A stretch of 60,684 nt of DNA from positions 1 through 60,684 of the IMG/VR virus record IMGVR_UViG_3300009129_000015. The stretch is one strand, 5' to 3'. The translations under genes were made by a program, and so were the position numbers. This document shows, piece by piece, positions 1 to 60,684 of the stretch (position 1 is the stretch's first letter; each line of letters opens with the position of its first letter). The stretch is from a virus. The notes under the pieces were generated by a model. That model had not been told where the DNA came from. It did no database searches and worked only from the letters and a program-made list of their open reading frames with translations.

Positions 1-137
1 AGATGCGAAACCATTCCCGTTTCAAGAAGTGCAATTGCCTTGGCAGGAGTGCCCACAAGAACCCAACCTTCGGTCGGAGTCCTTTCGTCATCAAGATATA
101 CCTTGAGACAATTATCTTTTCGCGTATTCAAAATCAT
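1..137 (-). CDS. Partial cyclic-phosphate-processing receiver-like (cREC) protein
   Basis: The 5' part of a small protein running off the window's left edge; about 45 residues are visible. It begins MILNTRKDNCLKVYLDDER and continues TPTEGWVLVGTPAKAIALLE. The L-YLDDER-TP-GW-V pattern followed by an amphipathic helix is typical of the small REC-like family annotated as cyclic-phosphate processing receiver domain, common in phages and in bacterial anti-phage contexts. The ATG overlaps the stop of the gene at 137-439 (TAATG), so translation is probably coupled. The family call is from memory of the motif; the C-terminal half is not visible. Its exact substrate is unknown. Confidence 0.55.
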   Translation of the reverse strand, partial: MILNTRKDNCLKVYLDDERTPTEGWVLVGTPAKAIALLETGMVSH

Positions 138-439
138 TAGTATAAAAATCCTTTGCCGTAAACCGCATCTGATTTTTCAGAGGGAGGCATAAACGGATTC
201 GGCTTGAACGTATGGCCGCCACTATTACCACACGAACACACAAAATGACACATCAACATACGAGGGTTGGTTGCATCCGAATAATGCATAATGGTCAAAC
301 CCATCATGCTCTTCCCGGTCACATATGTCGTATCACATTGCGCGCACTTCAATTTCAAATCCAACAGCAATGACTTTACGAGAGTGTCCCGATTCTCTTT
401 GGGTGTTCCGATTACCTTCTGAATGTCTTTCATGTTCAT
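137..439 (-). CDS. Small zinc-ribbon-like protein
   Basis: A 100-residue protein I cannot name. It has two cysteine pairs, CAQC near residue 33 and CSCG near residue 69, spaced as in a zinc ribbon, so metal binding is likely. The ATG overlaps the upstream gene's stop as ATGA (436-439), and its own stop overlaps the next start (TAATG at 135-139). It is therefore part of a tightly coupled early mini-operon. No catalytic motif is visible. Function unknown; a small nucleic-acid-binding or host-takeover protein is only a guess. Confidence 0.6.
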   Translation of the reverse strand: MNMKDIQKVIGTPKENRDTLVKSLLLDLKLKCAQCDTTYVTGKSMMGLTIMHYSDATNPRMLMCHFVCSCGNSGGHTFKPNPFMPPSEKSDAVYGKGFLY

Positions 440-678
440 TTTATATTATAATCCCCATCTTCAATTTCAAATATCCACATCCAATGCTGCTCATGTGCAG
501 CCATGCATGATGGACATTGACAACCAATACTCTCGACGCGCAGACCTGTTCTATCGCGGCCCCCGGCAGGATGAAACCAATCCTCTACACGTTCTTTGAC
601 TTTCCATTTCTTTCCATGCTTTGCAATTGTTTGCTTTGCACGCGCAGACTTTCCTTCCAGTCGTATTGTCTTTTTCAT
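436..678 (-). CDS. Small conserved phage protein, paralogue of the gene at 1915-2181
   Basis: An 80-residue protein starting MKKTIRLEGKSARAKQ. I chose the ATG at 676-678 because AGGAAA lies about 8 nt upstream and the longer frame would read into tRNA-Pro. It aligns end to end with the protein at 1915-2181: LEGKSARAKQTIAKHGKKW against LKGKTKKGKDRIRQHGKVW, then a CxC..C cysteine cluster in both. The K-G-K-(x)n-K-x-H-G-x-W block looks like a small nucleic-acid or ribosome-associated fold, but I do not recognise a named family. It sits just downstream of tRNA-Pro. Confidence 0.65.
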   Translation of the reverse strand: MKKTIRLEGKSARAKQTIAKHGKKWKVKERVEDWFHPAGGRDRTGLRVESIGCQCPSCMAAHEQHWMWIFEIEDGDYNIK

Positions 679-695
679 TTCGTTTTTCCTATAAA

Positions 696-772
696 TGGTC
701 TGCCCGACAGGAGTCAAACCTGTGACCTTCCGCTCCCAAAGCGGACGCTCTATCAGACTGAGCTACGGGCAG
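696..772 (-). tRNA. tRNA-Pro (TGG)
   Basis: A full cloverleaf read by eye: acceptor CTGCCCG/CGGGCAG, D arm GCTC...GAGC, anticodon stem TCCGC/GCGGA with loop TTTGGGA (anticodon TGG), T arm ACAGG/CCTGT and an encoded CCA end. 77 nt. It reads CCA codons. It lies in the spacer between two small genes of the early block. Confidence 0.95.
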
Positions 773-781
773 TAAGATATA

Positions 782-1165
782 TTAAAAAGGTATGTCCTCG
801 TAAAAAGTAAAAGTTCCACTATGCTGACACGCTTTACATTCTAGTGCCGCTGCCAGCCGAGCATTCTCGGGCCCGTCATGCCAGTTTTTAATTATTGCTC
901 CTGTTCCAGAATTAGAAACATCATCATAAAAAACTTTGAGATATTCTGACGGATGATTCTGACGAATCATTTTTGTCAATCGCGGAGCAGAAACTTCATC
1001 TACTGAATCAAACCCGAAAAAATCATTGACATAAAAGAAAGTTTCAACACCCTTCAGCGTATGCATTCTATTATATCTATCTTGATTCATATTACACTTT
1101 CCGCACTTGACCTTATCGCGAAGACCCAGACGAATCGCCAATTCTAATCTACCACGGGCTGCCAA
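782..1165 (-). CDS. Small zinc-ribbon protein with SSB-like C-terminal tip
   Basis: 127 residues starting at a TTG (1163-1165). AGGAG sits 8 nt upstream, and every longer start would read through tRNA-Leu. Cysteine pairs CGKC (near residue 22) and CKAC (near residue 109) suggest a metal site. The protein ends FYEDIPF, resembling the acidic DDDIPF tip that bacterial single-stranded DNA-binding proteins use to recruit partners. I do not recognise a family. It is encoded between tRNA-Leu and tRNA-Pro. Confidence 0.6.
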   Translation of the reverse strand: MAARGRLELAIRLGLRDKVKCGKCNMNQDRYNRMHTLKGVETFFYVNDFFGFDSVDEVSAPRLTKMIRQNHPSEYLKVFYDDVSNSGTGAIIKNWHDGPENARLAAALECKACQHSGTFTFYEDIPF

Positions 1166-1189
1166 AATAAATACTCCTGTCCTTAAAAA

Positions 1190-1265
1190 TGGTGGGGATG
1201 GTGGGAGTCGAACCCACACTTTGCAGATTTTAAGTCTGCTGCCTCTGCCGTTGGGCTACATCCCC
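1190..1265 (-). tRNA. tRNA-Leu (TAA), class I form with short variable arm
   Basis: Cloverleaf: acceptor GGGGATG/CATCCCC, anticodon stem GCAGA/TCTGC with loop CTTAAAA (anticodon TAA, reads UUA), T arm GTGGG/CCCAC, discriminator A and an encoded CCA. 76 nt. The variable region is only AAAGT (5 nt), whereas bacterial leucine tRNAs are normally class II with a long variable arm. The anticodon says leucine; the true amino-acid identity is less certain than for the two other tRNAs here. Confidence 0.88.
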
Positions 1266-1405
1266 GTTATCTCTGATATAAATTTCTGCAACTCTGCTTC
1301 AAATTCCTCAACTTTACTGCGAAGAATAGTTTCTCCCGTCTTCTTTCTAAAGATAAGAAAGTGGTCGAGTATCAAAAACAGTTCTCTTTTTTCTTCTTCG
1401 GTCAT
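1256..1405 (-). CDS. Tiny acidic/coiled-coil ORF overlapping tRNA-Leu
   Basis: A 49-residue ORF, MTEEEKRELFLILDHFLIFR at its N-terminus and ending ISEITGM. GGAG lies 7 nt before the ATG at 1403-1405. The last three codons and the stop fall inside the 5' end of tRNA-Leu (10 nt overlap). It is predicted to be mostly helical. No homologue recognised. The good ribosome-binding site and the tight fit between neighbours favour it being real. Confidence 0.45.
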   Translation of the reverse strand: MTEEEKRELFLILDHFLIFRKKTGETILRSKVEEFEAELQKFISEITGM

Positions 1406-1427
1406 ACTGATTCTCCATGTATATCAA

Positions 1428-1634
1428 TCAGAAAGGAACATCAGGAAAATCCTCCAAGGCATCATAATTAATTTCCTTAGGAACACATTCGGGATCTGGA
1501 CACCCTTCGTATTCAATGCACTCTCCATCGAAGATTGCAATCTTTGACGTTCCGCCACACATGGGGCAGGAGTCAATATCCATTTCAATTTTCTGAACTT
1601 CTTCTTTGCTCAACTGATTCATTGCAAGTGCCAT
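1428..1634 (-). CDS. Small zinc-ribbon protein with SSB-like C-terminal tip
   Basis: 68 residues starting MALAMNQLSKEEVQ at 1632-1634; AGGAAA about 9 nt upstream decides the start over a further-upstream ATG. It carries CPMCGG near residue 23 and a second cysteine pair (CPDPEC), typical of a zinc ribbon such as the restriction-alleviation/Lar-like phage proteins. It ends DFPDVPF, again like an SSB C-terminal peptide, as does the gene at 782-1165. Function unknown; binding to nucleic acid or to SSB-interacting host enzymes is an inference. Confidence 0.65.
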   Translation of the reverse strand: MALAMNQLSKEEVQKIEMDIDSCPMCGGTSKIAIFDGECIEYEGCPDPECVPKEINYDALEDFPDVPF

Positions 1635-1653
1635 TTTATTTATTTCCTTTTCT

Positions 1654-1749
1654 TTATACGAAAAACACATTCCGAATAACCAACACGGTTACCAGAACAA
1701 GATTAAAACTCGCGAGTCCAATTTCCCAACACACCCACCACTTTTCCAT
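1654..1749 (-). CDS. 31-residue putative small membrane protein
   Basis: MEKWWVCWEIGLASFNLVLV then a further hydrophobic stretch ending NVFFV. One transmembrane helix is obvious. The ATG overlaps the upstream gene's TAA (TAATG at 1747-1751), so it should be translated by coupling. No strong ribosome-binding site of its own is needed. Not recognised. Phage genomes often hold such tiny membrane proteins in early regions, but the evidence here is only composition and the overlap. Confidence 0.4.
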   Translation of the reverse strand: MEKWWVCWEIGLASFNLVLVTVLVIRNVFFV

Positions 1750-1913
1750 TACTTCTTCTCCTTATTCCAAACAGGAACGAACAAATTGTGAGCAACCGTC
1801 TTTGACCCGGCCTCAAACTTTGCCTGCTGAAATGCCCGAATACCCTTCATGGTAATGAACGGACCATGATGAATAACAACCCCATGTTTTGTGGTTTCTT
1901 TTACAATATACAT
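1749..1913 (-). CDS. Small basic hypothetical protein
   Basis: 54 residues starting MYIVKETTKHGVVIHHGPF at 1911-1913, two bases beyond the stop of the gene at 1915-2181; AAGGGAAG upstream supports this start over the longer frame. The protein is basic with an I-x-G-I-R-A-F-Q-Q-A helix. I do not recognise it. Its stop overlaps the start of the 31-residue membrane ORF. Confidence 0.55.
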   Translation of the reverse strand: MYIVKETTKHGVVIHHGPFITMKGIRAFQQAKFEAGSKTVAHNLFVPVWNKEKK

Positions 1914-1914
1914 A

Positions 1915-2181
1915 TTATACTTCTTCCCTTTCTCTAAGGAATCGCGTTTCCACAATTTCAAAATCAGAATCATTCTTCTCTGAAATGATTCTCCAATCCT
2001 GCCCCCACTTCTCACAGGTCTTGCACTCGCACATGATTGAACGAAGTTTCAGGAAAGGTCCGCTGGAATTAGTAGGAAACAAAACCTTGTCTGTCTCCCC
2101 ACACACTTCCCACACTTTGCCATGCTGGCGAATGCGGTCCTTTCCTTTCTTTGTCTTTCCTTTTAGTTCAACCCAAAACAT
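1915..2181 (-). CDS. Small conserved phage protein, paralogue of the gene at 436-678
   Basis: 88 residues starting MFWVELKGKTKKGKDRIRQHG, with AGGAG about 10 nt before the ATG. It is clearly homologous to the protein at 436-678: both carry LxGKxxxGK-x-x-H-G-x-W-x-V, then an IxCxCxxC cluster (here IMCECKTC near residues 49-56) and a W/I-rich C-terminus. Two diverged copies in 2 kb suggest an old duplication. Function unknown. Confidence 0.65.
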   Translation of the reverse strand: MFWVELKGKTKKGKDRIRQHGKVWEVCGETDKVLFPTNSSGPFLKLRSIMCECKTCEKWGQDWRIISEKNDSDFEIVETRFLREREEV

Positions 2182-2187
2182 TTTTTA

Positions 2188-2550
2188 TTACTCCTGTATT
2201 CCGATTGTCTTCAGAACCTTGGGACGATTGATAATCGTATCCTTTGTGTTCTGACCCTTGTAGTCATTGAAGTCGTGACGTTTCACCGTTGCCTTGATGA
2301 TGTAACAATACAACGGAGCAAGGTGCCTTCCTTGTTCGTCATTGATTTCATTCCCAAACAAAGTGAAAAGGTTTCCAACCTCATCCCGAAGTGTATGAAC
2401 CCGGTATCCACTTCGCGTGTCCTTGGAACTGACATATTTCAAAAAGAAAATAAGTCGGTCACCAACTGCTCCAACATATCCCAACTCATCGTTTACGCTC
2501 GGCCGGGAAACCTTCCCGAATTCCGAATCAACTTTTCTTGTGTGTGCCAT
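2188..2550 (-). CDS. Hypothetical protein, possibly nucleic-acid binding
   Basis: 120 residues from MAHTRKVDSEFGKVSRPSV at 2548-2550. The longer frame would run through tRNA-Ile, so it is rejected. The C-terminal half (YCYIIKATVKRHDFNDYKG followed by DTIINRPKV) resembles the ATVKKH-x-Y-K-G-x-K-x-T-x-x-x-R beta segments seen in several phage replication accessory proteins, where it looks OB-fold-like. That similarity is from memory and is weak. It follows tRNA-Ile in the early block. Confidence 0.6.
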   Translation of the reverse strand: MAHTRKVDSEFGKVSRPSVNDELGYVGAVGDRLIFFLKYVSSKDTRSGYRVHTLRDEVGNLFTLFGNEINDEQGRHLAPLYCYIIKATVKRHDFNDYKGQNTKDTIINRPKVLKTIGIQE

Positions 2551-2597
2551 GCGTATATGCCTCTTCGTGCGTGATTGCGTGATAGTAAATTTTGAAA

Positions 2598-2673
2598 TGG
2601 TAGGCTCGGTGGGATTTGAACCCACGACCGTTCGCATATAAGACGAATGCTCTAACCCCTGAGCTACGAGCCT
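2598..2673 (-). tRNA. tRNA-Ile (TAT)
   Basis: Cloverleaf: acceptor AGGCTCG/CGAGCCT, D arm GCTC...GAGC, anticodon stem TTCGT/GCGAA (one G-U pair) with loop CTTATAT (anticodon TAT), T arm GTGGG/CCCAC, A73 and an encoded CCA. 76 nt. It reads AUA, a codon rare in many bacterial hosts. It lies directly downstream of the CobS-like gene. Confidence 0.94.
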
Positions 2674-2690
2674 ATTCTCCATTTCAGTTT

Positions 2691-3959
2691 TTAGAATGCG
2701 GTATAGTCATCGCTATCCGCAGACTTTGCTTCCCCCTTGTTATCATCATCGGAATCCGAATCGGAACCGGGATTGTTTGCGTCCGCATCCACCTTCTTGT
2801 AGAGATCAAGGAAACTTTCCTTCGTCTCATCATCGAAGCGAGCAACGCAGAGTTCAACTGCCTTCAGCCGATCACCAAAGATAGAGAATGCCTTGGCAAC
2901 GTGCGTCAACCGTCGAGTCGCAATGATTTCATCCACGCCACCATCAAAGAAGGTCTTGCGAATGATGTCTGCCCAGGCAACAAGCCGCTCGGCAAACTCA
3001 TCATCTGCACATCCGAGAAGAGTCAGTTCCTTCTTGACAATCTTCTTCTCAATGGCAACCGAAGGATATGCCTGCTCAAAGGTAATCGGGAACCTCTCCA
3101 GAAACGCCTCGTTCAGAACATTCGTTCCGATGAACCGTCCTGCATCATCTCCCTTGCCCTTCGTGTTGGCAGTCGCAACGATGGTGAACCCATCGGCAGC
3201 ATGAACAACTTCGCCAATCTTCTTGAGGAAGAGCGGCTTGCCTTCAAGCACCGACTGGAGACACATCACCTTGTTGGAAGCAAGGTCAATTTCGTCAAGA
3301 AGCAGAACTGCTCCCCGCTCCATTGCCTCAACAACCGGGCCCTTCTGGAAAACGGTCTGTCCGTCAACCAGTCGGAAACCACCAATCAGATCATCCTCAT
3401 CAGTTTCAATGGTGAAGTTAACGCGGATGCATTCCCGCTTTGCCTTGGCACATGCCTGCTCAACACCGAACGTCTTGCCGTTGCCGGAAAGACCAGTAAT
3501 GAACATGGGATAGAACATACCCGAGTTAATGATGGTATGAACATCCTTGAACGAACCAAAGGGAACGAAGTTCTTCGCCTTGGCAGGAACAAGATTCTCA
3601 AGTGCCTGCGACCGAACCGAAGCAGCAGCCTCGGACACCGAACCCTCAGAGTGGGGAAGCTCGACAACCTTTGCCGATGCAACCTTCTTTGCAACCTTTG
3701 CCTTCTTCACCTTCTTTGCAGGAGCGGCAGCGGCACCGTCAGTCTCGAAGAGTTCCGGCACGGCATACACGGCCCGCTCATCGGTGGCATACGCTCCACC
3801 ATTCATGAACCATGTCGGCTTCGGAAGTCCGTGCGAATCACACAGAGAAAGAACCTCTTTCCGCGTGATAGTTTCGCCATACTCCTCCATTGCCAAACGA
3901 ATGAACTCGTTCTTGGTTTCGGAAGTGGCGCGTGCCTGTCGAATGTTTTTCTTTGCCAT
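2691..3959 (-). CDS. cobS: CobS/MoxR-like AAA+ ATPase
   Basis: 422 residues. Walker A GLSGNGKT at about 156-163, Walker B VLLLDEID at about 218-225, and a sensor-like VATANTKGKG stretch place it in the MoxR/CobS AAA+ group. The 80-100 stretch is Ala/Lys rich and the C-terminal 30 residues are very acidic, ending DDYTAF. In bacteria CobS works with CobT as the ATPase part of cobaltochelatase. In T4-like marine phages cobS is a recurrent gene whose true role is unproved. Here it is directly downstream of a CobT-like VWA gene, so the two probably form an AAA-VWA remodelling pair. No CobN is visible, so chelatase activity is not assumed. Confidence 0.85.
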   Translation of the reverse strand: MAKKNIRQARATSETKNEFIRLAMEEYGETITRKEVLSLCDSHGLPKPTWFMNGGAYATDERAVYAVPELFETDGAAAAPAKKVKKAKVAKKVASAKVVELPHSEGSVSEAAASVRSQALENLVPAKAKNFVPFGSFKDVHTIINSGMFYPMFITGLSGNGKTFGVEQACAKAKRECIRVNFTIETDEDDLIGGFRLVDGQTVFQKGPVVEAMERGAVLLLDEIDLASNKVMCLQSVLEGKPLFLKKIGEVVHAADGFTIVATANTKGKGDDAGRFIGTNVLNEAFLERFPITFEQAYPSVAIEKKIVKKELTLLGCADDEFAERLVAWADIIRKTFFDGGVDEIIATRRLTHVAKAFSIFGDRLKAVELCVARFDDETKESFLDLYKKVDADANNPGSDSDSDDDNKGEAKSADSDDYTAF

Positions 3960-4027
3960 AATAATAATAGTTCCTCAATTGTAATTAAAAGTAGTGGTAG
4001 TAAGTAGTAAAAAGGGTAGAACAGGGT

Positions 4028-4047
4028 GGGGGAGGTTTCCCTCCCCC
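4028..4047 (-). terminator. Hairpin terminator after the CobT-like gene
   Basis: A perfect 8-bp stem (GGGGGAGG/CCTCCCCC) closed by a GAAA tetraloop on the transcribed strand, 6 nt beyond the CobT-like stop. A CCCTTTTTACT stretch follows about 15 nt later. It may attenuate rather than fully stop transcription into the CobS-like gene. Confidence 0.6.
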
Positions 4048-4052
4048 GTGCG

Positions 4053-6524
4053 TTATGCAATCATGTCAATAAACTTCGTCAACATAACGCGGGTCTTGAG
4101 TTTTCCTTTCGAGTTCTTCTTGAATGCCTTGCGAATGTCTGCAACCTTTGCATCGTCCGCAACATCATCCAGAATTCCATCTTCCGAAGTCTTCAGATTA
4201 GAATCACCCCGAACAACGAAGAGTTCATCATAACCCGGAATGTCAACACACGCAGAACCGTCTTTCTTCATTACACTAAAAATTTCATCAATGTATCCAG
4301 AAAAACCTTCGTATGTATTCGGCGTTTCGACACCAGAGTTAATGATAAAGTTCCTCAAATCCTTCTTGGCAGCCTGAGTGCTTCCGGCAAGAATTCGGAA
4401 TCCCGCAACCTTCACTCCACATCGTTCCGAAAGAGAAGACAGAAGAAACCCTGTTGCTCCACCAAAACCATATCGCGAAGACCTATGATTCCGAAAACTA
4501 TAAGACTTCTTCGTCTTTTCATCCCGAATGATAACATCTTCCATACCGTATCGAAGACTTACGCAACTACCGTCTTTGGCAGACCAGCATTCAGAAATCG
4601 GATTAGATTCACCATCAGTCAGAAACACAACATTACAAATCTGAACCGAATTGGCATTCCGAAAATCATCAACGATATTTGCTGCCATGATGATCGCTTC
4701 ATCGAGCGGAGTGGAACCGAGTTGGTCATGGTTAGGAACACCAACCTGATACTCGACATCATTCAACTTCGGAGCATTATAATAGCCATAGCTATACCTA
4801 CCATAATGTACCTTCAAGAAAATGAGATAGTCAAGCGCACGATTGTATTCCCGACTACTCAGTCCATTGGAGATATACTTCCGAAGAACGAACGGGGCAG
4901 GAACAAGGTCACCATCTTTGATTCCAGGGAAGCCATCCTGGCGGCTATTGTAACTTACGCCAGAATTACCAAACCCATAGACTTCAAACGGAATAGAAAC
5001 CTTCTTGCAGAAGAGAACCAAGTTAATCAACTGCTCAATGGTTCCTTCCATGTTGCCGGACATAGAACCAGAAAAGTCAACGAACATAACCAATCCATGA
5101 TTCTTTGCGTCGGCAACAACTGCCTTCTTCAGAAAGATGTCTTCATTGTATTTGTAGGAGTGAAGTGCCCCTACGTTAATTACTCCTGACCGTGCCGTCG
5201 AAGAACGGCGATGTTCATCGGCAGCCTTTTTCATTTCAAACTCTTTTACGAGATAAGAAACAACAGACTTACATTTATTGACATACTTCATGCACTCTAC
5301 ATGAAGATTGGTGTTGAACCCGGCAGTCCATTCTGCCCGTTCGGCCCTGTCATTATACGAAACGTTCTTCGCACCTTCGGTGATTACCTTGTCGAAGTCC
5401 TGAAGAATCCGCTTGGTATCATGAATGACACTATGATGGTCAACCCTATCAAAAGGAATCGTTGCCGTGATAGTTTCACCAGCGTTTGAGTCAACAAGGT
5501 CATTGGTGTTCGACCGAGTTGCTTCATCCGTTTCGGAACCGGGATCGTATTCATCATCGTCGCTGGAACCACCAGCATCTACGCCTTCAGAAATATCACC
5601 CGAACCATCCTCTTCGCCTTCTTCCTTTCCAGAGTCATCATTTGAAGAGTCATCCCCATCGGATGCGTCATCTTCATCGTCATCACCATCGGAACCAGCA
5701 TCGGATTCCTCATCACCATCGTCATCAGAGTCACCATTGCCACTTCCATTGCCTTCGGCCTCTTCTCCTTCTTCACCGTCATCTTCAACTTCTTCGTATT
5801 CGTGACTTTCGCCGGGTTCGCCTTCGCCTTCCTCACCCTCACCAGTATCACCGGGGTTGGTATCGCGACCGTCCTCGTCTTCGTCTTCCGGCATATTGTC
5901 CTTCATGTATTCATAAAGGTCAACTGCCATATCCACAGTATCTTCAAAAGTTTCCAGAAGATAACCACGGTCGAAAAAGTCTTTCTCTTCACCTTCCTCA
6001 AAGTGAACACCCGAAAGATTTGACGAACACTTGTATGCCATGTTCAGTCGGTCAATGAGATTGGAAGCATTAATATCGTCAAGAGTAATGCGACCAAAGA
6101 AACCCGCTCCGAGCAACCGACGATACCCTTCGGTAAAGTCTGCGCGAAGGCCGGGATACTTCCGCTTCATCTTCTTTTCGATGCGAGCATCTTCGACCAC
6201 ATTGATGATCGACTGGAACCCGCTCCGCTTGGTGTATGCCTTCGGAATCTTCGGATGACTCCGACCACCGACAGGGGTGAAGAGAGCATGGCCGACTTCG
6301 TGGCCAGTGAAGAGAAGGTAGACAACCTTGCTCAAATCCTTCCATGCCGGAAGAACCAACGTCCGAGTCTCCGGGGAGAACGATGCCGTATGCGCCGAAG
6401 AATTATGAATGATGTTCAAGTCTTCCGTCGCGAGCAACTTCGCCAGACCATTCAACGATTCGATGTTGACGGGATTCCGCTTTTCTTCCATCGTAGTCAA
6501 TGCGCTTGAATTGAATTTTTCCAT
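4053..6524 (-). CDS. cobT: CobT-like VWA-domain protein with HExxH motif
   Basis: 823 residues from the ATG at 6522-6524 (AGAGG upstream). The longer frame would start inside a terminator hairpin. Order: an N-terminal region with LFTGHEVGHALF (HExxH at about 75-79); a very long acidic low-complexity linker of D/E/G/S (about residues 215-350); then a von Willebrand A domain with a complete MIDAS, DFSGSMS, at about 483-489. This is the CobT arrangement. Together with the neighbouring CobS-like ATPase it forms a MoxR-VWA type pair expected to remodel or metal-load a partner protein. The HExxH raises the possibility of metallopeptidase activity, or it may be a relic of the fold. The target is unknown. 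Confidence 0.82.
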   Translation of the reverse strand: MEKFNSSALTTMEEKRNPVNIESLNGLAKLLATEDLNIIHNSSAHTASFSPETRTLVLPAWKDLSKVVYLLFTGHEVGHALFTPVGGRSHPKIPKAYTKRSGFQSIINVVEDARIEKKMKRKYPGLRADFTEGYRRLLGAGFFGRITLDDINASNLIDRLNMAYKCSSNLSGVHFEEGEEKDFFDRGYLLETFEDTVDMAVDLYEYMKDNMPEDEDEDGRDTNPGDTGEGEEGEGEPGESHEYEEVEDDGEEGEEAEGNGSGNGDSDDDGDEESDAGSDGDDDEDDASDGDDSSNDDSGKEEGEEDGSGDISEGVDAGGSSDDDEYDPGSETDEATRSNTNDLVDSNAGETITATIPFDRVDHHSVIHDTKRILQDFDKVITEGAKNVSYNDRAERAEWTAGFNTNLHVECMKYVNKCKSVVSYLVKEFEMKKAADEHRRSSTARSGVINVGALHSYKYNEDIFLKKAVVADAKNHGLVMFVDFSGSMSGNMEGTIEQLINLVLFCKKVSIPFEVYGFGNSGVSYNSRQDGFPGIKDGDLVPAPFVLRKYISNGLSSREYNRALDYLIFLKVHYGRYSYGYYNAPKLNDVEYQVGVPNHDQLGSTPLDEAIIMAANIVDDFRNANSVQICNVVFLTDGESNPISECWSAKDGSCVSLRYGMEDVIIRDEKTKKSYSFRNHRSSRYGFGGATGFLLSSLSERCGVKVAGFRILAGSTQAAKKDLRNFIINSGVETPNTYEGFSGYIDEIFSVMKKDGSACVDIPGYDELFVVRGDSNLKTSEDGILDDVADDAKVADIRKAFKKNSKGKLKTRVMLTKFIDMIA

Positions 6525-6581
6525 TTGTTTTTTTGCCTCTTGAATCGTGATAGTTTTTGCGAGAAATTTAAGAAACACGAA

Positions 6582-6614
6582 AAGCCCGGAAGGCATCTAA
6601 TGCCAACCGGGCTT
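6582..6614 (-). terminator. Intrinsic terminator after the gene at 6620-6811
   Basis: Nested hairpin: outer stem AAGCCCGG/CCGGGCTT (6582-6589 with 6607-6614) and inner GGCAT/ATGCC (6592-6596 with 6600-6604), followed on the minus strand by CTTTTCG. It begins 6 nt after the stop of the upstream gene. Confidence 0.7.
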
Positions 6615-6619
6615 CTGTA

Positions 6620-6811
6620 TTATGAAGTGAAGCGTACCAACTTCACTTTGCCGAAACGAGCCTGCGCGATTTTGCACGCAGCAACAACCGCATCCTCGAT
6701 TCCCTTCCGAGGATTCACGGTAACCTCTACCGTAACTTCCTTGGGGAACCGCCGACCGTTAAAACGACCGTGCTTGTTGTTGTTTTTGAGAATGACTTTT
6801 ACCATGTTCAT
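6620..6811 (-). CDS. Small basic hypothetical protein
   Basis: 63 residues, MNMVKVILKNNNKHGRFNGR at the start, with AAGGAAA 5 nt before the ATG. It is basic, with a central alternating VTVEVTVNP strand and an Ala-rich helix. A terminator follows immediately. No family recognised. Confidence 0.6.
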   Translation of the reverse strand: MNMVKVILKNNNKHGRFNGRRFPKEVTVEVTVNPRKGIEDAVVAACKIAQARFGKVKLVRFTS

Positions 6812-6855
6812 AATTATTTCCTTAATTTGAATTGAAATTGAAAAGTGAAAAACGA

Positions 6856-7338
6856 TTATCGCGAAACCTTGAGGTTCCGTGCATTCCGGTCCTGCGAAGT
6901 GTGCGCCTTGCGGGACTTGTCGGCGCGAGTGCCGCGACCACCACCAGCAGAAACGTGAACCCTCGACTTCTTCAGGCCCTTTGAGTTCCGAGTCGCGAGA
7001 ACCTTGATCTCACCACCCTTCGCAAGAAATGCCTTCATGGCATCGGAGTCGCTGGAAGAATCAGAGAGTCGCGCAGTATGATCTGCGTCCGACTTCGTGA
7101 TCCGCTTCTCGGCTTTCGGAAAAACGATTGACTCTCGCATGAATCGAACATCTTCCGAAGAGGTCGAACTTTCCGCGAAAACCGCCGCCTTCTCTTCGGC
7201 AGCCATTCGGTCAACGATCATCTCGCGAGCATCCTCGACGGAGACACCGGGAAGCGCAATACGAATTTCGTCAATATCCGCGAGCGAAACAACGATGCGG
7301 GACTTCGGGGTGGTTTTGAATTTGAAAATCGTTTTCAT
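6856..7338 (-). CDS. Hypothetical protein with basic, disordered C-terminus; first gene of the early block
   Basis: 160 residues. The N-terminal 60 residues (a beta strand then VEDAREMIVDRMAAEEK) look folded. From about residue 75 on the protein is Ser/Asp rich and then strongly basic and Gly-rich (SAGGGRGTRADKSRKAH near 130-146), suggesting a disordered nucleic-acid-binding tail. It is the first gene after the sigma70 promoter at 7370-7398. Its ATG has only a weak ribosome-binding site. Not recognised. Confidence 0.6.
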   Translation of the reverse strand: MKTIFKFKTTPKSRIVVSLADIDEIRIALPGVSVEDAREMIVDRMAAEEKAAVFAESSTSSEDVRFMRESIVFPKAEKRITKSDADHTARLSDSSSDSDAMKAFLAKGGEIKVLATRNSKGLKKSRVHVSAGGGRGTRADKSRKAHTSQDRNARNLKVSR

Positions 7339-7369
7339 TTGAGTTTATGGCCTTTTTTTTTACAGGGCC

Positions 7370-7398
7370 ATTATAGCACCCTGAGTCAGAAAGTCCAA
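7370..7398 (-). promoter_or_regulatory. Sigma70-type promoter driving the leftward early block
   Basis: On the minus strand: TTGGAC (7393-7398), a 17-bp spacer, then TGC-TATAAT (7370-7375), a perfect -10 with an extended TGn element. It lies about 30 nt upstream of the ATG at 7338. Reading leftward it would transcribe all genes and tRNAs from 7338 to 1. A host-RNA-polymerase promoter implies early expression. Confidence 0.75.
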
Positions 7399-7832
7399 CA
7401 CAATTCGGTGTTTTTTTGATTATTTTTCCCTTTAAAAACAGGCACTTAGAGACATTTTGAACTTGAAGTTCATTTTCAACACAAAAATGTGTCATCCAGT
7501 CATATTCCTTAGTAAAATCAAGGACTTAGAGCATATCTTGTAACTACCCGGATTTACAGGGGAAATCGACTATCACGCATGAGATCGAACTGAGGCGGGT
7601 TTCAGCCTGAGCGGAATCGGTCTGCTGGGGTCCAGATACAGAAATGCAGAAGAATTTTCAGCCTTGAGCAAAAAACCTTCTGCATTTTTGATTTCAATCT
7701 TATATATATTTTTGTGTAGTTTCGGAGAAGGCCTCTGAGATACTGAGAGTTAGACCTATAGAAACCAAATATAATAATGACTTATATCGTTCGTCCGTAG
7801 GACGAACATCGAGCGAAGCTCGATGAACTTAA
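7399..7832. other. Noncoding stretch with hairpins
   Basis: No credible gene. It contains two CTTAGAG motifs (7445-7451 and 7525-7531); an 11-bp inverted repeat AAATGCAGAAG/CTTCTGCATTT (7642-7652 with 7677-7687) followed on the plus strand by a T run; and the tandem hairpins listed separately. It separates the end of the late accessory operon from the early promoter. The plus-strand hairpin with T run could end a small rightward RNA, but I see no convincing promoter for one. Confidence 0.5.
7789..7824 (-). terminator. Tandem hairpins ending the late accessory operon
   Basis: Two perfect back-to-back hairpins: GTTCGTCC-gta-GGACGAAC (7789-7807) and ATCGAGC-gaa-GCTCGAT (7808-7824), beginning 8 nt after the stop of the gene at 7833-7988. 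There is no long T run, so they may act as 3' stabilisers rather than a classical terminator. Confidence 0.5.
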
Positions 7833-7988
7833 TTACTTATGCTTCTTTAGATTTCTAATAAAGTTTTTAATTGAATCCATATTAGAAAAATTCCTTCTAT
7901 TAATTCTTGATTCTGATGCAACAAGCATTCCTATTAGTACGGCAATGAATGTTCCAAAAAAAGTCCATGCTCCTACAAAGGCAGTCAC
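7833..7988 (-). CDS. Small membrane protein with GTG start
   Basis: 51 residues read from a GTG (7986-7988) preceded by a perfect AAGGAGG 6 nt upstream. It opens MTAFVGAWTFFGTFIAVLIG, a single N-terminal transmembrane helix, followed by a basic cytoplasmic tail rich in R, N and K. It is the last gene of the leftward operon after endonuclease I. It could be a small holin-like or exclusion protein, but nothing proves that. Confidence 0.6.
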   Translation of the reverse strand: MTAFVGAWTFFGTFIAVLIGMLVASESRINRRNFSNMDSIKNFIRNLKKHK

Positions 7989-8006
7989 GGCATTCCTCCT
8001 TTTCAT

Positions 8007-8747
8007 TTATTCTTGATACTTTGATATAACTTCTATCCTTTTTATTTCATTTAGATCAATTGGGTCATTTTCATTCCATTTCTCGAATAAGCTCCTTTCC
8101 TCATTTGTCAAGGCCATATTCCATTTATCTTCAAAATAAAAATATTTCCTTGCAATATCACCTCGGATTTCTGGTGTAGGTTCTACAACCCTATTTAGCC
8201 GCTCGAAGTCACACTTACCATATATTCTTTCTTCTCCTTCAATTATTCCAAAGGGATAATTACTTCTGTCTCCATTTAGTTCACCCACGGCCGGAAGAAG
8301 ATTCATCATGTCCGCTTCCATATGTCGGAACTCTTTATCAATCTTTCCGCAGCACTTTCTTCCTGCTTTTCCTTTGGGGCATATATTATCATTTGTCCAG
8401 CATTCTCTTGTGTGGCCGAATCTATGTGCAGGCACAACATGTTCCCATTCAATCCTTTTGGATCTACTATTTGTGGATTTCCTTGGTATGTATCCACAAG
8501 ACTCTGGAACAGGCTTTTTGGTATTAGGGTCAAATTCGCATTCACAATAGAAGGTGACTGACTCTATTTCGCCTCTTTGGTATATCTTCTGGAGTTTCTT
8601 CTTTGCAGAAGAGAACGACCAATTGATATTAGGAGTCGGATAGAGAGCGCGACTATCACGCGAGATTAGCCCGTAGCTGGCAGTAATCATGGAAGCACTC
8701 ATTACAGTAGGAATCACATATCTCAATACAATTTTATTTAAATTCAT
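8007..8747 (-). CDS. Exported endonuclease I (EndA/Endonuclease_1 family)
   Basis: 246 residues. The first about 26 residues form a signal peptide (KIVLRYVIPTVMSASM core). The body carries EWEHVVPAHRFG (catalytic His about 103) and ELNGDRSNYPFG (about 156-167), the hallmarks of the His-Me-finger endonuclease I family, plus several cysteine pairs expected in a periplasmic enzyme. It cuts double-stranded DNA non-specifically outside the cytoplasm. Its ATG overlaps the IscA-like stop (TAATG). In a phage, a secreted nuclease could destroy superinfecting or extracellular DNA, or act at lysis; that role is inference. Confidence 0.88.
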   Translation of the reverse strand: MNLNKIVLRYVIPTVMSASMITASYGLISRDSRALYPTPNINWSFSSAKKKLQKIYQRGEIESVTFYCECEFDPNTKKPVPESCGYIPRKSTNSRSKRIEWEHVVPAHRFGHTRECWTNDNICPKGKAGRKCCGKIDKEFRHMEADMMNLLPAVGELNGDRSNYPFGIIEGEERIYGKCDFERLNRVVEPTPEIRGDIARKYFYFEDKWNMALTNEERSLFEKWNENDPIDLNEIKRIEVISKYQE

Positions 8748-9106
8748 TATAATGAAAAACTTTCTCCGCATCCACATGTGTTAGTTGCATGGGGATTGTG
8801 AAAGGTAAATCCCTTTCCTGTCAATCCATCGTCGTGATCCAAAGTAACGCCAGAGAGGTAGAAAACACACTTAGCGTCAAGATATGCATTAAAATTGTCA
8901 GCCAGCTTAATGTATGTGTCATTTTCATTTATATCGTCCTTTGTCATGTAATCCATTTTATATGAAAGCCCAGAACACCCACCACCTTTGATTCCTACGC
9001 GGACGCCAATGATGGATTGACTGTCAGGTTCGTTGGACATATTATCAATAAGATGATGCTTTGCCTGTTCTGTAATATTCAATAACGAAGAATCAATCTT
9101 AATCAT
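8747..9106 (-). CDS. A-type iron-sulfur carrier (IscA/ErpA/HesB-like)
   Basis: 119 residues from MIKIDSSLLNITEQAKHHL. All three cluster ligands are present: C44 in GGGCSG, and C111 and C113 in NTCGCGESFS at the C-terminus. Length and motif order match the whole A-type carrier family, which hands Fe-S clusters to target apoproteins. hesB-like genes are known accessory metabolic genes of marine T4-like phages. It overlaps the Cys-rich gene at 9099-9305 by 8 nt and is coupled to the endonuclease. The target is unknown. Confidence 0.92.
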   Translation of the reverse strand: MIKIDSSLLNITEQAKHHLIDNMSNEPDSQSIIGVRVGIKGGGCSGLSYKMDYMTKDDINENDTYIKLADNFNAYLDAKCVFYLSGVTLDHDDGLTGKGFTFHNPHATNTCGCGESFSL

Positions 9107-9305
9107 TACACTCACAATCCACGCATTCACAATTCTCGCATTTGCATTTGTGCATGGCTCGCTCCTTTTCAATCTTCTCTAATCTGTCTGCAATAATATG
9201 CGCGGCATTATCGAACCCTTGTATGATTGCATCCGAATATGCCTTTGAGGTACTTTCAATTGTCCTCGTAATGGTATCAGTAATTCCTGTATCAAAAATA
9301 CTCAT
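9099..9305 (-). CDS. Small protein with metallothionein-like Cys-rich tail
   Basis: 68 residues: an amphipathic helical body (STSKAYSDAIIQGFDNAA) and a terminal HKCKCENCECVDCECND with seven cysteines in 14 residues, which should bind metal. It is translated just before the IscA-type carrier, with an 8-nt overlap, so a shared role in iron or Fe-S handling is plausible but unproved. Not a family I recognise. Confidence 0.65.
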   Translation of the reverse strand: MSIFDTGITDTITRTIESTSKAYSDAIIQGFDNAAHIIADRLEKIEKERAMHKCKCENCECVDCECND

Positions 9306-9763
9306 GGCCCGGGGCGTTGCTTCCTCTTTGGGTGTGGAGGAAATTTAACTCTGCTCTTTATCACCCTTCTGAGTTCAGGGAACATTGTCAAATGCCCGGA
9401 CAGATTTCTCATATCATCTTCAATTTTAATTAAGTTGTTAAGGTCATGTGGTTTTGATTCATGGCCAAACTCAATTGCATTCAGGGATGCCACCATTACC
9501 TTTCCGGCATTGACAAGCCCATCTCTATATTTCTTAACTTCTTCTACTGGTGCTGCTGTCGGGGATTCTGAAAGATCTTCATTCCTATGTTCTGTCAAAG
9601 TATTTTTAATAGAATTTAATAAATCCTTTGTAATACTTCCTCCAAGATTTCCTGATGTTGTTTGTTTAATATTAACACGAACCTTATCTTGTTCTGTCAA
9701 CTTATCTGTATTGACAGGCTCTTCGCCCTTCATCATTCGGAAAGTGTCTTCAAGAGATGCCAT
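9302..9763 (-). CDS. Hypothetical helical protein
   Basis: 153 residues from MASLEDTFRMMKGEEP, start chosen just after the upstream stop at 9765. It has a Ser/Thr/Asn-rich middle, a C-terminal helical region and a basic tail (FPPHPKRKQRPGP). It could be a DNA-packaging or core-associated protein, but I have no family match. It lies in a chain of overlapping small genes (10275 to 9099). Confidence 0.55.
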   Translation of the reverse strand: MASLEDTFRMMKGEEPVNTDKLTEQDKVRVNIKQTTSGNLGGSITKDLLNSIKNTLTEHRNEDLSESPTAAPVEEVKKYRDGLVNAGKVMVASLNAIEFGHESKPHDLNNLIKIEDDMRNLSGHLTMFPELRRVIKSRVKFPPHPKRKQRPGP

Positions 9764-9764
9764 G

Positions 9765-9929
9765 CTATTCCGATGCCTCCCCGAGATGCTTCGTCCACTC
9801 GTCTCCATACTTGGCTTTCAATTCTGCAATGATTTCCGTTAGAGCATTTCCAATCTCTTCGTCGGTCACCTCTACGTCATCGTCGTCTGCATCTCCAAAA
9901 ATTTCTTGTAGTGGTTGCTTCTTTGCCAT
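9765..9929 (-). CDS. Small acidic hypothetical protein
   Basis: 54 residues from MAKKQPLQEIFGDADDDD; GGGAG lies 8 nt before the ATG. It has an acidic D/E run followed by a helix. Not recognised. The gene is tightly packed between its neighbours. Confidence 0.55.
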   Translation of the reverse strand: MAKKQPLQEIFGDADDDDVEVTDEEIGNALTEIIAELKAKYGDEWTKHLGEASE

Positions 9930-9930
9930 A

Positions 9931-10275
9931 TCATTCACTCCCTGTGGCTTCACCCTCTTCGGCCTGTTTTTGTTCCTTGTCGAGTATCTCCATGATCTTC
10001 TTCTCGTATGCCGGACCCCATAACTTTCTTTCAAACTCCTGTTGTTTATTTAGTTGCTCAACGATGATGGTCAGCTTGTCAACATCCTCTGCAATTTCTG
10101 GTGGAGGATATACATCCAACTGTTCTGCATGAATTTCTGTCTTTTCATGGGACTCGGATGCATCATCAATCCAGCTAGCCATTGCATATCCTGCTGTTGT
10201 GATTCCAAGAATCGTGGCAATCCATCCCATGACCTTTGCTGGATTAATTTCAAACTCGACCTTCTTTTTTTCCAT
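9931..10275 (-). CDS. Membrane-anchored hypothetical protein
   Basis: 114 residues from MEKKKVEFEINPAKV, with AAAAGGAAG upstream. One transmembrane helix (VMGWIATILGITTAGYAMAS, about residues 15-34) is followed by an acidic, coiled-coil-like tail of about 70 residues. The arrangement is inner-membrane anchor plus periplasmic or cytoplasmic coil, as in some i-spanins. Together with the next membrane gene it may belong to lysis or envelope functions; this is inference. Confidence 0.6.
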   Translation of the reverse strand: MEKKKVEFEINPAKVMGWIATILGITTAGYAMASWIDDASESHEKTEIHAEQLDVYPPPEIAEDVDKLTIIVEQLNKQQEFERKLWGPAYEKKIMEILDKEQKQAEEGEATGSE

Positions 10276-10289
10276 TGTTCCACTTCCTT

Positions 10290-10670
10290 TTAATTTAATT
10301 GGTCTATTGCCTGAAAGGCAACATCGACCAACCACACTATGATTCCTGCAATTACGGCTCCGATTGATGCTCCTGTATATACCTTTATCTTCAGTTTCAT
10401 TACTTCGTCGTTGAGGTATCTATATAACTTGTCGGACTGTTTTAACATATCCAAATGCTGTCTCAATGTTGCCACATTTTGTCTATAATCATTTACATCG
10501 TCTTGAGTAACTGAGCTTACTCCGCTATTATCTACAATATGTTTCAAATTTCTAAAATCGTGTCTTAGCTCCTTGAGTTCTTGCTCAAGTGCCCCAAACT
10601 CCCTGTCTGTAATTGACCAAGGCCATTTATATTTATCCTTGTCATTATGAGGATTGTTTCCGTTTGGCAT
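10290..10670 (-). CDS. Coiled-coil protein with C-terminal membrane helix
   Basis: 126 residues. Residues about 23-90 form a coiled coil (LEQELKELRHDFRNLKHI and a further heptad-rich stretch). Residues about 100-120 (ASIGAVIAGIIVWLVDVAF) are a transmembrane helix. Topology resembles XhlA-like haemolysin/holin-accessory proteins. It overlaps the HNH gene's 3' end by 26 nt. The lysis role is an inference from topology only. Confidence 0.6.
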   Translation of the reverse strand: MPNGNNPHNDKDKYKWPWSITDREFGALEQELKELRHDFRNLKHIVDNSGVSSVTQDDVNDYRQNVATLRQHLDMLKQSDKLYRYLNDEVMKLKIKVYTGASIGAVIAGIIVWLVDVAFQAIDQLN

Positions 10671-10965
10671 TTTCTTCGTTTTCCTTTTTGAGTCTGCGTT
10701 CCCTCAAACGAGGTTCCCTCCTATTGTAACGTTGACTCACCACGGAAAGATTTTTTTCGTCGTTGTTAAGGGGATTGTTGTCTTTATGATGAACATCTTT
10801 CCCCACAATATCTTCTTCGTTTTTTGTTTTTTTCTTGACTATCCTTCTGGCAGAATTTCGTTTAGACCTTCTCTCTATTTGGTCTGGGCGTGAATGGTAG
10901 TTTGCATATTCGCGTTTATAATCACGCTCTTCGAGTTCCTTTGAGAGTTTTCTGAAGGTCTTCAT
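10645..10965 (-). CDS. HNH-type endonuclease, possibly packaged in the head
   Basis: 106 residues, very basic. The core GKDVHHKDNNPLNNDEKNLS (about residues 55-74) is the D-H-H...N...N pattern of the HNH finger. The N-terminus MKTFRKLSKELEERDY matches the capsid-targeting-like leader seen in six other proteins of this operon, with an LEE site that gp21 could cut. It is the first gene after the late promoter at 10996-11003. The HNH call is fairly safe; packaging is inference. Confidence 0.75.
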   Translation of the reverse strand: MKTFRKLSKELEERDYKREYANYHSRPDQIERRSKRNSARRIVKKKTKNEEDIVGKDVHHKDNNPLNNDEKNLSVVSQRYNRREPRLRERRLKKENEENAKRKQSS

Positions 10966-10995
10966 ATGGCGTTTCCACCTCCATCCTGTATCTAT

Positions 10996-11003
10996 TATTT
11001 ATA
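10996..11003 (-). promoter_or_regulatory. T4-type late promoter
   Basis: Exact TATAAATA octamer on the minus strand, 31 nt before the HNH gene ATG. It is the element used by gp55-directed RNA polymerase. It would drive the genes from 10965 down to 7833. Confidence 0.75.
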
Positions 11004-11478
11004 TAATAGTTATTTCGGAGTTGGATATAAATGTATTTGCAGAAGTAATATTAAATGTATCAAGATCCCTGTATGATGTTGCAAAGCATTGCTCATTAAT
11101 AACAAATGCAGTATTTGTGTCCTGTGATATTACAGACAATTCTCCCGTATTGGCCAACAATGGAGTAAACTCATTCCATGTCCCAGATACCGAAAGTTCT
11201 TTGGGAGCAATCGTTATTGATACTGAATTATCATTTGATGCAACACATCCAAAGGCAACGCCATCAGTTCTTGACATTAATGCCGGAGAGGTTATTGTAT
11301 TGTTCAATGTCCACGCAGACCAATTGCCTTCCGTTCCCGTAAATGTGTCGATAGACCCTGTTGGAAGAAATCCAATCATTTGGCCTGTCGGCTCGGACCA
11401 TACTTCTTCTCCAGTATAATCGCAGGAAACCAGATATAAAAAATGATCCTTTGTAGAAACCATTGTAATTTTTCTCAT
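10999..11478 (-). CDS. Adhesin-cassette protein, paralogue of the gene at 46617-47111
   Basis: 159 residues starting MRKITMVSTKDHFLYLVS. It aligns with the 164-residue protein at 46617-47111 (MRKTTMIATEGHFLF; G-x-P-I/M-GF-x-x-x-G-x-x-x-T-F-T; FVI/VLE-x-x-C; D-L-x-T-F). Both copies lie downstream of a glycine-rich adhesin and a small protein of about 80 residues, so the set is a duplicated cassette. It is probably a virion or fibre-associated beta-rich protein or chaperone; no named family. Confidence 0.65.
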   Translation of the reverse strand: MRKITMVSTKDHFLYLVSCDYTGEEVWSEPTGQMIGFLPTGSIDTFTGTEGNWSAWTLNNTITSPALMSRTDGVAFGCVASNDNSVSITIAPKELSVSGTWNEFTPLLANTGELSVISQDTNTAFVINEQCFATSYRDLDTFNITSANTFISNSEITII

Positions 11479-11482
11479 ATGA

Positions 11483-11920
11483 TTACACCCATCCCTCCAA
11501 CACCATTGACTTCATATCTGCCGAAGTTACAGTCTTATCTCCTGCCACAGTTGAAATTGACGGTGGGGGAGTATCTGGAATTCCTTGTGCATACCATGAT
11601 GGAGTATATCCTTGCATAAAGTCATAGTAATTAGTTGCATCTTCTGGCATGATTTGATTTACCACAGAAGCATTATCAGAACGAAGCAATGTCAAGAACG
11701 AGGCATCTGTCGTTGCAGTCACAGAGAGATTGGTGCCTGACGGAACATCATTGACCGAAATTGCATCATAGGATGATCCTCCTATCGTCACAGTTCCTTT
11801 TGTGACCACAATCTGATACATCTCATCGACAGACCATGAGTAGTCAATCGTTTCTCCTGCGCTCAGGATATTTGCAATGACCAGACTCTTCTGGTCGAAT
11901 GTAGTTTTCACAGATGCCAT
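11483..11920 (-). CDS. Beta-rich adhesin-cassette protein
   Basis: 145 residues, MASVKTTFDQKSLVIANILS at the start, mostly Ser/Thr/Val-rich beta strands with little charge, like fibre tips or carbohydrate-binding folds. It lies between two genes duplicated elsewhere in the window, but I see no counterpart of it in the other cassette. Function unknown; a virion component is likely from context. Confidence 0.6.
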   Translation of the reverse strand: MASVKTTFDQKSLVIANILSAGETIDYSWSVDEMYQIVVTKGTVTIGGSSYDAISVNDVPSGTNLSVTATTDASFLTLLRSDNASVVNQIMPEDATNYYDFMQGYTPSWYAQGIPDTPPPSISTVAGDKTVTSADMKSMVLEGWV

Positions 11921-11932
11921 TATTTGTTTCTC

Positions 11933-12160
11933 CTAAGTGTTTATTCCTATAATTATATTATTTGCCGCAGCCAATTCCCTATGACCAAATACAAGTTCCT
12001 TGGCTTTGTTTTTTATCCATGCCATATCTGCGGTTCCGTCTTGATTTAACTCAAGACCAATATTTGCACAGTCTACTACAAGTTCTGCTCCGTCATGTAT
12101 TTTGACTTGACATACTTTTTGATCTGTATTCATATATATAATCTCGACTGTTATGTCCAT
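11933..12160 (-). CDS. Small adhesin-associated protein, paralogue of the gene at 47108-47371
   Basis: 75 residues. I chose the ATG at 12158-12160, which overlaps the adhesin's stop (ATGGACATAA) and aligns with the paralogue's start. Both share NIGLELN-(Q/P)-D-x-TA-x-x-x-WI-(K/R)-NK. It always follows a glycine-rich adhesin here, which suggests a fibre-folding or adaptor role. No named family. Confidence 0.65.
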   Translation of the reverse strand: MDITVEIIYMNTDQKVCQVKIHDGAELVVDCANIGLELNQDGTADMAWIKNKAKELVFGHRELAAANNIIIGINT

Positions 12161-14886
12161 ACGCCATCCCATCCCGCGACCGCATAATCTGAATTATGAT
12201 TTGTAACTGTTGTGTTTATTATAACGTTTGCGGTATCTGCCCAGACAATATTTCCTTGCCATCCGCCCTTATATGCAACGTGCCCAGAAGCATCGTTGGT
12301 TCCGTCAGATCCAAAATTAGAAGATCCTCCGGTTGTCATATTTCCGCCTGCGCCTCCAGCAGAACTAAGTCCTCCGCCGCCACCGCCGCCACCACCATAC
12401 ATTCTTCCGGTTGGCATATTAACAACATTAATATTCACAGTCTGTGTATTAGAAAATTGAGAGTTAGACTTTACATATATAGCAGATCCTCCTGCATGAC
12501 CATTAATTCCTCCCCCGCCACTAGCTCCAGAGCCAGCCTTGGCTCCTCCAGCCCCACCTCCATTCAAAGTTCCTTGGGCACCATCTGAAGCACCAGTCCA
12601 TTTCTCTCCGCCTTGGCCAGCCACCCAGGCCCCTCCGGCAAAATTATCGAGCGAGCCAAATTTTATTGAGCTTCCCCATGTTGGATGTAGCCCTTGGCCG
12701 CCACCGCCGCCGCCACCACCATGATTCTTTACTGAGCATCCTGTGGTAGAATCAGATCCCCCATATCCACCAGAGCCGCCTGCGCCGATTGTGTTTCCGC
12801 GATTTACAATCGTAATGTGCAAATCACCTAAACTAGAATTGTGAAAATGATTTGAATTTAAATTAATAATCAGGCTTGGATCAGAAAGATATTGACCAAA
12901 GGAATCTGATCCAGACCACGATGGATCCCAGTCCTTTCTTAATTCATATTTTGCTCCAGAAAAAGTTCCAGAACCACCCAAGGTTTGTGAACCAAAATTT
13001 CCAGAAGTGTTTGCACCAATATTCATTCCTTCTGGAATTTCAAAGATAATAAAAATCGGGCCATCTGTATAATCAATTGGTCCGCTTCCAGTTCCATTTT
13101 GTCTCAATTCGGCAAATGGATCTTTTGAGGTTCCTTCAAGACCTTCTGCAATATAATCTTCTGGAAATTGTATACCATAAAAATTCCCATCAGAATTTTT
13201 TCTACTGGTATAATAAGAAAGGGCATTCACATGAACAACTTTTGGAATTTGAAAATCTACAACTCCTCCCGAAGAATTATTATCGGTACTCACCGAAGAC
13301 GATTTAAATGACCCAGCCCCGGCACCAATTCCCCCACCGGGATTATATACAATAGGAAGTGTCCTAATTGAAGGTGGCTCTGGCCCAATCATCATCCCAT
13401 GAAGAATAAATTCACAATTTAAACTGTTGCTGGTTGCAGTTGCCCCGACTCCATATACAGGATGCCCGCCGCTGACTGGATTGTCTGGATCAATCCATTT
13501 CTCGATGGTATCCCCGGGCCCATAATTTCTCATTGTACATAATCCAAAACGATTCACGGAAGTAAACAGAGTATTTGATAAAAATGGCATACCACCAGAA
13601 ACAGATATTCCATCTCCAGATCCATATGGAGCGGCAACATTGGCAGAATATCTATGTGAAAGATCTAGTCCATATCCTGCCGAATTGGGATATTCTAATC
13701 CTGTGCCCGGATCTTCGAGTCTAAGCCTGGGAAAAAATCGACCGAAATGCCTCCGAGCCTGGTGATTGACCGGGCCGCCTTGGGTTCCGTCATAAAAATT
13801 AGAATTCCAAAAACCATCCCCATCTCCACCGTATCCAAAAACAGGATCTTCTACATGTGAATAATGTTCCCCTGAAATTGAAGTATTTCCACGGCCAGCC
13901 GAAGTCCCATTTGTAGGATTTAAATATCCACCAATTTTTCTTTCTGGTTTTCCGTCATATCCACCACCAGACATTCTTGAAAGATCCCAAGTAATTGAGA
14001 CTATTTTCCCCTTGTCTCTGGAAGACAATCCACTTCTTGGGTTTCTTGAACCCTCATGTCTCGGATATAAATTTCCATTTTCATCGTAAAGTGGAATTCC
14101 ATTAATGTGTGATGGTTTTAACCATCTAGTATTTGAATAACTATACTCCAGGTCTTCGCTCTCTCCTGCGTGCGGACCCCAAATACTGTCATATATTGAC
14201 AACGGGGCTGCAATGTCATATCCTACTTGATTTACTATAGTACCTTCGGTGCCGACCGTAGTATTTCCGTTTGTTGTGCCATTAAAATCAGGATGGGCAC
14301 TTCTTAATCTGCTCATTATTACCAAATCAAAGTCGAGTGGAAGTGGTCTATCCTTACTGAAAGTTGTAACAATTGTAAAATACTTATTAGCTTCGCTTAT
14401 CATTCCACCAGGAATTTTATCTGTATTCTGTTGATTTGAGGAATCGTTTTCAATTCTGGGAGAAATTGCATCGCTGTTAATATCTCCTGTATATCTAATT
14501 TCTATTAATTCTTTATATCCGTATTGTCTGTAGGTGCCTTCGTCGTCCGGGGTTTCGTGAAGAATATTATTGGTTCTTGAAACCTTCCATCCTGAAGAAA
14601 CTTTATCTACAGAATATACTTGATCGTATGCCCTGTTTGTTGCGCCCGAATGCGACTGATTGACTTGAATGAAAGGAAAGGCTGTATTCAGACTATACCC
14701 ACCAGTCGCTGGTTGTTCTCCGGTTGTCAGGGCCAGGGCGTTTGTTGGGCCCTTATTGGCATAACCGAGGTTGTTATAATTTCCAACAGATTGCCTGGAA
14801 AGATCCCAGGCCCAAGAATATGAATATGAATCTATGGATGATGTTACTGAAGAAACAATTCCAATTCCGGCGGGTGAAATTTTCAT
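12151..14886 (-). CDS. Glycine-rich receptor-binding adhesin
   Basis: 911 residues. The N-terminus MKISPAGIGIVSSVTSS...YSWAW is shared with the 233-residue protein at 19299-20000 and is likely a virion-attachment module. The middle has no clear family. From about residue 690 the protein becomes a glycine-rich tip with long Gly runs (SVKNHGGGGGGGGQG and others), like the polyglycine sandwiches of T-even gp38-type adhesins, which carry the host-range loops. It probably sits on the head spike or tail as a receptor-binding protein; the spike base gene is directly upstream in the operon. Confidence 0.75.
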   Translation of the reverse strand: MKISPAGIGIVSSVTSSIDSYSYSWAWDLSRQSVGNYNNLGYANKGPTNALALTTGEQPATGGYSLNTAFPFIQVNQSHSGATNRAYDQVYSVDKVSSGWKVSRTNNILHETPDDEGTYRQYGYKELIEIRYTGDINSDAISPRIENDSSNQQNTDKIPGGMISEANKYFTIVTTFSKDRPLPLDFDLVIMSRLRSAHPDFNGTTNGNTTVGTEGTIVNQVGYDIAAPLSIYDSIWGPHAGESEDLEYSYSNTRWLKPSHINGIPLYDENGNLYPRHEGSRNPRSGLSSRDKGKIVSITWDLSRMSGGGYDGKPERKIGGYLNPTNGTSAGRGNTSISGEHYSHVEDPVFGYGGDGDGFWNSNFYDGTQGGPVNHQARRHFGRFFPRLRLEDPGTGLEYPNSAGYGLDLSHRYSANVAAPYGSGDGISVSGGMPFLSNTLFTSVNRFGLCTMRNYGPGDTIEKWIDPDNPVSGGHPVYGVGATATSNSLNCEFILHGMMIGPEPPSIRTLPIVYNPGGGIGAGAGSFKSSSVSTDNNSSGGVVDFQIPKVVHVNALSYYTSRKNSDGNFYGIQFPEDYIAEGLEGTSKDPFAELRQNGTGSGPIDYTDGPIFIIFEIPEGMNIGANTSGNFGSQTLGGSGTFSGAKYELRKDWDPSWSGSDSFGQYLSDPSLIINLNSNHFHNSSLGDLHITIVNRGNTIGAGGSGGYGGSDSTTGCSVKNHGGGGGGGGQGLHPTWGSSIKFGSLDNFAGGAWVAGQGGEKWTGASDGAQGTLNGGGAGGAKAGSGASGGGGINGHAGGSAIYVKSNSQFSNTQTVNINVVNMPTGRMYGGGGGGGGGLSSAGGAGGNMTTGGSSNFGSDGTNDASGHVAYKGGWQGNIVWADTANVIINTTVTNHNSDYAVAGWDGVWT

Positions 14887-14922
14887 ATATTATTAATTCC
14901 TATTTTATGCTATAGGATATGA

Positions 14923-15300
14923 TTAATATAACCCAACCAACCCAGTAGAGGTTGTATTCTGCGCCGATCCAGCCGGAGTTGCTGCACTTTGCCCTGGATG
15001 ACCAGCAAGATTATAATCATAAACACCTTTTAGTCTGACAGGAAGGACTGTTCCTCCTATAACATTCTCAAAGAAAACATTTGCCGAATTATGAGTAGTA
15101 TTTCCTCCTGAGATTCTGCAAAATACATTTCCAGAAGTTCCAATATACAATCCTCGAATTGTGGTTGGAAGGTCAGCCTGACTTGGAGTAATTTGAAATG
15201 CATAACTCGCCGGGCTATCCAACTCCTGCCGTCTGGTAGAATATGCATCATCAGGAACCATTGTTCTTGATGGGGGATATGTTGCATTTACGTCTGCCAT
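14923..15300 (-). CDS. Spike base protein, RCAP_Rcc01079 family
   Basis: 125 residues. The pattern SYAFQITPSQADLPTTIRGL-YIG-x-x-GNVFCRISGG...VFFENVIGGTVLPVRLKGVY...GLVGLY is that of the widespread small phage protein known from the Rhodobacter capsulatus gene transfer agent as the head spike base (rcc01079). There it anchors a capsule-binding head fibre. Here it precedes the 911-residue adhesin, matching that base-plus-fibre order. The family call rests on the strong motif match. Confidence 0.75.
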   Translation of the reverse strand: MADVNATYPPSRTMVPDDAYSTRRQELDSPASYAFQITPSQADLPTTIRGLYIGTSGNVFCRISGGNTTHNSANVFFENVIGGTVLPVRLKGVYDYNLAGHPGQSAATPAGSAQNTTSTGLVGLY

Positions 15301-15301
15301 C

Positions 15302-15661
15302 TTATACTTCTCCTATGTTTTCATTTTTATAATTCTCTCCAATTTGCTCGGAGTAATAATCTAACAACTCTTCGGCAATTGCCTCTCTTGTCTTCTTGTC
15401 AACGGACTTTGCCCATCCTTTGCCTGCGTGTTCTTTTTCATACTTCTTTAGACCATCGGCAACGGCATACCCAAATGCCTTGATTGCCTTGTTCCCATCA
15501 TATGTGGCTTTCCCTACCTTCTTTGAGAGGTTTTTGATGATGGGCTGGATCCGCTGGCGATATATCTGGCTGTCGTTTGTGATATACAATACAAGTTCGC
15601 GAACTGTTGACTTATCTACAGCCTCGTATATGATTTTTTTGAGAGATTTAAAAGATTTCAT
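15302..15661 (-). CDS. Putative capsid-targeted internal protein
   Basis: 119 residues starting MKSFKSLKKIIYEAVDKS. The leader fits the T4 capsid-targeting pattern MK(T/S)F-x(n)-(I/L)xE, with IYE|A as the predicted gp21 cleavage point. The rest is helical and basic (KKVGKATYDGNKAIKAFGYA). It is directly upstream of the spike base gene. No family recognised. Confidence 0.6.
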   Translation of the reverse strand: MKSFKSLKKIIYEAVDKSTVRELVLYITNDSQIYRQRIQPIIKNLSKKVGKATYDGNKAIKAFGYAVADGLKKYEKEHAGKGWAKSVDKKTREAIAEELLDYYSEQIGENYKNENIGEV

Positions 15662-15666
15662 TTTAT

Positions 15667-16182
15667 TTACTTTCTTGCAGTCCCAGCCCGGACACCAGCC
15701 TTGGCCAAATTAGATCTTGCAACCCGCAAAGTTTCCCTGGCTCTTGCCTTTGCCTCTGGAGAATCTGATCCCTTTACAGACAGCCTTGCTGTTTTTATAT
15801 TACTCTTTGCTCTTATTAGTTTTTCTGCATTTTTTGAAATGGCGAGGGCCTTCTTTTCTCTTGCCTTAATCTTGGCCGCCCTGGCAGCCGCAGGATCAGA
15901 AGGCGCTTCTGAAACATCTTTATCGTCGGCGGCGCCGCCATCATCATCCAACAACTCAGGCATAATATATTCCACCAAATCAAAAAGCATTTCACTAATA
16001 TCAAATAATACTTCATTATTTTCTTTTTCAGAAATATTTAAAAGAGATTCTAAATGAGCCATTTCTTCTTGAAGGTCTACATACCTATCAAGAAGAACAT
16101 CTTTACGAATTGATTCGCGTAAGGTGTGATCTTCTGTCGAAGAATAAAATGCATTTAGTTTTTGAGTTGATAAATTTTTCAT
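15667..16182 (-). CDS. Coiled-coil protein with basic C-terminus
   Basis: 171 residues. Residues 1-80 are helical, then there is an acidic DDDGGAADDKD linker (about 79-89), then a highly basic Ala/Lys/Arg-rich helical tail (about 95-171). That layout suits a DNA- or core-associated virion protein. Its N-terminus MKNLSTQKLNAFYSSTED is a poor match to the capsid-targeting leader of its neighbours. Not recognised. Confidence 0.6.
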   Translation of the reverse strand: MKNLSTQKLNAFYSSTEDHTLRESIRKDVLLDRYVDLQEEMAHLESLLNISEKENNEVLFDISEMLFDLVEYIMPELLDDDGGAADDKDVSEAPSDPAAARAAKIKAREKKALAISKNAEKLIRAKSNIKTARLSVKGSDSPEAKARARETLRVARSNLAKAGVRAGTARK

Positions 16183-16234
16183 TTTAATATACTCCCAATT
16201 AAAATGGCGTGACTATTAATGATAATTATCTTTA

Positions 16235-16242
16235 TATTTAGG
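16235..16242 (-). promoter_or_regulatory. Possible variant late promoter (CCTAAATA)
   Basis: CCTAAATA on the minus strand, 53 nt before the ATG at 16182. It matches TATAAATA at six of eight positions. The same variant occurs at 33214-33221, ahead of another late gene. Weak evidence. Confidence 0.3.
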
Positions 16243-16255
16243 AAACTTAAACCTT

Positions 16256-16651
16256 CTATAATACAGAATTTAATCCCACAATCCCATGCCATGCATCCCC
16301 TGGATTCAGACCACTCACAGAAATCAGAGTATATTTCTTTGTCTGAGTAAGGTATGTGAGTTCCACGGGGAACTTCATGCGGTTGTCGAGTGCCATCTTT
16401 CCGATTGTGCATATAAGATGCCCGCCTCCTGTCTCGGTTTTACAAAACAACAAACGGCAGTCGTGCCCCTTTTCTTTCAGGAGCATCCGACAGGCAATCG
16501 CAAAGTCATCACAGTCTCCCTCGAAGTTGTCTACATTCTCTGGGAATCTCCAGTCCTCGCGAGTTCCATGCTGCTCCATGTCCGAAACATATGTGAATCC
16601 ATCTTTGACTCTATCAAATACGTCGAACGAATCTTTTACATAATCACTCAT
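16256..16651 (-). CDS. Transglutaminase-like cysteine peptidase (BTLCP-type)
   Basis: 131 residues. The sequence NFEGDCDDFAIACRMLLKEKG places the catalytic Cys at about 47, followed by GGGHLIC (His about 77) and a later Asp in MALDNR, giving a complete Cys-His-Asp triad of the bacterial transglutaminase-like cysteine proteinase group. The gene lies next to a lipoprotein and a membrane protein, suggesting envelope or virion work. Substrate unknown. Confidence 0.75.
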   Translation of the reverse strand: MSDYVKDSFDVFDRVKDGFTYVSDMEQHGTREDWRFPENVDNFEGDCDDFAIACRMLLKEKGHDCRLLFCKTETGGGHLICTIGKMALDNRMKFPVELTYLTQTKKYTLISVSGLNPGDAWHGIVGLNSVL

Positions 16652-16657
16652 ATATAA

Positions 16658-16930
16658 TTAACAATCCCATCCTTTCAATACCCACCCATCCGCGTTTGGT
16701 TCTTCTTCTGTAGGAACAATTGGTTCCAACGGACAGCACTTGGACTCTACGCTCCAGACACCCTTAATTTCTGTGGTCTTCTGCCATTGCATACATCCCC
16801 AAGGAGCAGGAGTCACTTCGCCAAATACAATGGGAGAATCTAATTCGGGGTCTGTGGGATTCGTTGCGGCTGGTGCAACACATCCGGTAAAAATAAAAAC
16901 TAAGACTATAAGTTTTATGTATTTTAACAT
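16658..16930 (-). CDS. Small lipoprotein
   Basis: 90 residues with a classical lipoprotein signal: KYIKLIVLVFIFTGC, lipobox FTGC with Cys17. The mature part is Pro/Glu-rich and has four further cysteines (the WGC site, a CC pair and a final C). Outer-membrane anchoring is predicted because the residue after Cys is not Asp. It could be an o-spanin-like or superinfection-exclusion lipoprotein; context (protease on one side, membrane protein on the other) is suggestive only. Confidence 0.7.
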   Translation of the reverse strand: MLKYIKLIVLVFIFTGCVAPAATNPTDPELDSPIVFGEVTPAPWGCMQWQKTTEIKGVWSVESKCCPLEPIVPTEEEPNADGWVLKGWDC

Positions 16931-16939
16931 ATCATTCTC

Positions 16940-17161
16940 CTATTGGTATATCAGCATTATTTGTAATGCAAAACAGGCAACGACTGGCCACCAGAATCCT
17001 TTGTGGTCAAAGTGCCCGAGCTTCTCCCAGTCTCGAATCTCTCGCCCAATATAGAATGCGGCACCCACAAAGAAGTTTTGAAATACGAATCCAATCACCA
17101 ATGCAATAATCAGATGATTGATGTAATACGGAAACCCTGTCTTGTATTTGAATAGACTCAT
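16940..17161 (-). CDS. Two-helix membrane protein
   Basis: 73 residues with two transmembrane helices (about 15-37 and 57-72) joined by a conserved-looking loop REIRDWEKLGHFDHKGFWW. The loop is familiar from small phage membrane proteins, but no function is established to my knowledge. The start overlaps the upstream gene's 3' end by 4 nt (ATGA-type). It may be holin-like. Confidence 0.65.
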   Translation of the reverse strand: MSLFKYKTGFPYYINHLIIALVIGFVFQNFFVGAAFYIGREIRDWEKLGHFDHKGFWWPVVACFALQIMLIYQ

Positions 17162-18684
17162 ATCTTCGGCTTCCCTACCATTATCTTCATTTTCTTTCCG
17201 GCACCCGTAAGGACACGTTCATACCATCCGTTGACCCCCGGATATTTTCCGTTGGGATTCTCTCCGACCCATTTGATTTTCTTTCCGGGCAGGAGCTTCT
17301 TGACTGTCTCCTCATCTGAAACCACAGGCACATCGTATCGAGTCAGAAGCACATGAGCAATTGCATCGGAAACTTCTCCGTAATTTCCTTTTTGGTTGAG
17401 CATCTTGGCAGTCTTGTTCAGCATGATTTTCTTTGCGGCAGCAGAACCGTCTGTTGCGCTTCCTCCGAACTTATTGCCGCCAGGGCCCTTCTTTGAAAAT
17501 CTCACGGCATCCACATCTGGGTCTTTGTCAATGTCATTGATAATCCAATCGGTGAAGTCCGAAGGCAAGTCTCCCGGCTTGGAGAAATCCACATATCCTC
17601 CGATGGGCGCATAGGTCTTGGTGATGAGATTATAGATGTCCTTGGTCACATCATTGTCTTTTCCAAGAACACTCACAGGTGCCTTGACCCACTTGCGCTT
17701 CTTTCCTTTGGTGAGCTTTGCCACCGAATCATCTTCGAGCAAATCCTGAGATACTGACCTCATGTATGTCGAAATGGTATCGGCAGTATCATGGACATGC
17801 ATTTTATACTTTTTGACTAATTTAATAAACTCATCATACTCTTCATTCTCTCCTCCAAAGTAATCCAAGATAGACCACTTGGCAAGAAGAACCCTTTTGA
17901 TTTTAAACTTGTTGACAACCAGTTCGTCCCATTCGGCAGTTGTTTCTCGTTTCAAAAGATAAGCCGAGATTGCCTTTCCGAGTTCCTTTGCATTCTTCTT
18001 CATGACGGACTCCATTCCGTCAAGATAATCCTTGATGACCAGATGCTGGAATTGTTTCAATTTCTTTTTGTTTGCCGGATTGGTTGGATTCAAATAATCT
18101 GGATTCAGATAATACCATGCGTCTTCATATTTTCTCCCGGCAATTTTCTTCTTGACAATAATTCGGTCTGGTTCGGGGATTGCAGGATGGTCAATGTGCT
18201 TGGTGACCAATGCTGCCAGAAGGGTTTCAATGTCCTTCTCCATAGTTTTAATTAATTTTACAGAATTGTCATAATTATTTTCAATAATCCCAGCCAAGTC
18301 TGCAAAAGAAACCCAGCGCCGGCCAGTCTTGTCTGGGATGCTCATGATGTCCATACGTTGGGCCACCAGCACATCGGCTTCCATCTCTACTGCAATCCCC
18401 CCGGCCTGATTGATTCCGTTGAGAATATAGAAAGGTTCTGCATAGGTCATTGCCGAAATTGATTTCTTCTTTCCTTCCAGCTTGACGAGCTTTCGGAAAT
18501 TCTCCGGGTCGGCAACGTGGAACACCCTCGTCCTCGGCGGCTTTCCGAATGCCCTTCGGTAGATGGGGGTGGAAAAAGGAATCTTCATGGATTCTATATT
18601 GTCCGCAAAAATAATCGCAGATGCCGACTTCTTCCATGCGACATCACGCTCGTATAGGTGCTGATTGAATGTTTTTCTTTTCAT
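17158..18684 (-). CDS. Large putative internal (injected) protein, possibly Alt-like
   Basis: 508 residues starting MKRKTFNQHLYERDVAWKK. The leader fits the capsid-targeting pattern (LYE|R). Residues about 40-130 hold, in order, TRVFHVADPENFRKL, then KSISAMTYAEP, then GGIAVEMEADVLV. That R ... SxS ... ExE order is what an R-S-E ADP-ribosyltransferase would show, as in T4 Alt, but the fit is imperfect and not proved. The C-terminal 150 residues (GNYGEVSDAIAHVLLTRYDV, NGWYERVLTGAGKKM) look like a second globular domain. Basic overall. Function otherwise unknown. Confidence 0.6.
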   Translation of the reverse strand: MKRKTFNQHLYERDVAWKKSASAIIFADNIESMKIPFSTPIYRRAFGKPPRTRVFHVADPENFRKLVKLEGKKKSISAMTYAEPFYILNGINQAGGIAVEMEADVLVAQRMDIMSIPDKTGRRWVSFADLAGIIENNYDNSVKLIKTMEKDIETLLAALVTKHIDHPAIPEPDRIIVKKKIAGRKYEDAWYYLNPDYLNPTNPANKKKLKQFQHLVIKDYLDGMESVMKKNAKELGKAISAYLLKRETTAEWDELVVNKFKIKRVLLAKWSILDYFGGENEEYDEFIKLVKKYKMHVHDTADTISTYMRSVSQDLLEDDSVAKLTKGKKRKWVKAPVSVLGKDNDVTKDIYNLITKTYAPIGGYVDFSKPGDLPSDFTDWIINDIDKDPDVDAVRFSKKGPGGNKFGGSATDGSAAAKKIMLNKTAKMLNQKGNYGEVSDAIAHVLLTRYDVPVVSDEETVKKLLPGKKIKWVGENPNGKYPGVNGWYERVLTGAGKKMKIMVGKPKI

Positions 18685-18691
18685 TTGACTA

Positions 18692-19294
18692 TCACCTGAA
18701 TGCTGCCAGGGCAGATTTCTGCTTGGCTACCTTTCCTGTATTTAAGAAGGTCTTCCATGAGAATCGGTCTGTTATATGTACTGTCGTAGAACCAGAACCG
18801 TGCAGACGAATTTGACGAAACCTGTCAAATTCCATAGTTGAAGAAACACTAAGAACCTTTTCGAGAACCTTTGCGGCAGTATGCAAATCCTTTGTGGCAG
18901 CCCGCCGATTTCCGCCTGAGATTCCCCGGTCATTCTCGTTATAGAACTCCATCCATCCATTTGATTCGAGATGTTGCCTCAATTCCTCCTGGGTGTCGTG
19001 GACACCGCTCTTCAGGTATTCAAGATTTTTTTGTGTTTCTTTATCGGGAACTCCAGTCTTTCCTTCGTCTGGGTCAATCCATCCTGCCTCGGCAATAATA
19101 GAAAGAATCTTCTTTTCGGTCAAGCCGAACTTCTTTGGGTTGTTGCACACAAACTGAATGTGCCACGGCTTCCCGTTGTTTTTGAAATTCCATAGGACAA
19201 TCTTCTTTGTCTTATAGTTGATCCAGCCCTTCTGGTTGTTGGTTCCACGGCCTTCTGTTATAAGCTGTTCTCTGAGTTGTTTGAATGTTTTCAT
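18692..19294 (-). CDS. Putative capsid-targeted internal protein
   Basis: 200 residues starting MKTFKQLREQLITEGRGTN. The leader matches T4 internal-protein leaders (MKTYQEFIAE) closely, with LITE|G as the expected cleavage. Next comes KGWINYKTKKIVLWNFKNNG and KFGLTEKKILSI, a module I have seen in other marine phage proteins, without a known role. No catalytic motif visible. Confidence 0.6.
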   Translation of the reverse strand: MKTFKQLREQLITEGRGTNNQKGWINYKTKKIVLWNFKNNGKPWHIQFVCNNPKKFGLTEKKILSIIAEAGWIDPDEGKTGVPDKETQKNLEYLKSGVHDTQEELRQHLESNGWMEFYNENDRGISGGNRRAATKDLHTAAKVLEKVLSVSSTMEFDRFRQIRLHGSGSTTVHITDRFSWKTFLNTGKVAKQKSALAAFR

Positions 19295-19298
19295 TTGT

Positions 19299-20000
19299 CT
19301 ATCCCATATGCGTTCTGATTGGAAGTGGAATGTCGGTGAGGATTCTGTCGGAGAGAACCATTCCGTGCCAAATCATACTGTTGCCACTAGAAAACCCACT
19401 TACGAAGTATGGAGCAATACCAATCGGAAGGTTTCCAGAAATATCTTTCCAATCTGTGCGGACGGTGGACGCCTCCCACAAATCTCCAAGTGTTGTCATA
19501 TCCCACACAATAATAGTTTTATTTTCATTGACATCATTTCGTATAATAGAAGTCGCCGGTCGAATCTCACCGCCCAACACAGAAAGGGTATAATATACGA
19601 GCAACGCTCCATCGGCGATTCCTGTACTAAATGGGGTTCCGGTAGTCCAACCAGAAAAATCAAATACTCCATGCATATACCTTGCCGAATTGAAATCTAT
19701 GACAGAGGCATCTAATTTACTAGATTTATCCGTGGCATCTGTTCCCTCGTCATAAAAAACTGGCAAAGAGGCTGGCCCTGTTGATGTTATTTTAATTCCT
19801 TTTGCATCATTTTCAAATTGTCCGGCTGGTGGGATCAGCGGAGCTACAACGGTGACATTACCTTCATAATCTGGAATCGACGAGTTATCATCATGAGTCG
19901 CCCCAATCGCATTCCATGCCCATGCATAAGGAAACATACTCCTTGCATTACATGCCTGTGATGTTGCGACTGCTCCAATTCCACCCGTTGACATTTTCAT
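19299..20000 (-). CDS. Fibre/adhesin-like protein sharing the 911-residue adhesin's N-terminus
   Basis: 233 residues. The N-terminus MKMSTGGIGAVATS...YAWAW aligns with MKISPAGIGIVSSV...YSWAW of the adhesin at 12151-14886, so both probably dock on the same virion site. The rest is a beta-rich domain (HGVFDFSGWTTGTPFST, MIWHGMVLSDRILT) with no family I can name. It has no glycine-rich tip. It lies inside the internal-protein cluster. Confidence 0.6.
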   Translation of the reverse strand: MKMSTGGIGAVATSQACNARSMFPYAWAWNAIGATHDDNSSIPDYEGNVTVVAPLIPPAGQFENDAKGIKITSTGPASLPVFYDEGTDATDKSSKLDASVIDFNSARYMHGVFDFSGWTTGTPFSTGIADGALLVYYTLSVLGGEIRPATSIIRNDVNENKTIIVWDMTTLGDLWEASTVRTDWKDISGNLPIGIAPYFVSGFSSGNSMIWHGMVLSDRILTDIPLPIRTHMG

Positions 20001-20473
20001 TATACTCCACCCACCTCCCCGCGTGCAGCAACGTCAACCTTGGATTGGCTCTTGGCCCACTTCTGAGCCTTTGCCTTGTTCTTGAATCCGCTGGAAACTG
20101 GCATCCACTTGTTTTGTCCTACATGACCCATCACATACCATTTCCCGTCGTTCGGATTTTTTTCTACGATATACTTCGAGTCGGCTTCGTTTACAGAAAC
20201 CTCTTTCCCAGTCGGACCCGATTGCGATTTCACGACCCACCCAGGGCCCTCGGGAAGTTTGTCACTCTTTAGTCCCTCGACTCGCTTGGCTGCCTTTGCT
20301 CCAAATTTCTTTCCGACCTTTGCTGCTCCGACAGAACTCGCAGACTGCGAGACATGACCGATGACCTTATAGTGCGTCACCCATCCCTTTTTATTCTTGA
20401 CGGCAACATAGACAGGAACCTGTCGTTTTCCTACATTGGTGGCTTCTGTGATATATTTCAGAAAGGATTTCAT
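20000..20473 (-). CDS. Putative capsid-targeted basic internal protein
   Basis: 157 residues starting MKSFLKYITEATNVGKRQ. This leader (ITE|A) is very like T4 MKTYQEFIAE|A. The mature part is Lys-rich, with a repeated short beta-beta-alpha unit: YIVEKNPNDGKWYVMGHVGQ followed by KAKAQKWAKSQ, resembling small DUF2188-like modules. Its stop abuts the adhesin-like gene. Confidence 0.6.
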   Translation of the reverse strand: MKSFLKYITEATNVGKRQVPVYVAVKNKKGWVTHYKVIGHVSQSASSVGAAKVGKKFGAKAAKRVEGLKSDKLPEGPGWVVKSQSGPTGKEVSVNEADSKYIVEKNPNDGKWYVMGHVGQNKWMPVSSGFKNKAKAQKWAKSQSKVDVAARGEVGGV

Positions 20474-20475
20474 TA

Positions 20476-20715
20476 TTACCTCCCCTTGACAGAACCCGAA
20501 ACGGTGGCAACCGAGACAGGCTTCCAGTAGTCCCCGGAAGTCTTCTTGTTTCGCTTGTCGGCTTCTTTCTGGGCCGCAGCTTTTGTTCGATAGACCTTCT
20601 TCCTGTCATACTTCCCATGCTCGTCCTGGGATTTGTCGGCCTGCGCGGAAGGATTTCTCTTGAACAGCCAGAACCCCTTCTTTCCTTCTTCGAGATATTT
20701 TTCAAAAGAAATCAT
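20476..20715 (-). CDS. Putative capsid-targeted small basic internal protein
   Basis: 79 residues starting MISFEKYLEEGKKGFWLFKR, with predicted gp21 cut LEE|G. The mature part is strongly basic with a single beta-helix unit (VYRTKAAAQKEADKRNKK). It overlaps the 661-residue gene's stop by 4 nt (ATGA). Size and charge match T4 internal proteins. Confidence 0.6.
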   Translation of the reverse strand: MISFEKYLEEGKKGFWLFKRNPSAQADKSQDEHGKYDRKKVYRTKAAAQKEADKRNKKTSGDYWKPVSVATVSGSVKGR

Positions 20716-22697
20716 TTCCGCCCCTCCGATGCCTTGAGTTTCGCCATTGCTGCCTTCCAGGCCTTGACACCCTTTGGGTTGTCTCCTCCTTTTCCGACTC
20801 CGGCGGCTCGCAGTTCTGCCTTGGAGGGGCTTCGCCCATTAATTCGCTTGTAGTTGCTGTTGAACATTCCCTGACGTTCGTCAAAGTCTGGATTGCGCTT
20901 CCGTGTGATGTTTCCGGGTGCATAGGTTTCATTTGTGGCAAACTTTTCAAGATCCCGCACAAGTGACCCAGGAGTCAGCTTCCCACCGGGGCGAACACCC
21001 ATGACCTTGTTTGCAGCCGTTTCTATTTCACGGAACTCTGCAAAGGGAATATCAAAGACCCGAGTCCTTGTATATTTTACCATGAGTTTCTTGTATTCCT
21101 TGGCTGCCTTTTTGGCTGCGCTGCGTTCCCATCCGGTCAGGCCGGAATTCGTTGCCTCGTCAAAAACAGTCGTCATCTCCTCAATCTCTTTCTCAATGTC
21201 CTCATATTCCCGAATGCCTTTTGCCATAATGTTGCCCTTGGCCGAAACTGTCATCTTCTGCAAACCAAAATGCTTCTTTGTTGCGGCAATTCTCTGAGAA
21301 TGTGAACCCTTTTGTTTCTCATAGAATGCCTTAATTTCGTCATGGTCAGGAATGCTGCCACCCTTGACCCTGAAGTGGCGATCACCTCCCATGCCACTCT
21401 CATAGACATTCACACTTTTTGCAGGGACTCCCTTGACTTTCTTTGATGACCCCACGGAAATGACATATGTCTTTGATGCCTTGTCATAGGAATCCACCTT
21501 GCCTTTTGTTTTCTTTCCTGTCTTTGGATCAGAAAAAGAAACCATGTCATACTTTCCAAAAACAGGATTTTTTCCTCTTCCGCTTTTTGAGGGATCGAGT
21601 GCAAGAGGGTTATCTAATTTCTTTTTCCCTTTTTTGTTTTTGAGCTTGTCTCGGAGCTTTGCGCGTTGCCCTGATAATCTCTTTGCTGCTGCCCGCGCTG
21701 TGGGCGACCGCAGCGGCTTGTCCTTCGGGAATTTCCCGCCCATGCCACCTTCGTCAACAATCTCCAAAAAATCCTCTTTCACAAGTTCTCCTGTATATCC
21801 CCGCGCAATCAGTTTCTTCAAAAATGCCTCGGCTTTTTTGTGGGTTGCCGGAGTTGTCGTTCCGGCAGGCTTTCCTGTCTTGGGATCGGAATACTTCACG
21901 ATCCACATTCCATCCTTTTTTCCTTCTTCAATCTCCTCTCCCCATCGCTTCTTTCCTGTCAGCGTGTCATATCGTGCCGCCTTCGCGAGAGCGTCATGGG
22001 ACTGACCATATTTGAATGTCTGTGTGCTTCCGGGTTGATTCCATCCTTTCACAATGATTCCGTTCATTCCCTGTTTCTTGACATTTTTCAAAAACTTCTC
22101 GGCTTCCTTCTTTCCGTCTACCACAGAAATCTTGACAGGGCCGCTCTTCTTTGCGGAATACTTCACGGTGTATGGGTCTTTGGATTGCCCCATTTTGTAG
22201 CCTGCGTCACGGGCTTCGTCCTGTCTGGCCAAATGGTCCCCATAATCCTTTCTGTTCTTCTTTGCACTTGCCGTCATTCCTTTTTCTTTCGACGCTGCCT
22301 TTTTGGCTTTCTTTCCTGCTGCCATGGCCTTTGCCCGAGTTGGCTCATTGCCTGTCATGACGGTGGTGTTCTTTCCATACTTGATGGTCTGGAGCATCCA
22401 TCGGAAATCCCCCTTGGGAGTTTTCTTTGTGTGTACCATGAGAACGTTTTCGTTCATTTCTTCTTCATTTTCTTCAAAATTCTTTCTCTTCGTAGTGATT
22501 CGCTTGTTTCGGGGGCTTTCTCCCGGTTGCCGTGAAATACTCTGTTTGAAGGCATTCCGTGTTCGTTTGTCAACAATCTTCTTGTCCTTGGGGGAAAGGG
22601 CGTCATACTCTTTCTGACTTCTGGGAGACTGCACTTCTCCGCGTTGTCTTGCGCTGGTGCCTTCGTCTAATACTCTGAGGTTTTTGAATGTCTTCAT
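20712..22697 (-). CDS. Large Lys-rich putative internal protein with internal gp21-like sites
   Basis: 661 residues starting MKTFKNLRVLDEGTSARQRG (LDE|G). Strongly basic and mostly low in hydrophobics. Two repeated modules can be seen: DPYTVKYSAKKSG...EAEKFLKNVKKQGMNG and GMWIVKYSDPKTG...KAEAFLKKLIARGYTG. Further (I/V)xE|G/S sites occur at EEIEEGKKDG, EIVDEGGMGGKF and NVYESGMGGDRH, so it could be a polyprotein cut into several internal peptides. It is the first gene of the late accessory operon, 54 nt below a TATAAATA promoter. No enzyme motif recognised. Confidence 0.6.
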   Translation of the reverse strand: MKTFKNLRVLDEGTSARQRGEVQSPRSQKEYDALSPKDKKIVDKRTRNAFKQSISRQPGESPRNKRITTKRKNFEENEEEMNENVLMVHTKKTPKGDFRWMLQTIKYGKNTTVMTGNEPTRAKAMAAGKKAKKAASKEKGMTASAKKNRKDYGDHLARQDEARDAGYKMGQSKDPYTVKYSAKKSGPVKISVVDGKKEAEKFLKNVKKQGMNGIIVKGWNQPGSTQTFKYGQSHDALAKAARYDTLTGKKRWGEEIEEGKKDGMWIVKYSDPKTGKPAGTTTPATHKKAEAFLKKLIARGYTGELVKEDFLEIVDEGGMGGKFPKDKPLRSPTARAAAKRLSGQRAKLRDKLKNKKGKKKLDNPLALDPSKSGRGKNPVFGKYDMVSFSDPKTGKKTKGKVDSYDKASKTYVISVGSSKKVKGVPAKSVNVYESGMGGDRHFRVKGGSIPDHDEIKAFYEKQKGSHSQRIAATKKHFGLQKMTVSAKGNIMAKGIREYEDIEKEIEEMTTVFDEATNSGLTGWERSAAKKAAKEYKKLMVKYTRTRVFDIPFAEFREIETAANKVMGVRPGGKLTPGSLVRDLEKFATNETYAPGNITRKRNPDFDERQGMFNSNYKRINGRSPSKAELRAAGVGKGGDNPKGVKAWKAAMAKLKASEGRK

Positions 22698-22750
22698 GGC
22701 ATTGGGTTTCCTTTATGTAAAAAGGCATAGAGAATGTAGAGATACACCTT

Positions 22751-22758
22751 TATTTATA
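22751..22758 (-). promoter_or_regulatory. T4-type late promoter of the accessory operon
   Basis: Exact TATAAATA octamer on the minus strand, 54 nt before the ATG at 22697. It places the putative internal-protein operon under gp55 late control. Confidence 0.8.
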
Positions 22759-22841
22759 AAAAGGTTTTGGGCGAAAAAATTCTGGCGAAAAATTTGAGAA
22801 TCGAATATACTTGATGGTGCTAAACCCCAATCTCAAAAAAG

Positions 22842-22888
22842 GGGGCCCGGTTGGCCCATCAATGGCCCCCTGGCCCCCACCGGGCCCC
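22842..22888. terminator. GC-rich hairpin, probable bidirectional terminator
   Basis: Stem GGGGCCCGGT/ACCGGGCCCC (22842-22851 with 22879-22888), flanked by AAAAAA on the left and AAACTTTT on the right. It would stop leftward transcripts (T run on the minus strand) just before the late promoter. Confidence 0.6.
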
Positions 22889-23252
22889 TCATAAACTTTT
22901 CGGTGTTGCACCCCTCTAAGAGAAATCAGAAGGTTCTTAGAATGCCCTCACGCCGCCCCCACACACAATACCTCACAGGTTGATTCTAAGAGGACTGTGA
23001 TACGTCTAAGATTCCTCTGAGATGTCTTAGAGATGTCTATGCGATGTCATGGGGTATATACGTTATCTATATTTTACACTATGATACCTCAGAAAAATGT
23101 CAGATATATCTTAGGTGGCAATATTCAAATATATTTTCAATTATATGCTCAATGTCATATGGAAATATATACGATATTGGCCAGCACGCATGACGACCTG
23201 GTGCCTCGATACCCTCTGATACATTTCTGAGTATTTCAATATAAATTAAAAA

Positions 23253-23308
23253 GGCCCCCCTCACATCAGCAGAGAACCCTACGAATAGGTGCCGATATGA
23301 GGGGGGCC
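23253..23308. terminator. Long GC-rich hairpin, probable bidirectional terminator
   Basis: A 15-bp stem with one mismatch (23253-23267 with 23294-23308, GGCCCCCCTCA.../...TGAGGGGGGCC), preceded by AAAAA and followed by ATTTTG. The loop is 26 nt. Confidence 0.65.
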
Positions 23309-23366
23309 ATTTTGTAATTGCAAATTATAATGAATTTGAGTATATCAGAGGAGGTTCAGAAGGAGT

Positions 23367-23402
23367 CCGCCGAGCCTTCGAGCAACTCGGCGGAGGCTCG
23401 GC
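23367..23402. other. Two mutually exclusive hairpins (switch-like)
   Basis: CCGCCGAG/CTCGGCGG (23367-23374 with 23386-23393) and GCCGAGCCT/AGGCTCGGC (23369-23377 with 23394-23402) share bases 23369-23374, so only one can form at a time. This is the layout of an attenuator or a structured RNA, but no leader peptide or regulated gene is evident. Confidence 0.4.
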
Positions 23403-23626
23403 CAAGGAAACTCAGAGAAAACTCAGAAATTATATGTGAATCACATATGCTATTGGAAAACGCTATCGCCTCGGGGGACTCTGAGGCTTCTCTGAGGGGT
23501 CTGTGCGTGTTCCTCACAAAAAAATCTGCGGCGTCTCTGCGGTGTCAGCTAAGACCGCTGGAGAACCCCTGAGAAATCCCAATTTATCCCACTTTACCCC
23601 ACCTCATACCACACTATAATTGTGTT

Positions 23627-23710
23627 ATGGAAGAACTCAGAGGCACGCGAAGATGAAAAGGCCGCAAAAAACCCCCTGCTCTCCATAAAAAAAGGAAAAC
23701 AGGGGGTTCT
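23627..23710 (+). ncRNA. Candidate plus-strand small RNA
   Basis: A sigma70-like promoter TTTACC (23593-23598), 16-bp spacer, TATAAT (23615-23620) on the plus strand is followed about 50 nt after the predicted start by hairpin AACCCCCTG/CAGGGGGTT (23670-23678 with 23700-23708) and CTTCTTCTTTC. The predicted transcript is about 84 nt. It would be the only plus-strand gene in the window. Purely a sequence-signal prediction. Confidence 0.3.
23670..23708. terminator. Terminator after the ParB-like gene
   Basis: Stem AACCCCCTG/CAGGGGGTT with a 21-nt loop, about 30 nt beyond the ParB-like stop. The minus strand reads T-rich after the stem (TTTTTTGCGG). It also works as a plus-strand terminator. 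Confidence 0.7.
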
Positions 23711-23741
23711 TCTTCTTTCTTTCTTTCTATCTCTCTATATT

Positions 23742-25124
23742 CTACTTATTGGCACCATGAATCGGATAGGAAAATGAATCCACATCAACTTCAAATTCAA
23801 CCTTGTGCCTCTTCACATACTTCTTGAAGTTATTCACAAGTTCTATACGACCATTGTTGCCATCACTATTGTATGACAGATCAGTCTTGGAAAAATTCTT
23901 TCTTTCCTTGTCTACCTGCCCATCTTCTTCCATCTTGCCGAGCCAATGGAGCGTCTTCATCACGGAAGGCTTCATTCCGAGCTTATGATTGAACTTGTTC
24001 CGATGCACAAATTCCACAAACCCATCATGATAGGGCGATCCTTGGACACCCATTGCTTCTGCAATCACATACTGAATAGGGCTGTCGATTGCAGCAGGAG
24101 TGAACGTCTTTGGATCAAAAATTCTATCCAAATACTCCTGATGAACAGGGGTGATTCGATGGCCGTCTGCACGAAACTTAATCATGGAGGCAGCCTGCGA
24201 AATGGCATCCCAACGGCACACACGCTTTGCACCATCCGTCAGGGCACCATGCCGGGCGCATTGCTCGTCATTGAAAAGATGCTCTGCCTGATATGCCACA
24301 AACTGCTCCTTCTTTATTCGGTCAGAGGCATTTTTGGTATGCTCACCGGGAAGTGGCCTAAACGATCCCTGCCCTCCCTTGTGACCACTCTTTCCCCAGA
24401 GTTGAGGAAAGGTCATGCAGGCAACCAAATTCTGGGCATATGCAAACGAACAATCATTGTACTTCTTGGAAGTTGGCTCAAACCCTACCCTTTCAAACAT
24501 GGAACCAAGGATGTCAGAGCCTGTTTCGGTCGCAAGGGAACTGTCAATGGACTCATAGAAACTTTGCATTTCCTCAAAAGTCGCAACCTCCACATACTCC
24601 ACCCATACATGCGAAGGAACTTCCTTCACAACACCAAGACGTATGGACGCAATACGACAATTTCCATTAAGAAGAAATTGATCGCCTTGGTGGCCTTCAA
24701 TGATCGGATTGTCCAGGTTGCCCGTATGGTATACGTCATATCCTGTCAACGTACATATCACAAAGTCCCGACAATGCTCTGGGCCCCATTCTTCCAGATT
24801 TTCTCGTTGGGCCGACTTCAAAACTCTTTCGTCAGTCCTTCGATTTCCCGGAAACTTGGTGACACCATAGACCACCTCAATTGGTGTCTTCACCTGCCCT
24901 TTGAACAGATCGTCATAGGAGCGATTGGAAATCACCACTCCTGACGGCAACGTCTGCCCGGCGGTTTTGCTTCCACCACCACCACCACCACCACCAACTG
25001 CACCTCGGATCGGTGGTGCCGTTGCTGTTGCTGCCGTCATGAAAAACGGCAATTCTGGTTTTTTGTTGTTATTGTCAGTCAGGAAATTAGTTTTTCCCCT
25101 TGACATTCTTTTGTTTTGTTTCAT
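23742..25124 (-). CDS. ParB-like domain protein
   Basis: 460 residues from MKQNKRMSRGKTNFLTDN; AAAGGAAA before the ATG at 25122-25124 decides the start. After a Gly-run linker (about residues 45-55) comes a ParB/sulfiredoxin-type domain: LDNPIIEGHQGDQFLLNGNC then RIASIRLG, where GxxRxxA-type residues match the ParB box. The remaining 300 residues are helical with no motif I recognise. ParB-like phage proteins can be nucleases or DNA-binding regulators. It is the last gene of the recombination/modification operon and ends at a strong terminator. Confidence 0.6.
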   Translation of the reverse strand: MKQNKRMSRGKTNFLTDNNNKKPELPFFMTAATATAPPIRGAVGGGGGGGGSKTAGQTLPSGVVISNRSYDDLFKGQVKTPIEVVYGVTKFPGNRRTDERVLKSAQRENLEEWGPEHCRDFVICTLTGYDVYHTGNLDNPIIEGHQGDQFLLNGNCRIASIRLGVVKEVPSHVWVEYVEVATFEEMQSFYESIDSSLATETGSDILGSMFERVGFEPTSKKYNDCSFAYAQNLVACMTFPQLWGKSGHKGGQGSFRPLPGEHTKNASDRIKKEQFVAYQAEHLFNDEQCARHGALTDGAKRVCRWDAISQAASMIKFRADGHRITPVHQEYLDRIFDPKTFTPAAIDSPIQYVIAEAMGVQGSPYHDGFVEFVHRNKFNHKLGMKPSVMKTLHWLGKMEEDGQVDKERKNFSKTDLSYNSDGNNGRIELVNNFKKYVKRHKVEFEVDVDSFSYPIHGANK

Positions 25125-25147
25125 GATATTTCTTTCCTTTCGTGTTT

Positions 25148-25195
25148 GAGGCAACATTGCCTCGCCTTCTTGCTTTTTTGCCTGCACAATGCAGG
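25148..25195. other. Two small hairpins between the Mom-like and ParB-like genes
   Basis: GAGGCAA-ca-TTGCCTC (25148-25163) and CCTGCA-caa-TGCAGG (25181-25195) fill the 95-nt gap between genes. There is no T run on the coding side, so these may be RNA-processing or translation-control elements rather than a terminator. Confidence 0.35.
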
Positions 25196-25219
25196 AAAAA
25201 TTCTCACAAATCAGACAAA

Positions 25220-26176
25220 TCACTCCCCTCTATTCTTTGGATAATCAAGGGGCAGTTTCGGGTTGTTCTTCAAGAGCAGTTTTCTCAGACGCTTGGTTTC
25301 CTTCTTTCCTCTTCCCATCACATATACATACTTATGCTTCGGTGCAGCAATGCGTTTTTTACAGGCAGCCTTTTTGTCCTTGGCCATCTGTTTCAATTTG
25401 ACGGCAACTTCGACTGGAATGGCACTCCAATTGACCTTGTTCTTGGGAGTGCGCCATTCTGGTTTCCATTCATATCCCAGTTCTTTGGCATAGCGGACGA
25501 AACTGGATCGCTCTGAAAATGCCTTGTCTCCCTTCCATCCTTTTCCCTCAATGAAATACTGGTGCTTTGTGCCCGATGTCTGCCCCAAATATGCCCATGA
25601 ACATGCCTGATATATGGTCCCCAGTTCCTTGGCATCTGGGTCCGAATAGGCAGTAAAGAATCTGAACTCGGTGTTCTTCACCATCCATCGAATTGCCTCC
25701 ATGATGATATGTGAACCCAGGTTCTTGGGTCCAAAAGAAATGCAGGCACCACGCGCAATGAGTTTTTCCTTGTCTCGCATATCCTTTCCCAGCAGGTTGG
25801 AAAACGCATTCGGAGTTGCCATGATGATGACGCCAGATAACACACGGGGCTTCCCTGGAACATTCAAATACCATGCAAAGCGATGTGTGAGCCATGTGGG
25901 CATTTTGCCCAGCCACTCATGGCGTTCGATGAATTGAACGAGTTGTCTGCACTTGGCCTTGTCCGTCTTGGGAACGAACTCAAACTCAAAATCAGATGTG
26001 CGAAGAGCATCGGCTTCTTCTTGTGTGAGATTGGCATCCTTCAAATCTTGCTCACGATTGACATCTCGGATATGCCCCTGCCAACACTTGTCTCCGTCAT
26101 ACTTGTCGAAGCGTTCATGCGGAGGGATATATCCTGTATGGGCATTTTCGTCTTCCATGAATTTCAATAGAGACAT
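25220..26176 (-). CDS. Mom-like DNA-modification (GNAT-fold) protein
   Basis: 318 residues. The block IARGACISFGPKNLGSHIIM, then FFTAYSDPDAKELGTIYQAC and SWAYLGQTSG (about residues 140-215), is the signature of the Mom family, whose founder in phage Mu converts adenine to a carbamoylmethyl-type modified base and blocks restriction. The N-terminal part (LVQFIERHEWLGKMPTW, VLSGVIIMATPNAF) also fits Mom/GNAT. The C-terminus is a basic Lys-rich tail. It directly follows gp46. Protection of phage DNA from host restriction is the expected role. Confidence 0.75.
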   Translation of the reverse strand: MSLLKFMEDENAHTGYIPPHERFDKYDGDKCWQGHIRDVNREQDLKDANLTQEEADALRTSDFEFEFVPKTDKAKCRQLVQFIERHEWLGKMPTWLTHRFAWYLNVPGKPRVLSGVIIMATPNAFSNLLGKDMRDKEKLIARGACISFGPKNLGSHIIMEAIRWMVKNTEFRFFTAYSDPDAKELGTIYQACSWAYLGQTSGTKHQYFIEGKGWKGDKAFSERSSFVRYAKELGYEWKPEWRTPKNKVNWSAIPVEVAVKLKQMAKDKKAACKKRIAAPKHKYVYVMGRGKKETKRLRKLLLKNNPKLPLDYPKNRGE

Positions 26177-26180
26177 TCAT

Positions 26181-27899
26181 TTATCCCTTCGACGAGAAAC
26201 CGCGAACCTTCTCAAACTTCAGCGTATTGTCAAAGCGGTCAATCAAGTCCACCTTATGTGAAATCACAAAAACGTTCGTGTCCTGTGACTGCTTGAAAAG
26301 CAGCTTGCCCATGACCTCATCGGCACCAATGGCATCAAGACTTCCATCGAACACTTCATCCAATATCAACAGATTGGTATTCACACTATTCTTCAACTCG
26401 GCAATCTTTCGCCATGTGAACAGCAGAGCCAAATCAATGCGTGCCTTCTCTCCTTCTGAAAAAGACGCATATGTGAATTCGTCCAAGTGTCGTGACTTGA
26501 TGGTTTCATTGAAAGTCTCGTCTATCTCAAACTTCACGAAAAAATCCAAGTCCTGTAGATGTTGATTCACCTGGGCATTGATGATGGGCAGATAGTTCTC
26601 AATGATCTTGGCTTTGATGCCGGAATCCTTCAGGAGTTCATATGCCACATCATGGGTTTTCTTAGTTCCACTCAATGCCATCTGGGAAATTTCCAATTCT
26701 TCCAATTCGCCCTCAATTTCCTTTAGCACCTGGGCCCTATCTCCCATGTCCGTTTCTGCAATGGCATCTTCGATGTCTTCAATTTCTTGTTTGGTTGTGA
26801 CCTGAGATTTCTTCATGGCAACAAGGCTGGCTGAAACCTTATTGAGTGAATCACGATGCTCTGCGTATTCGGTTTCCATTATGTGCAGGGCATCCATGTC
26901 TTCGTCGATTGTCCCTATTGTGCCCATGAGTGATTTGATGGCATCCTGTAGTTCTTTCTCTTTGCTCCCCTTTGTGGAAATCATGCCATCGCGAAACGTT
27001 GCATCAATGTCCTGTTCGCAGGTAGGGCAATTGGAGTTGTCCTCAAAGAATTTGAGTTCCTTCTTGACCTTGTTCTTGTTCTTCTGCAAGTCCCTGAATA
27101 TCTCATCTGCCTGCTTCTTTTTTGACTCCAATGGGGTCTTTTTGGAATTGATGGATGCCTCCAGAAGCTCACATTTCGCTTCTAAGGCACTCAATTTTTT
27201 CTCCCCTACCCCAACCTCCACTTGTGCCTTTCTCAGACTTATTTGCTTCTTTTTTAATTCGTCCTCACGTTCCTTCTTTGATGCGCTGATATTGGATTCT
27301 TGGAGCGTTTTCTTCTCTTCTACCAGCCCTATACGCGAGTTGGTGTCCTTGATGTCCGTCTTGAGTTCTGACAATTTCCCTTTCAGCAAAACGTTCATAT
27401 CCGAGAAAATCTCAATGTCCAAGACATCCTCTACCACCTTGCGCCTATCCGCCGGAGTCATCTGCATGAACGAATCGTAACGCGCACCGAGAATGACCAC
27501 AGAACAAAAACTCTTGTAGTTCATCTTGAGAATGGATGTCTCAAAGTGATTCTGGAAATCCTTTGCACTCGCATTCTTGTCAAGTGCCATGTCATTACAC
27601 GATATGTCAAAGACGGCAGGTTTCAATCCACGACGAACCGTGTAGTTTTTCTTGCCAATGGAAAACTTCAATTCGACTACGCAATCCTTCTGGTTCACGC
27701 TATTCACCAATGCAGGCTTATTGATGTTGCGATATGCCTTGCCGAATAGTGCAAATGTCAATGCGTCCAACAGGGTAGACTTGCCGCTTCCGTTCTTGCC
27801 AATAATCAGCGTGTTCTTCTTGCTATTCAAATTGTATTCTGTAAACGTGTTTCCACTCGAAAGAAAATTCTTGTATTTGAGTGTTTTAAATACGATCAA
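26181..27899 (-). CDS. 46: Recombination endonuclease subunit gp46 (Rad50/SbcC-like)
   Basis: 572 residues, the T4 gp46 size. It starts MIVFKTLKYKNFLSSGN and carries Walker A GKNGSGKST near residue 35, two long coiled-coil arms joined by a zinc hook CPTCEQD near 293, and a C-terminal ABC signature region with SEGEKAR and Walker B LLILDEVFDGS near 516. With gp47 it forms the nuclease complex that resects double-strand ends for recombination-dependent replication. The adjacent gp47 gene is separated from it by an inserted pyrB-like gene. Confidence 0.95.
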   Translation of the reverse strand: MIVFKTLKYKNFLSSGNTFTEYNLNSKKNTLIIGKNGSGKSTLLDALTFALFGKAYRNINKPALVNSVNQKDCVVELKFSIGKKNYTVRRGLKPAVFDISCNDMALDKNASAKDFQNHFETSILKMNYKSFCSVVILGARYDSFMQMTPADRRKVVEDVLDIEIFSDMNVLLKGKLSELKTDIKDTNSRIGLVEEKKTLQESNISASKKEREDELKKKQISLRKAQVEVGVGEKKLSALEAKCELLEASINSKKTPLESKKKQADEIFRDLQKNKNKVKKELKFFEDNSNCPTCEQDIDATFRDGMISTKGSKEKELQDAIKSLMGTIGTIDEDMDALHIMETEYAEHRDSLNKVSASLVAMKKSQVTTKQEIEDIEDAIAETDMGDRAQVLKEIEGELEELEISQMALSGTKKTHDVAYELLKDSGIKAKIIENYLPIINAQVNQHLQDLDFFVKFEIDETFNETIKSRHLDEFTYASFSEGEKARIDLALLFTWRKIAELKNSVNTNLLILDEVFDGSLDAIGADEVMGKLLFKQSQDTNVFVISHKVDLIDRFDNTLKFEKVRGFSSKG

Positions 27900-27920
27900 T
27901 TCTCTTCCTCCTTATTTGTC

Positions 27921-28880
27921 TTATTGGTTCAAAATAAAATCAGTATCACTCAACAACATGACGAGCAGGGCCATACGAATATATAGGCCGTTCTCTACCT
28001 GTCTGAAATATGCCGCTCTCGGGTCATTGTCCACTTCGGGCAACAATTCATTTACCCTTGGAAGTGGATGAAGAATTCGTGCATCGGGTTTCATCAGTTT
28101 CAATAAATCAGCATCAACACGATACTCGGCTTGCCTATGATATTTCTGATACAACGCAAAATCGTTTTGGTCGAATCGTTCCTTCTGTAGTCGTGTCTGA
28201 TATATCACATCGACCTTTGGTGCAACATCTTTCAGGTCTGCACTAATGGTCAAGGGAATATCTTTTTCGGCAACATGGAGCAGGAGTTCTCGCTTCAGCT
28301 TGACGAACTCAGGAGATACCAAATACAGATGACCAATGTCCTTGTATTGTGCCAAGAGATATAGCAAAGAATGAATGGTCCGACTGTGTGCCAAGTCACC
28401 AACCAATGCAATGCTCTTTCCATTCACTCCACCACATTCTCGGCGTATGGTATACAGGTCAATGAGTGCCTGTGTCGGATGCTGGCCCTCTCCATCCCCG
28501 GCATTGATGATGGGTGTATCCGGGCAAACCAATGCAGCCGCTTCGGCGGCACCCTCCTGTGAATGTCGAAGGACAATCACATCCGAATAGGCAGCAACCG
28601 TGCGAACAGAATCTTCAAGCCGTTCTCCCTTTGCTGCCGAAGAGAAATTTGTTGCGCTCTCTGTGGAGATAACATCCCCGCCCAACTTTTTCATTGCTGC
28701 CTCAAACGAAAATCGTGTGCGAGTGGACGGTTCATAGAAAAGCGTTGACATGAGAAACCCTGAGTTTCTGAGCATGGGAATCGGATTGTCTCGTATCTTG
28801 TCTGTCACCTCAAAGATTCGCTTTAGTGTTTTCTTGTCAAATTGCTGTGCCTTCAAAACGTGTTTCATGTCTTCTCTCAT
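27921..28880 (-). CDS. pyrB: Aspartate carbamoyltransferase catalytic subunit
   Basis: 319 residues from the ATG at 28878-28880, placed 17 nt after the gp47 stop with AAAAGGAAA upstream. Carbamoyl-phosphate motif STRTR at about 52-56, catalytic Lys about 84, HPTQALIDLYTI at about 134, and ILHPLPRVNE at about 269-278 are all intact, so it should be an active catalytic chain (condenses carbamoyl phosphate and aspartate to carbamoyl aspartate, the committed step of pyrimidine synthesis). No regulatory PyrI is present in the window, so it would be free of CTP inhibition unless it joins the host's subunit. It lies between gp47 and gp46, genes that are usually adjacent, and so looks like an acquired accessory metabolic gene. 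Confidence 0.95.
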   Translation of the reverse strand: MREDMKHVLKAQQFDKKTLKRIFEVTDKIRDNPIPMLRNSGFLMSTLFYEPSTRTRFSFEAAMKKLGGDVISTESATNFSSAAKGERLEDSVRTVAAYSDVIVLRHSQEGAAEAAALVCPDTPIINAGDGEGQHPTQALIDLYTIRRECGGVNGKSIALVGDLAHSRTIHSLLYLLAQYKDIGHLYLVSPEFVKLKRELLLHVAEKDIPLTISADLKDVAPKVDVIYQTRLQKERFDQNDFALYQKYHRQAEYRVDADLLKLMKPDARILHPLPRVNELLPEVDNDPRAAYFRQVENGLYIRMALLVMLLSDTDFILNQ

Positions 28881-28896
28881 TATAACGATTTCCTTT

Positions 28897-29943
28897 TTAT
28901 GCGTTTGAAATTGCCTCTTCAAATAACGATCTCATCAACCCCTTGACCTCATCCTTATTGTCATAGGGCGCTTGCTCCACATAGTCATTCAGAATTTCAA
29001 GCGTGGATTTTGATTCGATATGCTCTAGTGCCACATCATCACTATTCAATACGTCCGTATTGTCAATGATTTGTAAATGCCAAGGGTCTGCCGCTTCCAT
29101 CTCTATGACGAACTTGTCGAAGATATACTGGTCATTTATTTCATTTGCAATAACCTTGACTGCCCTTCGTGTATACTCCGAGAAGTCAACCTTCCCGGCA
29201 AGAAATTCATCCTCTACATCTGCATCATAGAACACCTTGGAAAACATCTTGAGTGGATTGGGCACAAATTCCAATTCGAGCGTGTCTGTATCGAACACAT
29301 GGAATCCACGCTCTTCTCCATAGTCAATCCATGTCTGTTCAAATGGGCTACCCAAATACCACACGTTGTCCATGTGCGACCGTGTATGAAAATGCCCGGA
29401 AAACACCATGTCGAATCGCCCGAAGACTTTTCTGTCCATGCCATCCATTGACACCGAACCCTTTGCAAACGGAAACCCAACAAGATTCAAATGACCAAAG
29501 ACAATCTTGGCCCGTGAGTTTTTGATGCACTTGATGGTGTCGTCCTCGTTTCCCGAATTAATCCAAGGCACCATGAGAACGTTCAGACCATCGAAAGAAA
29601 CTTCGGTTGCCTCTTCATATACGTCAATGCCATCATTGAACAGGCAGTCCATTGAATTGACACGATTGGTATTCTTGTAGTAGGTGTCATGGTTGCCAAT
29701 GATAATGGAAAGGTCATACTCGTATCGCATTTTGTCAATGACCTTCTTGAACCGATGCAATGTCTTGTAACTAATCCACTTGCGCCTGTCCGTCACATCT
29801 CCAAGATGGATAATGGACTTAATCTTGTGCTTCTCCAAATACGGAAAGAATTGCTCATACCAAAACCTCTCTTGATACGCCGCAAAGGTATCGCTGTCTC
29901 CGCGAATCCCTGCATGAGTATCTGTCACCAATGCGATTTTCAT
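28897..29943 (-). CDS. 47: Recombination endonuclease subunit gp47 (Mre11/SbcD-like)
   Basis: 348 residues from MKIALVTDTHAGIRGDSD; GGAGG lies 9 nt before this ATG, better than the ATG three codons earlier. Metallophosphoesterase motifs are in order: DTHAG, GDVTDRR (near 50), GNHD (near 84), GHFHTRS (near 180). It is the nuclease partner of gp46. It starts 2 nt after the gp55 stop. Confidence 0.94.
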   Translation of the reverse strand: MKIALVTDTHAGIRGDSDTFAAYQERFWYEQFFPYLEKHKIKSIIHLGDVTDRRKWISYKTLHRFKKVIDKMRYEYDLSIIIGNHDTYYKNTNRVNSMDCLFNDGIDVYEEATEVSFDGLNVLMVPWINSGNEDDTIKCIKNSRAKIVFGHLNLVGFPFAKGSVSMDGMDRKVFGRFDMVFSGHFHTRSHMDNVWYLGSPFEQTWIDYGEERGFHVFDTDTLELEFVPNPLKMFSKVFYDADVEDEFLAGKVDFSEYTRRAVKVIANEINDQYIFDKFVIEMEAADPWHLQIIDNTDVLNSDDVALEHIESKSTLEILNDYVEQAPYDNKDEVKGLMRSLFEEAISNA

Positions 29944-29944
29944 A

Positions 29945-30556
29945 TTACACATCCTCCGGCTTCACGTTTGTTGCATACTGTAGAAGGTTGTTCGCTGCCA
30001 CCGCTGCCTTCTTTTTCTTTTTAACTCCTCGCTTATGTTTAATTTCTTTTTTCTTTTGTACAGAATCCTCAAAGGTTCCAATAAACTCACTCATATTGTC
30101 ATATAATTTTGTAAATCCAATACTGGTGGCTCCGTTCTTTTGATGTTCGTTGTTATGTTCGTTTAATATTTCTATTATTTGAGAATTTTCTAATGATTTA
30201 TATTTGACATAAAGCTGCTTCTTTTCTTTTTGTATTCTTCGCAAGAACGCATAATATATAATTTGAGTAAAATAGGCAAATGGATTCTTTGACTTTTCTG
30301 GATCAAAATTATGAATATACTGAATGCAATTTTCTATGCCATCTGAAATCATGTCTTCTCGAAATGCATAATTAATGAAATTTGATTTATAAGAGAGCCT
30401 GTTGGCAATGCTCATAAAGATTTTTCCAATGTCATCGGGAACTGTTGGCAGTTCCTTTCCTGCCTCTTTGGCTTCTTTTGTTGCAGCCTTAAATTCAATC
30501 ATATATTGAAGAAATTGTTTGTTGTCTACATAATGTTCTGGTTTCTCCCTGCTCAT
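29945..30556 (-). CDS. 55: Late-transcription sigma factor gp55
   Basis: 203 residues. The block FREDMISDGIENCIQYIHNF followed by DPEKSKNPFAYFTQIIYYAF and LRRIQKEKKQ (about 70-120) is the sigma region 2-like core of the T4 gp55 family, which recognises the TATAAATA late promoter. The C-terminal part is very basic. It overlaps uvsW by 4 nt. The window's repeated TATAAATA boxes are its expected targets. Confidence 0.92.
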   Translation of the reverse strand: MSREKPEHYVDNKQFLQYMIEFKAATKEAKEAGKELPTVPDDIGKIFMSIANRLSYKSNFINYAFREDMISDGIENCIQYIHNFDPEKSKNPFAYFTQIIYYAFLRRIQKEKKQLYVKYKSLENSQIIEILNEHNNEHQKNGATSIGFTKLYDNMSEFIGTFEDSVQKKKEIKHKRGVKKKKKAAVAANNLLQYATNVKPEDV

Positions 30557-32055
30557 ACAAGACTCCCTTTATTTTTTGATGCTGTTGCTTTTGGTAATTT
30601 TACGTTATATGATTTTACCTTGAACTTCTCTGATTTGTAGATGTCGAACCTCTCTTGGTAGTGACGAAGAGCAAAGTTTCTTGTCTTTCGGCCACACGAC
30701 AGGTCATCTACAATATCATACAGGATTGCCTGTTCGTCCTCGTCCTCCCCCAACCTTCTCAATGCTCGCCCAATGCTCTGCAATGTTCTGATGCGCGACT
30801 TGCCGGGATGAACAAAGACCACATTGTTGAGTCGTTTGATGTTGATACCCGTAGAGTAGACACCAACGGATGCAATGATGATTGCATTTTCTTCTTGTTC
30901 TACCTGCGAGCGAACTGCCTCCCGGTCGTTGACATTCGTACCCCCATGCACAAAAAAGACCTTTCGACCATCAATGTTTATCATGTCGAACAACGGGACA
31001 CCATGCTTTTCTATATAGTTGAACAAGACGAGCGTGTTTCCTTCAAGACTCAGAACCAGATTCTTGATGAACCTGTTTCGCGAATCGCTGCCTACAAGAT
31101 AATCAATTTCCTCTTGGTATTTTAGTTTGGACGACACCTTCTCTTCGTGTTTTAATATAATTGCCTTGACAATGAAATCCGAAAGCACCTTTTCGTCAAT
31201 GAGCTTCTTGGTTCCAATGACCTTTCGGACTGGCCCGAGCAACCCTTCGATGACCAATTTGTTTGTCTGCATTCCATCCAAGGTTCCTGTCGTGCCGAAA
31301 CGATATTTGACATTGGGTGTCTTTGTCAGAATACCCATGAGCGATTTGGCTTTTACTCCATGACACTCATCGACCACCACCATTCCGAACTGTTCAAAGT
31401 AATCCTTGCGGAGACGAAAGAGCGACTGCCATGTCGAAATCACAATAGGGCATTCGGTTTCCTTTGGTCGGCCCGACATGATTTGATGAATACCAATATC
31501 CGAAGGCATATTATAGTCGGCAAAGTCCTGGGACATCTGTGCCACCAATGATGTGGTCGGAACAATGATAAGAATCTTCTTGTTCTGTGCCTCCATATAG
31601 AACCGAGTGAGCAGATAAATCATAAGGCTCTTGCCGGAACCCGTAGGCGAAAGCAAGAGCATCCTCCGCTTTCGGACTGCTGCCACAAACGCATCCACTT
31701 GGTAATTTCTTGGTGTGTATTTGGAAGGAATCCCCAGAGTTTCAATGAACTCGACTGCCTCATGGACAGAAAAGTTCTCGTCTGCATCAGATTCTACGTC
31801 TTCATACTCTACAACATAATCTCGCTCTTCGGCAAATGCATTAATATATGACACCAGCCCGGCATAGATGGTTCCATCCTGTATGTTAAAAAGTCTGATC
31901 TTCCCATCCCATGTGCCATGCCTATAGGCCGGCATGAACCGATAGCCCGGAACCTCAAATGTGAAATGGTCTGACAATTCACGGAGAGCAGAGCGTTCGT
32001 CGGAGCGGACACGAAGATAGACTTCGTTCAGTTTCTGGACTTTGAGTATATCCAT
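30553..32055 (-). CDS. uvsW: UvsW helicase
   Basis: 500 residues from MDILKVQKLNEVYLRV, 17 nt after the uvsY stop; the family normally begins this way, so I reject the start that overlaps uvsY. An N-terminal domain with YRFMPAYRHGTWDGKIRLF, Walker A SPTGSGKS (about 136-143), DECH box (about 229-232), motif III FGTTGTLDG and a C-terminal RecA domain with SIGRALRRLGEDE. It unwinds R-loops and branched recombination intermediates and helps switch from origin- to recombination-dependent replication. Confidence 0.94.
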   Translation of the reverse strand: MDILKVQKLNEVYLRVRSDERSALRELSDHFTFEVPGYRFMPAYRHGTWDGKIRLFNIQDGTIYAGLVSYINAFAEERDYVVEYEDVESDADENFSVHEAVEFIETLGIPSKYTPRNYQVDAFVAAVRKRRMLLLSPTGSGKSLMIYLLTRFYMEAQNKKILIIVPTTSLVAQMSQDFADYNMPSDIGIHQIMSGRPKETECPIVISTWQSLFRLRKDYFEQFGMVVVDECHGVKAKSLMGILTKTPNVKYRFGTTGTLDGMQTNKLVIEGLLGPVRKVIGTKKLIDEKVLSDFIVKAIILKHEEKVSSKLKYQEEIDYLVGSDSRNRFIKNLVLSLEGNTLVLFNYIEKHGVPLFDMINIDGRKVFFVHGGTNVNDREAVRSQVEQEENAIIIASVGVYSTGINIKRLNNVVFVHPGKSRIRTLQSIGRALRRLGEDEDEQAILYDIVDDLSCGRKTRNFALRHYQERFDIYKSEKFKVKSYNVKLPKATASKNKGSLV

Positions 32056-32072
32056 GTGGGTGTGTAGTTCTT

Positions 32073-32537
32073 TTAACCGTTGATTCCGTTCGTGAACTGC
32101 TTCCACTTGATCGCATTGGTGATCTGAAAACTGCGATTGTTGATGCTACTGATAATAGAATTCAACAGGGCACACTTTTCTCGCTGGTCGCCAATCATGA
32201 CCAAGTTTTGAATAACATCCGGGTCGCCTTCGATATACTTTGGAACATCTCCCTTGAGAATCTTGAGAGTCGGCGGTTTCCAATTTCGTTCTTCAAGGTC
32301 TTCTTCACACATCTTCCCAGAGTAATATTCGTGCTTGTCCTTCTCCAGCATCTTGTGGGTGAACATCATTCGGTTGAGGATGCGATTCTCATCGTTCATA
32401 ATTTTCATGTATTTGGAATGTAGCTGGGGAATCTTGAGGCTTTCAAGGTCAAGCTCCAGATCGTCAATCTTGGAATCCACATCCCAGAGTTCATGAATCA
32501 TTTCTAACGTGAATGGTTTTTCTTCAAGAGTTGTCAT
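32073..32537 (-). CDS. uvsY: UvsY recombination mediator
   Basis: 154 residues, the usual UvsY size. Helical N-terminal half with LELDLESLKIPQLHSKYMKI, a central YYSGK...P-x-LK-ILKGDVPKYIEGDPDVI that matches the family's LK-DV-YI-D core, and an amphipathic C-terminus. It loads UvsX recombinase onto gp32-coated single strands. It is the first gene after the consensus sigma70 promoter at 32654-32681. UvsX itself is not in this window. Confidence 0.9.
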   Translation of the reverse strand: MTTLEEKPFTLEMIHELWDVDSKIDDLELDLESLKIPQLHSKYMKIMNDENRILNRMMFTHKMLEKDKHEYYSGKMCEEDLEERNWKPPTLKILKGDVPKYIEGDPDVIQNLVMIGDQREKCALLNSIISSINNRSFQITNAIKWKQFTNGING

Positions 32538-32596
32538 GTTTTAAATATACCTTTCATTTTCAATATAATATATGTGAAATTGCTATTTTATTTAAA

Positions 32597-32634
32597 ACTC
32601 CAGTTTTATTTAAAATCCAGCCCCAGCCTGGAGT
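32597..32634 (-). promoter_or_regulatory. Leader hairpin upstream of uvsY (attenuator-like)
   Basis: ACTCCAG/CTGGAGT (32597-32603 with 32628-32634), followed on the minus strand by TTTTAAAT. It lies between the sigma70 promoter and uvsY. A direct repeat of TTTTAAATAAAA occurs in and after the hairpin. It may attenuate transcription or end read-through from the gene above. Confidence 0.4.
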
Positions 32635-32653
32635 CCTCTCACACATGGGGCCT

Positions 32654-32681
32654 ATTATAATCACCAAACAAGAGGTGTCAA
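32654..32681 (-). promoter_or_regulatory. Consensus sigma70 promoter for the recombination module
   Basis: Minus strand TTGACA (32676-32681), 16-bp spacer, TATAAT (32654-32659): both boxes perfect. It is placed just after the stop of the gp19-like gene and about 115 nt above the uvsY ATG. It gives uvsY, uvsW, gp55, gp47, pyrB, gp46, and the Mom-like gene an early start independent of late transcription. Confidence 0.85.
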
Positions 32682-32689
32682 GCCCAAAC

Positions 32690-33193
32690 TCAAATTTTTT
32701 CGTAGGTATATGTCAGATACCTGAAGGTTGCCGATGCCTTGATTCCTTCAATATCGGCAGATGCCGAATCAAATAAAACTTCTGATAAATTAGTTGGAAA
32801 TAGGTCTTTAAATATAATTTGATAATTGGGGTTCATATTTGAATTCAGGACGGTGAGCGTTGCATCTGAATAAATGTGCTTTTCCTTTTGGGCGTCATAT
32901 TCTGGATATTCGTGAGGGAATCCCAGGCCAGCCATCCAGTCATAGAGTTCCTTCCAATTCTGAAGGTCTTCGTCCACAAGAAACTGAATGTTCAATGGGT
33001 CAAAAACAAGGGTGTCTCCGGGGACTGCCGTCTGAAGAAATGGGGTAGGCTGGGGGGCTTCACCAAGAGTGATTCCGGGGAGGTTTACCGAAGTCAGAAA
33101 CCAATTGGTGTTCGGAAGCACTTCAATATAAAATCGAAACCCTACAGGAGATAGGTAGTTGATGTTGTCTGGTGAATTGAATGATTTTGCCAT
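32690..33193 (-). CDS. gp19-like tail tube/tail completion family protein
   Basis: 167 residues. The sequence PVGFRFYIEVLPNTNWFLTS, then VNLPGITLGEAP, then DPLNIQFLVDEDLQNWKELY and GFPHEYPEYD is the small gp19-like family found beside gp23 and uvsY in marine T4-like phages. It is clearly different from the gp19 at 38690-39232. Probably a tail tube, terminator or baseplate element; the exact role is not known to me. Confidence 0.75.
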   Translation of the reverse strand: MAKSFNSPDNINYLSPVGFRFYIEVLPNTNWFLTSVNLPGITLGEAPQPTPFLQTAVPGDTLVFDPLNIQFLVDEDLQNWKELYDWMAGLGFPHEYPEYDAQKEKHIYSDATLTVLNSNMNPNYQIIFKDLFPTNLSEVLFDSASADIEGIKASATFRYLTYTYEKI

Positions 33194-33242
33194 GCACGGT
33201 GCCTCCTATTGTGTATTTAGGCGACGGGCGGCCGAAAAGAAA

Positions 33243-33279
33243 CGAGGAGTGTCTCTCTGTATGAGAAAGACACCCCTCG
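33243..33279 (-). terminator. Terminator after gp23
   Basis: Stem about 12-15 bp, CGAGG-GTGTCT type (33243-33257 with 33263-33279, one wobble on the transcribed strand), followed on the minus strand by TTTCTTTT. It lies about 30 nt beyond the gp23 stop, as expected after the most expressed late gene. Confidence 0.75.
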
Positions 33280-33307
33280 ATTTCTTTTTTTATACTACTT
33301 GGTATTA

Positions 33308-34651
33308 CTAGCCAGCAAGATTGTTGACTGCAAATGCCCTGTAGTATCGGTTGTTCTGACCAATCGCCACGGTGGAGATGCCAGTTGTCGTTGCAAATGG
33401 ATTCACACCGACACCGTAGCGGGTCTTGAATCCAATCTTGGGTTGGAATGTTTCCTCGCCAATTGCACGGACCATCTGGAGTGGAACGTATGGGCAGTAG
33501 AACATTCCTGCGTCATATGGCGACGATCCCTTATATCCGACACACACAAAGTCGTCTGCGGTGAAGGAGTAGGGGTCAATGTAGACCTTGAGTCCTGCAC
33601 CAATGGTTCCGGCAAATGTGCTTCCTGTGTCGTCTACCGTGAGTGCGGCAGTCGGGTCAAGAACACCAGCCGTTGCAAGAGCAGAAGCAACATCACTTGA
33701 GCAGAGAATGAAGTTGCCCTTCCCTCGACGAGTGTTCTTTGCAATGGCATTGGCTTCTGTCTCAATCTTGTAGACAAGAGCCTTGAATCGCTCCACAAGC
33801 CAGCGACCATCAAGTGAACCAAGCCCTGCTGCATTATTACCAGAAGGTGCGGCACCTCGGGCGTCAATGGCAGGTCTGCCAGTACAACTCATGTAAATCG
33901 AGCGAACAATTTCACGATTGATTTCTGCGTTGATCTCGGTCGTGAGAATATTTGCAAGCTCAGTCTCGGCATCAAGACCATGAATTGCCTTCAAGTCCTG
34001 TGCCAGTTCTACCGAATACTCTGCCTTGAGGGCCCGAGTAACGGCAGTCACACTCGACTTGTCGATCTTGAATGACATGGAAGGAATCTGGTTGGTTGCA
34101 GCAGAGCCCCATGCCTCGCCCTTTGCTGTCGTGTTACCTGTAAGAATACCAACATCTTCGGTTGACGCGGCATTGAACATGAGGTTGGCGTGCCCGGTGC
34201 CATTCCAGACAGGCTTGTTTGCGCCTGTGTTTGGATTGGCAGCCGAATAACCAGACTTGGCTTCGTCGTAGAATGCATTTGCGCCATCGGCATCGCCTTC
34301 GTTCCGCGTGCCATATGTTGGGCGAAGTGCAAAAATCAGACCCGTCGGGCCGGACATTGGCTGGACACCCATGACATCAAATGCAATGAGATTAGGAGCA
34401 GTTCGTCGCACAAGGCTGATAAGAACAGGGTCAAACTTGGCAACATCGCCCGTGACTGTTTCTGGGGCAAGAGATTCGCCAAGAAGACTTGTCGAACCCG
34501 CTCCTGTTACTGATGCTTGTTCTTGAAGAGCTATCTCTTGCTGCTCAAGCATGTGTGCTGTGACAACCTTTCGGTAATTATTCTTGATCTCAGGAAGATC
34601 CGTATGGTCAAGAACTGGTTGCCATTTGTTAACTAGCTGTTCATTCAACAT
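33308..34651 (-). CDS. 23: Major capsid protein gp23
   Basis: 447 residues, the short form typical of marine T4-like phages. It begins MLNEQLVNKWQPVLDHTDLP, carries a LLGE site near residue 58 where gp21 would cut the N-terminal delta domain, and has the MSGPTGLIFALRP and GRWLVERFKALVYKIETEAN blocks of the family. It forms the hexamers of the prolate head. A late promoter lies 60 nt upstream and a strong terminator follows. Confidence 0.95.
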   Translation of the reverse strand: MLNEQLVNKWQPVLDHTDLPEIKNNYRKVVTAHMLEQQEIALQEQASVTGAGSTSLLGESLAPETVTGDVAKFDPVLISLVRRTAPNLIAFDVMGVQPMSGPTGLIFALRPTYGTRNEGDADGANAFYDEAKSGYSAANPNTGANKPVWNGTGHANLMFNAASTEDVGILTGNTTAKGEAWGSAATNQIPSMSFKIDKSSVTAVTRALKAEYSVELAQDLKAIHGLDAETELANILTTEINAEINREIVRSIYMSCTGRPAIDARGAAPSGNNAAGLGSLDGRWLVERFKALVYKIETEANAIAKNTRRGKGNFILCSSDVASALATAGVLDPTAALTVDDTGSTFAGTIGAGLKVYIDPYSFTADDFVCVGYKGSSPYDAGMFYCPYVPLQMVRAIGEETFQPKIGFKTRYGVGVNPFATTTGISTVAIGQNNRYYRAFAVNNLAG

Positions 34652-34710
34652 GTGTTTACTCCTTAAAAAATCGTTGAATTAGATAATCTCTTCAACAGTA
34701 TCCTAATGTT

Positions 34711-34718
34711 TATTTATA
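34711..34718 (-). promoter_or_regulatory. T4-type late promoter of gp23
   Basis: Exact TATAAATA on the minus strand, 60 nt before the gp23 ATG, in the gp22-gp23 gap. Confidence 0.85.
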
Positions 34719-34720
34719 AA

Positions 34721-35989
34721 TTATTGATTTTCAACAACAGTTCTTCCAAGCGTACTTACATATGCAGCCATCGTAGAGTTTGGTGGTGCCTCTTCGGTGC
34801 CTGCAAGACCATTCTCAGAAACTTCAAACTCTTCATCAAGGGTGGTCGTCTTTCCATGAACTGTCCTTGGGAAATAATTCTCTTTAATTGTCTCAAGAGC
34901 AGTTCGATATTGGTCTACATCTTCAAAAGCAACTCCCTCTGCAAGGCCCTTCATCTTCTCTGATTCAATATCAGTCAGTTCATCAGAAAGGCTTGTCAGA
35001 ATTTCATCCTTTTGAAATCCTTTGACCTTTGAAAAAAGGTCAATATTTTTTTCGACGGTTTCATTGAGTTCTTGTTCCAACTGGTCAACTCGCTCGGCAA
35101 GACTGTCTACCACATCGACCTTCTCTTCTGGAACATCAATGTAATGGTCTTCAAACAGTTGCTTGAGTCCACCAATAAATTCTTCGGTAATTTCCGACTT
35201 GATCCCGCGCTCGATTGCAAGTTCGTTGTCCTTGATCCATTCTTCTACAACATAGGACAGATAACTATCCACCTTGTCGGTGATTGTGGAAAGGATGGAT
35301 GCCTCTGATTCCTGCAACTTGGCACCAAATGATGCTTCCATTGATTCCAGTTCAGAATTAATCTTTGCAACCACGGCAGCTTCAAAAATTGTCTGAACCT
35401 GTGACTTGAATTCTTCTGAGAGATCATTCTCTCCAAAGATTGCATTAAGGTCTTCTGAAATATCAATATCATCGCTGGTAATGACCGTGCGCTCAATGGA
35501 AAGGGGAATTTCAATTGAATCGTCATCCTCATCTTCTTCTACAGCTTCTCCAAGAAGGTCGTCCATGAGCTTGGCATATGCACCTGCCAGCTTTTCGGCA
35601 TCTGTGTCCTTCATGGTTTCAAAGATTGAACGAATCATTTCTTGCTTGGTCGTGGGAAGGTCGCTCTCTTCGGCCACCTCTTCGGCAGACTCTTCCGCAT
35701 TAGTCTCTTCTTCTTCATAGACTTCAATTTCGGAAGGATCGTCGCCCTCTCCCTTGGTTTCTGCCCCTGCCTTGACCTTCTTCTTGCTCAACTTCTTGCC
35801 CTTGGGTGTGGCGGCCTTTGTTACCTTACCACTCTCAGGAGCAGAACCAGTTGCACCACTTCCAGGCTTGTCTGGAGATTCGGTAGAATCTTCTGCCAAT
35901 TCGTATTCAATCTCATTTGCAATATCATTTGCAATCTGGTCAATTTCTTCATCAATTGAGATTTCTGCGGTATTTAATTCGGTTGCCAT
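34721..35989 (-). CDS. 22: Prohead scaffold protein gp22
   Basis: 422 residues from MATELNTAEISIDEE; AAGGAG lies about 10 nt before this ATG and a longer frame lacks a site. Extremely acidic, helical and coiled-coil-rich (SLAERVDQLEQELNETVEK), with many (I/L)xE sites, as expected for a scaffold that gp21 degrades to peptides during head maturation. Position between gp21 and gp23 confirms the call. Confidence 0.85.
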   Translation of the reverse strand: MATELNTAEISIDEEIDQIANDIANEIEYELAEDSTESPDKPGSGATGSAPESGKVTKAATPKGKKLSKKKVKAGAETKGEGDDPSEIEVYEEEETNAEESAEEVAEESDLPTTKQEMIRSIFETMKDTDAEKLAGAYAKLMDDLLGEAVEEDEDDDSIEIPLSIERTVITSDDIDISEDLNAIFGENDLSEEFKSQVQTIFEAAVVAKINSELESMEASFGAKLQESEASILSTITDKVDSYLSYVVEEWIKDNELAIERGIKSEITEEFIGGLKQLFEDHYIDVPEEKVDVVDSLAERVDQLEQELNETVEKNIDLFSKVKGFQKDEILTSLSDELTDIESEKMKGLAEGVAFEDVDQYRTALETIKENYFPRTVHGKTTTLDEEFEVSENGLAGTEEAPPNSTMAAYVSTLGRTVVENQ

Positions 35990-36039
35990 TATATCCATCT
36001 CCTTAGAAAGAATGGAAGAATCCAAAGGTTATTCTTAGT

Positions 36040-36047
36040 TATTTATA
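36040..36047 (-). promoter_or_regulatory. T4-type late promoter of gp22
   Basis: Exact TATAAATA on the minus strand, 51 nt before the gp22 ATG. Confidence 0.8.
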
Positions 36048-36051
36048 AATC

Positions 36052-36708
36052 CTACAATTTTGACAAGAAGTTTTTGAAGAGATTTATCTTTGCCTCTTCC
36101 AACTCCTTCCTTCTTGCTTCCATGTTTACTTGCTTCTTGTATTGTTCTATTTCTTTTTCTCGTATGACGCCATTATCCCAGATCCATTCCTTCCCCTCCA
36201 TGATACCCTCGACAAATGCTTCTGGAGCAGACGGGTCTGCAACAATATCTGCGGCAGTTGCAAGATAAAAGTCATCTTGAACCACATTGGTTCCACGTTG
36301 ATTCTTGAGTGAACCCATGCCGCGTGAAGAAACACCCAACTTGGCACCTTCGTCAATGAGATTCTTGACAATCTTGCCATAGGGAGTGTCCATGATCTTT
36401 GCCTTGCCAATCCAGTTGTTTCCATCTTCCTTGAGTTCCTTAATCATATGCGAAACTCGTTCAAGGTTGACTACCGGACCATCGGGGTGGCCAAGTTCTC
36501 CAAATGCCCTGTTCTGGTCAACATAGTTTCCGATGTACTTGTATACTTCTTTGTTCAGGACTTCTTTGGGATAGATGCGGCCATTGCGATTCTTTTGTTC
36601 GGCTTGCATGAACACGCCCTTGATATAATGACTCTTTTCACCTTTGGCATTCTCTTCTGTGACAAACTCAATATTTTCGTCTGTCATGATTTCGGTGATT
36701 AGCTTCAT
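36052..36708 (-). CDS. 21: Prohead core protease gp21
   Basis: 218 residues, standard family length. NGRIYPKEV, catalytic His in FGELGHPDGP (about 74) and catalytic Ser in GVSSRGMGSL (about 127/128) mark the T4 prohead protease family. It is also its own likely substrate: MKLITE|IM at the N-terminus fits the (I/L)xE rule. It cleaves gp22, gp23 and packaged internal proteins during maturation. Confidence 0.93.
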   Translation of the reverse strand: MKLITEIMTDENIEFVTEENAKGEKSHYIKGVFMQAEQKNRNGRIYPKEVLNKEVYKYIGNYVDQNRAFGELGHPDGPVVNLERVSHMIKELKEDGNNWIGKAKIMDTPYGKIVKNLIDEGAKLGVSSRGMGSLKNQRGTNVVQDDFYLATAADIVADPSAPEAFVEGIMEGKEWIWDNGVIREKEIEQYKKQVNMEARRKELEEAKINLFKNFLSKL

Positions 36709-36710
36709 TG

Positions 36711-36893
36711 TTATGCTTCCTCGTCTTCGGATGCAGCTTCAACATCATTCAACCAGCGATTTGAAACTTCCATCTTTTTCGTTTTAAGGGCATCGGAAAC
36801 CTTAGAAAATAAAACAGAATTTATCTTGTCTGCCATTTCGGAAGGCTTTTCCCCAAGAGCATCTTTGATTGCCGCTTTAATTGTAGTTTTCAT
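36711..36893 (-). CDS. Prohead core protein (gp67/gp68-like)
   Basis: 60 residues between gp20 and gp21, the position of gp67/gp68 in T4. It reads DKINSVLFSKVSDALKTKKM in the centre, matching the INS-x-LF-K-x-x-A-L pattern of small core proteins in marine T4-like phages, and ends in an acidic tail. An ALGE site near residue 14 may be cut by gp21. Confidence 0.7.
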   Translation of the reverse strand: MKTTIKAAIKDALGEKPSEMADKINSVLFSKVSDALKTKKMEVSNRWLNDVEAASEDEEA

Positions 36894-36913
36894 TATAAAT
36901 ATCTCCTATTCTT

Positions 36914-36921
36914 TATTTATA
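36914..36921 (-). promoter_or_regulatory. T4-type late promoter
   Basis: Exact TATAAATA on the minus strand, directly after the gp20 stop and 21 nt before the core-protein ATG at 36893. Confidence 0.7.
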
Positions 36922-38607
36922 TTACTTAGCATCTTCAGCAAGTTGTCTTTGTTTGGCATTCACCAGTTTAATTGTTTTTAATTTGTCTTTTGGGGATGAC
37001 GTTTCCTGTTGTTGCTGCCTCTGAGGATTTCTGTCGGCACCATTGTTATCTGAATCGTCTTCTTCTTCATGATTTCCAAGAATCGCATCCGGGTCAATAT
37101 CTCCCTCTTTGACTTCATCGGCAATTTCATTATCTATTTGTTTGATTTCCTCTTCTGTCTGAGAAAGAACATTCTTACGAAGCCATTCTTGAGAATAATA
37201 TTTGCCAATATATTCATCCATTGTCTGTGCAATTTCCATCCGCTCGCGCATAATTTCCGTGTGCTTGAGTTCGGCAAAGTGTGAATCTTGTCGGAAATTA
37301 TATTCTACCAACGTCTTGATGACATCCCAGTCTTCTTTGGACAAAATGCCCTTGAGTTGTAATTGCTTTCCGAGCAAATCATCAAACAACGTAGAGAATC
37401 GGTAACGAAGTCGATTGACAAACTTACCAAACTTGACTTCATCGCGTGTGATTTCTGTTGCTCGACCCAAAGAAAACGATCCCTCTGGTTCAAGCCTTGA
37501 AACAGGAACACCCAATGCCTTGTAGAGTTTCTTCTTGAAGTAGATAATGTCTTCAATCTCTCCAAGATTTGTGCCTCCGGGAAGTGTCGTGATTTCCGTA
37601 CCACGGCCGCCCTCTCTACGGGGAAGCCAGTAGTCTTCAAGCATGGACATGTGCTTGCGGTCATCACGCACCTCTCCGGTGGCAGTATCATACACGACCT
37701 TGTTCTTGAACTTTGACATAATACTCGAAAGATATTGTTCTGCTTTTATCTTTGGAAGGTTTCCGACATCGACATAAAAGATGCGCCTTTCCGGGGCCCG
37801 AGAAATTCGATAGATGACTGTTGCGTCTTCAAGCATTTTGAGTTGATTCATGGGCTTGATTGCCTTATGAAGATTGCCCAAAATCATTTTCTTTGTGGGG
37901 TCAAGAATACCGGAATGAATATGTGATATGCTGTCCTTCGCAATTCGCAGGCCAGTTTGATCGCTGCTGCTACTATATCCAACTCTTGGGGCAATGCCGC
38001 CCGGATAATACAAGTAATATTCAGTTACATTCTTGGGCAAAGATACCAATGATTTGTTTTGAGAATTCTTTCCCTTGACCTCGCGCACCTTTTTGACTTG
38101 TCTTGGATCAACCGGGCGAAGTTCTTGAATACCATCTCTTGGATTCTTGGTATCAATCATTACATGATAATATAATCTTCCATCAACATACCACTTTTTA
38201 AATATGTCATAGGCAAATTCATGAAAAGAGAGCAAGCGCAAAACTTCATCAAACTCATCTGAAATTTTATTCTTGATTGAGTCTGGAATGTCAATCCCAC
38301 CAAGAGAAATTGCAACAGGAGACTTTCCTTGCTCTGTGATGACTGCTTCATTTATAATATCATCAATGGCAAGCTCGACCTCTGGGTTCATGGACATTTC
38401 GCGATAACGAGTGATTAACTCAATTTCATCCTTGACAGAACCCTCAAGATCAAGATACGTTCCATAGGCACCACCAGTTACATTGGGCGCCGACTCTACG
38501 GTTAATGCTGCATCAAGATTTTCTGGAAGAGAAAACGATTGAAGACGTTCTTCGGGAACATCTTCTTTGTCCCTTCCAATTGTGAAGCCTAATAATTTAA
38601 TTGCCAT
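36922..38607 (-). CDS. 20: Portal vertex protein gp20
   Basis: 561 residues, standard length. It starts MAIKLLGFTIGRDKEDVPEE and carries the family blocks YREMSMNPEVELAIDDIINE, KNPRDGIQELRPVDPRQVKK, ISRAPERRIFYVDVGNLPK and GVPVSRLEPEGSFSLGRATE. It forms the dodecameric portal for DNA entry, head assembly start and tail joining. Stop is followed at once by a late promoter. Confidence 0.96.
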   Translation of the reverse strand: MAIKLLGFTIGRDKEDVPEERLQSFSLPENLDAALTVESAPNVTGGAYGTYLDLEGSVKDEIELITRYREMSMNPEVELAIDDIINEAVITEQGKSPVAISLGGIDIPDSIKNKISDEFDEVLRLLSFHEFAYDIFKKWYVDGRLYYHVMIDTKNPRDGIQELRPVDPRQVKKVREVKGKNSQNKSLVSLPKNVTEYYLYYPGGIAPRVGYSSSSDQTGLRIAKDSISHIHSGILDPTKKMILGNLHKAIKPMNQLKMLEDATVIYRISRAPERRIFYVDVGNLPKIKAEQYLSSIMSKFKNKVVYDTATGEVRDDRKHMSMLEDYWLPRREGGRGTEITTLPGGTNLGEIEDIIYFKKKLYKALGVPVSRLEPEGSFSLGRATEITRDEVKFGKFVNRLRYRFSTLFDDLLGKQLQLKGILSKEDWDVIKTLVEYNFRQDSHFAELKHTEIMRERMEIAQTMDEYIGKYYSQEWLRKNVLSQTEEEIKQIDNEIADEVKEGDIDPDAILGNHEEEDDSDNNGADRNPQRQQQQETSSPKDKLKTIKLVNAKQRQLAEDAK

Positions 38608-38621
38608 AAAATGTAGCCTCT

Positions 38622-38678
38622 CCAGCAGGGGTGGATTGATATATAATACCTATATGTGTATATATGTTCCCCTGCCGG
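38622..38678 (-). terminator. Long hairpin between gp19 and gp20
   Basis: CCAGCAGGGG/CCCCTGCCGG (38622-38631 with 38669-38678; the single mismatch is a G-U wobble on the transcribed strand) around a 37-nt AT-rich loop. It is the terminator of gp19 or a leader structure in front of gp20, whose ribosome-binding site follows it. Confidence 0.5.
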
Positions 38679-38689
38679 ATAGGTTTTGA

Positions 38690-39232
38690 TTAGGTTGTTT
38701 GTGTCTTGTCGTCTGCAATCTGCCAGTAATCATATTGCCATGTGACGGCAAACTCTTCGACTGCATCATTTTGATCCCATCCTAATTCAATGGCTGCAAC
38801 CGAGGAAGGCCAACAATTAATCATGGTAATCATTTTGGCAACTTCACCCTCTTTCTTGTAATGCGTCACCTGTGCATCAACCTGATAATCATTTCCTGCA
38901 ATAGTCCTCAAGTTTTCGCCATGTCCCTGGATGGAATTCATCCAATTGACAAGCCCGGCATGAATGGCAAAGTCTTCGTCATTAATGACAGTCGTTGTCC
39001 ATTCGGCAAACGTTCGATTGCCTGCCAACTTAATATTCCTACCAAAGTAGGGAACTTCAACAAGACCGATGTCTGCTCCGGGAATCTGGGCACCCTTGCA
39101 CATAAAAGTCATTTTCTGACCCGCTTCGCCGGGATTTACTGCACCCGGAAAGGGAATCGTGACCTCATATAGATTGGGTCGGGCACCCTGGCCAACAAGC
39201 TCGGCTCTGAAATTATTAATTGAAAAAGGCAT
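38690..39232 (-). CDS. 19: Tail tube protein gp19
   Basis: 180 residues. It starts MPFSINNFRAELVGQGARPN and has KMTFMCKGAQIPGADIGLVE, VPYFGRNIKLAGNRTFAEWT and a C-terminal LGWDQNDAVEEFAVTWQYDY, all typical of the tail tube monomer. It lies between sheath and portal genes, as in T4. Confidence 0.94.
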   Translation of the reverse strand: MPFSINNFRAELVGQGARPNLYEVTIPFPGAVNPGEAGQKMTFMCKGAQIPGADIGLVEVPYFGRNIKLAGNRTFAEWTTTVINDEDFAIHAGLVNWMNSIQGHGENLRTIAGNDYQVDAQVTHYKKEGEVAKMITMINCWPSSVAAIELGWDQNDAVEEFAVTWQYDYWQIADDKTQTT

Positions 39233-39263
39233 TATTTACTCTCCTTGATATGTATCCTAATTC

Positions 39264-39271
39264 TATTTATG
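39264..39271 (-). promoter_or_regulatory. Late-like promoter of gp19 (CATAAATA)
   Basis: Seven of eight bases match TATAAATA; minus strand, 32 nt before the gp19 ATG in the gp18-gp19 gap. Confidence 0.5.
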
Positions 39272-39280
39272 CTCTAATCC

Positions 39281-41032
39281 TTAGAATTTGCCTACAACTT
39301 CTGAGAAATCAACCCCAGTCTTGACGGCAATAAAGTTCAACTGAATGAAGTTGATTGAGCGAGCAGGTTTGATGTAAATATCACCAACGAATTCATTTCG
39401 GTCAATGACGCTCCCCGGATTGTTTGTTTCGTCACACACAACCTTGAACTCATTGATACCTCTTCGACCCTTGACATCCCGAAGGAATGGTTCAACCATG
39501 TTTCGGAATTGAGCCCGAGTGAACTCGTCATTGAATTCAAAGAGTGAGAACTTGGCGGCAGTCGAGATTGCCTTTTCCAATAGGATGAACAATCGTCGGA
39601 CATTGATTCGGTCAAAGGCACTTGGCTTGCTCTGAGAGGTCTTGTCCCCATAGAGAAGTGTTCCTTGGCCCGGGAATGTCACAACGGGGTTCACTCCATT
39701 CTTGTATAGTTCGTCCCGATGTGCCTTTGAAGGGTTGTATGCCAACTTGACAACGTTCTTGATTTGACCACGGTTGTATCCGGCAGGACTCCACCATGTA
39801 TCTCTTGTGTTGTCCGTCCGTGCAGTCAGACCTGCAATGTCGCCATTCAGAGGAACCCAACGATAGACATCATTGTACTTGTCATACTGATACTTCCATC
39901 CACTATCGCAGAATGCATAGGATGTATTTTTGTTGATTTTATTGGGCTTGAATCCTGTGAGTTTGTTGGTAACATTATCCAGGGCGGTGGCAGCATCGGA
40001 TGCCTGTACAATATCCTCCTTGGTGGGAGAATAGAATGTTACGGCGTCCTTGCGCGTGGTTGCAATATCAATTGCATACTTGATATTGGTTTCTCGGTCG
40101 CCTTCGCCAGAAACCGATGCGCCGCCCGCTCCTGCCATGATTAAGGAAACATCTTCTTGGTCGGAATCTGCAAAACGGTCATATCCAGTCTGGAAGGTTG
40201 CCGCAGAAAAGTTTGCGGGTCCATCTGATCCTCCTCCGAGTTTCAGAGATGCCCGACCGGCGGCAGTATTTCCAAACGTGGTGCCGTCTGCCGCAAGCGT
40301 TCCATAAGTGGCTTCGGTTGCCGCAGTTGCCGACGCAACTCGAATATACTTGGATTTGTTATTAATTACCGTCTTGAAGTAAATATTGTCCCCGGCATTA
40401 TCTTTTGCATCCGATGCCTTTGAAAGAAAGGGATACAATTCCAGCACACCGTTTGCAACACCAGAAAAGTGCCCAAGGGGAGAGTCAATGACTGCAATAT
40501 GCAGTTCGTCGCCAGTTGCACTACGGTCGGCTGCCCAATCGGATGTTCCCGGAGCATCAGAGAAGTATGTGTTTGGCCACCAATTGGAGAATCCGTTTGC
40601 CCCGTTAATCGTTCCGGCATGGTCACAGAGTTCAACAGTCAGTTGATTTCCAAGTTGCCCTGGATACTTGGCAAAAAAGGTATTGCTTGTAGGCTCATTT
40701 CCATCAAAGTCTTCATTATTTTTGATTTGAACTCCTGTCCCTAAAGAATTTTCGTGGGCATTATATGCCGTTGTGGGAGCAACGCGAACCAGTCGCAGGG
40801 CATTTGAATACGCCAAGAAGTTTGCGGCAGTAAAAAAATCAACATCGGTATTTGAATCGGGCTTTCCAAACATAGAAACGAGGGTGTCTTCTGAGTTGAC
40901 CAGAGTAACCTTGTCTACGGGGCCCCATGTGAACCGTCCTGCAAATGCACCGATGGCAGTCGAGACTGCGGGGATGACAGTCGTCAAGTCAATTTCAGAT
41001 ACATTTACACCGGGGGAAACTTGAAATGGCAT
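39281..41032 (-). CDS. 18: Tail sheath protein gp18
   Basis: 583 residues. N-terminus MPFQVSPGVNVSEIDLTTVI is the family hallmark. C-terminal INVRRLFILLEKAISTAAKF followed by RGINEFKVVCDETNNPGSVI and a final IQLNFIAVKTGVDFSEVVGK complete the contractile sheath fold. The middle is a variable outer domain. A late promoter lies 58 nt upstream. Confidence 0.96.
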   Translation of the reverse strand: MPFQVSPGVNVSEIDLTTVIPAVSTAIGAFAGRFTWGPVDKVTLVNSEDTLVSMFGKPDSNTDVDFFTAANFLAYSNALRLVRVAPTTAYNAHENSLGTGVQIKNNEDFDGNEPTSNTFFAKYPGQLGNQLTVELCDHAGTINGANGFSNWWPNTYFSDAPGTSDWAADRSATGDELHIAVIDSPLGHFSGVANGVLELYPFLSKASDAKDNAGDNIYFKTVINNKSKYIRVASATAATEATYGTLAADGTTFGNTAAGRASLKLGGGSDGPANFSAATFQTGYDRFADSDQEDVSLIMAGAGGASVSGEGDRETNIKYAIDIATTRKDAVTFYSPTKEDIVQASDAATALDNVTNKLTGFKPNKINKNTSYAFCDSGWKYQYDKYNDVYRWVPLNGDIAGLTARTDNTRDTWWSPAGYNRGQIKNVVKLAYNPSKAHRDELYKNGVNPVVTFPGQGTLLYGDKTSQSKPSAFDRINVRRLFILLEKAISTAAKFSLFEFNDEFTRAQFRNMVEPFLRDVKGRRGINEFKVVCDETNNPGSVIDRNEFVGDIYIKPARSINFIQLNFIAVKTGVDFSEVVGKF

Positions 41033-41089
41033 TGTATTTTCTCCTTTGAGGATATGGCAAGCTCAAATGACCATAAACTAATTCCTGAA

Positions 41090-41097
41090 TATTTATA
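41090..41097 (-). promoter_or_regulatory. T4-type late promoter of gp18
   Basis: Exact TATAAATA on the minus strand, 58 nt before the gp18 ATG, in the gp17-gp18 gap. Confidence 0.8.
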
Positions 41098-41114
41098 AAA
41101 AAGGAGTTTTTCAT

Positions 41115-42731
41115 TCAATCATTTACATGAAACCAAACTTGCCCGTCGCCATCCGTAAATGTTTGTTCTTCCATTCCGGCATCCACAAAACCAAAAGGTA
41201 AAATATCTTCTTCCAATAGTCGCATCTTCTCTTCTAAGAGTTGTTTTCGGATGTCAAGGTCTGTGATGTCCTTGAAATGTGGCTGAGAAGACAGCCATGC
41301 AAACAACAAAAGCGTCATCACAAGATCATCATGACATCCGACATCAGCTTCGTATGACCCTGCCTTGGAAACAAAAGAACTCAATTCTGAAATGGTATCA
41401 AAATCATTGACAATTAATTTACTCTCTTCGATCAGACTTTTGAGCATGGAACATCCGACCTGTTTGACTTTCTTGGACATGGTGAGTCCCAGGTCTGTGG
41501 TGCCTTTGCCGAATCCAGAATCAAATACTTGCCCTGCGCGGCCGCGTGTGGAAATCATCACAATATTTTCATATTCAATTTCGTTGTGGAGAATGTCGGC
41601 AACCTGTTTTCCAATTCCATTGACTTCCACAAGAACATAGGCTTGATTATATTTCTCAGCCACCGATGCAATGACATTAGGATATATCAGAGGGGTAATT
41701 GAGGCATTGCGATACTTGGCAACCTGTTTATACGGAAACTCTGTTGCATCAATGACAGAGAATGCAGAATAATCAAGGTCTTCTCCGAGAGACACATCTA
41801 CCGTCATTACATACAGATGGTCTTCTTTGGGCAATTCATATATATCAAGACCTTTATTATTTTCGACAGGATTCTTGAACACCATGTTTTTTAATGTGCT
41901 TCCAGAAATCAGCGTGTTCAGGCCGCCGACAAACTCTCCTTCAAACTCCTGGGCCCAGCGTTCCTTTCCGATGTTGCGAATGGTTTCGGTTTTCCATAGA
42001 TTGTCCCTTCCAGGGACATCTGTCCAATGGACTTCAAGGGGCACATAGTTGTTCTTCTTGTCCTTTGCATCCTCCCACATCTTATAGAAGTGATTCAATC
42101 CGTTTGGAGTGGAAACAACCACAATCTTTGTGGATGTACCCGAAGAAATCGTAGGATAGACAGAAGACATGAACTCATCGGCAATGTTTGGCGGAACGAA
42201 TGCAAACTCGTCAAGAAGAATCATGTTATAGGAACCACCACGAATTGCCGAACTGGAAGTGGATGCGGCGACCACTTTGGAACCGTTTTCAATTTCGAGG
42301 TTGCCCTTGTTCCACACAAGAACACCCTGCTGCAAGAACTTCGGAAGGTTTTCGTATGCAAGCTGGAGTCTGCCCAGGATGTCCCGTGCGAGTGAGCCCT
42401 TGTTGGCCAGGATGGCAATGTTGACTGACTCGTTGAACAGGATATACCAAAGGAAATATGAGACAACCGTGGTGGATTTGCCTACCTGTCTCGGTGTACA
42501 GAAAATAGAGAACCGATTGTTATGAATCGTCTTGACCATTTGTTTTTGAAATTTGTATAGCTTGAAGGGAATCAGCCCTTCATCCACATGAACCACCTTG
42601 ATGTAGTTCTCAATAAAATACTGTGGCTTCTTGGAGCATTTGATATACTCCGACAATTCCTCTTCGGTATAGTTATGAGGAACCCCGGCTGGTTTTAGGA
42701 GCGGGTTGCCCAGATATGCGTCATCACCCAT
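41115..42731 (-). CDS. 17: Terminase large subunit gp17
   Basis: 538 residues, slightly short for the family but typical of marine T4-likes. Walker A TPRQVGKST (about 79-87), Walker B MILLDEFAF (about 170-178), and a nuclease domain with MTVDVSLGEDLDYSAF, VLVEVNGIGKQVAD and CHDDLVMTLLLFAW supplying the acidic residues. It powers DNA packaging and cuts concatemers. It overlaps gp16 by 8 nt. Confidence 0.96.
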   Translation of the reverse strand: MGDDAYLGNPLLKPAGVPHNYTEEELSEYIKCSKKPQYFIENYIKVVHVDEGLIPFKLYKFQKQMVKTIHNNRFSIFCTPRQVGKSTTVVSYFLWYILFNESVNIAILANKGSLARDILGRLQLAYENLPKFLQQGVLVWNKGNLEIENGSKVVAASTSSSAIRGGSYNMILLDEFAFVPPNIADEFMSSVYPTISSGTSTKIVVVSTPNGLNHFYKMWEDAKDKKNNYVPLEVHWTDVPGRDNLWKTETIRNIGKERWAQEFEGEFVGGLNTLISGSTLKNMVFKNPVENNKGLDIYELPKEDHLYVMTVDVSLGEDLDYSAFSVIDATEFPYKQVAKYRNASITPLIYPNVIASVAEKYNQAYVLVEVNGIGKQVADILHNEIEYENIVMISTRGRAGQVFDSGFGKGTTDLGLTMSKKVKQVGCSMLKSLIEESKLIVNDFDTISELSSFVSKAGSYEADVGCHDDLVMTLLLFAWLSSQPHFKDITDLDIRKQLLEEKMRLLEEDILPFGFVDAGMEEQTFTDGDGQVWFHVND

Positions 42732-43155
42732 CAGATTTCTTTCTCTTTGAATCTTTTAGTTTTTGACTGACATGACCCTGACCCCGAAGAAACTTCTGGA
42801 GTTCATTGGTCGAACCCATGAAGATTGCATTCTGCGTGACATTCTTGACACCTTCTTCGTCTTTGATTTTCTTCATGTCCTTCTGGAGTTCAATGAGGTC
42901 TTTGTTTGTTTCGGAAAGTTGTCGCATGATTTGACCAAACACCTCCCATGCCCTGGGATGGTCAGAATCTTTTGCAAGCTCAAGAATTCCATCAAGAGCA
43001 GAGCCACCCTTTGCAATAATATCCTGAAGATTATTTCTGACATACTCATAGTCTTCGTCTTGGTGGTTTTTTCTCATCACTTCTAGCGTCTGGGTCGTAA
43101 GTTCCACAAGCTCGGCTTCTTTGACTTCTTCATCATCATCATCATTAATTGCCAC
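42724..43155 (-). CDS. 16: Terminase small subunit gp16
   Basis: 143 residues, with an acidic N-terminus, a central helical pair (LDGILELAKDSDHPRAWEVF) and a basic tail, as in T4-type gp16. It recognises DNA and regulates gp17. Position directly before gp17 with an overlap supports the call. Confidence 0.88.
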   Translation of the reverse strand: MAINDDDDEEVKEAELVELTTQTLEVMRKNHQDEDYEYVRNNLQDIIAKGGSALDGILELAKDSDHPRAWEVFGQIMRQLSETNKDLIELQKDMKKIKDEEGVKNVTQNAIFMGSTNELQKFLRGQGHVSQKLKDSKRKKSDG

Positions 43156-43159
43156 AGTA

Positions 43160-43987
43160 TTAATCTCCCAATATGTTTACGATGTCCGTCGCAATACCAA
43201 AGTTATCATTTGCTCTAATTTCTCCAACCGGAACACTCAGGGATGCATTTGTTGTCGGCATTCCGTTGGCAAACATGGCAGGGCGGATTTGAATTTGGTC
43301 ATATGAGTTGGCAGAGTCAACATTCATGGTTGGATGTAGATTGATGTATGACTTGTTGACAATTGCATTGTTTAATGTAATAAAACCATATAACTGCCCC
43401 TTGAGAGTAAAATCAAGTGTCCATATAATAAACCTTCTGTCTTCAAGATTTCCTTCATAATTATCTTCTGTGGAAACTGAAGTCAAAATAATAGGAAGGT
43501 CAATATTTAATTCCAAATCACTCACTCGCCGCAGACTTACTGTAAACTCTGGCGTAAAATAAGGAAGAATTTGTTCGATGATGTGCGTTCCGTCTTCAAT
43601 ATTGCCCACATATATGTTCAATTGAAAATTAAAATCATAAGGGACCGGAGCAAATGAAGAAAAAATCATTGTATTTGCATTTGATCCGGCTGTTCTTGTT
43701 CGGTGTGTCCGATTCATTGTATTCAGTTTTCGCTCTGATGAATATGTCATGCCCGTCATTTCAAAAGACATTCTCGGAAGAGTCAATGCCACAGGCCTAT
43801 CTAAATTTAAGTCACCATTGATGCGCTCAAGGTATCGTTGTCGAGGGGCATAGGTAAGAGGAATTGCAATTGTGTCGGCATCTCCACCAGAGGCAGCCCG
43901 GCGGTTAATTTTAATGTTATTGAAGAGTGTTCCGAATGAAATTACATAATCTCGGACCAGCCCGTGCGAAAAAGTATTGGCCAACAT
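43160..43987 (-). CDS. 15: Tail sheath stabiliser/completion protein gp15
   Basis: 275 residues. MLANTFSHGLVRDYVISFGT, then the IAIPLTYAPRQRYLERI block and RVSDLELNIDLPIILTSVS are typical of gp15. It caps the tail and joins it to the head neck. It lies between gp14 and gp16 as in T4. Confidence 0.92.
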   Translation of the reverse strand: MLANTFSHGLVRDYVISFGTLFNNIKINRRAASGGDADTIAIPLTYAPRQRYLERINGDLNLDRPVALTLPRMSFEMTGMTYSSERKLNTMNRTHRTRTAGSNANTMIFSSFAPVPYDFNFQLNIYVGNIEDGTHIIEQILPYFTPEFTVSLRRVSDLELNIDLPIILTSVSTEDNYEGNLEDRRFIIWTLDFTLKGQLYGFITLNNAIVNKSYINLHPTMNVDSANSYDQIQIRPAMFANGMPTTNASLSVPVGEIRANDNFGIATDIVNILGD

Positions 43988-43990
43988 GAT

Positions 43991-44677
43991 TTAAAAATCT
44001 CCAAACGGATTTGTTTCCGAGAAATCAAGAATTGCATTTGCAGAATTTTCTATTAGAGTATTGTCTACCCAGGTTGTTCCTGTATTTGCATTAAAGGCAG
44101 GCATTGTATTTCCATAGGCATACTTGGATGCAATGTTATCAATCTCTGCAATCCCTGTACTAAATTTCTGATTGTTGTATACAAACAATTCGCATCGCAA
44201 ATCATATACAGGAAGAGTTCCGGCAGTATAAAATAAAGATTCATGTTCCACAAATTGAATCTCAAATAATTTTCTGTTTAACGGAAGATATATTAAATCT
44301 CCTTCGCGGGGCCTGGCAAAAGGAGATTGTGAGGCAGGGACCGTTGGAAGTTCTTCTACCGCTCCAAGTTGATGAAACCGTCTGATCGAAACTGTAAAAG
44401 TAATTTGATCTCGAATGTCTAATCCAAATTTAGAAAGAAATTCCCCTTCGCCTTCAAATCCCTCGACATTTTTGATGTACATCTCAATTGTCCGCGCAAG
44501 ATTGAAGTAGGATAAAGAATCTTCTCCATAAAGTTGATCCCGGCCTGTAACAGAAGAAAGCCGGGGAATCCAATAGACATCCATTCCATAAAATTTAATA
44601 CTCTCTATAATCAAATCATGAATAAGATTTTGTTCTGGAGAACTCTCAAAATTATTTATGTAAAAATTAGTAGGCAT
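43991..44677 (-). CDS. 14: Neck protein gp14
   Basis: 228 residues. NLIHDLIIESIKFYGMDVYW-IPR at the N-terminus and a GDLIYLPLNRKLFEIQFVEH block match gp14. With gp13 it completes the filled head for tail joining. The start lies 9 nt beyond gp13's end. Confidence 0.9.
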   Translation of the reverse strand: MPTNFYINNFESSPEQNLIHDLIIESIKFYGMDVYWIPRLSSVTGRDQLYGEDSLSYFNLARTIEMYIKNVEGFEGEGEFLSKFGLDIRDQITFTVSIRRFHQLGAVEELPTVPASQSPFARPREGDLIYLPLNRKLFEIQFVEHESLFYTAGTLPVYDLRCELFVYNNQKFSTGIAEIDNIASKYAYGNTMPAFNANTGTTWVDNTLIENSANAILDFSETNPFGDF

Positions 44678-44685
44678 GGGCTATG

Positions 44686-45435
44686 TTACCCCACCAAAAA
44701 GTCTACAGGAAGCTCGAAAGAAAGAGACATTTGTTCTTTCAATCTTTCTATTTCTATGCGAGCATCTTCAAGAATTGCCCGCCCGTTGAGAGTGACGCCG
44801 CCGGGCAACTGCACTCCTTCAAACTTACTTAAATTTGTTCCCCATTGTTCTTTGATGAGTGCCGTTGCATAATTTTTCAAAAATGTATCTCCCCACAATT
44901 CAGAAACCTCTCCAACCTTTTGATGGGCTTCTAATACAATATAGTCTCCCGCCGAAATATCAGTTGACCAATCCCAATCAATATGGAGATTATTAGTTTT
45001 TCTATTGAATCGAATATTGCTCATCCCAGTAATTAAATCCGAAATCATATTCAGGTGCGAAAGCCTCATCCAATAGTTTGACATTTCTCGGACACCACGG
45101 GTACTGTATGTGGCAATGTCATTAAATGCCATCTGATAACGAATCGAAAACATGTTTGTGGTCTGGCCGGTAGTCTTGAGCATTCGACTAATTCCAATAA
45201 TTGAATTTTCGTAGCCAGTAAGAGTCAAATATTTATTTGTAATGTCTTCAGCCAAAACTTTGTGGGTGATATAAACCTGTTCTGTGCCATCAAAATGATA
45301 TTCCTGCCAGAAGCGCAAGGCATCATCAATACGATCTTCCATCTGGAGTTCGTCTACATTAATCTCAACAACAGGATGCCCCAGGCGTCGGAGACAATAG
45401 TCTTTAAATTCCTCTCGGGTACTAGGTGTAGCCAC
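44686..45435 (-). CDS. 13: Neck protein gp13
   Basis: 249 residues. I place the start at a GTG (45433-45435) because AGGAGG lies 5 nt upstream and the protein then begins MATPSTREEFKDYCLRRLGH, as the family does; a TTG nine codons earlier lacks a site. It contains LRFWQEYHFDGTEQVYITHK and YWMRLSHLNMISDLI. It overlaps the upstream gene by 14 nt. Head completion. Confidence 0.9.
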   Translation of the reverse strand: MATPSTREEFKDYCLRRLGHPVVEINVDELQMEDRIDDALRFWQEYHFDGTEQVYITHKVLAEDITNKYLTLTGYENSIIGISRMLKTTGQTTNMFSIRYQMAFNDIATYSTRGVREMSNYWMRLSHLNMISDLITGMSNIRFNRKTNNLHIDWDWSTDISAGDYIVLEAHQKVGEVSELWGDTFLKNYATALIKEQWGTNLSKFEGVQLPGGVTLNGRAILEDARIEIERLKEQMSLSFELPVDFLVG

Positions 45436-45811
45436 TTGAGCCTCCTGTATACATTGAACCAAGTTCTACTGATGGGGTCACCGTGGCAATTCCTTCTACT
45501 GCCCTCCATTTATCATCGGTTGCGCCTCCAGTAAATGTAATTACCACTTCATACAAATATCTTCCAGATTTAATTGCCTTTGTCTGTATATTGTTTGCAG
45601 TAATTGTAACAGAATCTGAATCAATATCGACAGAAGTTGTGAACGTAAGAACAGAATTTGTATGATAATAACTTTTTCTCATTTGAGAATTTGCATAATG
45701 TTGCGCCCCAAGGGATTCCTTTGCCGTGGACGCCGGGGTTTTATATATCTCAAGATTGGCAGAAAAGTCTGTCCCTTGGTCGATTATTATGTTTTTATAT
45801 CTGCTGGCCAT
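45422..45811 (-). CDS. Conserved virion-associated protein upstream of gp13
   Basis: 129 residues, MASRYKNIIIDQGTDFSANL at the start, a beta-rich small protein that regularly precedes gp13 in marine T4-like phages. It resembles small immunoglobulin-like structural proteins (SGRYLYEVVITFTGG). Role unknown. A late promoter lies 43 nt upstream. Confidence 0.7.
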   Translation of the reverse strand: MASRYKNIIIDQGTDFSANLEIYKTPASTAKESLGAQHYANSQMRKSYYHTNSVLTFTTSVDIDSDSVTITANNIQTKAIKSGRYLYEVVITFTGGATDDKWRAVEGIATVTPSVELGSMYTGGSSGYT

Positions 45812-45853
45812 ATTATAAACCCATGTCCGATAAGAATATAGTTTATCTAATAC

Positions 45854-45861
45854 TATTTATA
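45854..45861 (-). promoter_or_regulatory. T4-type late promoter of the neck gene cluster
   Basis: Exact TATAAATA on the minus strand, 43 nt before the ATG at 45811, overlapping the stop region of the gene above. Confidence 0.8.
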
Positions 45862-46147
45862 AAGGATTGGATTCCTTGACTGCCTTAATCTTCCTATACC
45901 ATGTACCAGAGGCAACATTTGCAGAAATATTTCCATTGTCAATATCATGCCATAACATATCCAATTGATCTGTAATGCTGGGATATGCATCTGCCCGTTT
46001 CTTTTGTCTTTCTTTTATTTTTTCTATTTCCTCTTTTCTTTTTCTGACCTCTTCGGCATGTTTTCTTGCGTGTTCTTGCTGTTTCTTTTGTTTTTCCAAT
46101 AGATCTAAAGTTAACAAATTATTTGTATTGTTTTTATGAAATTTCAT
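45857..46147 (-). CDS. Small fibre-associated/assembly protein (YPSIxDQLD motif)
   Basis: 96 residues from MKFHKNNTNNLLTLDLLEKQ; the ATG overlaps the upstream stop (TAATG). A long charged coiled coil (about 20-60) is followed by ADAYPSITDQLDMLWHDIDN, a motif common at the C-terminus of phage tail fibres and small fibre-assembly proteins, where it probably folds or caps the fibre. It is the last gene of the adhesin block. Confidence 0.65.
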   Translation of the reverse strand: MKFHKNNTNNLLTLDLLEKQKKQQEHARKHAEEVRKRKEEIEKIKERQKKRADAYPSITDQLDMLWHDIDNGNISANVASGTWYRKIKAVKESNPL

Positions 46148-46614
46148 TGAATTACTCCTGTAAGGGCAATTGTATAATTTTTTGAATAATAACCATAACA
46201 AGAAACCTTAAAAGAAATATAATTTTCGTTAGGGTTGGCGGAAATTCCATTTGCAGTAAATTCAACACTATTATCTGTATTATTTGCCGTAAATGATTCT
46301 CCGTCATATTCTAAAACAGAACCCGAAACTAAATTTGAAACTAAAACAACATCTGTTCCATTGGCAACAAGAACGTTGTTGCTGACCTGTACAAAATTTA
46401 TGTGTTGGACTGGAGCAATTGATTCTGTTTGCCCCGTAATTGCATTTTTTGTCACATATGCGCTCGGAGAAAATTTCCCAGGAGAGTCTATATGAAATGT
46501 AATTTTTCTATCTCTTAAATTTTTTATATGATCTGATGTTGGATTGTCTATTGTATATGATAATATTCCGGTGGACGGCTCATATGCATAAATTGTTTTA
46601 TTAAAAATAGCCAT
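46144..46614 (-). CDS. Beta-rich adhesin-cassette protein
   Basis: 156 residues, MAIFNKTIYAYEPSTGILSY at the start; Ser/Thr/Asn-rich beta strands such as SVEFTANGISANPNENYISF suggest an immunoglobulin-like or carbohydrate-binding fold. It lies downstream of the 164-residue paralogous gene. Not recognised. Confidence 0.6.
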   Translation of the reverse strand: MAIFNKTIYAYEPSTGILSYTIDNPTSDHIKNLRDRKITFHIDSPGKFSPSAYVTKNAITGQTESIAPVQHINFVQVSNNVLVANGTDVVLVSNLVSGSVLEYDGESFTANNTDNSVEFTANGISANPNENYISFKVSCYGYYSKNYTIALTGVIQ

Positions 46615-46616
46615 TA

Positions 46617-47111
46617 TTAAACTCCATTAAAATCAAATGTAATTTCATTTTCATCTATAATATTTATTGCTTCGCTTTCTGGAATAGTTTCAAATGTATT
46701 TAAATCCTTGAATATATTACTCGAACAATCAAGTTCAAGCACGAATGAGGTTTTTGTGGTTTTTAATTTATCTAATTCATCTGTTGTTGCATTATTTAAT
46801 GATGCCCAAGTTCCTTCGACAGATCCTTCCCTCGGAATAATTGAAACATACAGGGTTTCATCAGAAGTCGCAACGGCACCAAACAAACTATGACAGGACC
46901 GAGTATGTAATATTGGGGCAGATGTGCTGGAATATGGACTCCAATTAAAATCCGAATCTGCCGTAAACGTGTTTGAGGTTCCCGACACAAAAAATCCAAT
47001 AGGATTTCCATTTGGCTTGTCGTGTGCTTCATATTGCAAATCTTTTTTTCTTGTTGTTTTTGCAATAAAAAGAAAATGGCCCTCTGTTGCAATCATTGTT
47101 GTTTTTCTCAA
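46617..47111 (-). CDS. Adhesin-cassette protein, paralogue of the gene at 10999-11478
   Basis: 164 residues. Start taken at TTG (47109-47111), reading (M)RKTTMIATEGHFLF, because the paralogue begins MRKITMVSTKDHFLYL from an ATG at the same place; the TTG overlaps the upstream stop TGA. Similar features: G-x-PIGFFVSGTSNTFTADS and a closing FKDLNTFETI. Likely fibre-associated. Function unknown. Confidence 0.65.
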   Translation of the reverse strand: MRKTTMIATEGHFLFIAKTTRKKDLQYEAHDKPNGNPIGFFVSGTSNTFTADSDFNWSPYSSTSAPILHTRSCHSLFGAVATSDETLYVSIIPREGSVEGTWASLNNATTDELDKLKTTKTSFVLELDCSSNIFKDLNTFETIPESEAINIIDENEITFDFNGV

Positions 47112-47371
47112 AACAATGGCTCCTCTGTTTTTAATGTGATTGTATCCTTTAATGTTCCTGGGTTCTTTTCGTCTTCTTTTGATTTGATATAAAGAGAAGT
47201 AATATATTTAATTTTATTACGAATCCATACGGTGTTTGCAGTATTGTCGGGGTTCAATTCCAGCCCTATGTTGACGTTCTCTATTACATAATCTGAATTA
47301 TCCTTTATGGACACCACACAAGTTTTTTTTGAAGTGCTTATACTATGTATATTTGCAGAAATATTATGCAT
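47108..47371 (-). CDS. Small adhesin-associated protein, paralogue of the gene at 11933-12160
   Basis: 87 residues. NVNIGLELNPDNTANTVWIR-NK aligns with NIGLELNQDGTADMAWIKNK of the other copy. It follows the 1,379-residue adhesin, as its paralogue follows the 911-residue adhesin. Possibly an assembly factor or a fibre cap. Confidence 0.65.
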   Translation of the reverse strand: MHNISANIHSISTSKKTCVVSIKDNSDYVIENVNIGLELNPDNTANTVWIRNKIKYITSLYIKSKEDEKNPGTLKDTITLKTEEPLF

Positions 47372-47391
47372 TGAATAAATTTCCTTTCTTT

Positions 47392-50300
47392 TTATTTCTT
47401 ATATTCAGAAGAACCTACTCCAAGGGACCATCCGGCGGTTCCCGGCGTGGTGGCTCCGTTGGGGTGTCTTGCATAAATTGTTTCTGTTGATGCTTCATTT
47501 CTTACTGTAATTTTTCCTGCGTATGCCGCACGAACCTTGTCATATATTCCTTCTTCTGTATTTTCTGGGTATGTTGTCACGGCACCCGGCGGAACTTCAG
47601 GCCAGCCGACATTATATTCTCCATCAAAAACATCAAAGAGACTGTCTGCATATGCGCCCACCAAATATCCCGCAGCCCCACCAGGCCACTGATACCTACT
47701 ATTTTCTCCGCTGGTCGAAGTGTCGGGATTTCCATTATATCCTGCCTCTGCGCCAGTCGCCCCAAAGACCTTTCCCGACGGTCGGTCTTCATTTACAATT
47801 TCTCCGCCTGCGCCACCACCTGCGCCACCACCACCGGAACGCATCATTGCATCATTCACTTGTGTAGAATTAGAACCCGAACCAATATTTATTATTTCTA
47901 TGTTAGGAAGATATGTTTCGTCATGAATAATAAAAAAACAGTCTCCTCCATCAGAACCATAATCGGGCTGAAGCGAGTCCACGCGATTTATTGTTTCTAC
48001 AGTTCCGGCAAGACCTCCTGCCCCACCAGAGACATTTCTATAACTTGGATTTGCTGATGTGTGCAATGTAATATCCGTACCAGTCTCGCCCTGCATTTCT
48101 GCGCTCCATGTTTCGTCTAATGAACCGCCAATTAGTATTGCACGACCATATCCGCTGCCTGCCTTTCCTGTTCCTGCATAGGAATAATTTGAATCATGTA
48201 GAGTGCCAGCAGGATTATTTCCACGACCACTTCCGCCCCCGGCACCGCCGCCACCACCGCCAATTTTTAAGGGAGCATCGCCTGCCGAAGTTTTTCCTCC
48301 GGGTACAGTTTCTCCGGGGTTGAGGTCATAATTATAATGGCCGCCATATCCACCAGCCCCGCCACCGCCCAGAACAATTCCATGATTTTTGATAATCAAA
48401 TTAAGATTTTGATTATTAATAAAATTAAAGTTACGACCAGAAAGATCAAAGGTGATTGCTGGCTTTGGTTTTCCCATAAGTTTAAAATCAGAAAGGCCAG
48501 ATCCGGTTTTCATAAAAAACTGTTCAAACTCCTCCGAACCAATATACATTGGATCAACTCCGGGGGTATCATATTCAGGAATTTCAAAAATAATATTCAG
48601 ACTTCCATATATTCTTCCAGATTCATCTCTGTGATTATGAAATGGGTCTGTTGCAGGATCGCCGGGAGTTCCTACAAAATCATCAGGAAAATTCAAATTA
48701 AAATATCTCATATCATCATCGTCTGCATCCCCCCTGTACTTCAATGGGTTTATCATATTTCCCCCGGCAAGAGTAGAGGAGCGGGCGCTCACAGTAATGG
48801 TATTTGATTGTTGAGCCGACACATCTGGTTTTCTTCCGTGTGAATATATCACATACGAACAATAATAAGTATCCCAACAATTAGAATCACCCTCAGAAAG
48901 GCCCAAAGTTCTTGCAGGGCCAGCCCCTCCCATCCCCATACTACCCTGCCAAGCTACATCATCACTCCAATTTCCAAACTCATGCCCTGGTGGCCACTGA
49001 ATTCCCTCTCCTTCGGACAAAAAGCCGCCCAGCACCCACCATTCATCACTATCTGCCTGTGAAGAAATTCCTGGAATATCTGGACCCCATACAGGAATTC
49101 GATGAGAAACTCCCAAAGAATCTGTATGATAAGTCTCGCCTAGATTTACTTGGTCGATTTCTAGTGCCCATTGCCTTCCATGATAATGGAGAGGATAGGT
49201 GGCGGGGTCATATTGGTCTATAAACGGGGGCTGCATATGTGTATAAAATGTACACATGGTATTTGAAAATGGATTTGAAAAATATTGTAATGGATGACCG
49301 AGCCAACCATACAAAGAATCTGTTCCATTCAGTTGGGGCGCTGCCGTGCCTATGCCGCCAATCGCACCAGAACCAAATCTATCATGGGTTGTTGCAGGAA
49401 GATATTCTAAGTTTGTATACGAACGCGGCCAGCCCGTGTATCCGTCTCCCGCAGAAGGAGTTTTGCGCTTTATTGCGGCATAATCTTCTAGGGCATTCCT
49501 TCGCGAATCCCAGGCTGCGTGGTCAAGTGGCGAAAAAACAACAGGTCTTCGCAAGCCTGTGTGTGTGGGAGTCATATGTGCTTCTACAGAAAGATGAGTT
49601 GAATTGGAAAAATGAAAAAGACCAGAAACTCCCACAGAATGGCCCAATGCGCTTTCCCATAATTTACGGGATTTGGGAGTGCCTACTGGATTCACCCCTG
49701 GAAGCGCAACACCCAAAGATTCAAGCGCATCAAGTTCTTCTGGAGTCCATATTGCCTCCCACGCCTCTCTAGCATTTTCATGAAGAGACACTCCACTATA
49801 AAGATTACTTCCAATTCCTCCCCATTTAAATCGTACCCAAGGGCTGTCCATGTGGACAATTTCATCTTCATTTGTATATGTAAAGTCGTCCCAGTCTGGG
49901 GCCCAATCGGATGTTGGGGTTGTTGCAACATTTGCATACCAGGGATGAAATCTTACCTGTTTTCCATCTTTTCCTGAAGACCCGACTGCAAAACGAATTG
50001 CAACTTCTGGAATTTCTCCATCGGGCAGCGGATTAATAATAGGAATTGTAACATTTCCTCTGTCTATATAATTTCCTTCCATAACGTCTTCCTTTGAACT
50101 ATACCAACCGCCCCAGGTCATTGCAGAAAGGTTTGTTGGTCGTTCAGAATCATGATAGAAATGCTCGTCTATTCCAATTCCAAGGTTTGTTACTGTCGTC
50201 ACCGTTGCCCCAAATTCCTTATATTCTTCATTGAGTTCGTGAATGGCAGCACTTCCGGGCATGGCTGGATTTAGCATCCACATTTGCGGAGTCATCGTGA

Positions 50301-51531
50301 CAACTGGACTCCAATTTGGGTCCGTGACTTGCCAGTCCGGGCCGTAGTAGCCACTCAGAGGATGATTGGGATCTCCCCATATGTCCGTATAGGGCACCTG
50401 TACATATGGAATAACCGCCATCCAAAAATCTGCTGCGCGGGCAAAATTGGTGTTTGGATGGTCCCAGTCACCCCATTCGCCATAACGCTGGTCGAACGGA
50501 TCTGTGCTAAACGGAAGGCTTTCCGAACCGAAGCCCCAACTTGATTCTGGCATTCTTAGCATTGCTCCAACCTTTAGGTCACTAGGAACGCCGCCCATGA
50601 GCGCGGGATCGGGTTGGACTGGATCGCCTCCATGCGCTCCGTCAGTTACAACACAAGAGCGAACAACAAGGTCTGTCTGCTGCGCCCAACTCCCACCCGC
50701 TTCATAGTTAGAAAATTCTTGGGTGCCTTCATCGAGCCGAGAGTCTCCCCAGGGCCCGGCGCCCACAAACGAACCATTAATGGGATTGTATGCAACATCC
50801 CCGTCCCATATCCATTCGCTATCATAAACCGGGGAGGTTGATATATATCCAGAAGGGATGGATGTTGGATTTCCTGCCCCTCCATAATCATGTCGTGTTT
50901 CAGAAAAAACAGTTTTGCAATGTCCGGCACCGGGATAATGAGGATTATTATAATTTATAGGAAGATTGGATTCTGCTCCGGCAACATCCATATAAAAACT
51001 CCACAGGCCAGTTGCATCTCTCAAAGCCCTTTGTGCATCATCCCTATTGTCTGCCCAGGTGTCATACGGTATGGTAATGGGGGGACTTTGGGCCAGACCA
51101 AAATCTACTGCTGCCTGTTTTTGTTCAGGAGTCCCCACCGCCCTGTAATGTGTTGCCCAGATAAACCTATCTTTTCTTCTGCCAGCCGCAGTTGCGGTCG
51201 TGTGGGCAAATCCCTCGATGGCTGGTGGGCATGGGCAATGATTTCCCCCGCTTCCAAAAATATCTTTTAATGATATTTGAAATATTCTTTCTAAATTATG
51301 AGTTCCAACAGATGGCGTAGTCCCAGACAAAGCCACAGGCTCTCGCTCACAGGTTATCTTAAATGCCCCCGATTGGATTATATTCAAAGAACTTGCATCT
51401 GTCGATGAAAACATCAAATTGCCATCAAGATATGTCTGTGGATCTAGAACATTTGCTCCCGGTTTTGATACATAAAGCCCAACTTCATTGAGAAGAGTAT
51501 TTGCATGTTTCCCTAAGATAACTCTATCCAT
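47392..51531 (-). CDS. Large receptor-binding protein with glycine-rich tip
   Basis: 1,379 residues. N-terminal modules in order: MDRVILGKH, GLYVSKPGANV, DGNLMFSSTDASS. The long central region is aromatic and Pro/Trp-rich without a family I can name. From about residue 1045 it turns glycine-rich: KNHGIVLGGGGAGGYGG, then several Gly runs, as in the polyglycine host-recognition domains of T-even adhesins. It shares N-terminal modules with the next two genes and its glycine-rich tip with the 911-residue adhesin. Expected to be a host-range determinant. Confidence 0.75.
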   Translation of the reverse strand: MDRVILGKHANTLLNEVGLYVSKPGANVLDPQTYLDGNLMFSSTDASSLNIIQSGAFKITCEREPVALSGTTPSVGTHNLERIFQISLKDIFGSGGNHCPCPPAIEGFAHTTATAAGRRKDRFIWATHYRAVGTPEQKQAAVDFGLAQSPPITIPYDTWADNRDDAQRALRDATGLWSFYMDVAGAESNLPINYNNPHYPGAGHCKTVFSETRHDYGGAGNPTSIPSGYISTSPVYDSEWIWDGDVAYNPINGSFVGAGPWGDSRLDEGTQEFSNYEAGGSWAQQTDLVVRSCVVTDGAHGGDPVQPDPALMGGVPSDLKVGAMLRMPESSWGFGSESLPFSTDPFDQRYGEWGDWDHPNTNFARAADFWMAVIPYVQVPYTDIWGDPNHPLSGYYGPDWQVTDPNWSPVVTMTPQMWMLNPAMPGSAAIHELNEEYKEFGATVTTVTNLGIGIDEHFYHDSERPTNLSAMTWGGWYSSKEDVMEGNYIDRGNVTIPIINPLPDGEIPEVAIRFAVGSSGKDGKQVRFHPWYANVATTPTSDWAPDWDDFTYTNEDEIVHMDSPWVRFKWGGIGSNLYSGVSLHENAREAWEAIWTPEELDALESLGVALPGVNPVGTPKSRKLWESALGHSVGVSGLFHFSNSTHLSVEAHMTPTHTGLRRPVVFSPLDHAAWDSRRNALEDYAAIKRKTPSAGDGYTGWPRSYTNLEYLPATTHDRFGSGAIGGIGTAAPQLNGTDSLYGWLGHPLQYFSNPFSNTMCTFYTHMQPPFIDQYDPATYPLHYHGRQWALEIDQVNLGETYHTDSLGVSHRIPVWGPDIPGISSQADSDEWWVLGGFLSEGEGIQWPPGHEFGNWSDDVAWQGSMGMGGAGPARTLGLSEGDSNCWDTYYCSYVIYSHGRKPDVSAQQSNTITVSARSSTLAGGNMINPLKYRGDADDDDMRYFNLNFPDDFVGTPGDPATDPFHNHRDESGRIYGSLNIIFEIPEYDTPGVDPMYIGSEEFEQFFMKTGSGLSDFKLMGKPKPAITFDLSGRNFNFINNQNLNLIIKNHGIVLGGGGAGGYGGHYNYDLNPGETVPGGKTSAGDAPLKIGGGGGGAGGGSGRGNNPAGTLHDSNYSYAGTGKAGSGYGRAILIGGSLDETWSAEMQGETGTDITLHTSANPSYRNVSGGAGGLAGTVETINRVDSLQPDYGSDGGDCFFIIHDETYLPNIEIINIGSGSNSTQVNDAMMRSGGGGAGGGAGGEIVNEDRPSGKVFGATGAEAGYNGNPDTSTSGENSRYQWPGGAAGYLVGAYADSLFDVFDGEYNVGWPEVPPGAVTTYPENTEEGIYDKVRAAYAGKITVRNEASTETIYARHPNGATTPGTAGWSLGVGSSEYKK

Positions 51532-51537
51532 AATTTT

Positions 51538-52860
51538 TTAGGTGTCACCCCTCTCTTTGAATAATGTCCAAGCCAAAAGTTGATTCTTATTTGGAGAACC
51601 ATTGGTAAAGTATATATCAATAGTATTTGCAGAGCCTGGATGGTTATCGGTATTTGCAGAGGTTCGCGCCGAAAGACCAAACCCAGGAACCAATCCAGTT
51701 TTTAATGGGCCTTCTAAATTAATATAATCTAAATTCACAAATGGATTATTAGTCACGACCTGACACTCCGACGAGGCGGTGCCATAACTAGATGAAAAAA
51801 ATTTATCATGAACGTTTGATGATGGCAGCATGACGTTCCAATGAACCACGGCTGTTCCGGTATTTCCCGGAGTTCTTACTCCTGTATGAACTGCAACTGT
51901 TTTGGGTGTATTTCTGTCGGGCGCGGGGGGAACATTGACAAATCCTGTCTGAAGTGTCTGCATGTATGCATCTGCACTAGAATCAAAAATTAAATCTCCA
52001 TCAGAACATGACATGACATTGGCTCCGGGTTTTGAAATAAAAAGCCCAGTCTTGCCCGACCTATAAAAATATTTACTAAAATTCAAATATTCTCGCGCCC
52101 TGGCCCCGACATAATCAATTTCCCACATGGGTTCGCTTTCTGGAACCCAACCAGATCCTGTTGCGCCGGATGTATGAAAATCAAACCGTACCACAATGAC
52201 TCTACTATTGTTCCCCAATGCATTCCAATTTTTTGTTATATTAGAATTTTTATCCATATCCCATCTCAAAATTTTATAATCACTTGGTCCGGCAGCCACC
52301 TCTGAGTCAGGGAAAACCGTCTTCCAATTAACCGAAGTTGAATTATATGTGGAATAATCGTCATCGACCGAAGAAAGATGAACAGGCCAATTCCATTGAA
52401 CATAAAATGTCGGAGAGCCTGTGGAGAAACCCGTCTGGTTTTGATTTTTTGCAACAAAAAAACATTTGAATCCTCCGGCGGCATCGGCTGGATAATTTCC
52501 AGAAGTCTGAAGTCGTCGAAGTCGCATTTCAACAATTGGATATAGGTTTGGATTAATTGCATCAGAAGATGGAGCAGACCCCCAAGGTACAGACTGTGGG
52601 TCAACAAAGGCAGGGGTAGAAAAAATTAACCCACCATAGTTTCCAGTATATAATAAAGTATCTGTTCCACTTCTTTTAAACTTTGCTCCGGTCGTCCACG
52701 ATAAAAACCCTGGGCCGTAATTGGTAAGTGAGCTTGCATCACCAACTCCGGGATCATACATTTCAAAACTTGAGGTTCCTGATCCCGTAGGAGTAAATTC
52801 TTCTCGATAACCGTATTCATATTCCATTGTCAAATTTTTTCCCAGGAGGACTCTGTCCAT
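51538..52860 (-). CDS. Adhesin with an inserted lectin-like domain
   Basis: 440 residues. The modules seen contiguously in the 1,379-residue protein are split here: MDRVLLGKN, then an insert of about 260 residues containing IVEMRLRRLQTSG, ILRWDMDKNSNITKNW and MWEIDYVGARARE (a jelly-roll or LamG-like fold), then TGLFISKPGANV and DGDLIFDSSADAYM. The C-terminal 130 residues are beta-rich. It is separated from the neighbouring adhesins by 6 nt on each side. Probably tail fibre or baseplate fibre; sugar binding is inferred. Confidence 0.7.
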   Translation of the reverse strand: MDRVLLGKNLTMEYEYGYREEFTPTGSGTSSFEMYDPGVGDASSLTNYGPGFLSWTTGAKFKRSGTDTLLYTGNYGGLIFSTPAFVDPQSVPWGSAPSSDAINPNLYPIVEMRLRRLQTSGNYPADAAGGFKCFFVAKNQNQTGFSTGSPTFYVQWNWPVHLSSVDDDYSTYNSTSVNWKTVFPDSEVAAGPSDYKILRWDMDKNSNITKNWNALGNNSRVIVVRFDFHTSGATGSGWVPESEPMWEIDYVGARAREYLNFSKYFYRSGKTGLFISKPGANVMSCSDGDLIFDSSADAYMQTLQTGFVNVPPAPDRNTPKTVAVHTGVRTPGNTGTAVVHWNVMLPSSNVHDKFFSSSYGTASSECQVVTNNPFVNLDYINLEGPLKTGLVPGFGLSARTSANTDNHPGSANTIDIYFTNGSPNKNQLLAWTLFKERGDT

Positions 52861-52866
52861 GTGAGA

Positions 52867-55593
52867 TTATCCTCCCTGACTCTCATTGGGAGTATATCCT
52901 TGAATTGATGCCGGAATTCGCAAAACCCAATATTTGTATACTGGAGGATTTGCATTGGCGGGATCAAAGGTGGGAAAGGCATCACCAGCCCCACCAATTG
53001 ACACCTTGTTCCCAGATCCCCCAATATAACTTGTTTGGTTGTATATTGGATCATGCAGAGTCAGGCCATCGGCGGCATTTCTGTTATTAAATGCCGGGCT
53101 GCTTTTTGGAACCACTCCTTCTGGATGAAATATCCCAGGAGAGGACAGCCGTTTGACTGAGTATTGAGACAAGGAAAGTTGCCCTGAAAACTCCACCTCG
53201 CTTGGCAGTTTATGGTATCTATATGGATAAAATCCTCCAGTATCTCCATAGTATGATCCATTGGCAGCCCTGTCTTTAAATGCTGCTTTGTCTGTCGGTA
53301 TCGGGTCGGACGGTCTTGCAATACTTCCATCATACACAAAAGGATACCCCGAATAATTTAACCACCATTTAAATTGAGAATAATCAGTTCCAGCCTCGGT
53401 CCCCTCTAGGTCTATCAAAAAAGTATTTGCATTAGTGTCTGTGACACTCGGTTTTAATGTCAGGCCCTCAGAAAAATGTTTCCATGTGCCATCAGTATTA
53501 AACAGAATAAGCGCAGGATGAAACATTCCCCAATTTCCATATGACTCCCTCATGGATGAACTATTGAATGCGGCCGCCCCTTGGTTTGCTGTTGCCGCTT
53601 CGGGGAGTGTCGGAGATAAATTCCATAAAGATTCGGTGCCCTCTTGGGCAATTGCATTTCTACAAGTCAAATAAAAACGATCTTTTCCTGCCCGCGCATA
53701 TGCAAACGTTCGCATTTCCGAAAAATAAAATGCATGGTCAGAAGAAAAAGTATTTCCGGCGCGATAAGAAGGAGCAGGGATTGGCGTATCGTTCCACGGA
53801 AGAGATTCTGTTACAGAAGGAAAAATCTCAGAACCATCGTCTGCATATTGATTGTAATGTGAATAATCTGTAATGTCGAGGGGGGCTCCGATGCCGCCGA
53901 ACTCAGAGGGAAGAAATTGACTTATTGTCCCCCACCAGGGCTGGGCTGTAACTCCAGACGCTGTTTTCAAATTAATATCCCAACCTTTGTTAACTCCTCT
54001 TGGGTCTGTGCTTATGGTTGGATATAAATGGTCTTCCCATTTGGTTGTTGCAATGGAAAATTCTTGCTCGCCCCCTGGATATGAATTTGCAGTCTCTCCG
54101 CCGCCAGATGCTGCATCATATCTTTGAAATAATACAACAGGTATGTATGGAAGTTTTGGAAAGGTAATTAGCCCATTAGAAAGAGTGGATGTGTGGTCAG
54201 CTTTATCAAAACTTTTTGGAGATGTGGTCCCGTCAATGTTTGCCTTTTGGGTGCCAATGGTCACGGTTCCTTCCTGATGCACAAGGCCAGTTTCTTGCCA
54301 ATCAGAGGAAAATACCAAGGAATCTTTTACGCTTCCATATTTTCCTACATCATTTGGAACTCCCTTTTTTTTGACGCGGACATAATCAATTTCAAATAAC
54401 CAAGGAGGGTTGGCTGGGTCTTCGTCCAAGGCTGCCCAATCTGGGTTCCAAGTAATACCCGACAAAGGAAGAAACATCAGCCGAGATATATTATAGTCAG
54501 AAGAGTAAGGTCGGCGGCCATCATTTAAATGCGGTTCATTATATGGAACTTCTGGATTTTCTCGCCTTATTCCAGTAGGAGAAGTATCTGCATTATATGC
54601 TTTTGCTGTCTCTATCCAATCTTCCATGTGCCCGTATGGGTCAGACCATATTTTATCTTCACTCATATCCCATTCTAAAATATGCCATTCCCCATCTGGA
54701 AGCAAAGTATCCCATTTATTTTCTGCGGAAGATGACTTTCCTGTCGGGTAAACAATACCTTGGCCGGTTCCGTCTGGGCTAGTGACGCCTGCCTCTACAA
54801 ACCAAATTCCCCCAGTATTATATGTGTCGGCATAGACGCCCGTAGGATATTCAAATTGAAATCCAGAATAATTATTTTTTTGTTGAGTAGTTACCCCGCC
54901 ATTTTTTCGAGCCCAAAAAACAGGATGACCGTAGACACTCCCATCGGACCCAACAACATTGTTTGCAAATGTGGCAAGCGGAGTAGACCCTCCCGTCACC
55001 GGGCATCCTGCTACTGGAGTGGATATAAAATAAAATCTAAAATCGCTTGTATTTGACGGCGGCGGGGCTGGGTGATTCATATTTCTTCTAATTTTCATTT
55101 CAATTACATTATGAACTGTTCCTGAAAAAGAATCAGGGCCAGCAAAATAACCTAATCCAGATAAACTTGACGGAGCAGTATCTTGAATAAATAAATCTTC
55201 TGTATATAATCGTGTACTGTATCCGGTTGGAGATACTAAAAACGTATTGTTTTTACTTCTTTTTATTTGTGGAACTCTTGTATTTGCAGTAGCATGACTT
55301 ACTGAACGCCATCGCCAGCGGAGAGAGTTGGAATGGCCAACAGGATCTCCTGGGTCATATGCATATCCATTGACCCCCACATCAGTCATTCCATCATCCC
55401 CTGTTCCCGAAGTATAAAATGTCCATGCAGTCTCAGGAGAATCATCAAATTCTTTCTGATACCCATACCAATTTCCAAGGGATTCCATATAGGAATTTCC
55501 GGCCAAATGAATAACATTGGCTCCGGGTTTTGAAACCCAAAGCCCTACCTCCCCGGTATTTGTATTCTTTCCAAGTAATACTCTGTCTGCCAT
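52867..55593 (-). CDS. Receptor-binding/tail fibre protein with lectin-like domain
   Basis: 908 residues. It begins MADRVLLGKNTNTGEVGLWV-SKPGANV, then a domain like that of the 440-residue protein (VIEMKIRRNMNHP, WHILEWDMSEDKIWS, WLFEIDYVRVKKKG), then a DSLVFSSDW module and a long beta-rich C-terminal half. Tight spacing to its neighbours shows co-expression. Likely a host-recognition fibre. Confidence 0.7.
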   Translation of the reverse strand: MADRVLLGKNTNTGEVGLWVSKPGANVIHLAGNSYMESLGNWYGYQKEFDDSPETAWTFYTSGTGDDGMTDVGVNGYAYDPGDPVGHSNSLRWRWRSVSHATANTRVPQIKRSKNNTFLVSPTGYSTRLYTEDLFIQDTAPSSLSGLGYFAGPDSFSGTVHNVIEMKIRRNMNHPAPPPSNTSDFRFYFISTPVAGCPVTGGSTPLATFANNVVGSDGSVYGHPVFWARKNGGVTTQQKNNYSGFQFEYPTGVYADTYNTGGIWFVEAGVTSPDGTGQGIVYPTGKSSSAENKWDTLLPDGEWHILEWDMSEDKIWSDPYGHMEDWIETAKAYNADTSPTGIRRENPEVPYNEPHLNDGRRPYSSDYNISRLMFLPLSGITWNPDWAALDEDPANPPWLFEIDYVRVKKKGVPNDVGKYGSVKDSLVFSSDWQETGLVHQEGTVTIGTQKANIDGTTSPKSFDKADHTSTLSNGLITFPKLPYIPVVLFQRYDAASGGGETANSYPGGEQEFSIATTKWEDHLYPTISTDPRGVNKGWDINLKTASGVTAQPWWGTISQFLPSEFGGIGAPLDITDYSHYNQYADDGSEIFPSVTESLPWNDTPIPAPSYRAGNTFSSDHAFYFSEMRTFAYARAGKDRFYLTCRNAIAQEGTESLWNLSPTLPEAATANQGAAAFNSSSMRESYGNWGMFHPALILFNTDGTWKHFSEGLTLKPSVTDTNANTFLIDLEGTEAGTDYSQFKWWLNYSGYPFVYDGSIARPSDPIPTDKAAFKDRAANGSYYGDTGGFYPYRYHKLPSEVEFSGQLSLSQYSVKRLSSPGIFHPEGVVPKSSPAFNNRNAADGLTLHDPIYNQTSYIGGSGNKVSIGGAGDAFPTFDPANANPPVYKYWVLRIPASIQGYTPNESQGG

Positions 55594-55613
55594 AATATTA
55601 TATATGTCTCCAA

Positions 55614-58600
55614 TTAATCTTTGACAATGATTCGATTGTTCACACCATCAATGACAATGGAGGCTTCTCCGCCGACTGTGACCTTGGCTTCGATCACACC
55701 TGCCTCAATCTTGTCGGCTGCCAATGATTGAATTTGTGCATTTGCAATGCTTGCATCTGCAATGTATGTTCCGTGCATCTTGTCTGTTGTCCAGAATTGT
55801 GCATTTGCAAAGAAGTGGTTGTCTTGGAAAGTTTCAAAATCTTCCGGTCTGATGTTGAAGTTGTAGGCTTCTCGGACCACACTCGGTTTCCGAGCCATCT
55901 GATAGGCTTCGATGGATTCTATTTGGAGCCACTTGTCTGCCGGGTCGTCGGTGGGGAGTCCTGTTTCAGAAGAATTTGCAAGTCTCATTTCACCCACAAC
56001 CAAATCTTTATTATCGTTTGGTGTAAAATATTCCCAGCCTGGTTTTTCCTGACTTGCCGGGAGGAGGTTCCAAAACTGTTGATACTTCCATGTGTGAGGT
56101 TGTGTTGAATTTGCTCCAATGGGCATTGCAAAAACATAATTTGAATCTGGGTCGAGATAGGGAAAGGAGCCCGTAGAATCATAACCATCAACATATGCAG
56201 TATCATTATACATTACATATCCAGTATTTCCTTGAACCGCTCTGGCGGCTTCCTCAGAACTAATTCCAACCTTTAGATGCCCCTTTTCCAAATACTTGAC
56301 ATTTCCATTAAACGAAATGTATGGTTTCACATCGGCTGGGTTTCCGTCTACGTCAAATCCGTGGAAATATGCCACGCTGTTTGTGTATACTGCAAACGGC
56401 ATATTAGTACCAGTAGGTGGACTCTCAAAGAAATTAATATACCCCTTCTTGACACCAATCCCAGGTCGATTCGGAGCAGCAACGGGTCGCCCAGAAGGAG
56501 TCTCAAAGAGCCATCGGAGATTTCTTGCAGACAGAACCTCTGAATACAATCGGGCTTCGTCGTAGTTCCCGACTGCGCGGGGATTTCCAGACCTCATGGC
56601 TTCTGTTCCGAGCGGGCCGCCTTCGGCAACGCTGACCTCAGTTCCCATGGCCCCCAGAACCAATGCATAGCTGTCTCCCAGCCCCATATACTCAACAGCA
56701 TCATAGCTTGCGGTCATATCATCATTTGCAGTCTTTAAGCCATTATACAATAATCCTGCACCATCACGATATATCCAAAGTCGCGTATACTTTTCTCCAC
56801 TTACTGTCGAATCAAAGTCCCATTGCCATGCAACAAAATGCCATTCATCCTGTTTAAATCCTCGATTTATATTATTAACAGGAGGATGAACCCAATCAGC
56901 ATCACTTGAATCGGGATTGGCTAACGCCAGGCCTGCCCAATTACTAGCAGGGTCGTCCCATTGAGAAGGATAAAACCAATCGAGAGAAACCTCATTGTTT
57001 GCATCGGGTTGCGCGGCACCAGAATCTTGGGTAACGATACGCAAACTTCCCCAACCAGCAAGGTGTCTTCCAAAAATCCCATGGCCGCCGGAGCCGCCAG
57101 ATTGAATTTGTGTTCCTGGCTTGACCCAGAAACAGAACGTCCCCTTATTGAACGTTGCCGTGTCTGCAATATTCAATGCAGTATAAGGTTGCCCATCAAT
57201 CTGTAGATTTGTGACAGAATTGTCTCCATGTTGTGCAATAACAATATGACCGTCGTCTTCTTTGGAAGGTACTGTATCAATAGTTCCTGAAAAATTATTC
57301 AAAGAAAGATTTCCAGAGACATTCACAAATCCTTCGCCGGGTGCGTGTTCAGAGAATGCAGCCTGATTTGCAGTATATCCGACAACCCGTGCATGGTTTC
57401 CTCGGCCAGTCGCGTCAGGAAGGTATCGTACACCATTGTCATCCACACCAAATGAATTGAATGTCCAATGACCCATAAGGTTTGCATCTCTTGGCGGAAC
57501 AGAATTCAGGAAAAGTTCTCTTGTCTCTCCGAATGCTGTGATGTCTCCGAGATCGAGATATGGTGCCTCTTGATTATGGTCTTCTCGAAGTGTAATAAGA
57601 GAATTAATGAGATTTGTGAGTGAGTTTTCGGTCCATATTGCCTCGCCAATTGGAACTCGAAAAATAGAATCCATGTGAAGTTTGACTTGCAGACCTTCTT
57701 GGGAAAGAGCATCACCTGTGTCTCGATATTCGTACCAACCCGTAGAATTATTTGACGTTCCGAAGGGCCAGTTCGTGTTTGCATAATTGGCAATGGCATA
57801 GGTGGTAGGCGTATGGAAGGCTGTCTGTGCAATCTTATTTGTTGCATTAGAGAAATACAGATAGGTCTTGTATGGAGGCGAAAGACTAATCCACTTGTCT
57901 CCGTATGGTTCTGGGTTTGTCAAGCCATTGTCGGTCGTTGATGGGTTCGGACCATATGCATGGTCATCACCAGAGGTGTGGAATGCGTTGCTGACAAAGT
58001 AGACTGTCTTGCCGTCTGCAATTGCGCGAGAGAAATCAATTTGGCCTGCATCATCTGGTGATTGGAAAGGCCCTGGTGTTCTTCTGTCTGTTCCTGTGAC
58101 ATCTTCAAGTTGGAATCCATCCCAGAATACATCCTGATTACCATAATGAATAACAGGACTCAACATTAATGCATCTATTTCTTTTCTTTCTGGTACTGTC
58201 GAAGCTGAAATGGTTACATTTGCAACTCGATACTTGTCACCTGTATCAAGAGTATAATAAGGAGTAAGTTGAACTTCTGTTATTGTTCTGTCATTCCACT
58301 CAGGGAGAGATGACATATTAAAGTAAACTTTTGTCCATGCGCCGCCGACCGCAGGAGTTCCAGACCAACGAATATCCGTTTGCTTGCCGTCCGCCCCTCC
58401 CATTGTAGTATCCACGGTTGTTTTCCAGTTGATGCGCCCAAACGTGATACTTTGGACTCCGGGCATGTTATGATCGACAACCGATTGAACATTTGCAGTA
58501 ACAAGTCCCCCGTCCACTCCTGCAAATTGTGCGAAATCACCGCTGTCTAGTGTATGAGTTGGTCTAAAACCATCTGCTTCGGCTGTATACTCTACATATT

Positions 58601-60684
58601 CAGGATTAGTAATATCTACAGTCGCACCAACAGTAGCAAGCCCACCATCAGCACCTTCAAAGACTCCATTATATACTTCACTTCCTTCTTTTATAGAATA
58701 ATTAGTTCCATACCTGCCGCCTTCTTGGCCGTCGCGAGAAAAGTTAAGAAAGCTATGTCTTCTTACCCATTCTCCTTGAGTGGGGTATGGGGGGGCGCTC
58801 ACGTCAAAACCAAGCCCGCCATCTCGGGCAGTATGCCATGTATTTGCGCTTCCGTCATCATCATATTTCTTTTTAGCGTATACTCTTAATTCTCCAGTCC
58901 GGTTACCGGCAGGGCTGATGGCAGGATAGCTATAGGATTTTGTATAATAAGAAAGAATCCAATCTCTTCCTCTTGGAATGTCAATCACAGCAGGTGATTC
59001 CCATGCAGACTCTTCGCTGGCAGCAGCATTCGCAAACCAACTTAGCAAATAATCTGTCTCATGAGAATTGCCATCTGAGTCTATAGTATTTCCAGTATAT
59101 GTTCGGAATGCCTTTCCACTAATATAACTATTTCCTGTCGGACCAACATTTGTATCAGAAATAATTTCAATACGCGCAGTATTTCCGACACCTGCAATTC
59201 CATCTGTTGAAGAAAGCCCGCCACTTGTATTATAATAAGTATGCGGCCGGGGAGTCCGAAGCACCACATACGAATGAAATCTATGTAATGGTTCGGGAGG
59301 CAATGGATTTGTGTGCCAAGTTGTACTTGCGTGTAATATTTGATAATCTACAGAAGGTGAATTCCACAAAGAGATTGCGGCTGGCATCCAATTTCTTCCT
59401 GATTCGCCCATAAGTCTTTCAAGATGTGAACGACCAAGACCACTATTTGGTTCTACTGTCCAGCCTCTTCCATCATTTGCAGGAATAGAAGTGGGGTCTT
59501 TTGTATTTGCAATATAAATTGCATCATAATTTGCAGTACCATCAGAATTTAATATATCACTCGTATCAACCCAAATATCACCATTGCCTGTTGATGTTGT
59601 CGGAGCAGTTGTACTGGTAAATATCTGAGCGTGCCTGTCCGTTCCTGTCGCAAGTGCAATCTCACGGGCGCGGTCGGCCGACGCCGCCCGAAGGTCTTCA
59701 AGTCTGTACCATCCTTCGGAAACCATTGAAGATGCATCAGAATGAACAGTCTGTGCAAACTCGGGCCAGGTGCCATTGACCTTGTTGAACACATGAGCAA
59801 TATTATTATTTCCTGTGTCATACCAGAGATCACCATCTGGATTTGGATTCCGAATTCCTGTCATGGTGAATGCAACGTTCGGACCATACCATGCACTTGC
59901 TTCGGCAGTTCCTGAGCCCGAATAGACTGCAACCAATCGGTCGGCTGCATTTGAGGCATAGGATGCAGAAAGATAAATTTGACCGAATGCATCGTCTTCT
60001 GCGGAACGCCATGCCAGGCCCTGAGTTGCTCCGCTCGAAGCCTCTGTTCTTGTATCGTCAGTAGACAAACCGAGACTGTTCTGCCATCGGAAGATTGCAT
60101 TGGAAACCAATCCACCAGTATAGCCATTGGCATTATAGTCGCTGGTGTTGATCCAGATGTCTCCGTAGGCGGCTGTGGTGTGCGTGCCTAATGCATTTGC
60201 AAAATGTGTCGTGCCTTCTGTCTCAAAGAAAATCTTAATTTCATGGTCAACAAGAGGATTCAGTCGCCTTATGTTTTCAAGTGATTCTGCAACATCTCTT
60301 CCTACATCACCAATAGAGTCGGCAGAAATTTCGGCGGTTCCGTCGCCTGTGGTAAACCATCCAGAGGGTTCGTATCCAAGTTTTTCTTCTTGATATGCAA
60401 TGGTCGAATAGTAGGCCGTCTGAGCGACCTTGTTGGAAGTGTTCTGATTGTATCGGAATGGTCGATTGAAGTCCGAAGAGTCATACCAGTAATCCCCGTG
60501 GGGTGCAGGATTTGGGAGTCTTTTCTGCGGAGTAAATTCGGGGTCTGGCCCATATACAACATTGTTGGAGTACCAGTACGGATACAGTTCGGCGTCTGGT
60601 TGTTTTCTTGTTCGGGTTCTTATGTTAAAGATGGCATCAATGTCAGGTTTGGAGAGAACCTTGTCATAGAATCTTACATGGTCA
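55614..60684 (-). CDS. Very large tail fibre protein with LamG-like domains (5' end outside window)
   Basis: An open frame with no stop from the window edge to 55614: at least 1,689 residues, and the true start lies beyond 60684. A TTG at 60108-60110 is not the start, because coding sequence (DIWINTSDYNANGYTGG) continues above it. The first visible residues, VRFYDKVLSKPDID, are the end of a LamG-like domain. Repeated GD(L/I)W-(Y/V/I)-(D/N)-T-(G/S) units follow, then a second LamG-like region from MGHWTFNSFGVDDNGVRYLP to EARLYSEVLSARNLRWLFET. The C-terminus (IADASIANAQIQSLAADKIE, then a closing VIDGVNNRIIVKD) resembles the end of phage host-specificity/J-like fibres. Binds host surface glycans by inference. 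Confidence 0.8.
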   Translation of the reverse strand, partial: DHVRFYDKVLSKPDIDAIFNIRTRTRKQPDAELYPYWYSNNVVYGPDPEFTPQKRLPNPAPHGDYWYDSSDFNRPFRYNQNTSNKVAQTAYYSTIAYQEEKLGYEPSGWFTTGDGTAEISADSIGDVGRDVAESLENIRRLNPLVDHEIKIFFETEGTTHFANALGTHTTAAYGDIWINTSDYNANGYTGGLVSNAIFRWQNSLGLSTDDTRTEASSGATQGLAWRSAEDDAFGQIYLSASYASNAADRLVAVYSGSGTAEASAWYGPNVAFTMTGIRNPNPDGDLWYDTGNNNIAHVFNKVNGTWPEFAQTVHSDASSMVSEGWYRLEDLRAASADRAREIALATGTDRHAQIFTSTTAPTTSTGNGDIWVDTSDILNSDGTANYDAIYIANTKDPTSIPANDGRGWTVEPNSGLGRSHLERLMGESGRNWMPAAISLWNSPSVDYQILHASTTWHTNPLPPEPLHRFHSYVVLRTPRPHTYYNTSGGLSSTDGIAGVGNTARIEIISDTNVGPTGNSYISGKAFRTYTGNTIDSDGNSHETDYLLSWFANAAASEESAWESPAVIDIPRGRDWILSYYTKSYSYPAISPAGNRTGELRVYAKKKYDDDGSANTWHTARDGGLGFDVSAPPYPTQGEWVRRHSFLNFSRDGQEGGRYGTNYSIKEGSEVYNGVFEGADGGLATVGATVDITNPEYVEYTAEADGFRPTHTLDSGDFAQFAGVDGGLVTANVQSVVDHNMPGVQSITFGRINWKTTVDTTMGGADGKQTDIRWSGTPAVGGAWTKVYFNMSSLPEWNDRTITEVQLTPYYTLDTGDKYRVANVTISASTVPERKEIDALMLSPVIHYGNQDVFWDGFQLEDVTGTDRRTPGPFQSPDDAGQIDFSRAIADGKTVYFVSNAFHTSGDDHAYGPNPSTTDNGLTNPEPYGDKWISLSPPYKTYLYFSNATNKIAQTAFHTPTTYAIANYANTNWPFGTSNNSTGWYEYRDTGDALSQEGLQVKLHMDSIFRVPIGEAIWTENSLTNLINSLITLREDHNQEAPYLDLGDITAFGETRELFLNSVPPRDANLMGHWTFNSFGVDDNGVRYLPDATGRGNHARVVGYTANQAAFSEHAPGEGFVNVSGNLSLNNFSGTIDTVPSKEDDGHIVIAQHGDNSVTNLQIDGQPYTALNIADTATFNKGTFCFWVKPGTQIQSGGSGGHGIFGRHLAGWGSLRIVTQDSGAAQPDANNEVSLDWFYPSQWDDPASNWAGLALANPDSSDADWVHPPVNNINRGFKQDEWHFVAWQWDFDSTVSGEKYTRLWIYRDGAGLLYNGLKTANDDMTASYDAVEYMGLGDSYALVLGAMGTEVSVAEGGPLGTEAMRSGNPRAVGNYDEARLYSEVLSARNLRWLFETPSGRPVAAPNRPGIGVKKGYINFFESPPTGTNMPFAVYTNSVAYFHGFDVDGNPADVKPYISFNGNVKYLEKGHLKVGISSEEAARAVQGNTGYVMYNDTAYVDGYDSTGSFPYLDPDSNYVFAMPIGANSTQPHTWKYQQFWNLLPASQEKPGWEYFTPNDNKDLVVGEMRLANSSETGLPTDDPADKWLQIESIEAYQMARKPSVVREAYNFNIRPEDFETFQDNHFFANAQFWTTDKMHGTYIADASIANAQIQSLAADKIEAGVIEAKVTVGGEASIVIDGVNNRIIVKD

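Follow-up and report, generated by a model that had tools for sequence, protein, structure and literature searches.

Seven candidate internal head proteins with T4-type leaders in an uncultured T4-like myovirus

Seven proteins encoded in one operon of an uncultured virus of bacteria are likely to be internal head proteins processed by the prohead protease gp21, some of them derived from modular polyproteins. The virus is represented by a 60,684-base IMG/VR record, a genome stretch of a T4-like myovirus, and the whole of this stretch is referred to as the window. The internal proteins of T4 were long mysterious; where a target is known, the protein acts against restriction. Along with its DNA, the virus studied here probably delivers helper proteins of several kinds.

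Leader genes and their genomic setting

The T4-type virion genes of the window are arranged on the minus strand in the order gp17, gp18, gp19, gp20, gp67-like gene, gp21, gp22, and gp23, and profile matches identify a prohead protease of the gp21 type and a core protein of the gp22 type. The features of the head-gene block and of the leader operon are listed below, with an arrow marking each predicted cleavage position.

36711..36893, minus strand: small core protein, gp67-like by its position in the gp20-gp21 interval (phrog_2088, E 1.9e-6, unnamed family)
36052..36708, minus strand: gp21 prohead protease, which presumably carries out the processing (phrog_207, E 7e-85)
34721..36025, minus strand: gp22 scaffold/core protein, the presumed docking partner of the leader (phrog_237, E 6e-73)
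33308..34651, minus strand: gp23 major capsid protein, with a conserved LLGE↓S in place of the T4 FLTE↓A
22751..22758, minus strand: T4-type late promoter TATAAATA, 61 bases ahead of the start of the 661-residue protein
20712..22697, minus strand: 661-residue leader protein, MKTFKNLRVLDE↓G, candidate polyprotein (ORF and module comparison)
20476..20715, minus strand: 79-residue leader protein, MISFEKYLEE↓GKKGFW; its start overlaps the stop of the 661-residue gene
20000..20473, minus strand: 157-residue two-module leader protein, MKSFLKYITE↓A ... SVNE↓ADSKYIVEKN (module comparison with relatives G001 and G003)
18692..19294, minus strand: 200-residue leader protein, MKTFKQLREQLITE↓G, no known family (G001 homologue and L295)
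17158..18684, minus strand: 508-residue leader protein, MKRKTFNQHLYE↓R, with an N-terminal family domain and a C-terminal domain common to huge phages
15302..15661, minus strand: 119-residue leader protein, MKSFKSLKKIIYE↓A (ORF)
10996..11003, minus strand: T4-type late promoter TATAAATA, 38 bases ahead of the HNH leader gene
10645..10965, minus strand: 106-residue HNH-type leader protein, MKTFRKLSKELEE↓RDYKREY (profile matches; G003 homologue)

The first-pass annotation had described seven basic proteins with such leaders, encoded in one late operon of a virus that also encodes gp21. The leaders, the basic charge, the single operon, and gp21 are confirmed, and late expression is suggested by promoter sequences. 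The starts at 22697, 20715, 20473, 19294, 18684, 15661, and 10965 and the N-termini are correct. The mature proteins have pI values of 9.0–10.3, and 20 of the 22 other genes tested are below pI 7. The seven genes belong to a single minus-strand run from 22697 to 9931 with intergenic gaps of -46 to +73 bases, in which they are interspersed with other, mostly acidic, genes. The gp21 gene at 36052-36708 is adjoined by gp20, gp22, and gp23. The T4 late promoter sequence, TATAAATA, occurs at 8 sites in the window, against 1.85 expected. Seven of these are on the minus strand, 28–67 bases upstream of gene starts: five belong to the virion-gene block, and the other two precede the gene of the 661-residue protein and the HNH leader gene, so that the first and last leader genes of the operon are each preceded by an exact copy.

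The leaders have an aromatic residue at position 4, a hydrophobic residue at position 7, and (I/L)xE at the end, and thus conform to the T4-type form. In T4, the leader is MKTYQEFIAE↓A in ipII and ipIII, and a longer MKTFKEFTSTTTPVSTITE↓A in ipI. A change of the Glu to Asp prevents processing in T4 and leaves targeting intact. The longer leader of IPI, ending in ITE↓A, matches the longer leaders of the window; that of the 508-residue protein has two extra residues. T4 gp23 is cut at FLTE↓A. The LLGE↓S found instead in gp23 of the window and of two relatives fits the same protease rule as the leaders, whose ends are LDE, LEE, ITE, ITE, LYE, IYE, and LEE. The protease gp21 cleaves after L/I-x-E, and residues 4 and 7 of the T4 IPIII leader are needed for targeting, residues 8 and 10 for processing (PMC9026906). 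Synonymous codon choice differs among the seven leaders of the window, which indicates that the conservation is of protein and not of DNA; DNA-level repeats were rejected as the source of the shared leader for this reason.

The closest relatives are few, and G002 ends before the leader operon. Named-phage DNA and protein similarity searches for four of the seven returned almost nothing. The 200-residue protein has a homologue in G001 (79%) with the leader MKTFKQLREQLLDE↓A and a distant, leader-bearing relative, L295. The G003 homologue of the 106-residue protein also has a leader, and the 119-residue protein has a weak match in Pseudomonas phage PspYZU01 that starts only at residue 16. A Mom-like DNA-modification gene at 25220-26176 is kept in G001 and G003, and makes a role against modification-dependent restriction plausible only.

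Statistical and independent tests of the leader

The leader motif is present in 7 of the 62 minus-strand ORFs, compared to an average of 0.39 in 5000 shuffles, of which the highest count is 4 and none reaches 7. With internal positions of the same proteins as background, 0.47 matches are expected (P 5e-7). Chance was rejected as the source of the seven leaders on the basis of the shuffles. The motif was defined post hoc, once the sequences were known, and the independent tests therefore carry more weight.

A blind scan of IMG/VR fixed codons 1–8 only (MK[ST]FK[QE][FY] followed by a hydrophobic residue). In 72 of the 81 non-redundant proteins recovered, residue 10 is Glu; the Glu fractions for positions 9 and 11 are 0.11 and 0.06. 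Homologues of the 508-residue protein were collected with a profile starting past the leader. The first-pass annotation had proposed aligning N-termini in related phages, with homologues lacking the leader as evidence against its reading; in this family, the leader is present in 47 of 49 homologues, in 40 of them with the strict T4 spacing, while the identity of the mature parts is only 32–43%, one close relative excepted. The leader is conserved across homologues, and the cargo is unrelated. A T4-type portal or gp21 is encoded by 18 of 30 leader-bearing contigs of at least 30 kb, compared to 3 of 30 random ones (P 5e-5), and by 12 of 13 compared to 3 of 14 among contigs of at least 60 kb; part of the leader contig set was picked using a pattern that includes the Glu and part without it. 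Together with the late promoters and basic cargo, the Glu10 conservation, leader retention, and head-gene linkage bear out the likeness to the T4 capsid-targeting leader.

A control scan of 73 T4 ORFs returned ipII, ipIII, and one false positive, lysozyme e, and missed ipI, which has a longer leader. A lone match to the motif is thus weak evidence, which a cluster of matches is not. A leader match cannot by itself serve as proof, since the survey also picked up some proteins of tail type and one HK97-type capsid protein. Among cultured relatives, Pelagibacter phage HTVC008M has leader genes at 113582 (MKSFKDFQNVNE↓K) and 103767 (MLSFTGYSNLSE↓A), and Methylophilales phage Melnitz has leader genes as well. 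A homologue of another leader-bearing family is a virion protein of jumbo phage PA5oct detected by ESI-MS/MS; it retains MKSFRDYY, without the Glu. A scan of PA5oct gave few matches at annotated starts. The virion proteins of PA5oct seem to use other short starts, and PA5oct is therefore not a clean test of the leader.

Modules and cargo

The 661- and 157-residue proteins look like polyproteins, with predicted internal junctions that have the leader-type cleavage motif. The 157-residue protein consists of two modules joined at SVNE↓ADSKYIVEKN, the second of 61 residues. This second module is a gene of its own in G003 (MKSFRQHITE↓ADSRYIVEKN) and a leader gene in G001 (MKSFQSYIIIAE↓ADLSKYIVEKN). 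The first module likewise has a leader gene of its own in G001. The automatic scan for internal matches yielded many frame or start artefacts, and the counts are from three hand-checked module families. Across all loci collected, the 61-residue module is found in 11 leader and 3 internal contexts, the HNH module in 4 and 3, and a DUF6321-like module in 6 and 6; the two contexts were told apart by the length of the upstream open frame, because the automatic leader label is loose. In each of the 12 internal contexts, a Glu occupies the junction itself or the position immediately ahead of it, and I, L, or V is two residues upstream of that Glu in about 8 of the 12; about four are without it.

In the 661-residue protein, candidate sites are positioned after residues 12, 83, 258, 316, and 433, with a weaker one after 515. 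Comparison with its 410-residue homologue from G001 reveals modules gained or lost near MNE or INE↓NVLMV and near VDE or IEE↓GGMG. The leader junction of the 79-residue protein, MISFEKYLEE↓GKKGFW, resembles IEE↓GKKDGMW inside the 661-residue protein. Motif enrichment within the 661-residue protein is weak when taken alone (P 0.09 by shuffling, and 0.03 in the G001 homologue). The 508-residue protein is perhaps also a polyprotein: it combines a domain that is solitary in relatives with a C-terminal domain that is solitary in huge phages, and LLE↓DDS or LIE↓DDS is positioned between the two. The module swaps and the junction Glu would follow most readily from a leader-removing protease that acts between modules as well, and such internal cleavage by gp21 is fairly probable, judging from the junction sequences. 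The first-pass annotation makes no mention of polyproteins.

Only the HNH-type 106-residue protein among the seven has a family match (phrog_4590, 2.8e-11; phrog HNH families, 3e-5; HNH_3, 2.9e-5, its 24.1 bits being slightly below the cut-off of 24.8). The leader-bearing cargo of relatives includes adenylate kinase, RNA ligase, GNAT, HAD phosphatase, HNH, glucosaminidase, lysozyme, DUF6267, and DUF192 proteins, and that of G003 a zeta-toxin-like P-loop kinase and a weakly 5'-nucleotidase-like protein.

The 508-residue protein was modelled from a 42-sequence alignment with pLDDT 89.9 and pTM 0.86; an earlier model from three sequences (pLDDT 39) was useless. Residues Arg51, Phe55, His56, Ser77, Glu100, and Glu254 vary little or not at all in the family. 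The conserved R51, S77, E100, and E254 and the strand-helix order recall ADP-ribosyltransferases, and the protein could be a packaged enzyme of this type, a functional counterpart of T4 Alt. This identity is unlikely in view of the confident model, for which the best Foldseek matches, with E 0.077 in the PDB and 0.4 in BFVD, are not significant, and of searches of Pfam and NCBIfam that gave no match. Owing to the Foldseek result, it is left as a motif lead.

Proposed pathway, alternatives, and known systems

By analogy with T4, the N-terminal leader of 10–14 residues would dock each protein to the gp22 prohead core. The sequences suggest that gp21 would then cut after (I/L/V)xE, at the leader Glu and at internal junctions. 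In a polyprotein of two or more basic modules, one leader would load several proteins, which gp21 would separate. The charge of the mature proteins suggests that they may remain with the packaged DNA, and, as T4 IP1-3 and Alt do, they may enter the host with the DNA and act there (PMC3012670, PMC12373910, PMC9391042). Packaging with leader cleavage is very likely given the sequence evidence; ejection into the host is, by analogy, reasonably probable, and an anti-defence or take-over function has about an even chance.

It is possible that the proteins are docked and cut in this way and yet are structural only, as basic DNA-condensing or head-shaping fillers that are not injected. All seven are very basic, the modules of the 661- and 157-residue proteins are small and lysine-rich, and T4 IPIII mutants have head-assembly defects (PMC9026906). 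This explanation is nevertheless rather unlikely, because the cargo of relatives includes enzymes for which a structural role is not evident (adenylate kinase, RNA ligase, GNAT, HAD, zeta-like kinase, HNH) and T4 Ip1-3 are anti-restriction proteins (PMC12373910). A further alternative, in which the N-terminus common to the seven is unrelated to the head and is just the generic amphipathic beginning of a small phage protein, is highly improbable. The chance fit of T4 lysozyme e speaks for it. It was rejected on the Glu10 conserved in 72 of the 81 blind matches, and is also at odds with the linkage to T4 head genes, the retention of the leader in 47 of 49 homologues, and the mature modules that start just past a Glu in internal contexts also.

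The internal Glu junctions could be ordinary acidic linkers that gp21 leaves uncut, with the 661- and 157-residue proteins acting whole save for the leader. The motif count in the 661-residue protein, which is not significant alone, and the junctions without I, L, or V at P3 are consistent with this. Such linkers are a somewhat improbable explanation, since one and the same module begins directly after Glu whether it is a leader gene or lies inside a longer protein, and module gains or losses have occurred close to these junctions.

Processing by gp21, the preferred explanation, may extend beyond this virus. In T4-like phages of uncultured bacteria, the leader may, with moderate probability, be a general packaging tag. 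In modular polyproteins, prohead-protease sites would replace the leader, so that one tagged chain delivers several effectors and modules move freely between a leader gene of their own and a polyprotein interior. If true, this would make it possible to search for injected proteins on a large scale by a sequence rule: a reliable tag and an internal-junction rule would allow the unknown head-carried proteins of T4-like phages to be listed from sequence alone. The polyprotein form, which ordinary virion proteomics in cultured relatives can check, would account for the large ORFs of unknown kind that late operons contain. As far as the open literature shows (subscription work, including T4-superfamily comparisons, was outside the search), what is new is the interchange of leader and internal junction, the polyproteins of modular build, and the wide range of cargo that uncultured T4-like phages carry.

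Internal proteins bearing a capsid-targeting sequence (CTS) are known from T-even phages, with at least ten reported (PMC12373910). The window shares with T4 IPI, IPII, and IPIII the form and spacing of the leader, the gp21 rule, basic cargo, and a probable late-gene setting. It differs in having more leader genes per operon, unrelated cargo, and much larger proteins, including, as read from sequence, modular polyproteins with internal sites where T4 has small single proteins. Like T4 Alt, the 508-residue protein is large, enzyme-sized, and thought to be packaged and N-terminally processed, but it has no detectable sequence or fold relation to ADP-ribosyltransferases. Polyvalent proteins of phages and plasmids combine several disparate domains in a chain thought to be delivered with DNA, as the multi-module 661- and 508-residue proteins may do, and their processing is attributed to peptidase domains of their own (PMC5512222), whereas the modules of the window are separated by prohead-protease-type sites and have a T4-type N-terminal tag. 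The inner-body and ejection proteins of phiKZ and SPN3US are head proteins with propeptides that a gp21 relative cuts after Glu, much as is predicted for the candidates. However, the phiKZ motif is S/A-x-E and its propeptides are mostly long (PMC9026906, PMC5694885), whereas the window has I/L/V-x-E and leaders of 10–14 residues.

Leader operon and its surroundings

The minus-strand operon (22697 to 9931) in which seven genes carry the T4-like capsid-targeting leader also includes, or is accompanied elsewhere in the window by, the following genes, all of them on the minus strand:

25220-26176, Mom protein family (PF25680, E 1e-10)
16256-16651, transglutaminase-like cysteine proteinase (Peptidase_C93, E 1.3e-9)
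10999-12172 and 46617-47371, duplicated small gene pair (33% and 45% identity)
8747-9130, A-type iron-sulphur cluster assembly protein (PF01521, E 1.5e-14)
8007-8777, Endonuclease I family protein (PF04231, E 1e-28)
4053-6596, 847-aa protein without a Pfam family, adjoining the next
2691-3959, CobS/CbbQ-like AAA ATPase (AAA_5, E 5.6e-18)
436-678 and 1915-2181, paralogous small ORFs at the low window end (32% identity)

The Peptidase_C93 gene lies within the operon and lacks the leader; its counterpart in the related virus G003 is 57% identical. The Mom family gene, which precedes the operon upstream and is probably a DNA modification gene, has 81-82% identity in relatives G001 and G003. The Endonuclease I family protein has a signal-like N-terminus. 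The iron-sulphur cluster assembly gene, a candidate auxiliary metabolic gene, is also present in G003. Large glycine-rich proteins adjoin the duplicated pair in both G003 and the window.

The closely related record G002

The virion genes that G002 (L088-L091) and the window have in common are 99-100% identical. G002 contains a 5879-aa ORF that is present in the window only as its C-terminal 1416 residues. The G002 record stops short of the leader operon.

Leader genes and candidate polyproteins in other loci

Four different leader genes are clustered in a 14-kb contig (L143). One of their products (FYRGLS...) starts like an ADP-ribosyltransferase, as judged by eye only.

The DUF6321-like module forms the C-terminal end of several large proteins (L395, L239, L250, L263, L248, L252), each time directly after Glu. 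These proteins are candidates for further polyproteins of the prohead protease gp21. In L138, near position 10288 on the minus strand, the HNH module is fused after a domain ending in KAWLHDI, with TLDE/RNY (slash, predicted cut) between them.

Follow-up and report, generated by a model that had tools for sequence, protein, structure and literature searches.

Diverged copies of a glycine-rich adhesin cassette at a spike-base locus and a tail-fibre locus of a T4-like phage

Why would a phage carry the same adhesin cassette at two distant places in its genome? The question is raised by a stretch of 60,684 nucleotides (positions 1 to 60,684 of the IMG/VR record IMGVR_UViG_3300009129_000015), which is called the window here. 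A first-pass annotation had noticed that a glycine-rich adhesin gene, a gene for a small protein with the sequence NIGLELN (NIG) and a gene for a protein with the sequence MRK(I/T)TM (MRK) follow each other twice, about 35 kb apart, in the same order and direction. The positions, order and direction reported for the two cassettes are right, and both lie on the minus strand (Table 1). The record belongs to a T4-like myovirus: terminase, portal, capsid, sheath, and neck genes were recognised in the window, together with three tRNA genes. Copy B immediately precedes the P8 gene, which is followed by neck genes. From the near-identical IMG/VR contigs G001-G004 (~99.9%), copy B alone was recovered. 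One of them, G004, agrees with the window at 100% of the 2185 overlapping bases that were compared, and past the window end it holds genes that resemble baseplate genes, as judged from the sequence, and a gene for a giant fibre.

Table 1. Features of the window that are discussed in the text
Feature	Position	Strand	Remarks
Copy A MRK protein P0005, 159 aa	10999-11478	-	Predicted beta-barrel, nearest cupins
P7 (P0007), 145 aa	11483-11920	-	Between NIG and MRK; spike-type cassette only
Copy A NIG protein P0003, 79 aa	11933-12172	-	NIGLELN; comparison with relatives makes the later ATG at 12160 the likelier start
Copy A adhesin P0001, 911 aa	12151-14886	-	N-terminal MKISPAGIGIV, spike-fibre-like; adhesin module ~538-911
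Spike base P0012	14923-15300	-	RCAP_Rcc01079 family, NF048002
Spike-fibre-like protein P0013	19299-20000	-	G014 orthologue sits between spike base and adhesin
Major capsid protein	33308-34651		T4-like gene set
Portal	36922-38607		T4-like gene set
Terminase	41115-42731		T4-like gene set
P8 (P0008), 156 aa	46144-46614	-	Behind neck-type cassette only; none in copy A
Copy B MRK protein P0006, 164 aa	46617-47111	-	TTG start overlaps NIG stop
Copy B NIG protein P0004, 87 aa	47108-47371	-
Copy B adhesin P0002, 1379 aa	47392-51531	-	MDRVILGK anchor domain; adhesin module ~901-1379
Fibre-like gene P0011	51538-52860	-	MDRVLLGK start, common with P0002
Fibre-like gene P0010	52867-55593	-	MDRVLLGK start, common with P0002

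Are the two cassettes homologous? The NIG proteins P0003 and P0004 are identical at 24 of 53 positions (45%; E 7e-16), and the MRK proteins P0005 and P0006 at 55 of 165 (33%; E 9e-26). The adhesin pair P0001/P0002 gave one short BLASTP match (29% over 98 aa, E 5e-5), and so weak a match could also come from a chance or low-complexity likeness of unrelated glycine-rich proteins. Ten C-terminal adhesin modules, taken from the window and from contigs related to it, were aligned (alignment A9), the modules were trimmed before the first glycine run, and separate profiles were made for the spike-locus and the neck-locus copies. The two pre-glycine profiles match each other with an hhalign probability of 99.2% and an E of 1e-19, and either profile retrieves members of the opposite set, while none of the shuffled decoys (40 per sequence) matched the adhesin profiles. 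Thus, the homology of the adhesins goes beyond their glycine composition, and a composition artefact is ruled out as its source. Since the NIG and MRK proteins also match independently and in the same order, the probability of a chance likeness is negligible. The core of the adhesin module reads roughly FPDDFV...DPF..RD, and the invariant columns of the alignment are mostly glycines in GGGGGG-type runs. The N-terminal parts of P0001 and P0002 have no detectable relation.

These results confirm the earlier suggestion of a duplicated and diverged cassette, and the profile comparison, whose failure had been named as its refutation, gave a significant match. The suggested homology of the adhesins holds for the C-terminal modules of P0001 and P0002, but not for their N-terminal parts. 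The three-gene description fits both copies in its adhesin, NIG, and MRK genes, but P7 had been missed in copy A, and so had P8 behind copy B. P7 was considered as a paralogue of MRK, and this was rejected because no relation was found on comparison. P7 and P8 have no similarity to each other, either.

Is the cassette found in other phages? A tblastn search with P0001, P0002, P0003, and P0005 against 50,697 phage records gave no match. PHROGs, Pfam, NCBIfam, and PDB offered no convincing family for the cassette proteins in a set of searches that paired some, not all, of the proteins with each library. In IMG/VR, a 52.7-kb relative, G014, whose capsid protein is 75% identical and whose neck proteins are 77.6% identical to those of the window, carries the two cassettes, each at the locus that corresponds to its place in the window. 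L185, L189, and L190 have a P7-bearing cassette at the spike locus, with a spike base near each of them, L185 and L190 being nearly identical there; of this set, L187 has just P7 and a spike base. At the neck locus, cassettes that lack P7 occur in L117, L122, L128, L132, L134, L135, and L138. Scans with the spike-fibre-like and P7-subtype alignments gained no further contig. In 13 of 13 loci with the upstream gene present, the NIG and MRK genes lie immediately behind the adhesin module, and these loci include both kinds. On the other hand, the neck-locus adhesins of L109, L127, L130, and L131 have no adjacent NIG and MRK genes. Thus, the adhesin-NIG-MRK neighbourhood is not obligatory.

What then holds each module to the virion? 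The neck-locus modules are fused behind MDRV(I/L)(L/I)GK-type domains, which resemble the starts of P0010 and P0011. Because the MDRVxLGK domain is common to these neighbouring fibre proteins, the module of copy B behind it would form the end of a tail fibre. In copy A, the adhesin has a glycine linker near residues 513-535. One cassette had been placed by a head spike base gene in the first-pass annotation, and P0012, which adjoins copy A, indeed matches NF048002 with 56.2 bits (E 3e-15, cut-off 28). A spike base of the NF048002 family is also present in the G014, L185, L187, L189, and L190 contigs.

It is known that residues 2-10 (IALGLGLGL) of the head fibre of RcGTA sit in the five hydrophobic pockets that the pentamer of the spike base offers (PMC7296036). 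The spike-locus adhesin of L185 and L190 starts with MEGINLKISLGVNIS, which has six alternating hydrophobic residues, and that of L189 starts with MGVVLKITFGLNIS, which has five. At least five alternating hydrophobic residues within the first 16 residues were found in 4 of 1502 non-redundant ORFs. This count is a measure of rarity rather than a blind test, as the pattern was picked after the RcGTA paper and these sequences were known. The four ORFs are the L185/L190 adhesin, the L189 adhesin, and two minus-strand ORFs of ~100 aa in their loci. Such a start is absent from the neck-locus adhesins. The docking peptide is degenerate in the window, with two strict alternations in P0001 and one in P0013. 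In G014, a spike-fibre-like gene (starting with MKLSSGLGLPSV) lies between the spike base and a free-standing adhesin, and its relative in the window, P0013, stands as a separate gene. The first 29 residues of P0001 match the spike-fibre-like profile of P0013 with a score of 31, the best of 100 shuffles scoring 21.9. This similarity is suggestive of P0001 being tied to the spike base through its spike-fibre-like start. In general, the spike-locus module would be held to an RcGTA-type capsid spike base via its own docking peptide or via a spike-fibre-like domain or gene.

Could both cassettes encode tail-fibre tips instead? Copy A would then be a reserve or alternative adhesin of the tail and would lie near the spike base by chance, and the phage would have two tail specificities. 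Where the site of a glycine-rich adhesin is known, it is the tail-fibre tip, as for Pam3 gp24 (PMC9608196), and P7-bearing cassettes lie directly before neck or tail-fibre-assembly genes in two contigs, L193 and L212. However, copy A lacks the MDRV anchor of the tail-block genes, the spike-locus adhesins of L185 and L189 begin with the RcGTA-like docking peptide, and every spike-type cassette for which sufficient downstream sequence is present has a spike base next to it or close by. Two tail-fibre tips are therefore unlikely, and a head-spike anchor for the spike-locus module is preferred.

The two contigs deserve a closer description. L193 has the end of an adhesin gene followed by NIG, P7, and MRK genes, and then directly by tail-fibre-assembly and neck genes. 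Its P7, MRK, and NIG are 75%, 60%, and 48% identical to the spike-locus copies of G014, whereas the neck proteins of L193 and G014 are only 45% identical. The neck-locus cassette of L193 and the spike-locus cassette of G014 are sisters, with a support of 100/99 for the MRK pair. L212, a 3.2-kb contig whose sequence has the look of a phage, belongs to a Crocinitomicaceae MAG. It has the order NIG, P7a, MRK, and P7b, followed directly by neck genes; P7b and the P7 of the window are 61% identical. From L193 and L212, it appears that the cassettes move between loci and between lineages, provided that the two short contigs are not both misassembled. Since P7-type cassettes lie at the neck locus in these contigs, the locus of a cassette is no proof of its virion site.

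Did the two loci arise by one duplication? Alternatively, each locus may have acquired its cassette on its own, by horizontal exchange from a common pool, and I would put this at slightly short of an even chance. The NIG and MRK of the spike locus in the window are closer to neck-locus copies than to the spike-locus copies of G014, and the sister relationship of the G014 spike copy and the L193 neck copy points in the same direction. The trees are weak, however, and a single clade of the P7-type copies, with L212 left out, was not rejected by the AU test (p 0.11 for NIG and 0.18 for MRK).

What do the NIG and MRK proteins do? They are common to both loci together with the adhesin module, whereas the anchor, P7, and P8 differ, which suggests that they serve the module. 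As they accompany the module rather than either of the anchors, they would be its helpers, most likely folding, capping, or assembling it. The predicted structure of NIG has three strands and a helix (pLDDT 90.6), and this model matched none of the solved folds. Neither NIG nor MRK matched the known chaperone families compared (Mu/lambda Tfa, T4 gp38, and Pam3 gp25). The model of MRK (pLDDT 79.3) shows a beta-barrel with cupins as the nearest folds (Foldseek E 2e-4, probability 1.00). This also fits the alternative that NIG and MRK are not assembly helpers but parts of the adhesin in the virion, for example a collar or a second binding site, in which MRK would be a sugar-binding barrel of cupin-like form. 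The assembly proteins of Mu and Ur-lambda remain in the virion (PMC9608196), and the assembly and subunit roles can therefore overlap. Nevertheless, the TM-score of the MRK model is only ~0.45, the metal ligands of catalytic cupins are not conserved in 14 MRK sequences, where His12 is the sole invariant residue among the possible ligands, and NIG has no fold match. A purely structural role is thus a real but lesser possibility. With Pam3 gp25, the chaperone of a glycine-rich tip, as the example, I rank folding or assembly first and the structural subunit second.

How do these pieces fit together? The two loci would hold diverged copies of one unit that consists of a glycine-rich receptor-binding module, NIG, and MRK. 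It is fairly probable that this is an exchangeable unit fitted to head-spike and tail-fibre anchors; I infer the virion location, the receptor binding, and the roles of NIG, MRK, and P7. The earlier proposal, in which a single adhesin system serves two sites of the virion, thus stands in part. The shared module with NIG and MRK, the differing anchors, and the presence of both copies in G014 speak for it, but the docking peptide of P0001 is degenerate and P7-type cassettes also occur at the neck locus. The virion would grip its host by the same kind of adhesin on head spikes, for early and reversible contact, and on tail fibres. As a tentative proposal, which may well prove wrong, one unit would serve capsid spikes and tail fibres alike, and swaps between loci and between phages would refresh the recognition of hosts at the two virion ends. 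It is usual to regard head spikes and tail fibres as unrelated attachment organs. A homologous adhesin with the same two partners at both loci, with a record of exchange, would offer a natural way to ask what attachment by the head adds to attachment by the tail. NIG and MRK would be two undescribed small families, likely required to make or mount glycine-rich adhesins in these T4-like phages.

A literature search, which covered few subscription papers, found nothing relevant on homologous adhesins on head and tail. Comparison of the adhesin with PDB chains revealed no sequence homology to a solved glycine-rich adhesin, the best E of 0.008 belonging to unrelated proteins. The gp38 protein of Salmonella phage S16 is a glycine-rich tail-fibre tip. 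Likewise, Pam3 gp24 is a glycine-rich tail-fibre tip, and gp25 is its chaperone (PMC9608196). The present adhesins resemble S16 gp38 and Pam3 gp24 in the repeated GGGGxGG-type motifs of the distal module and in a co-encoded small protein. They differ in that the module is also found at a second, spike-linked locus and that NIG and MRK match no known chaperone. An Immutovirus, Flavobacterium phage vB_FspM_immuto_2-6A (NC_055915), is also T4-like and has the same spike-base family, and its gene after the spike base starts with MYIGLGISL, again a run of alternating hydrophobic residues. However, its spike base lies directly behind the major capsid gene, and its putative head fibre consists of repeats, without a glycine-rich adhesin, NIG, or MRK.

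The closest parallel for the spike locus is the head spike of RcGTA, with the base Rcc01079 and the head fibre Rcc01080. Its base belongs to the same NCBIfam spike-base family, and its fibre is encoded beside the base and has an N-terminal alternating-hydrophobic docking peptide, as is clear in L185 and L189. Its head fibre and tail fibre both bind the capsule and have no detectable homology to each other (PMC10218006). Proteins of both the head and the tail thus touch the host surface in RcGTA, and the same is proposed here. In contrast to RcGTA, the distal modules at the two loci of the present phage are homologous, and they are accompanied by two small partner genes at both loci.

At the spike locus, the cassette site by the RcGTA-type spike base, a diiron/ferritin-like gene adjoins the cassette in two contigs (L185 and L190) and lies nearby in G014, a relative with both cassettes. 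No such gene was found at the corresponding place in the window. The AurF, DUF455, and Phenol_Hydrox matches of the L190 protein are weak, falling below the cut-offs. The transglutaminase-like cysteine proteinase of the window is kept near the G014 spike locus (57% identical).

Genes accompanying the cassettes and elsewhere in the window
Feature	Position (window unless stated)	Match
Endonuclease I, secreted-type	8007-8777	PF04231
Iron-sulphur cluster biosynthesis protein	8747-9172	PF01521
Transglutaminase-like cysteine proteinase	16256-16651	PF06035 (E 1.3e-9)
Aspartate/ornithine carbamoyltransferase-like	27921-28922	PF02729, PF00185
Giant gene, 3′ part (last large ORF)	55614-60684	
Giant gene, continuation	G004 28872-45000	
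Diiron/ferritin-like protein	L190 3777-4880	
Diiron/ferritin-like protein	L185 3231-4334	
Diiron/ferritin-like protein	G014 42199-43347	

The carbamoyltransferase-like gene, a possible auxiliary metabolic gene, is flanked by recombination-type phage genes. The last large ORF of the window was joined with the continuing sequence of G004, a near-identical IMG/VR contig. The combined reading frame runs without a stop over about 17.6 kb, which corresponds to about 5,880 aa; the product is a very large, fibre-like protein.

At the neck locus, by the neck/tail-fibre genes, four contigs (L109, L127, L130, and L131) carry adhesin modules that belong to the same family and have no NIG-MRK genes beside them. 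P8 (156 aa in the window) directly follows the module in three of them. A NIG/MRK cassette and T4-like neck genes also make up a 3.2-kb scaffold (L212, JABSPC010000722.1) from a Crocinitomicaceae MAG. Thus, this bin seems to contain phage DNA, which weakly hints at a Bacteroidota host.
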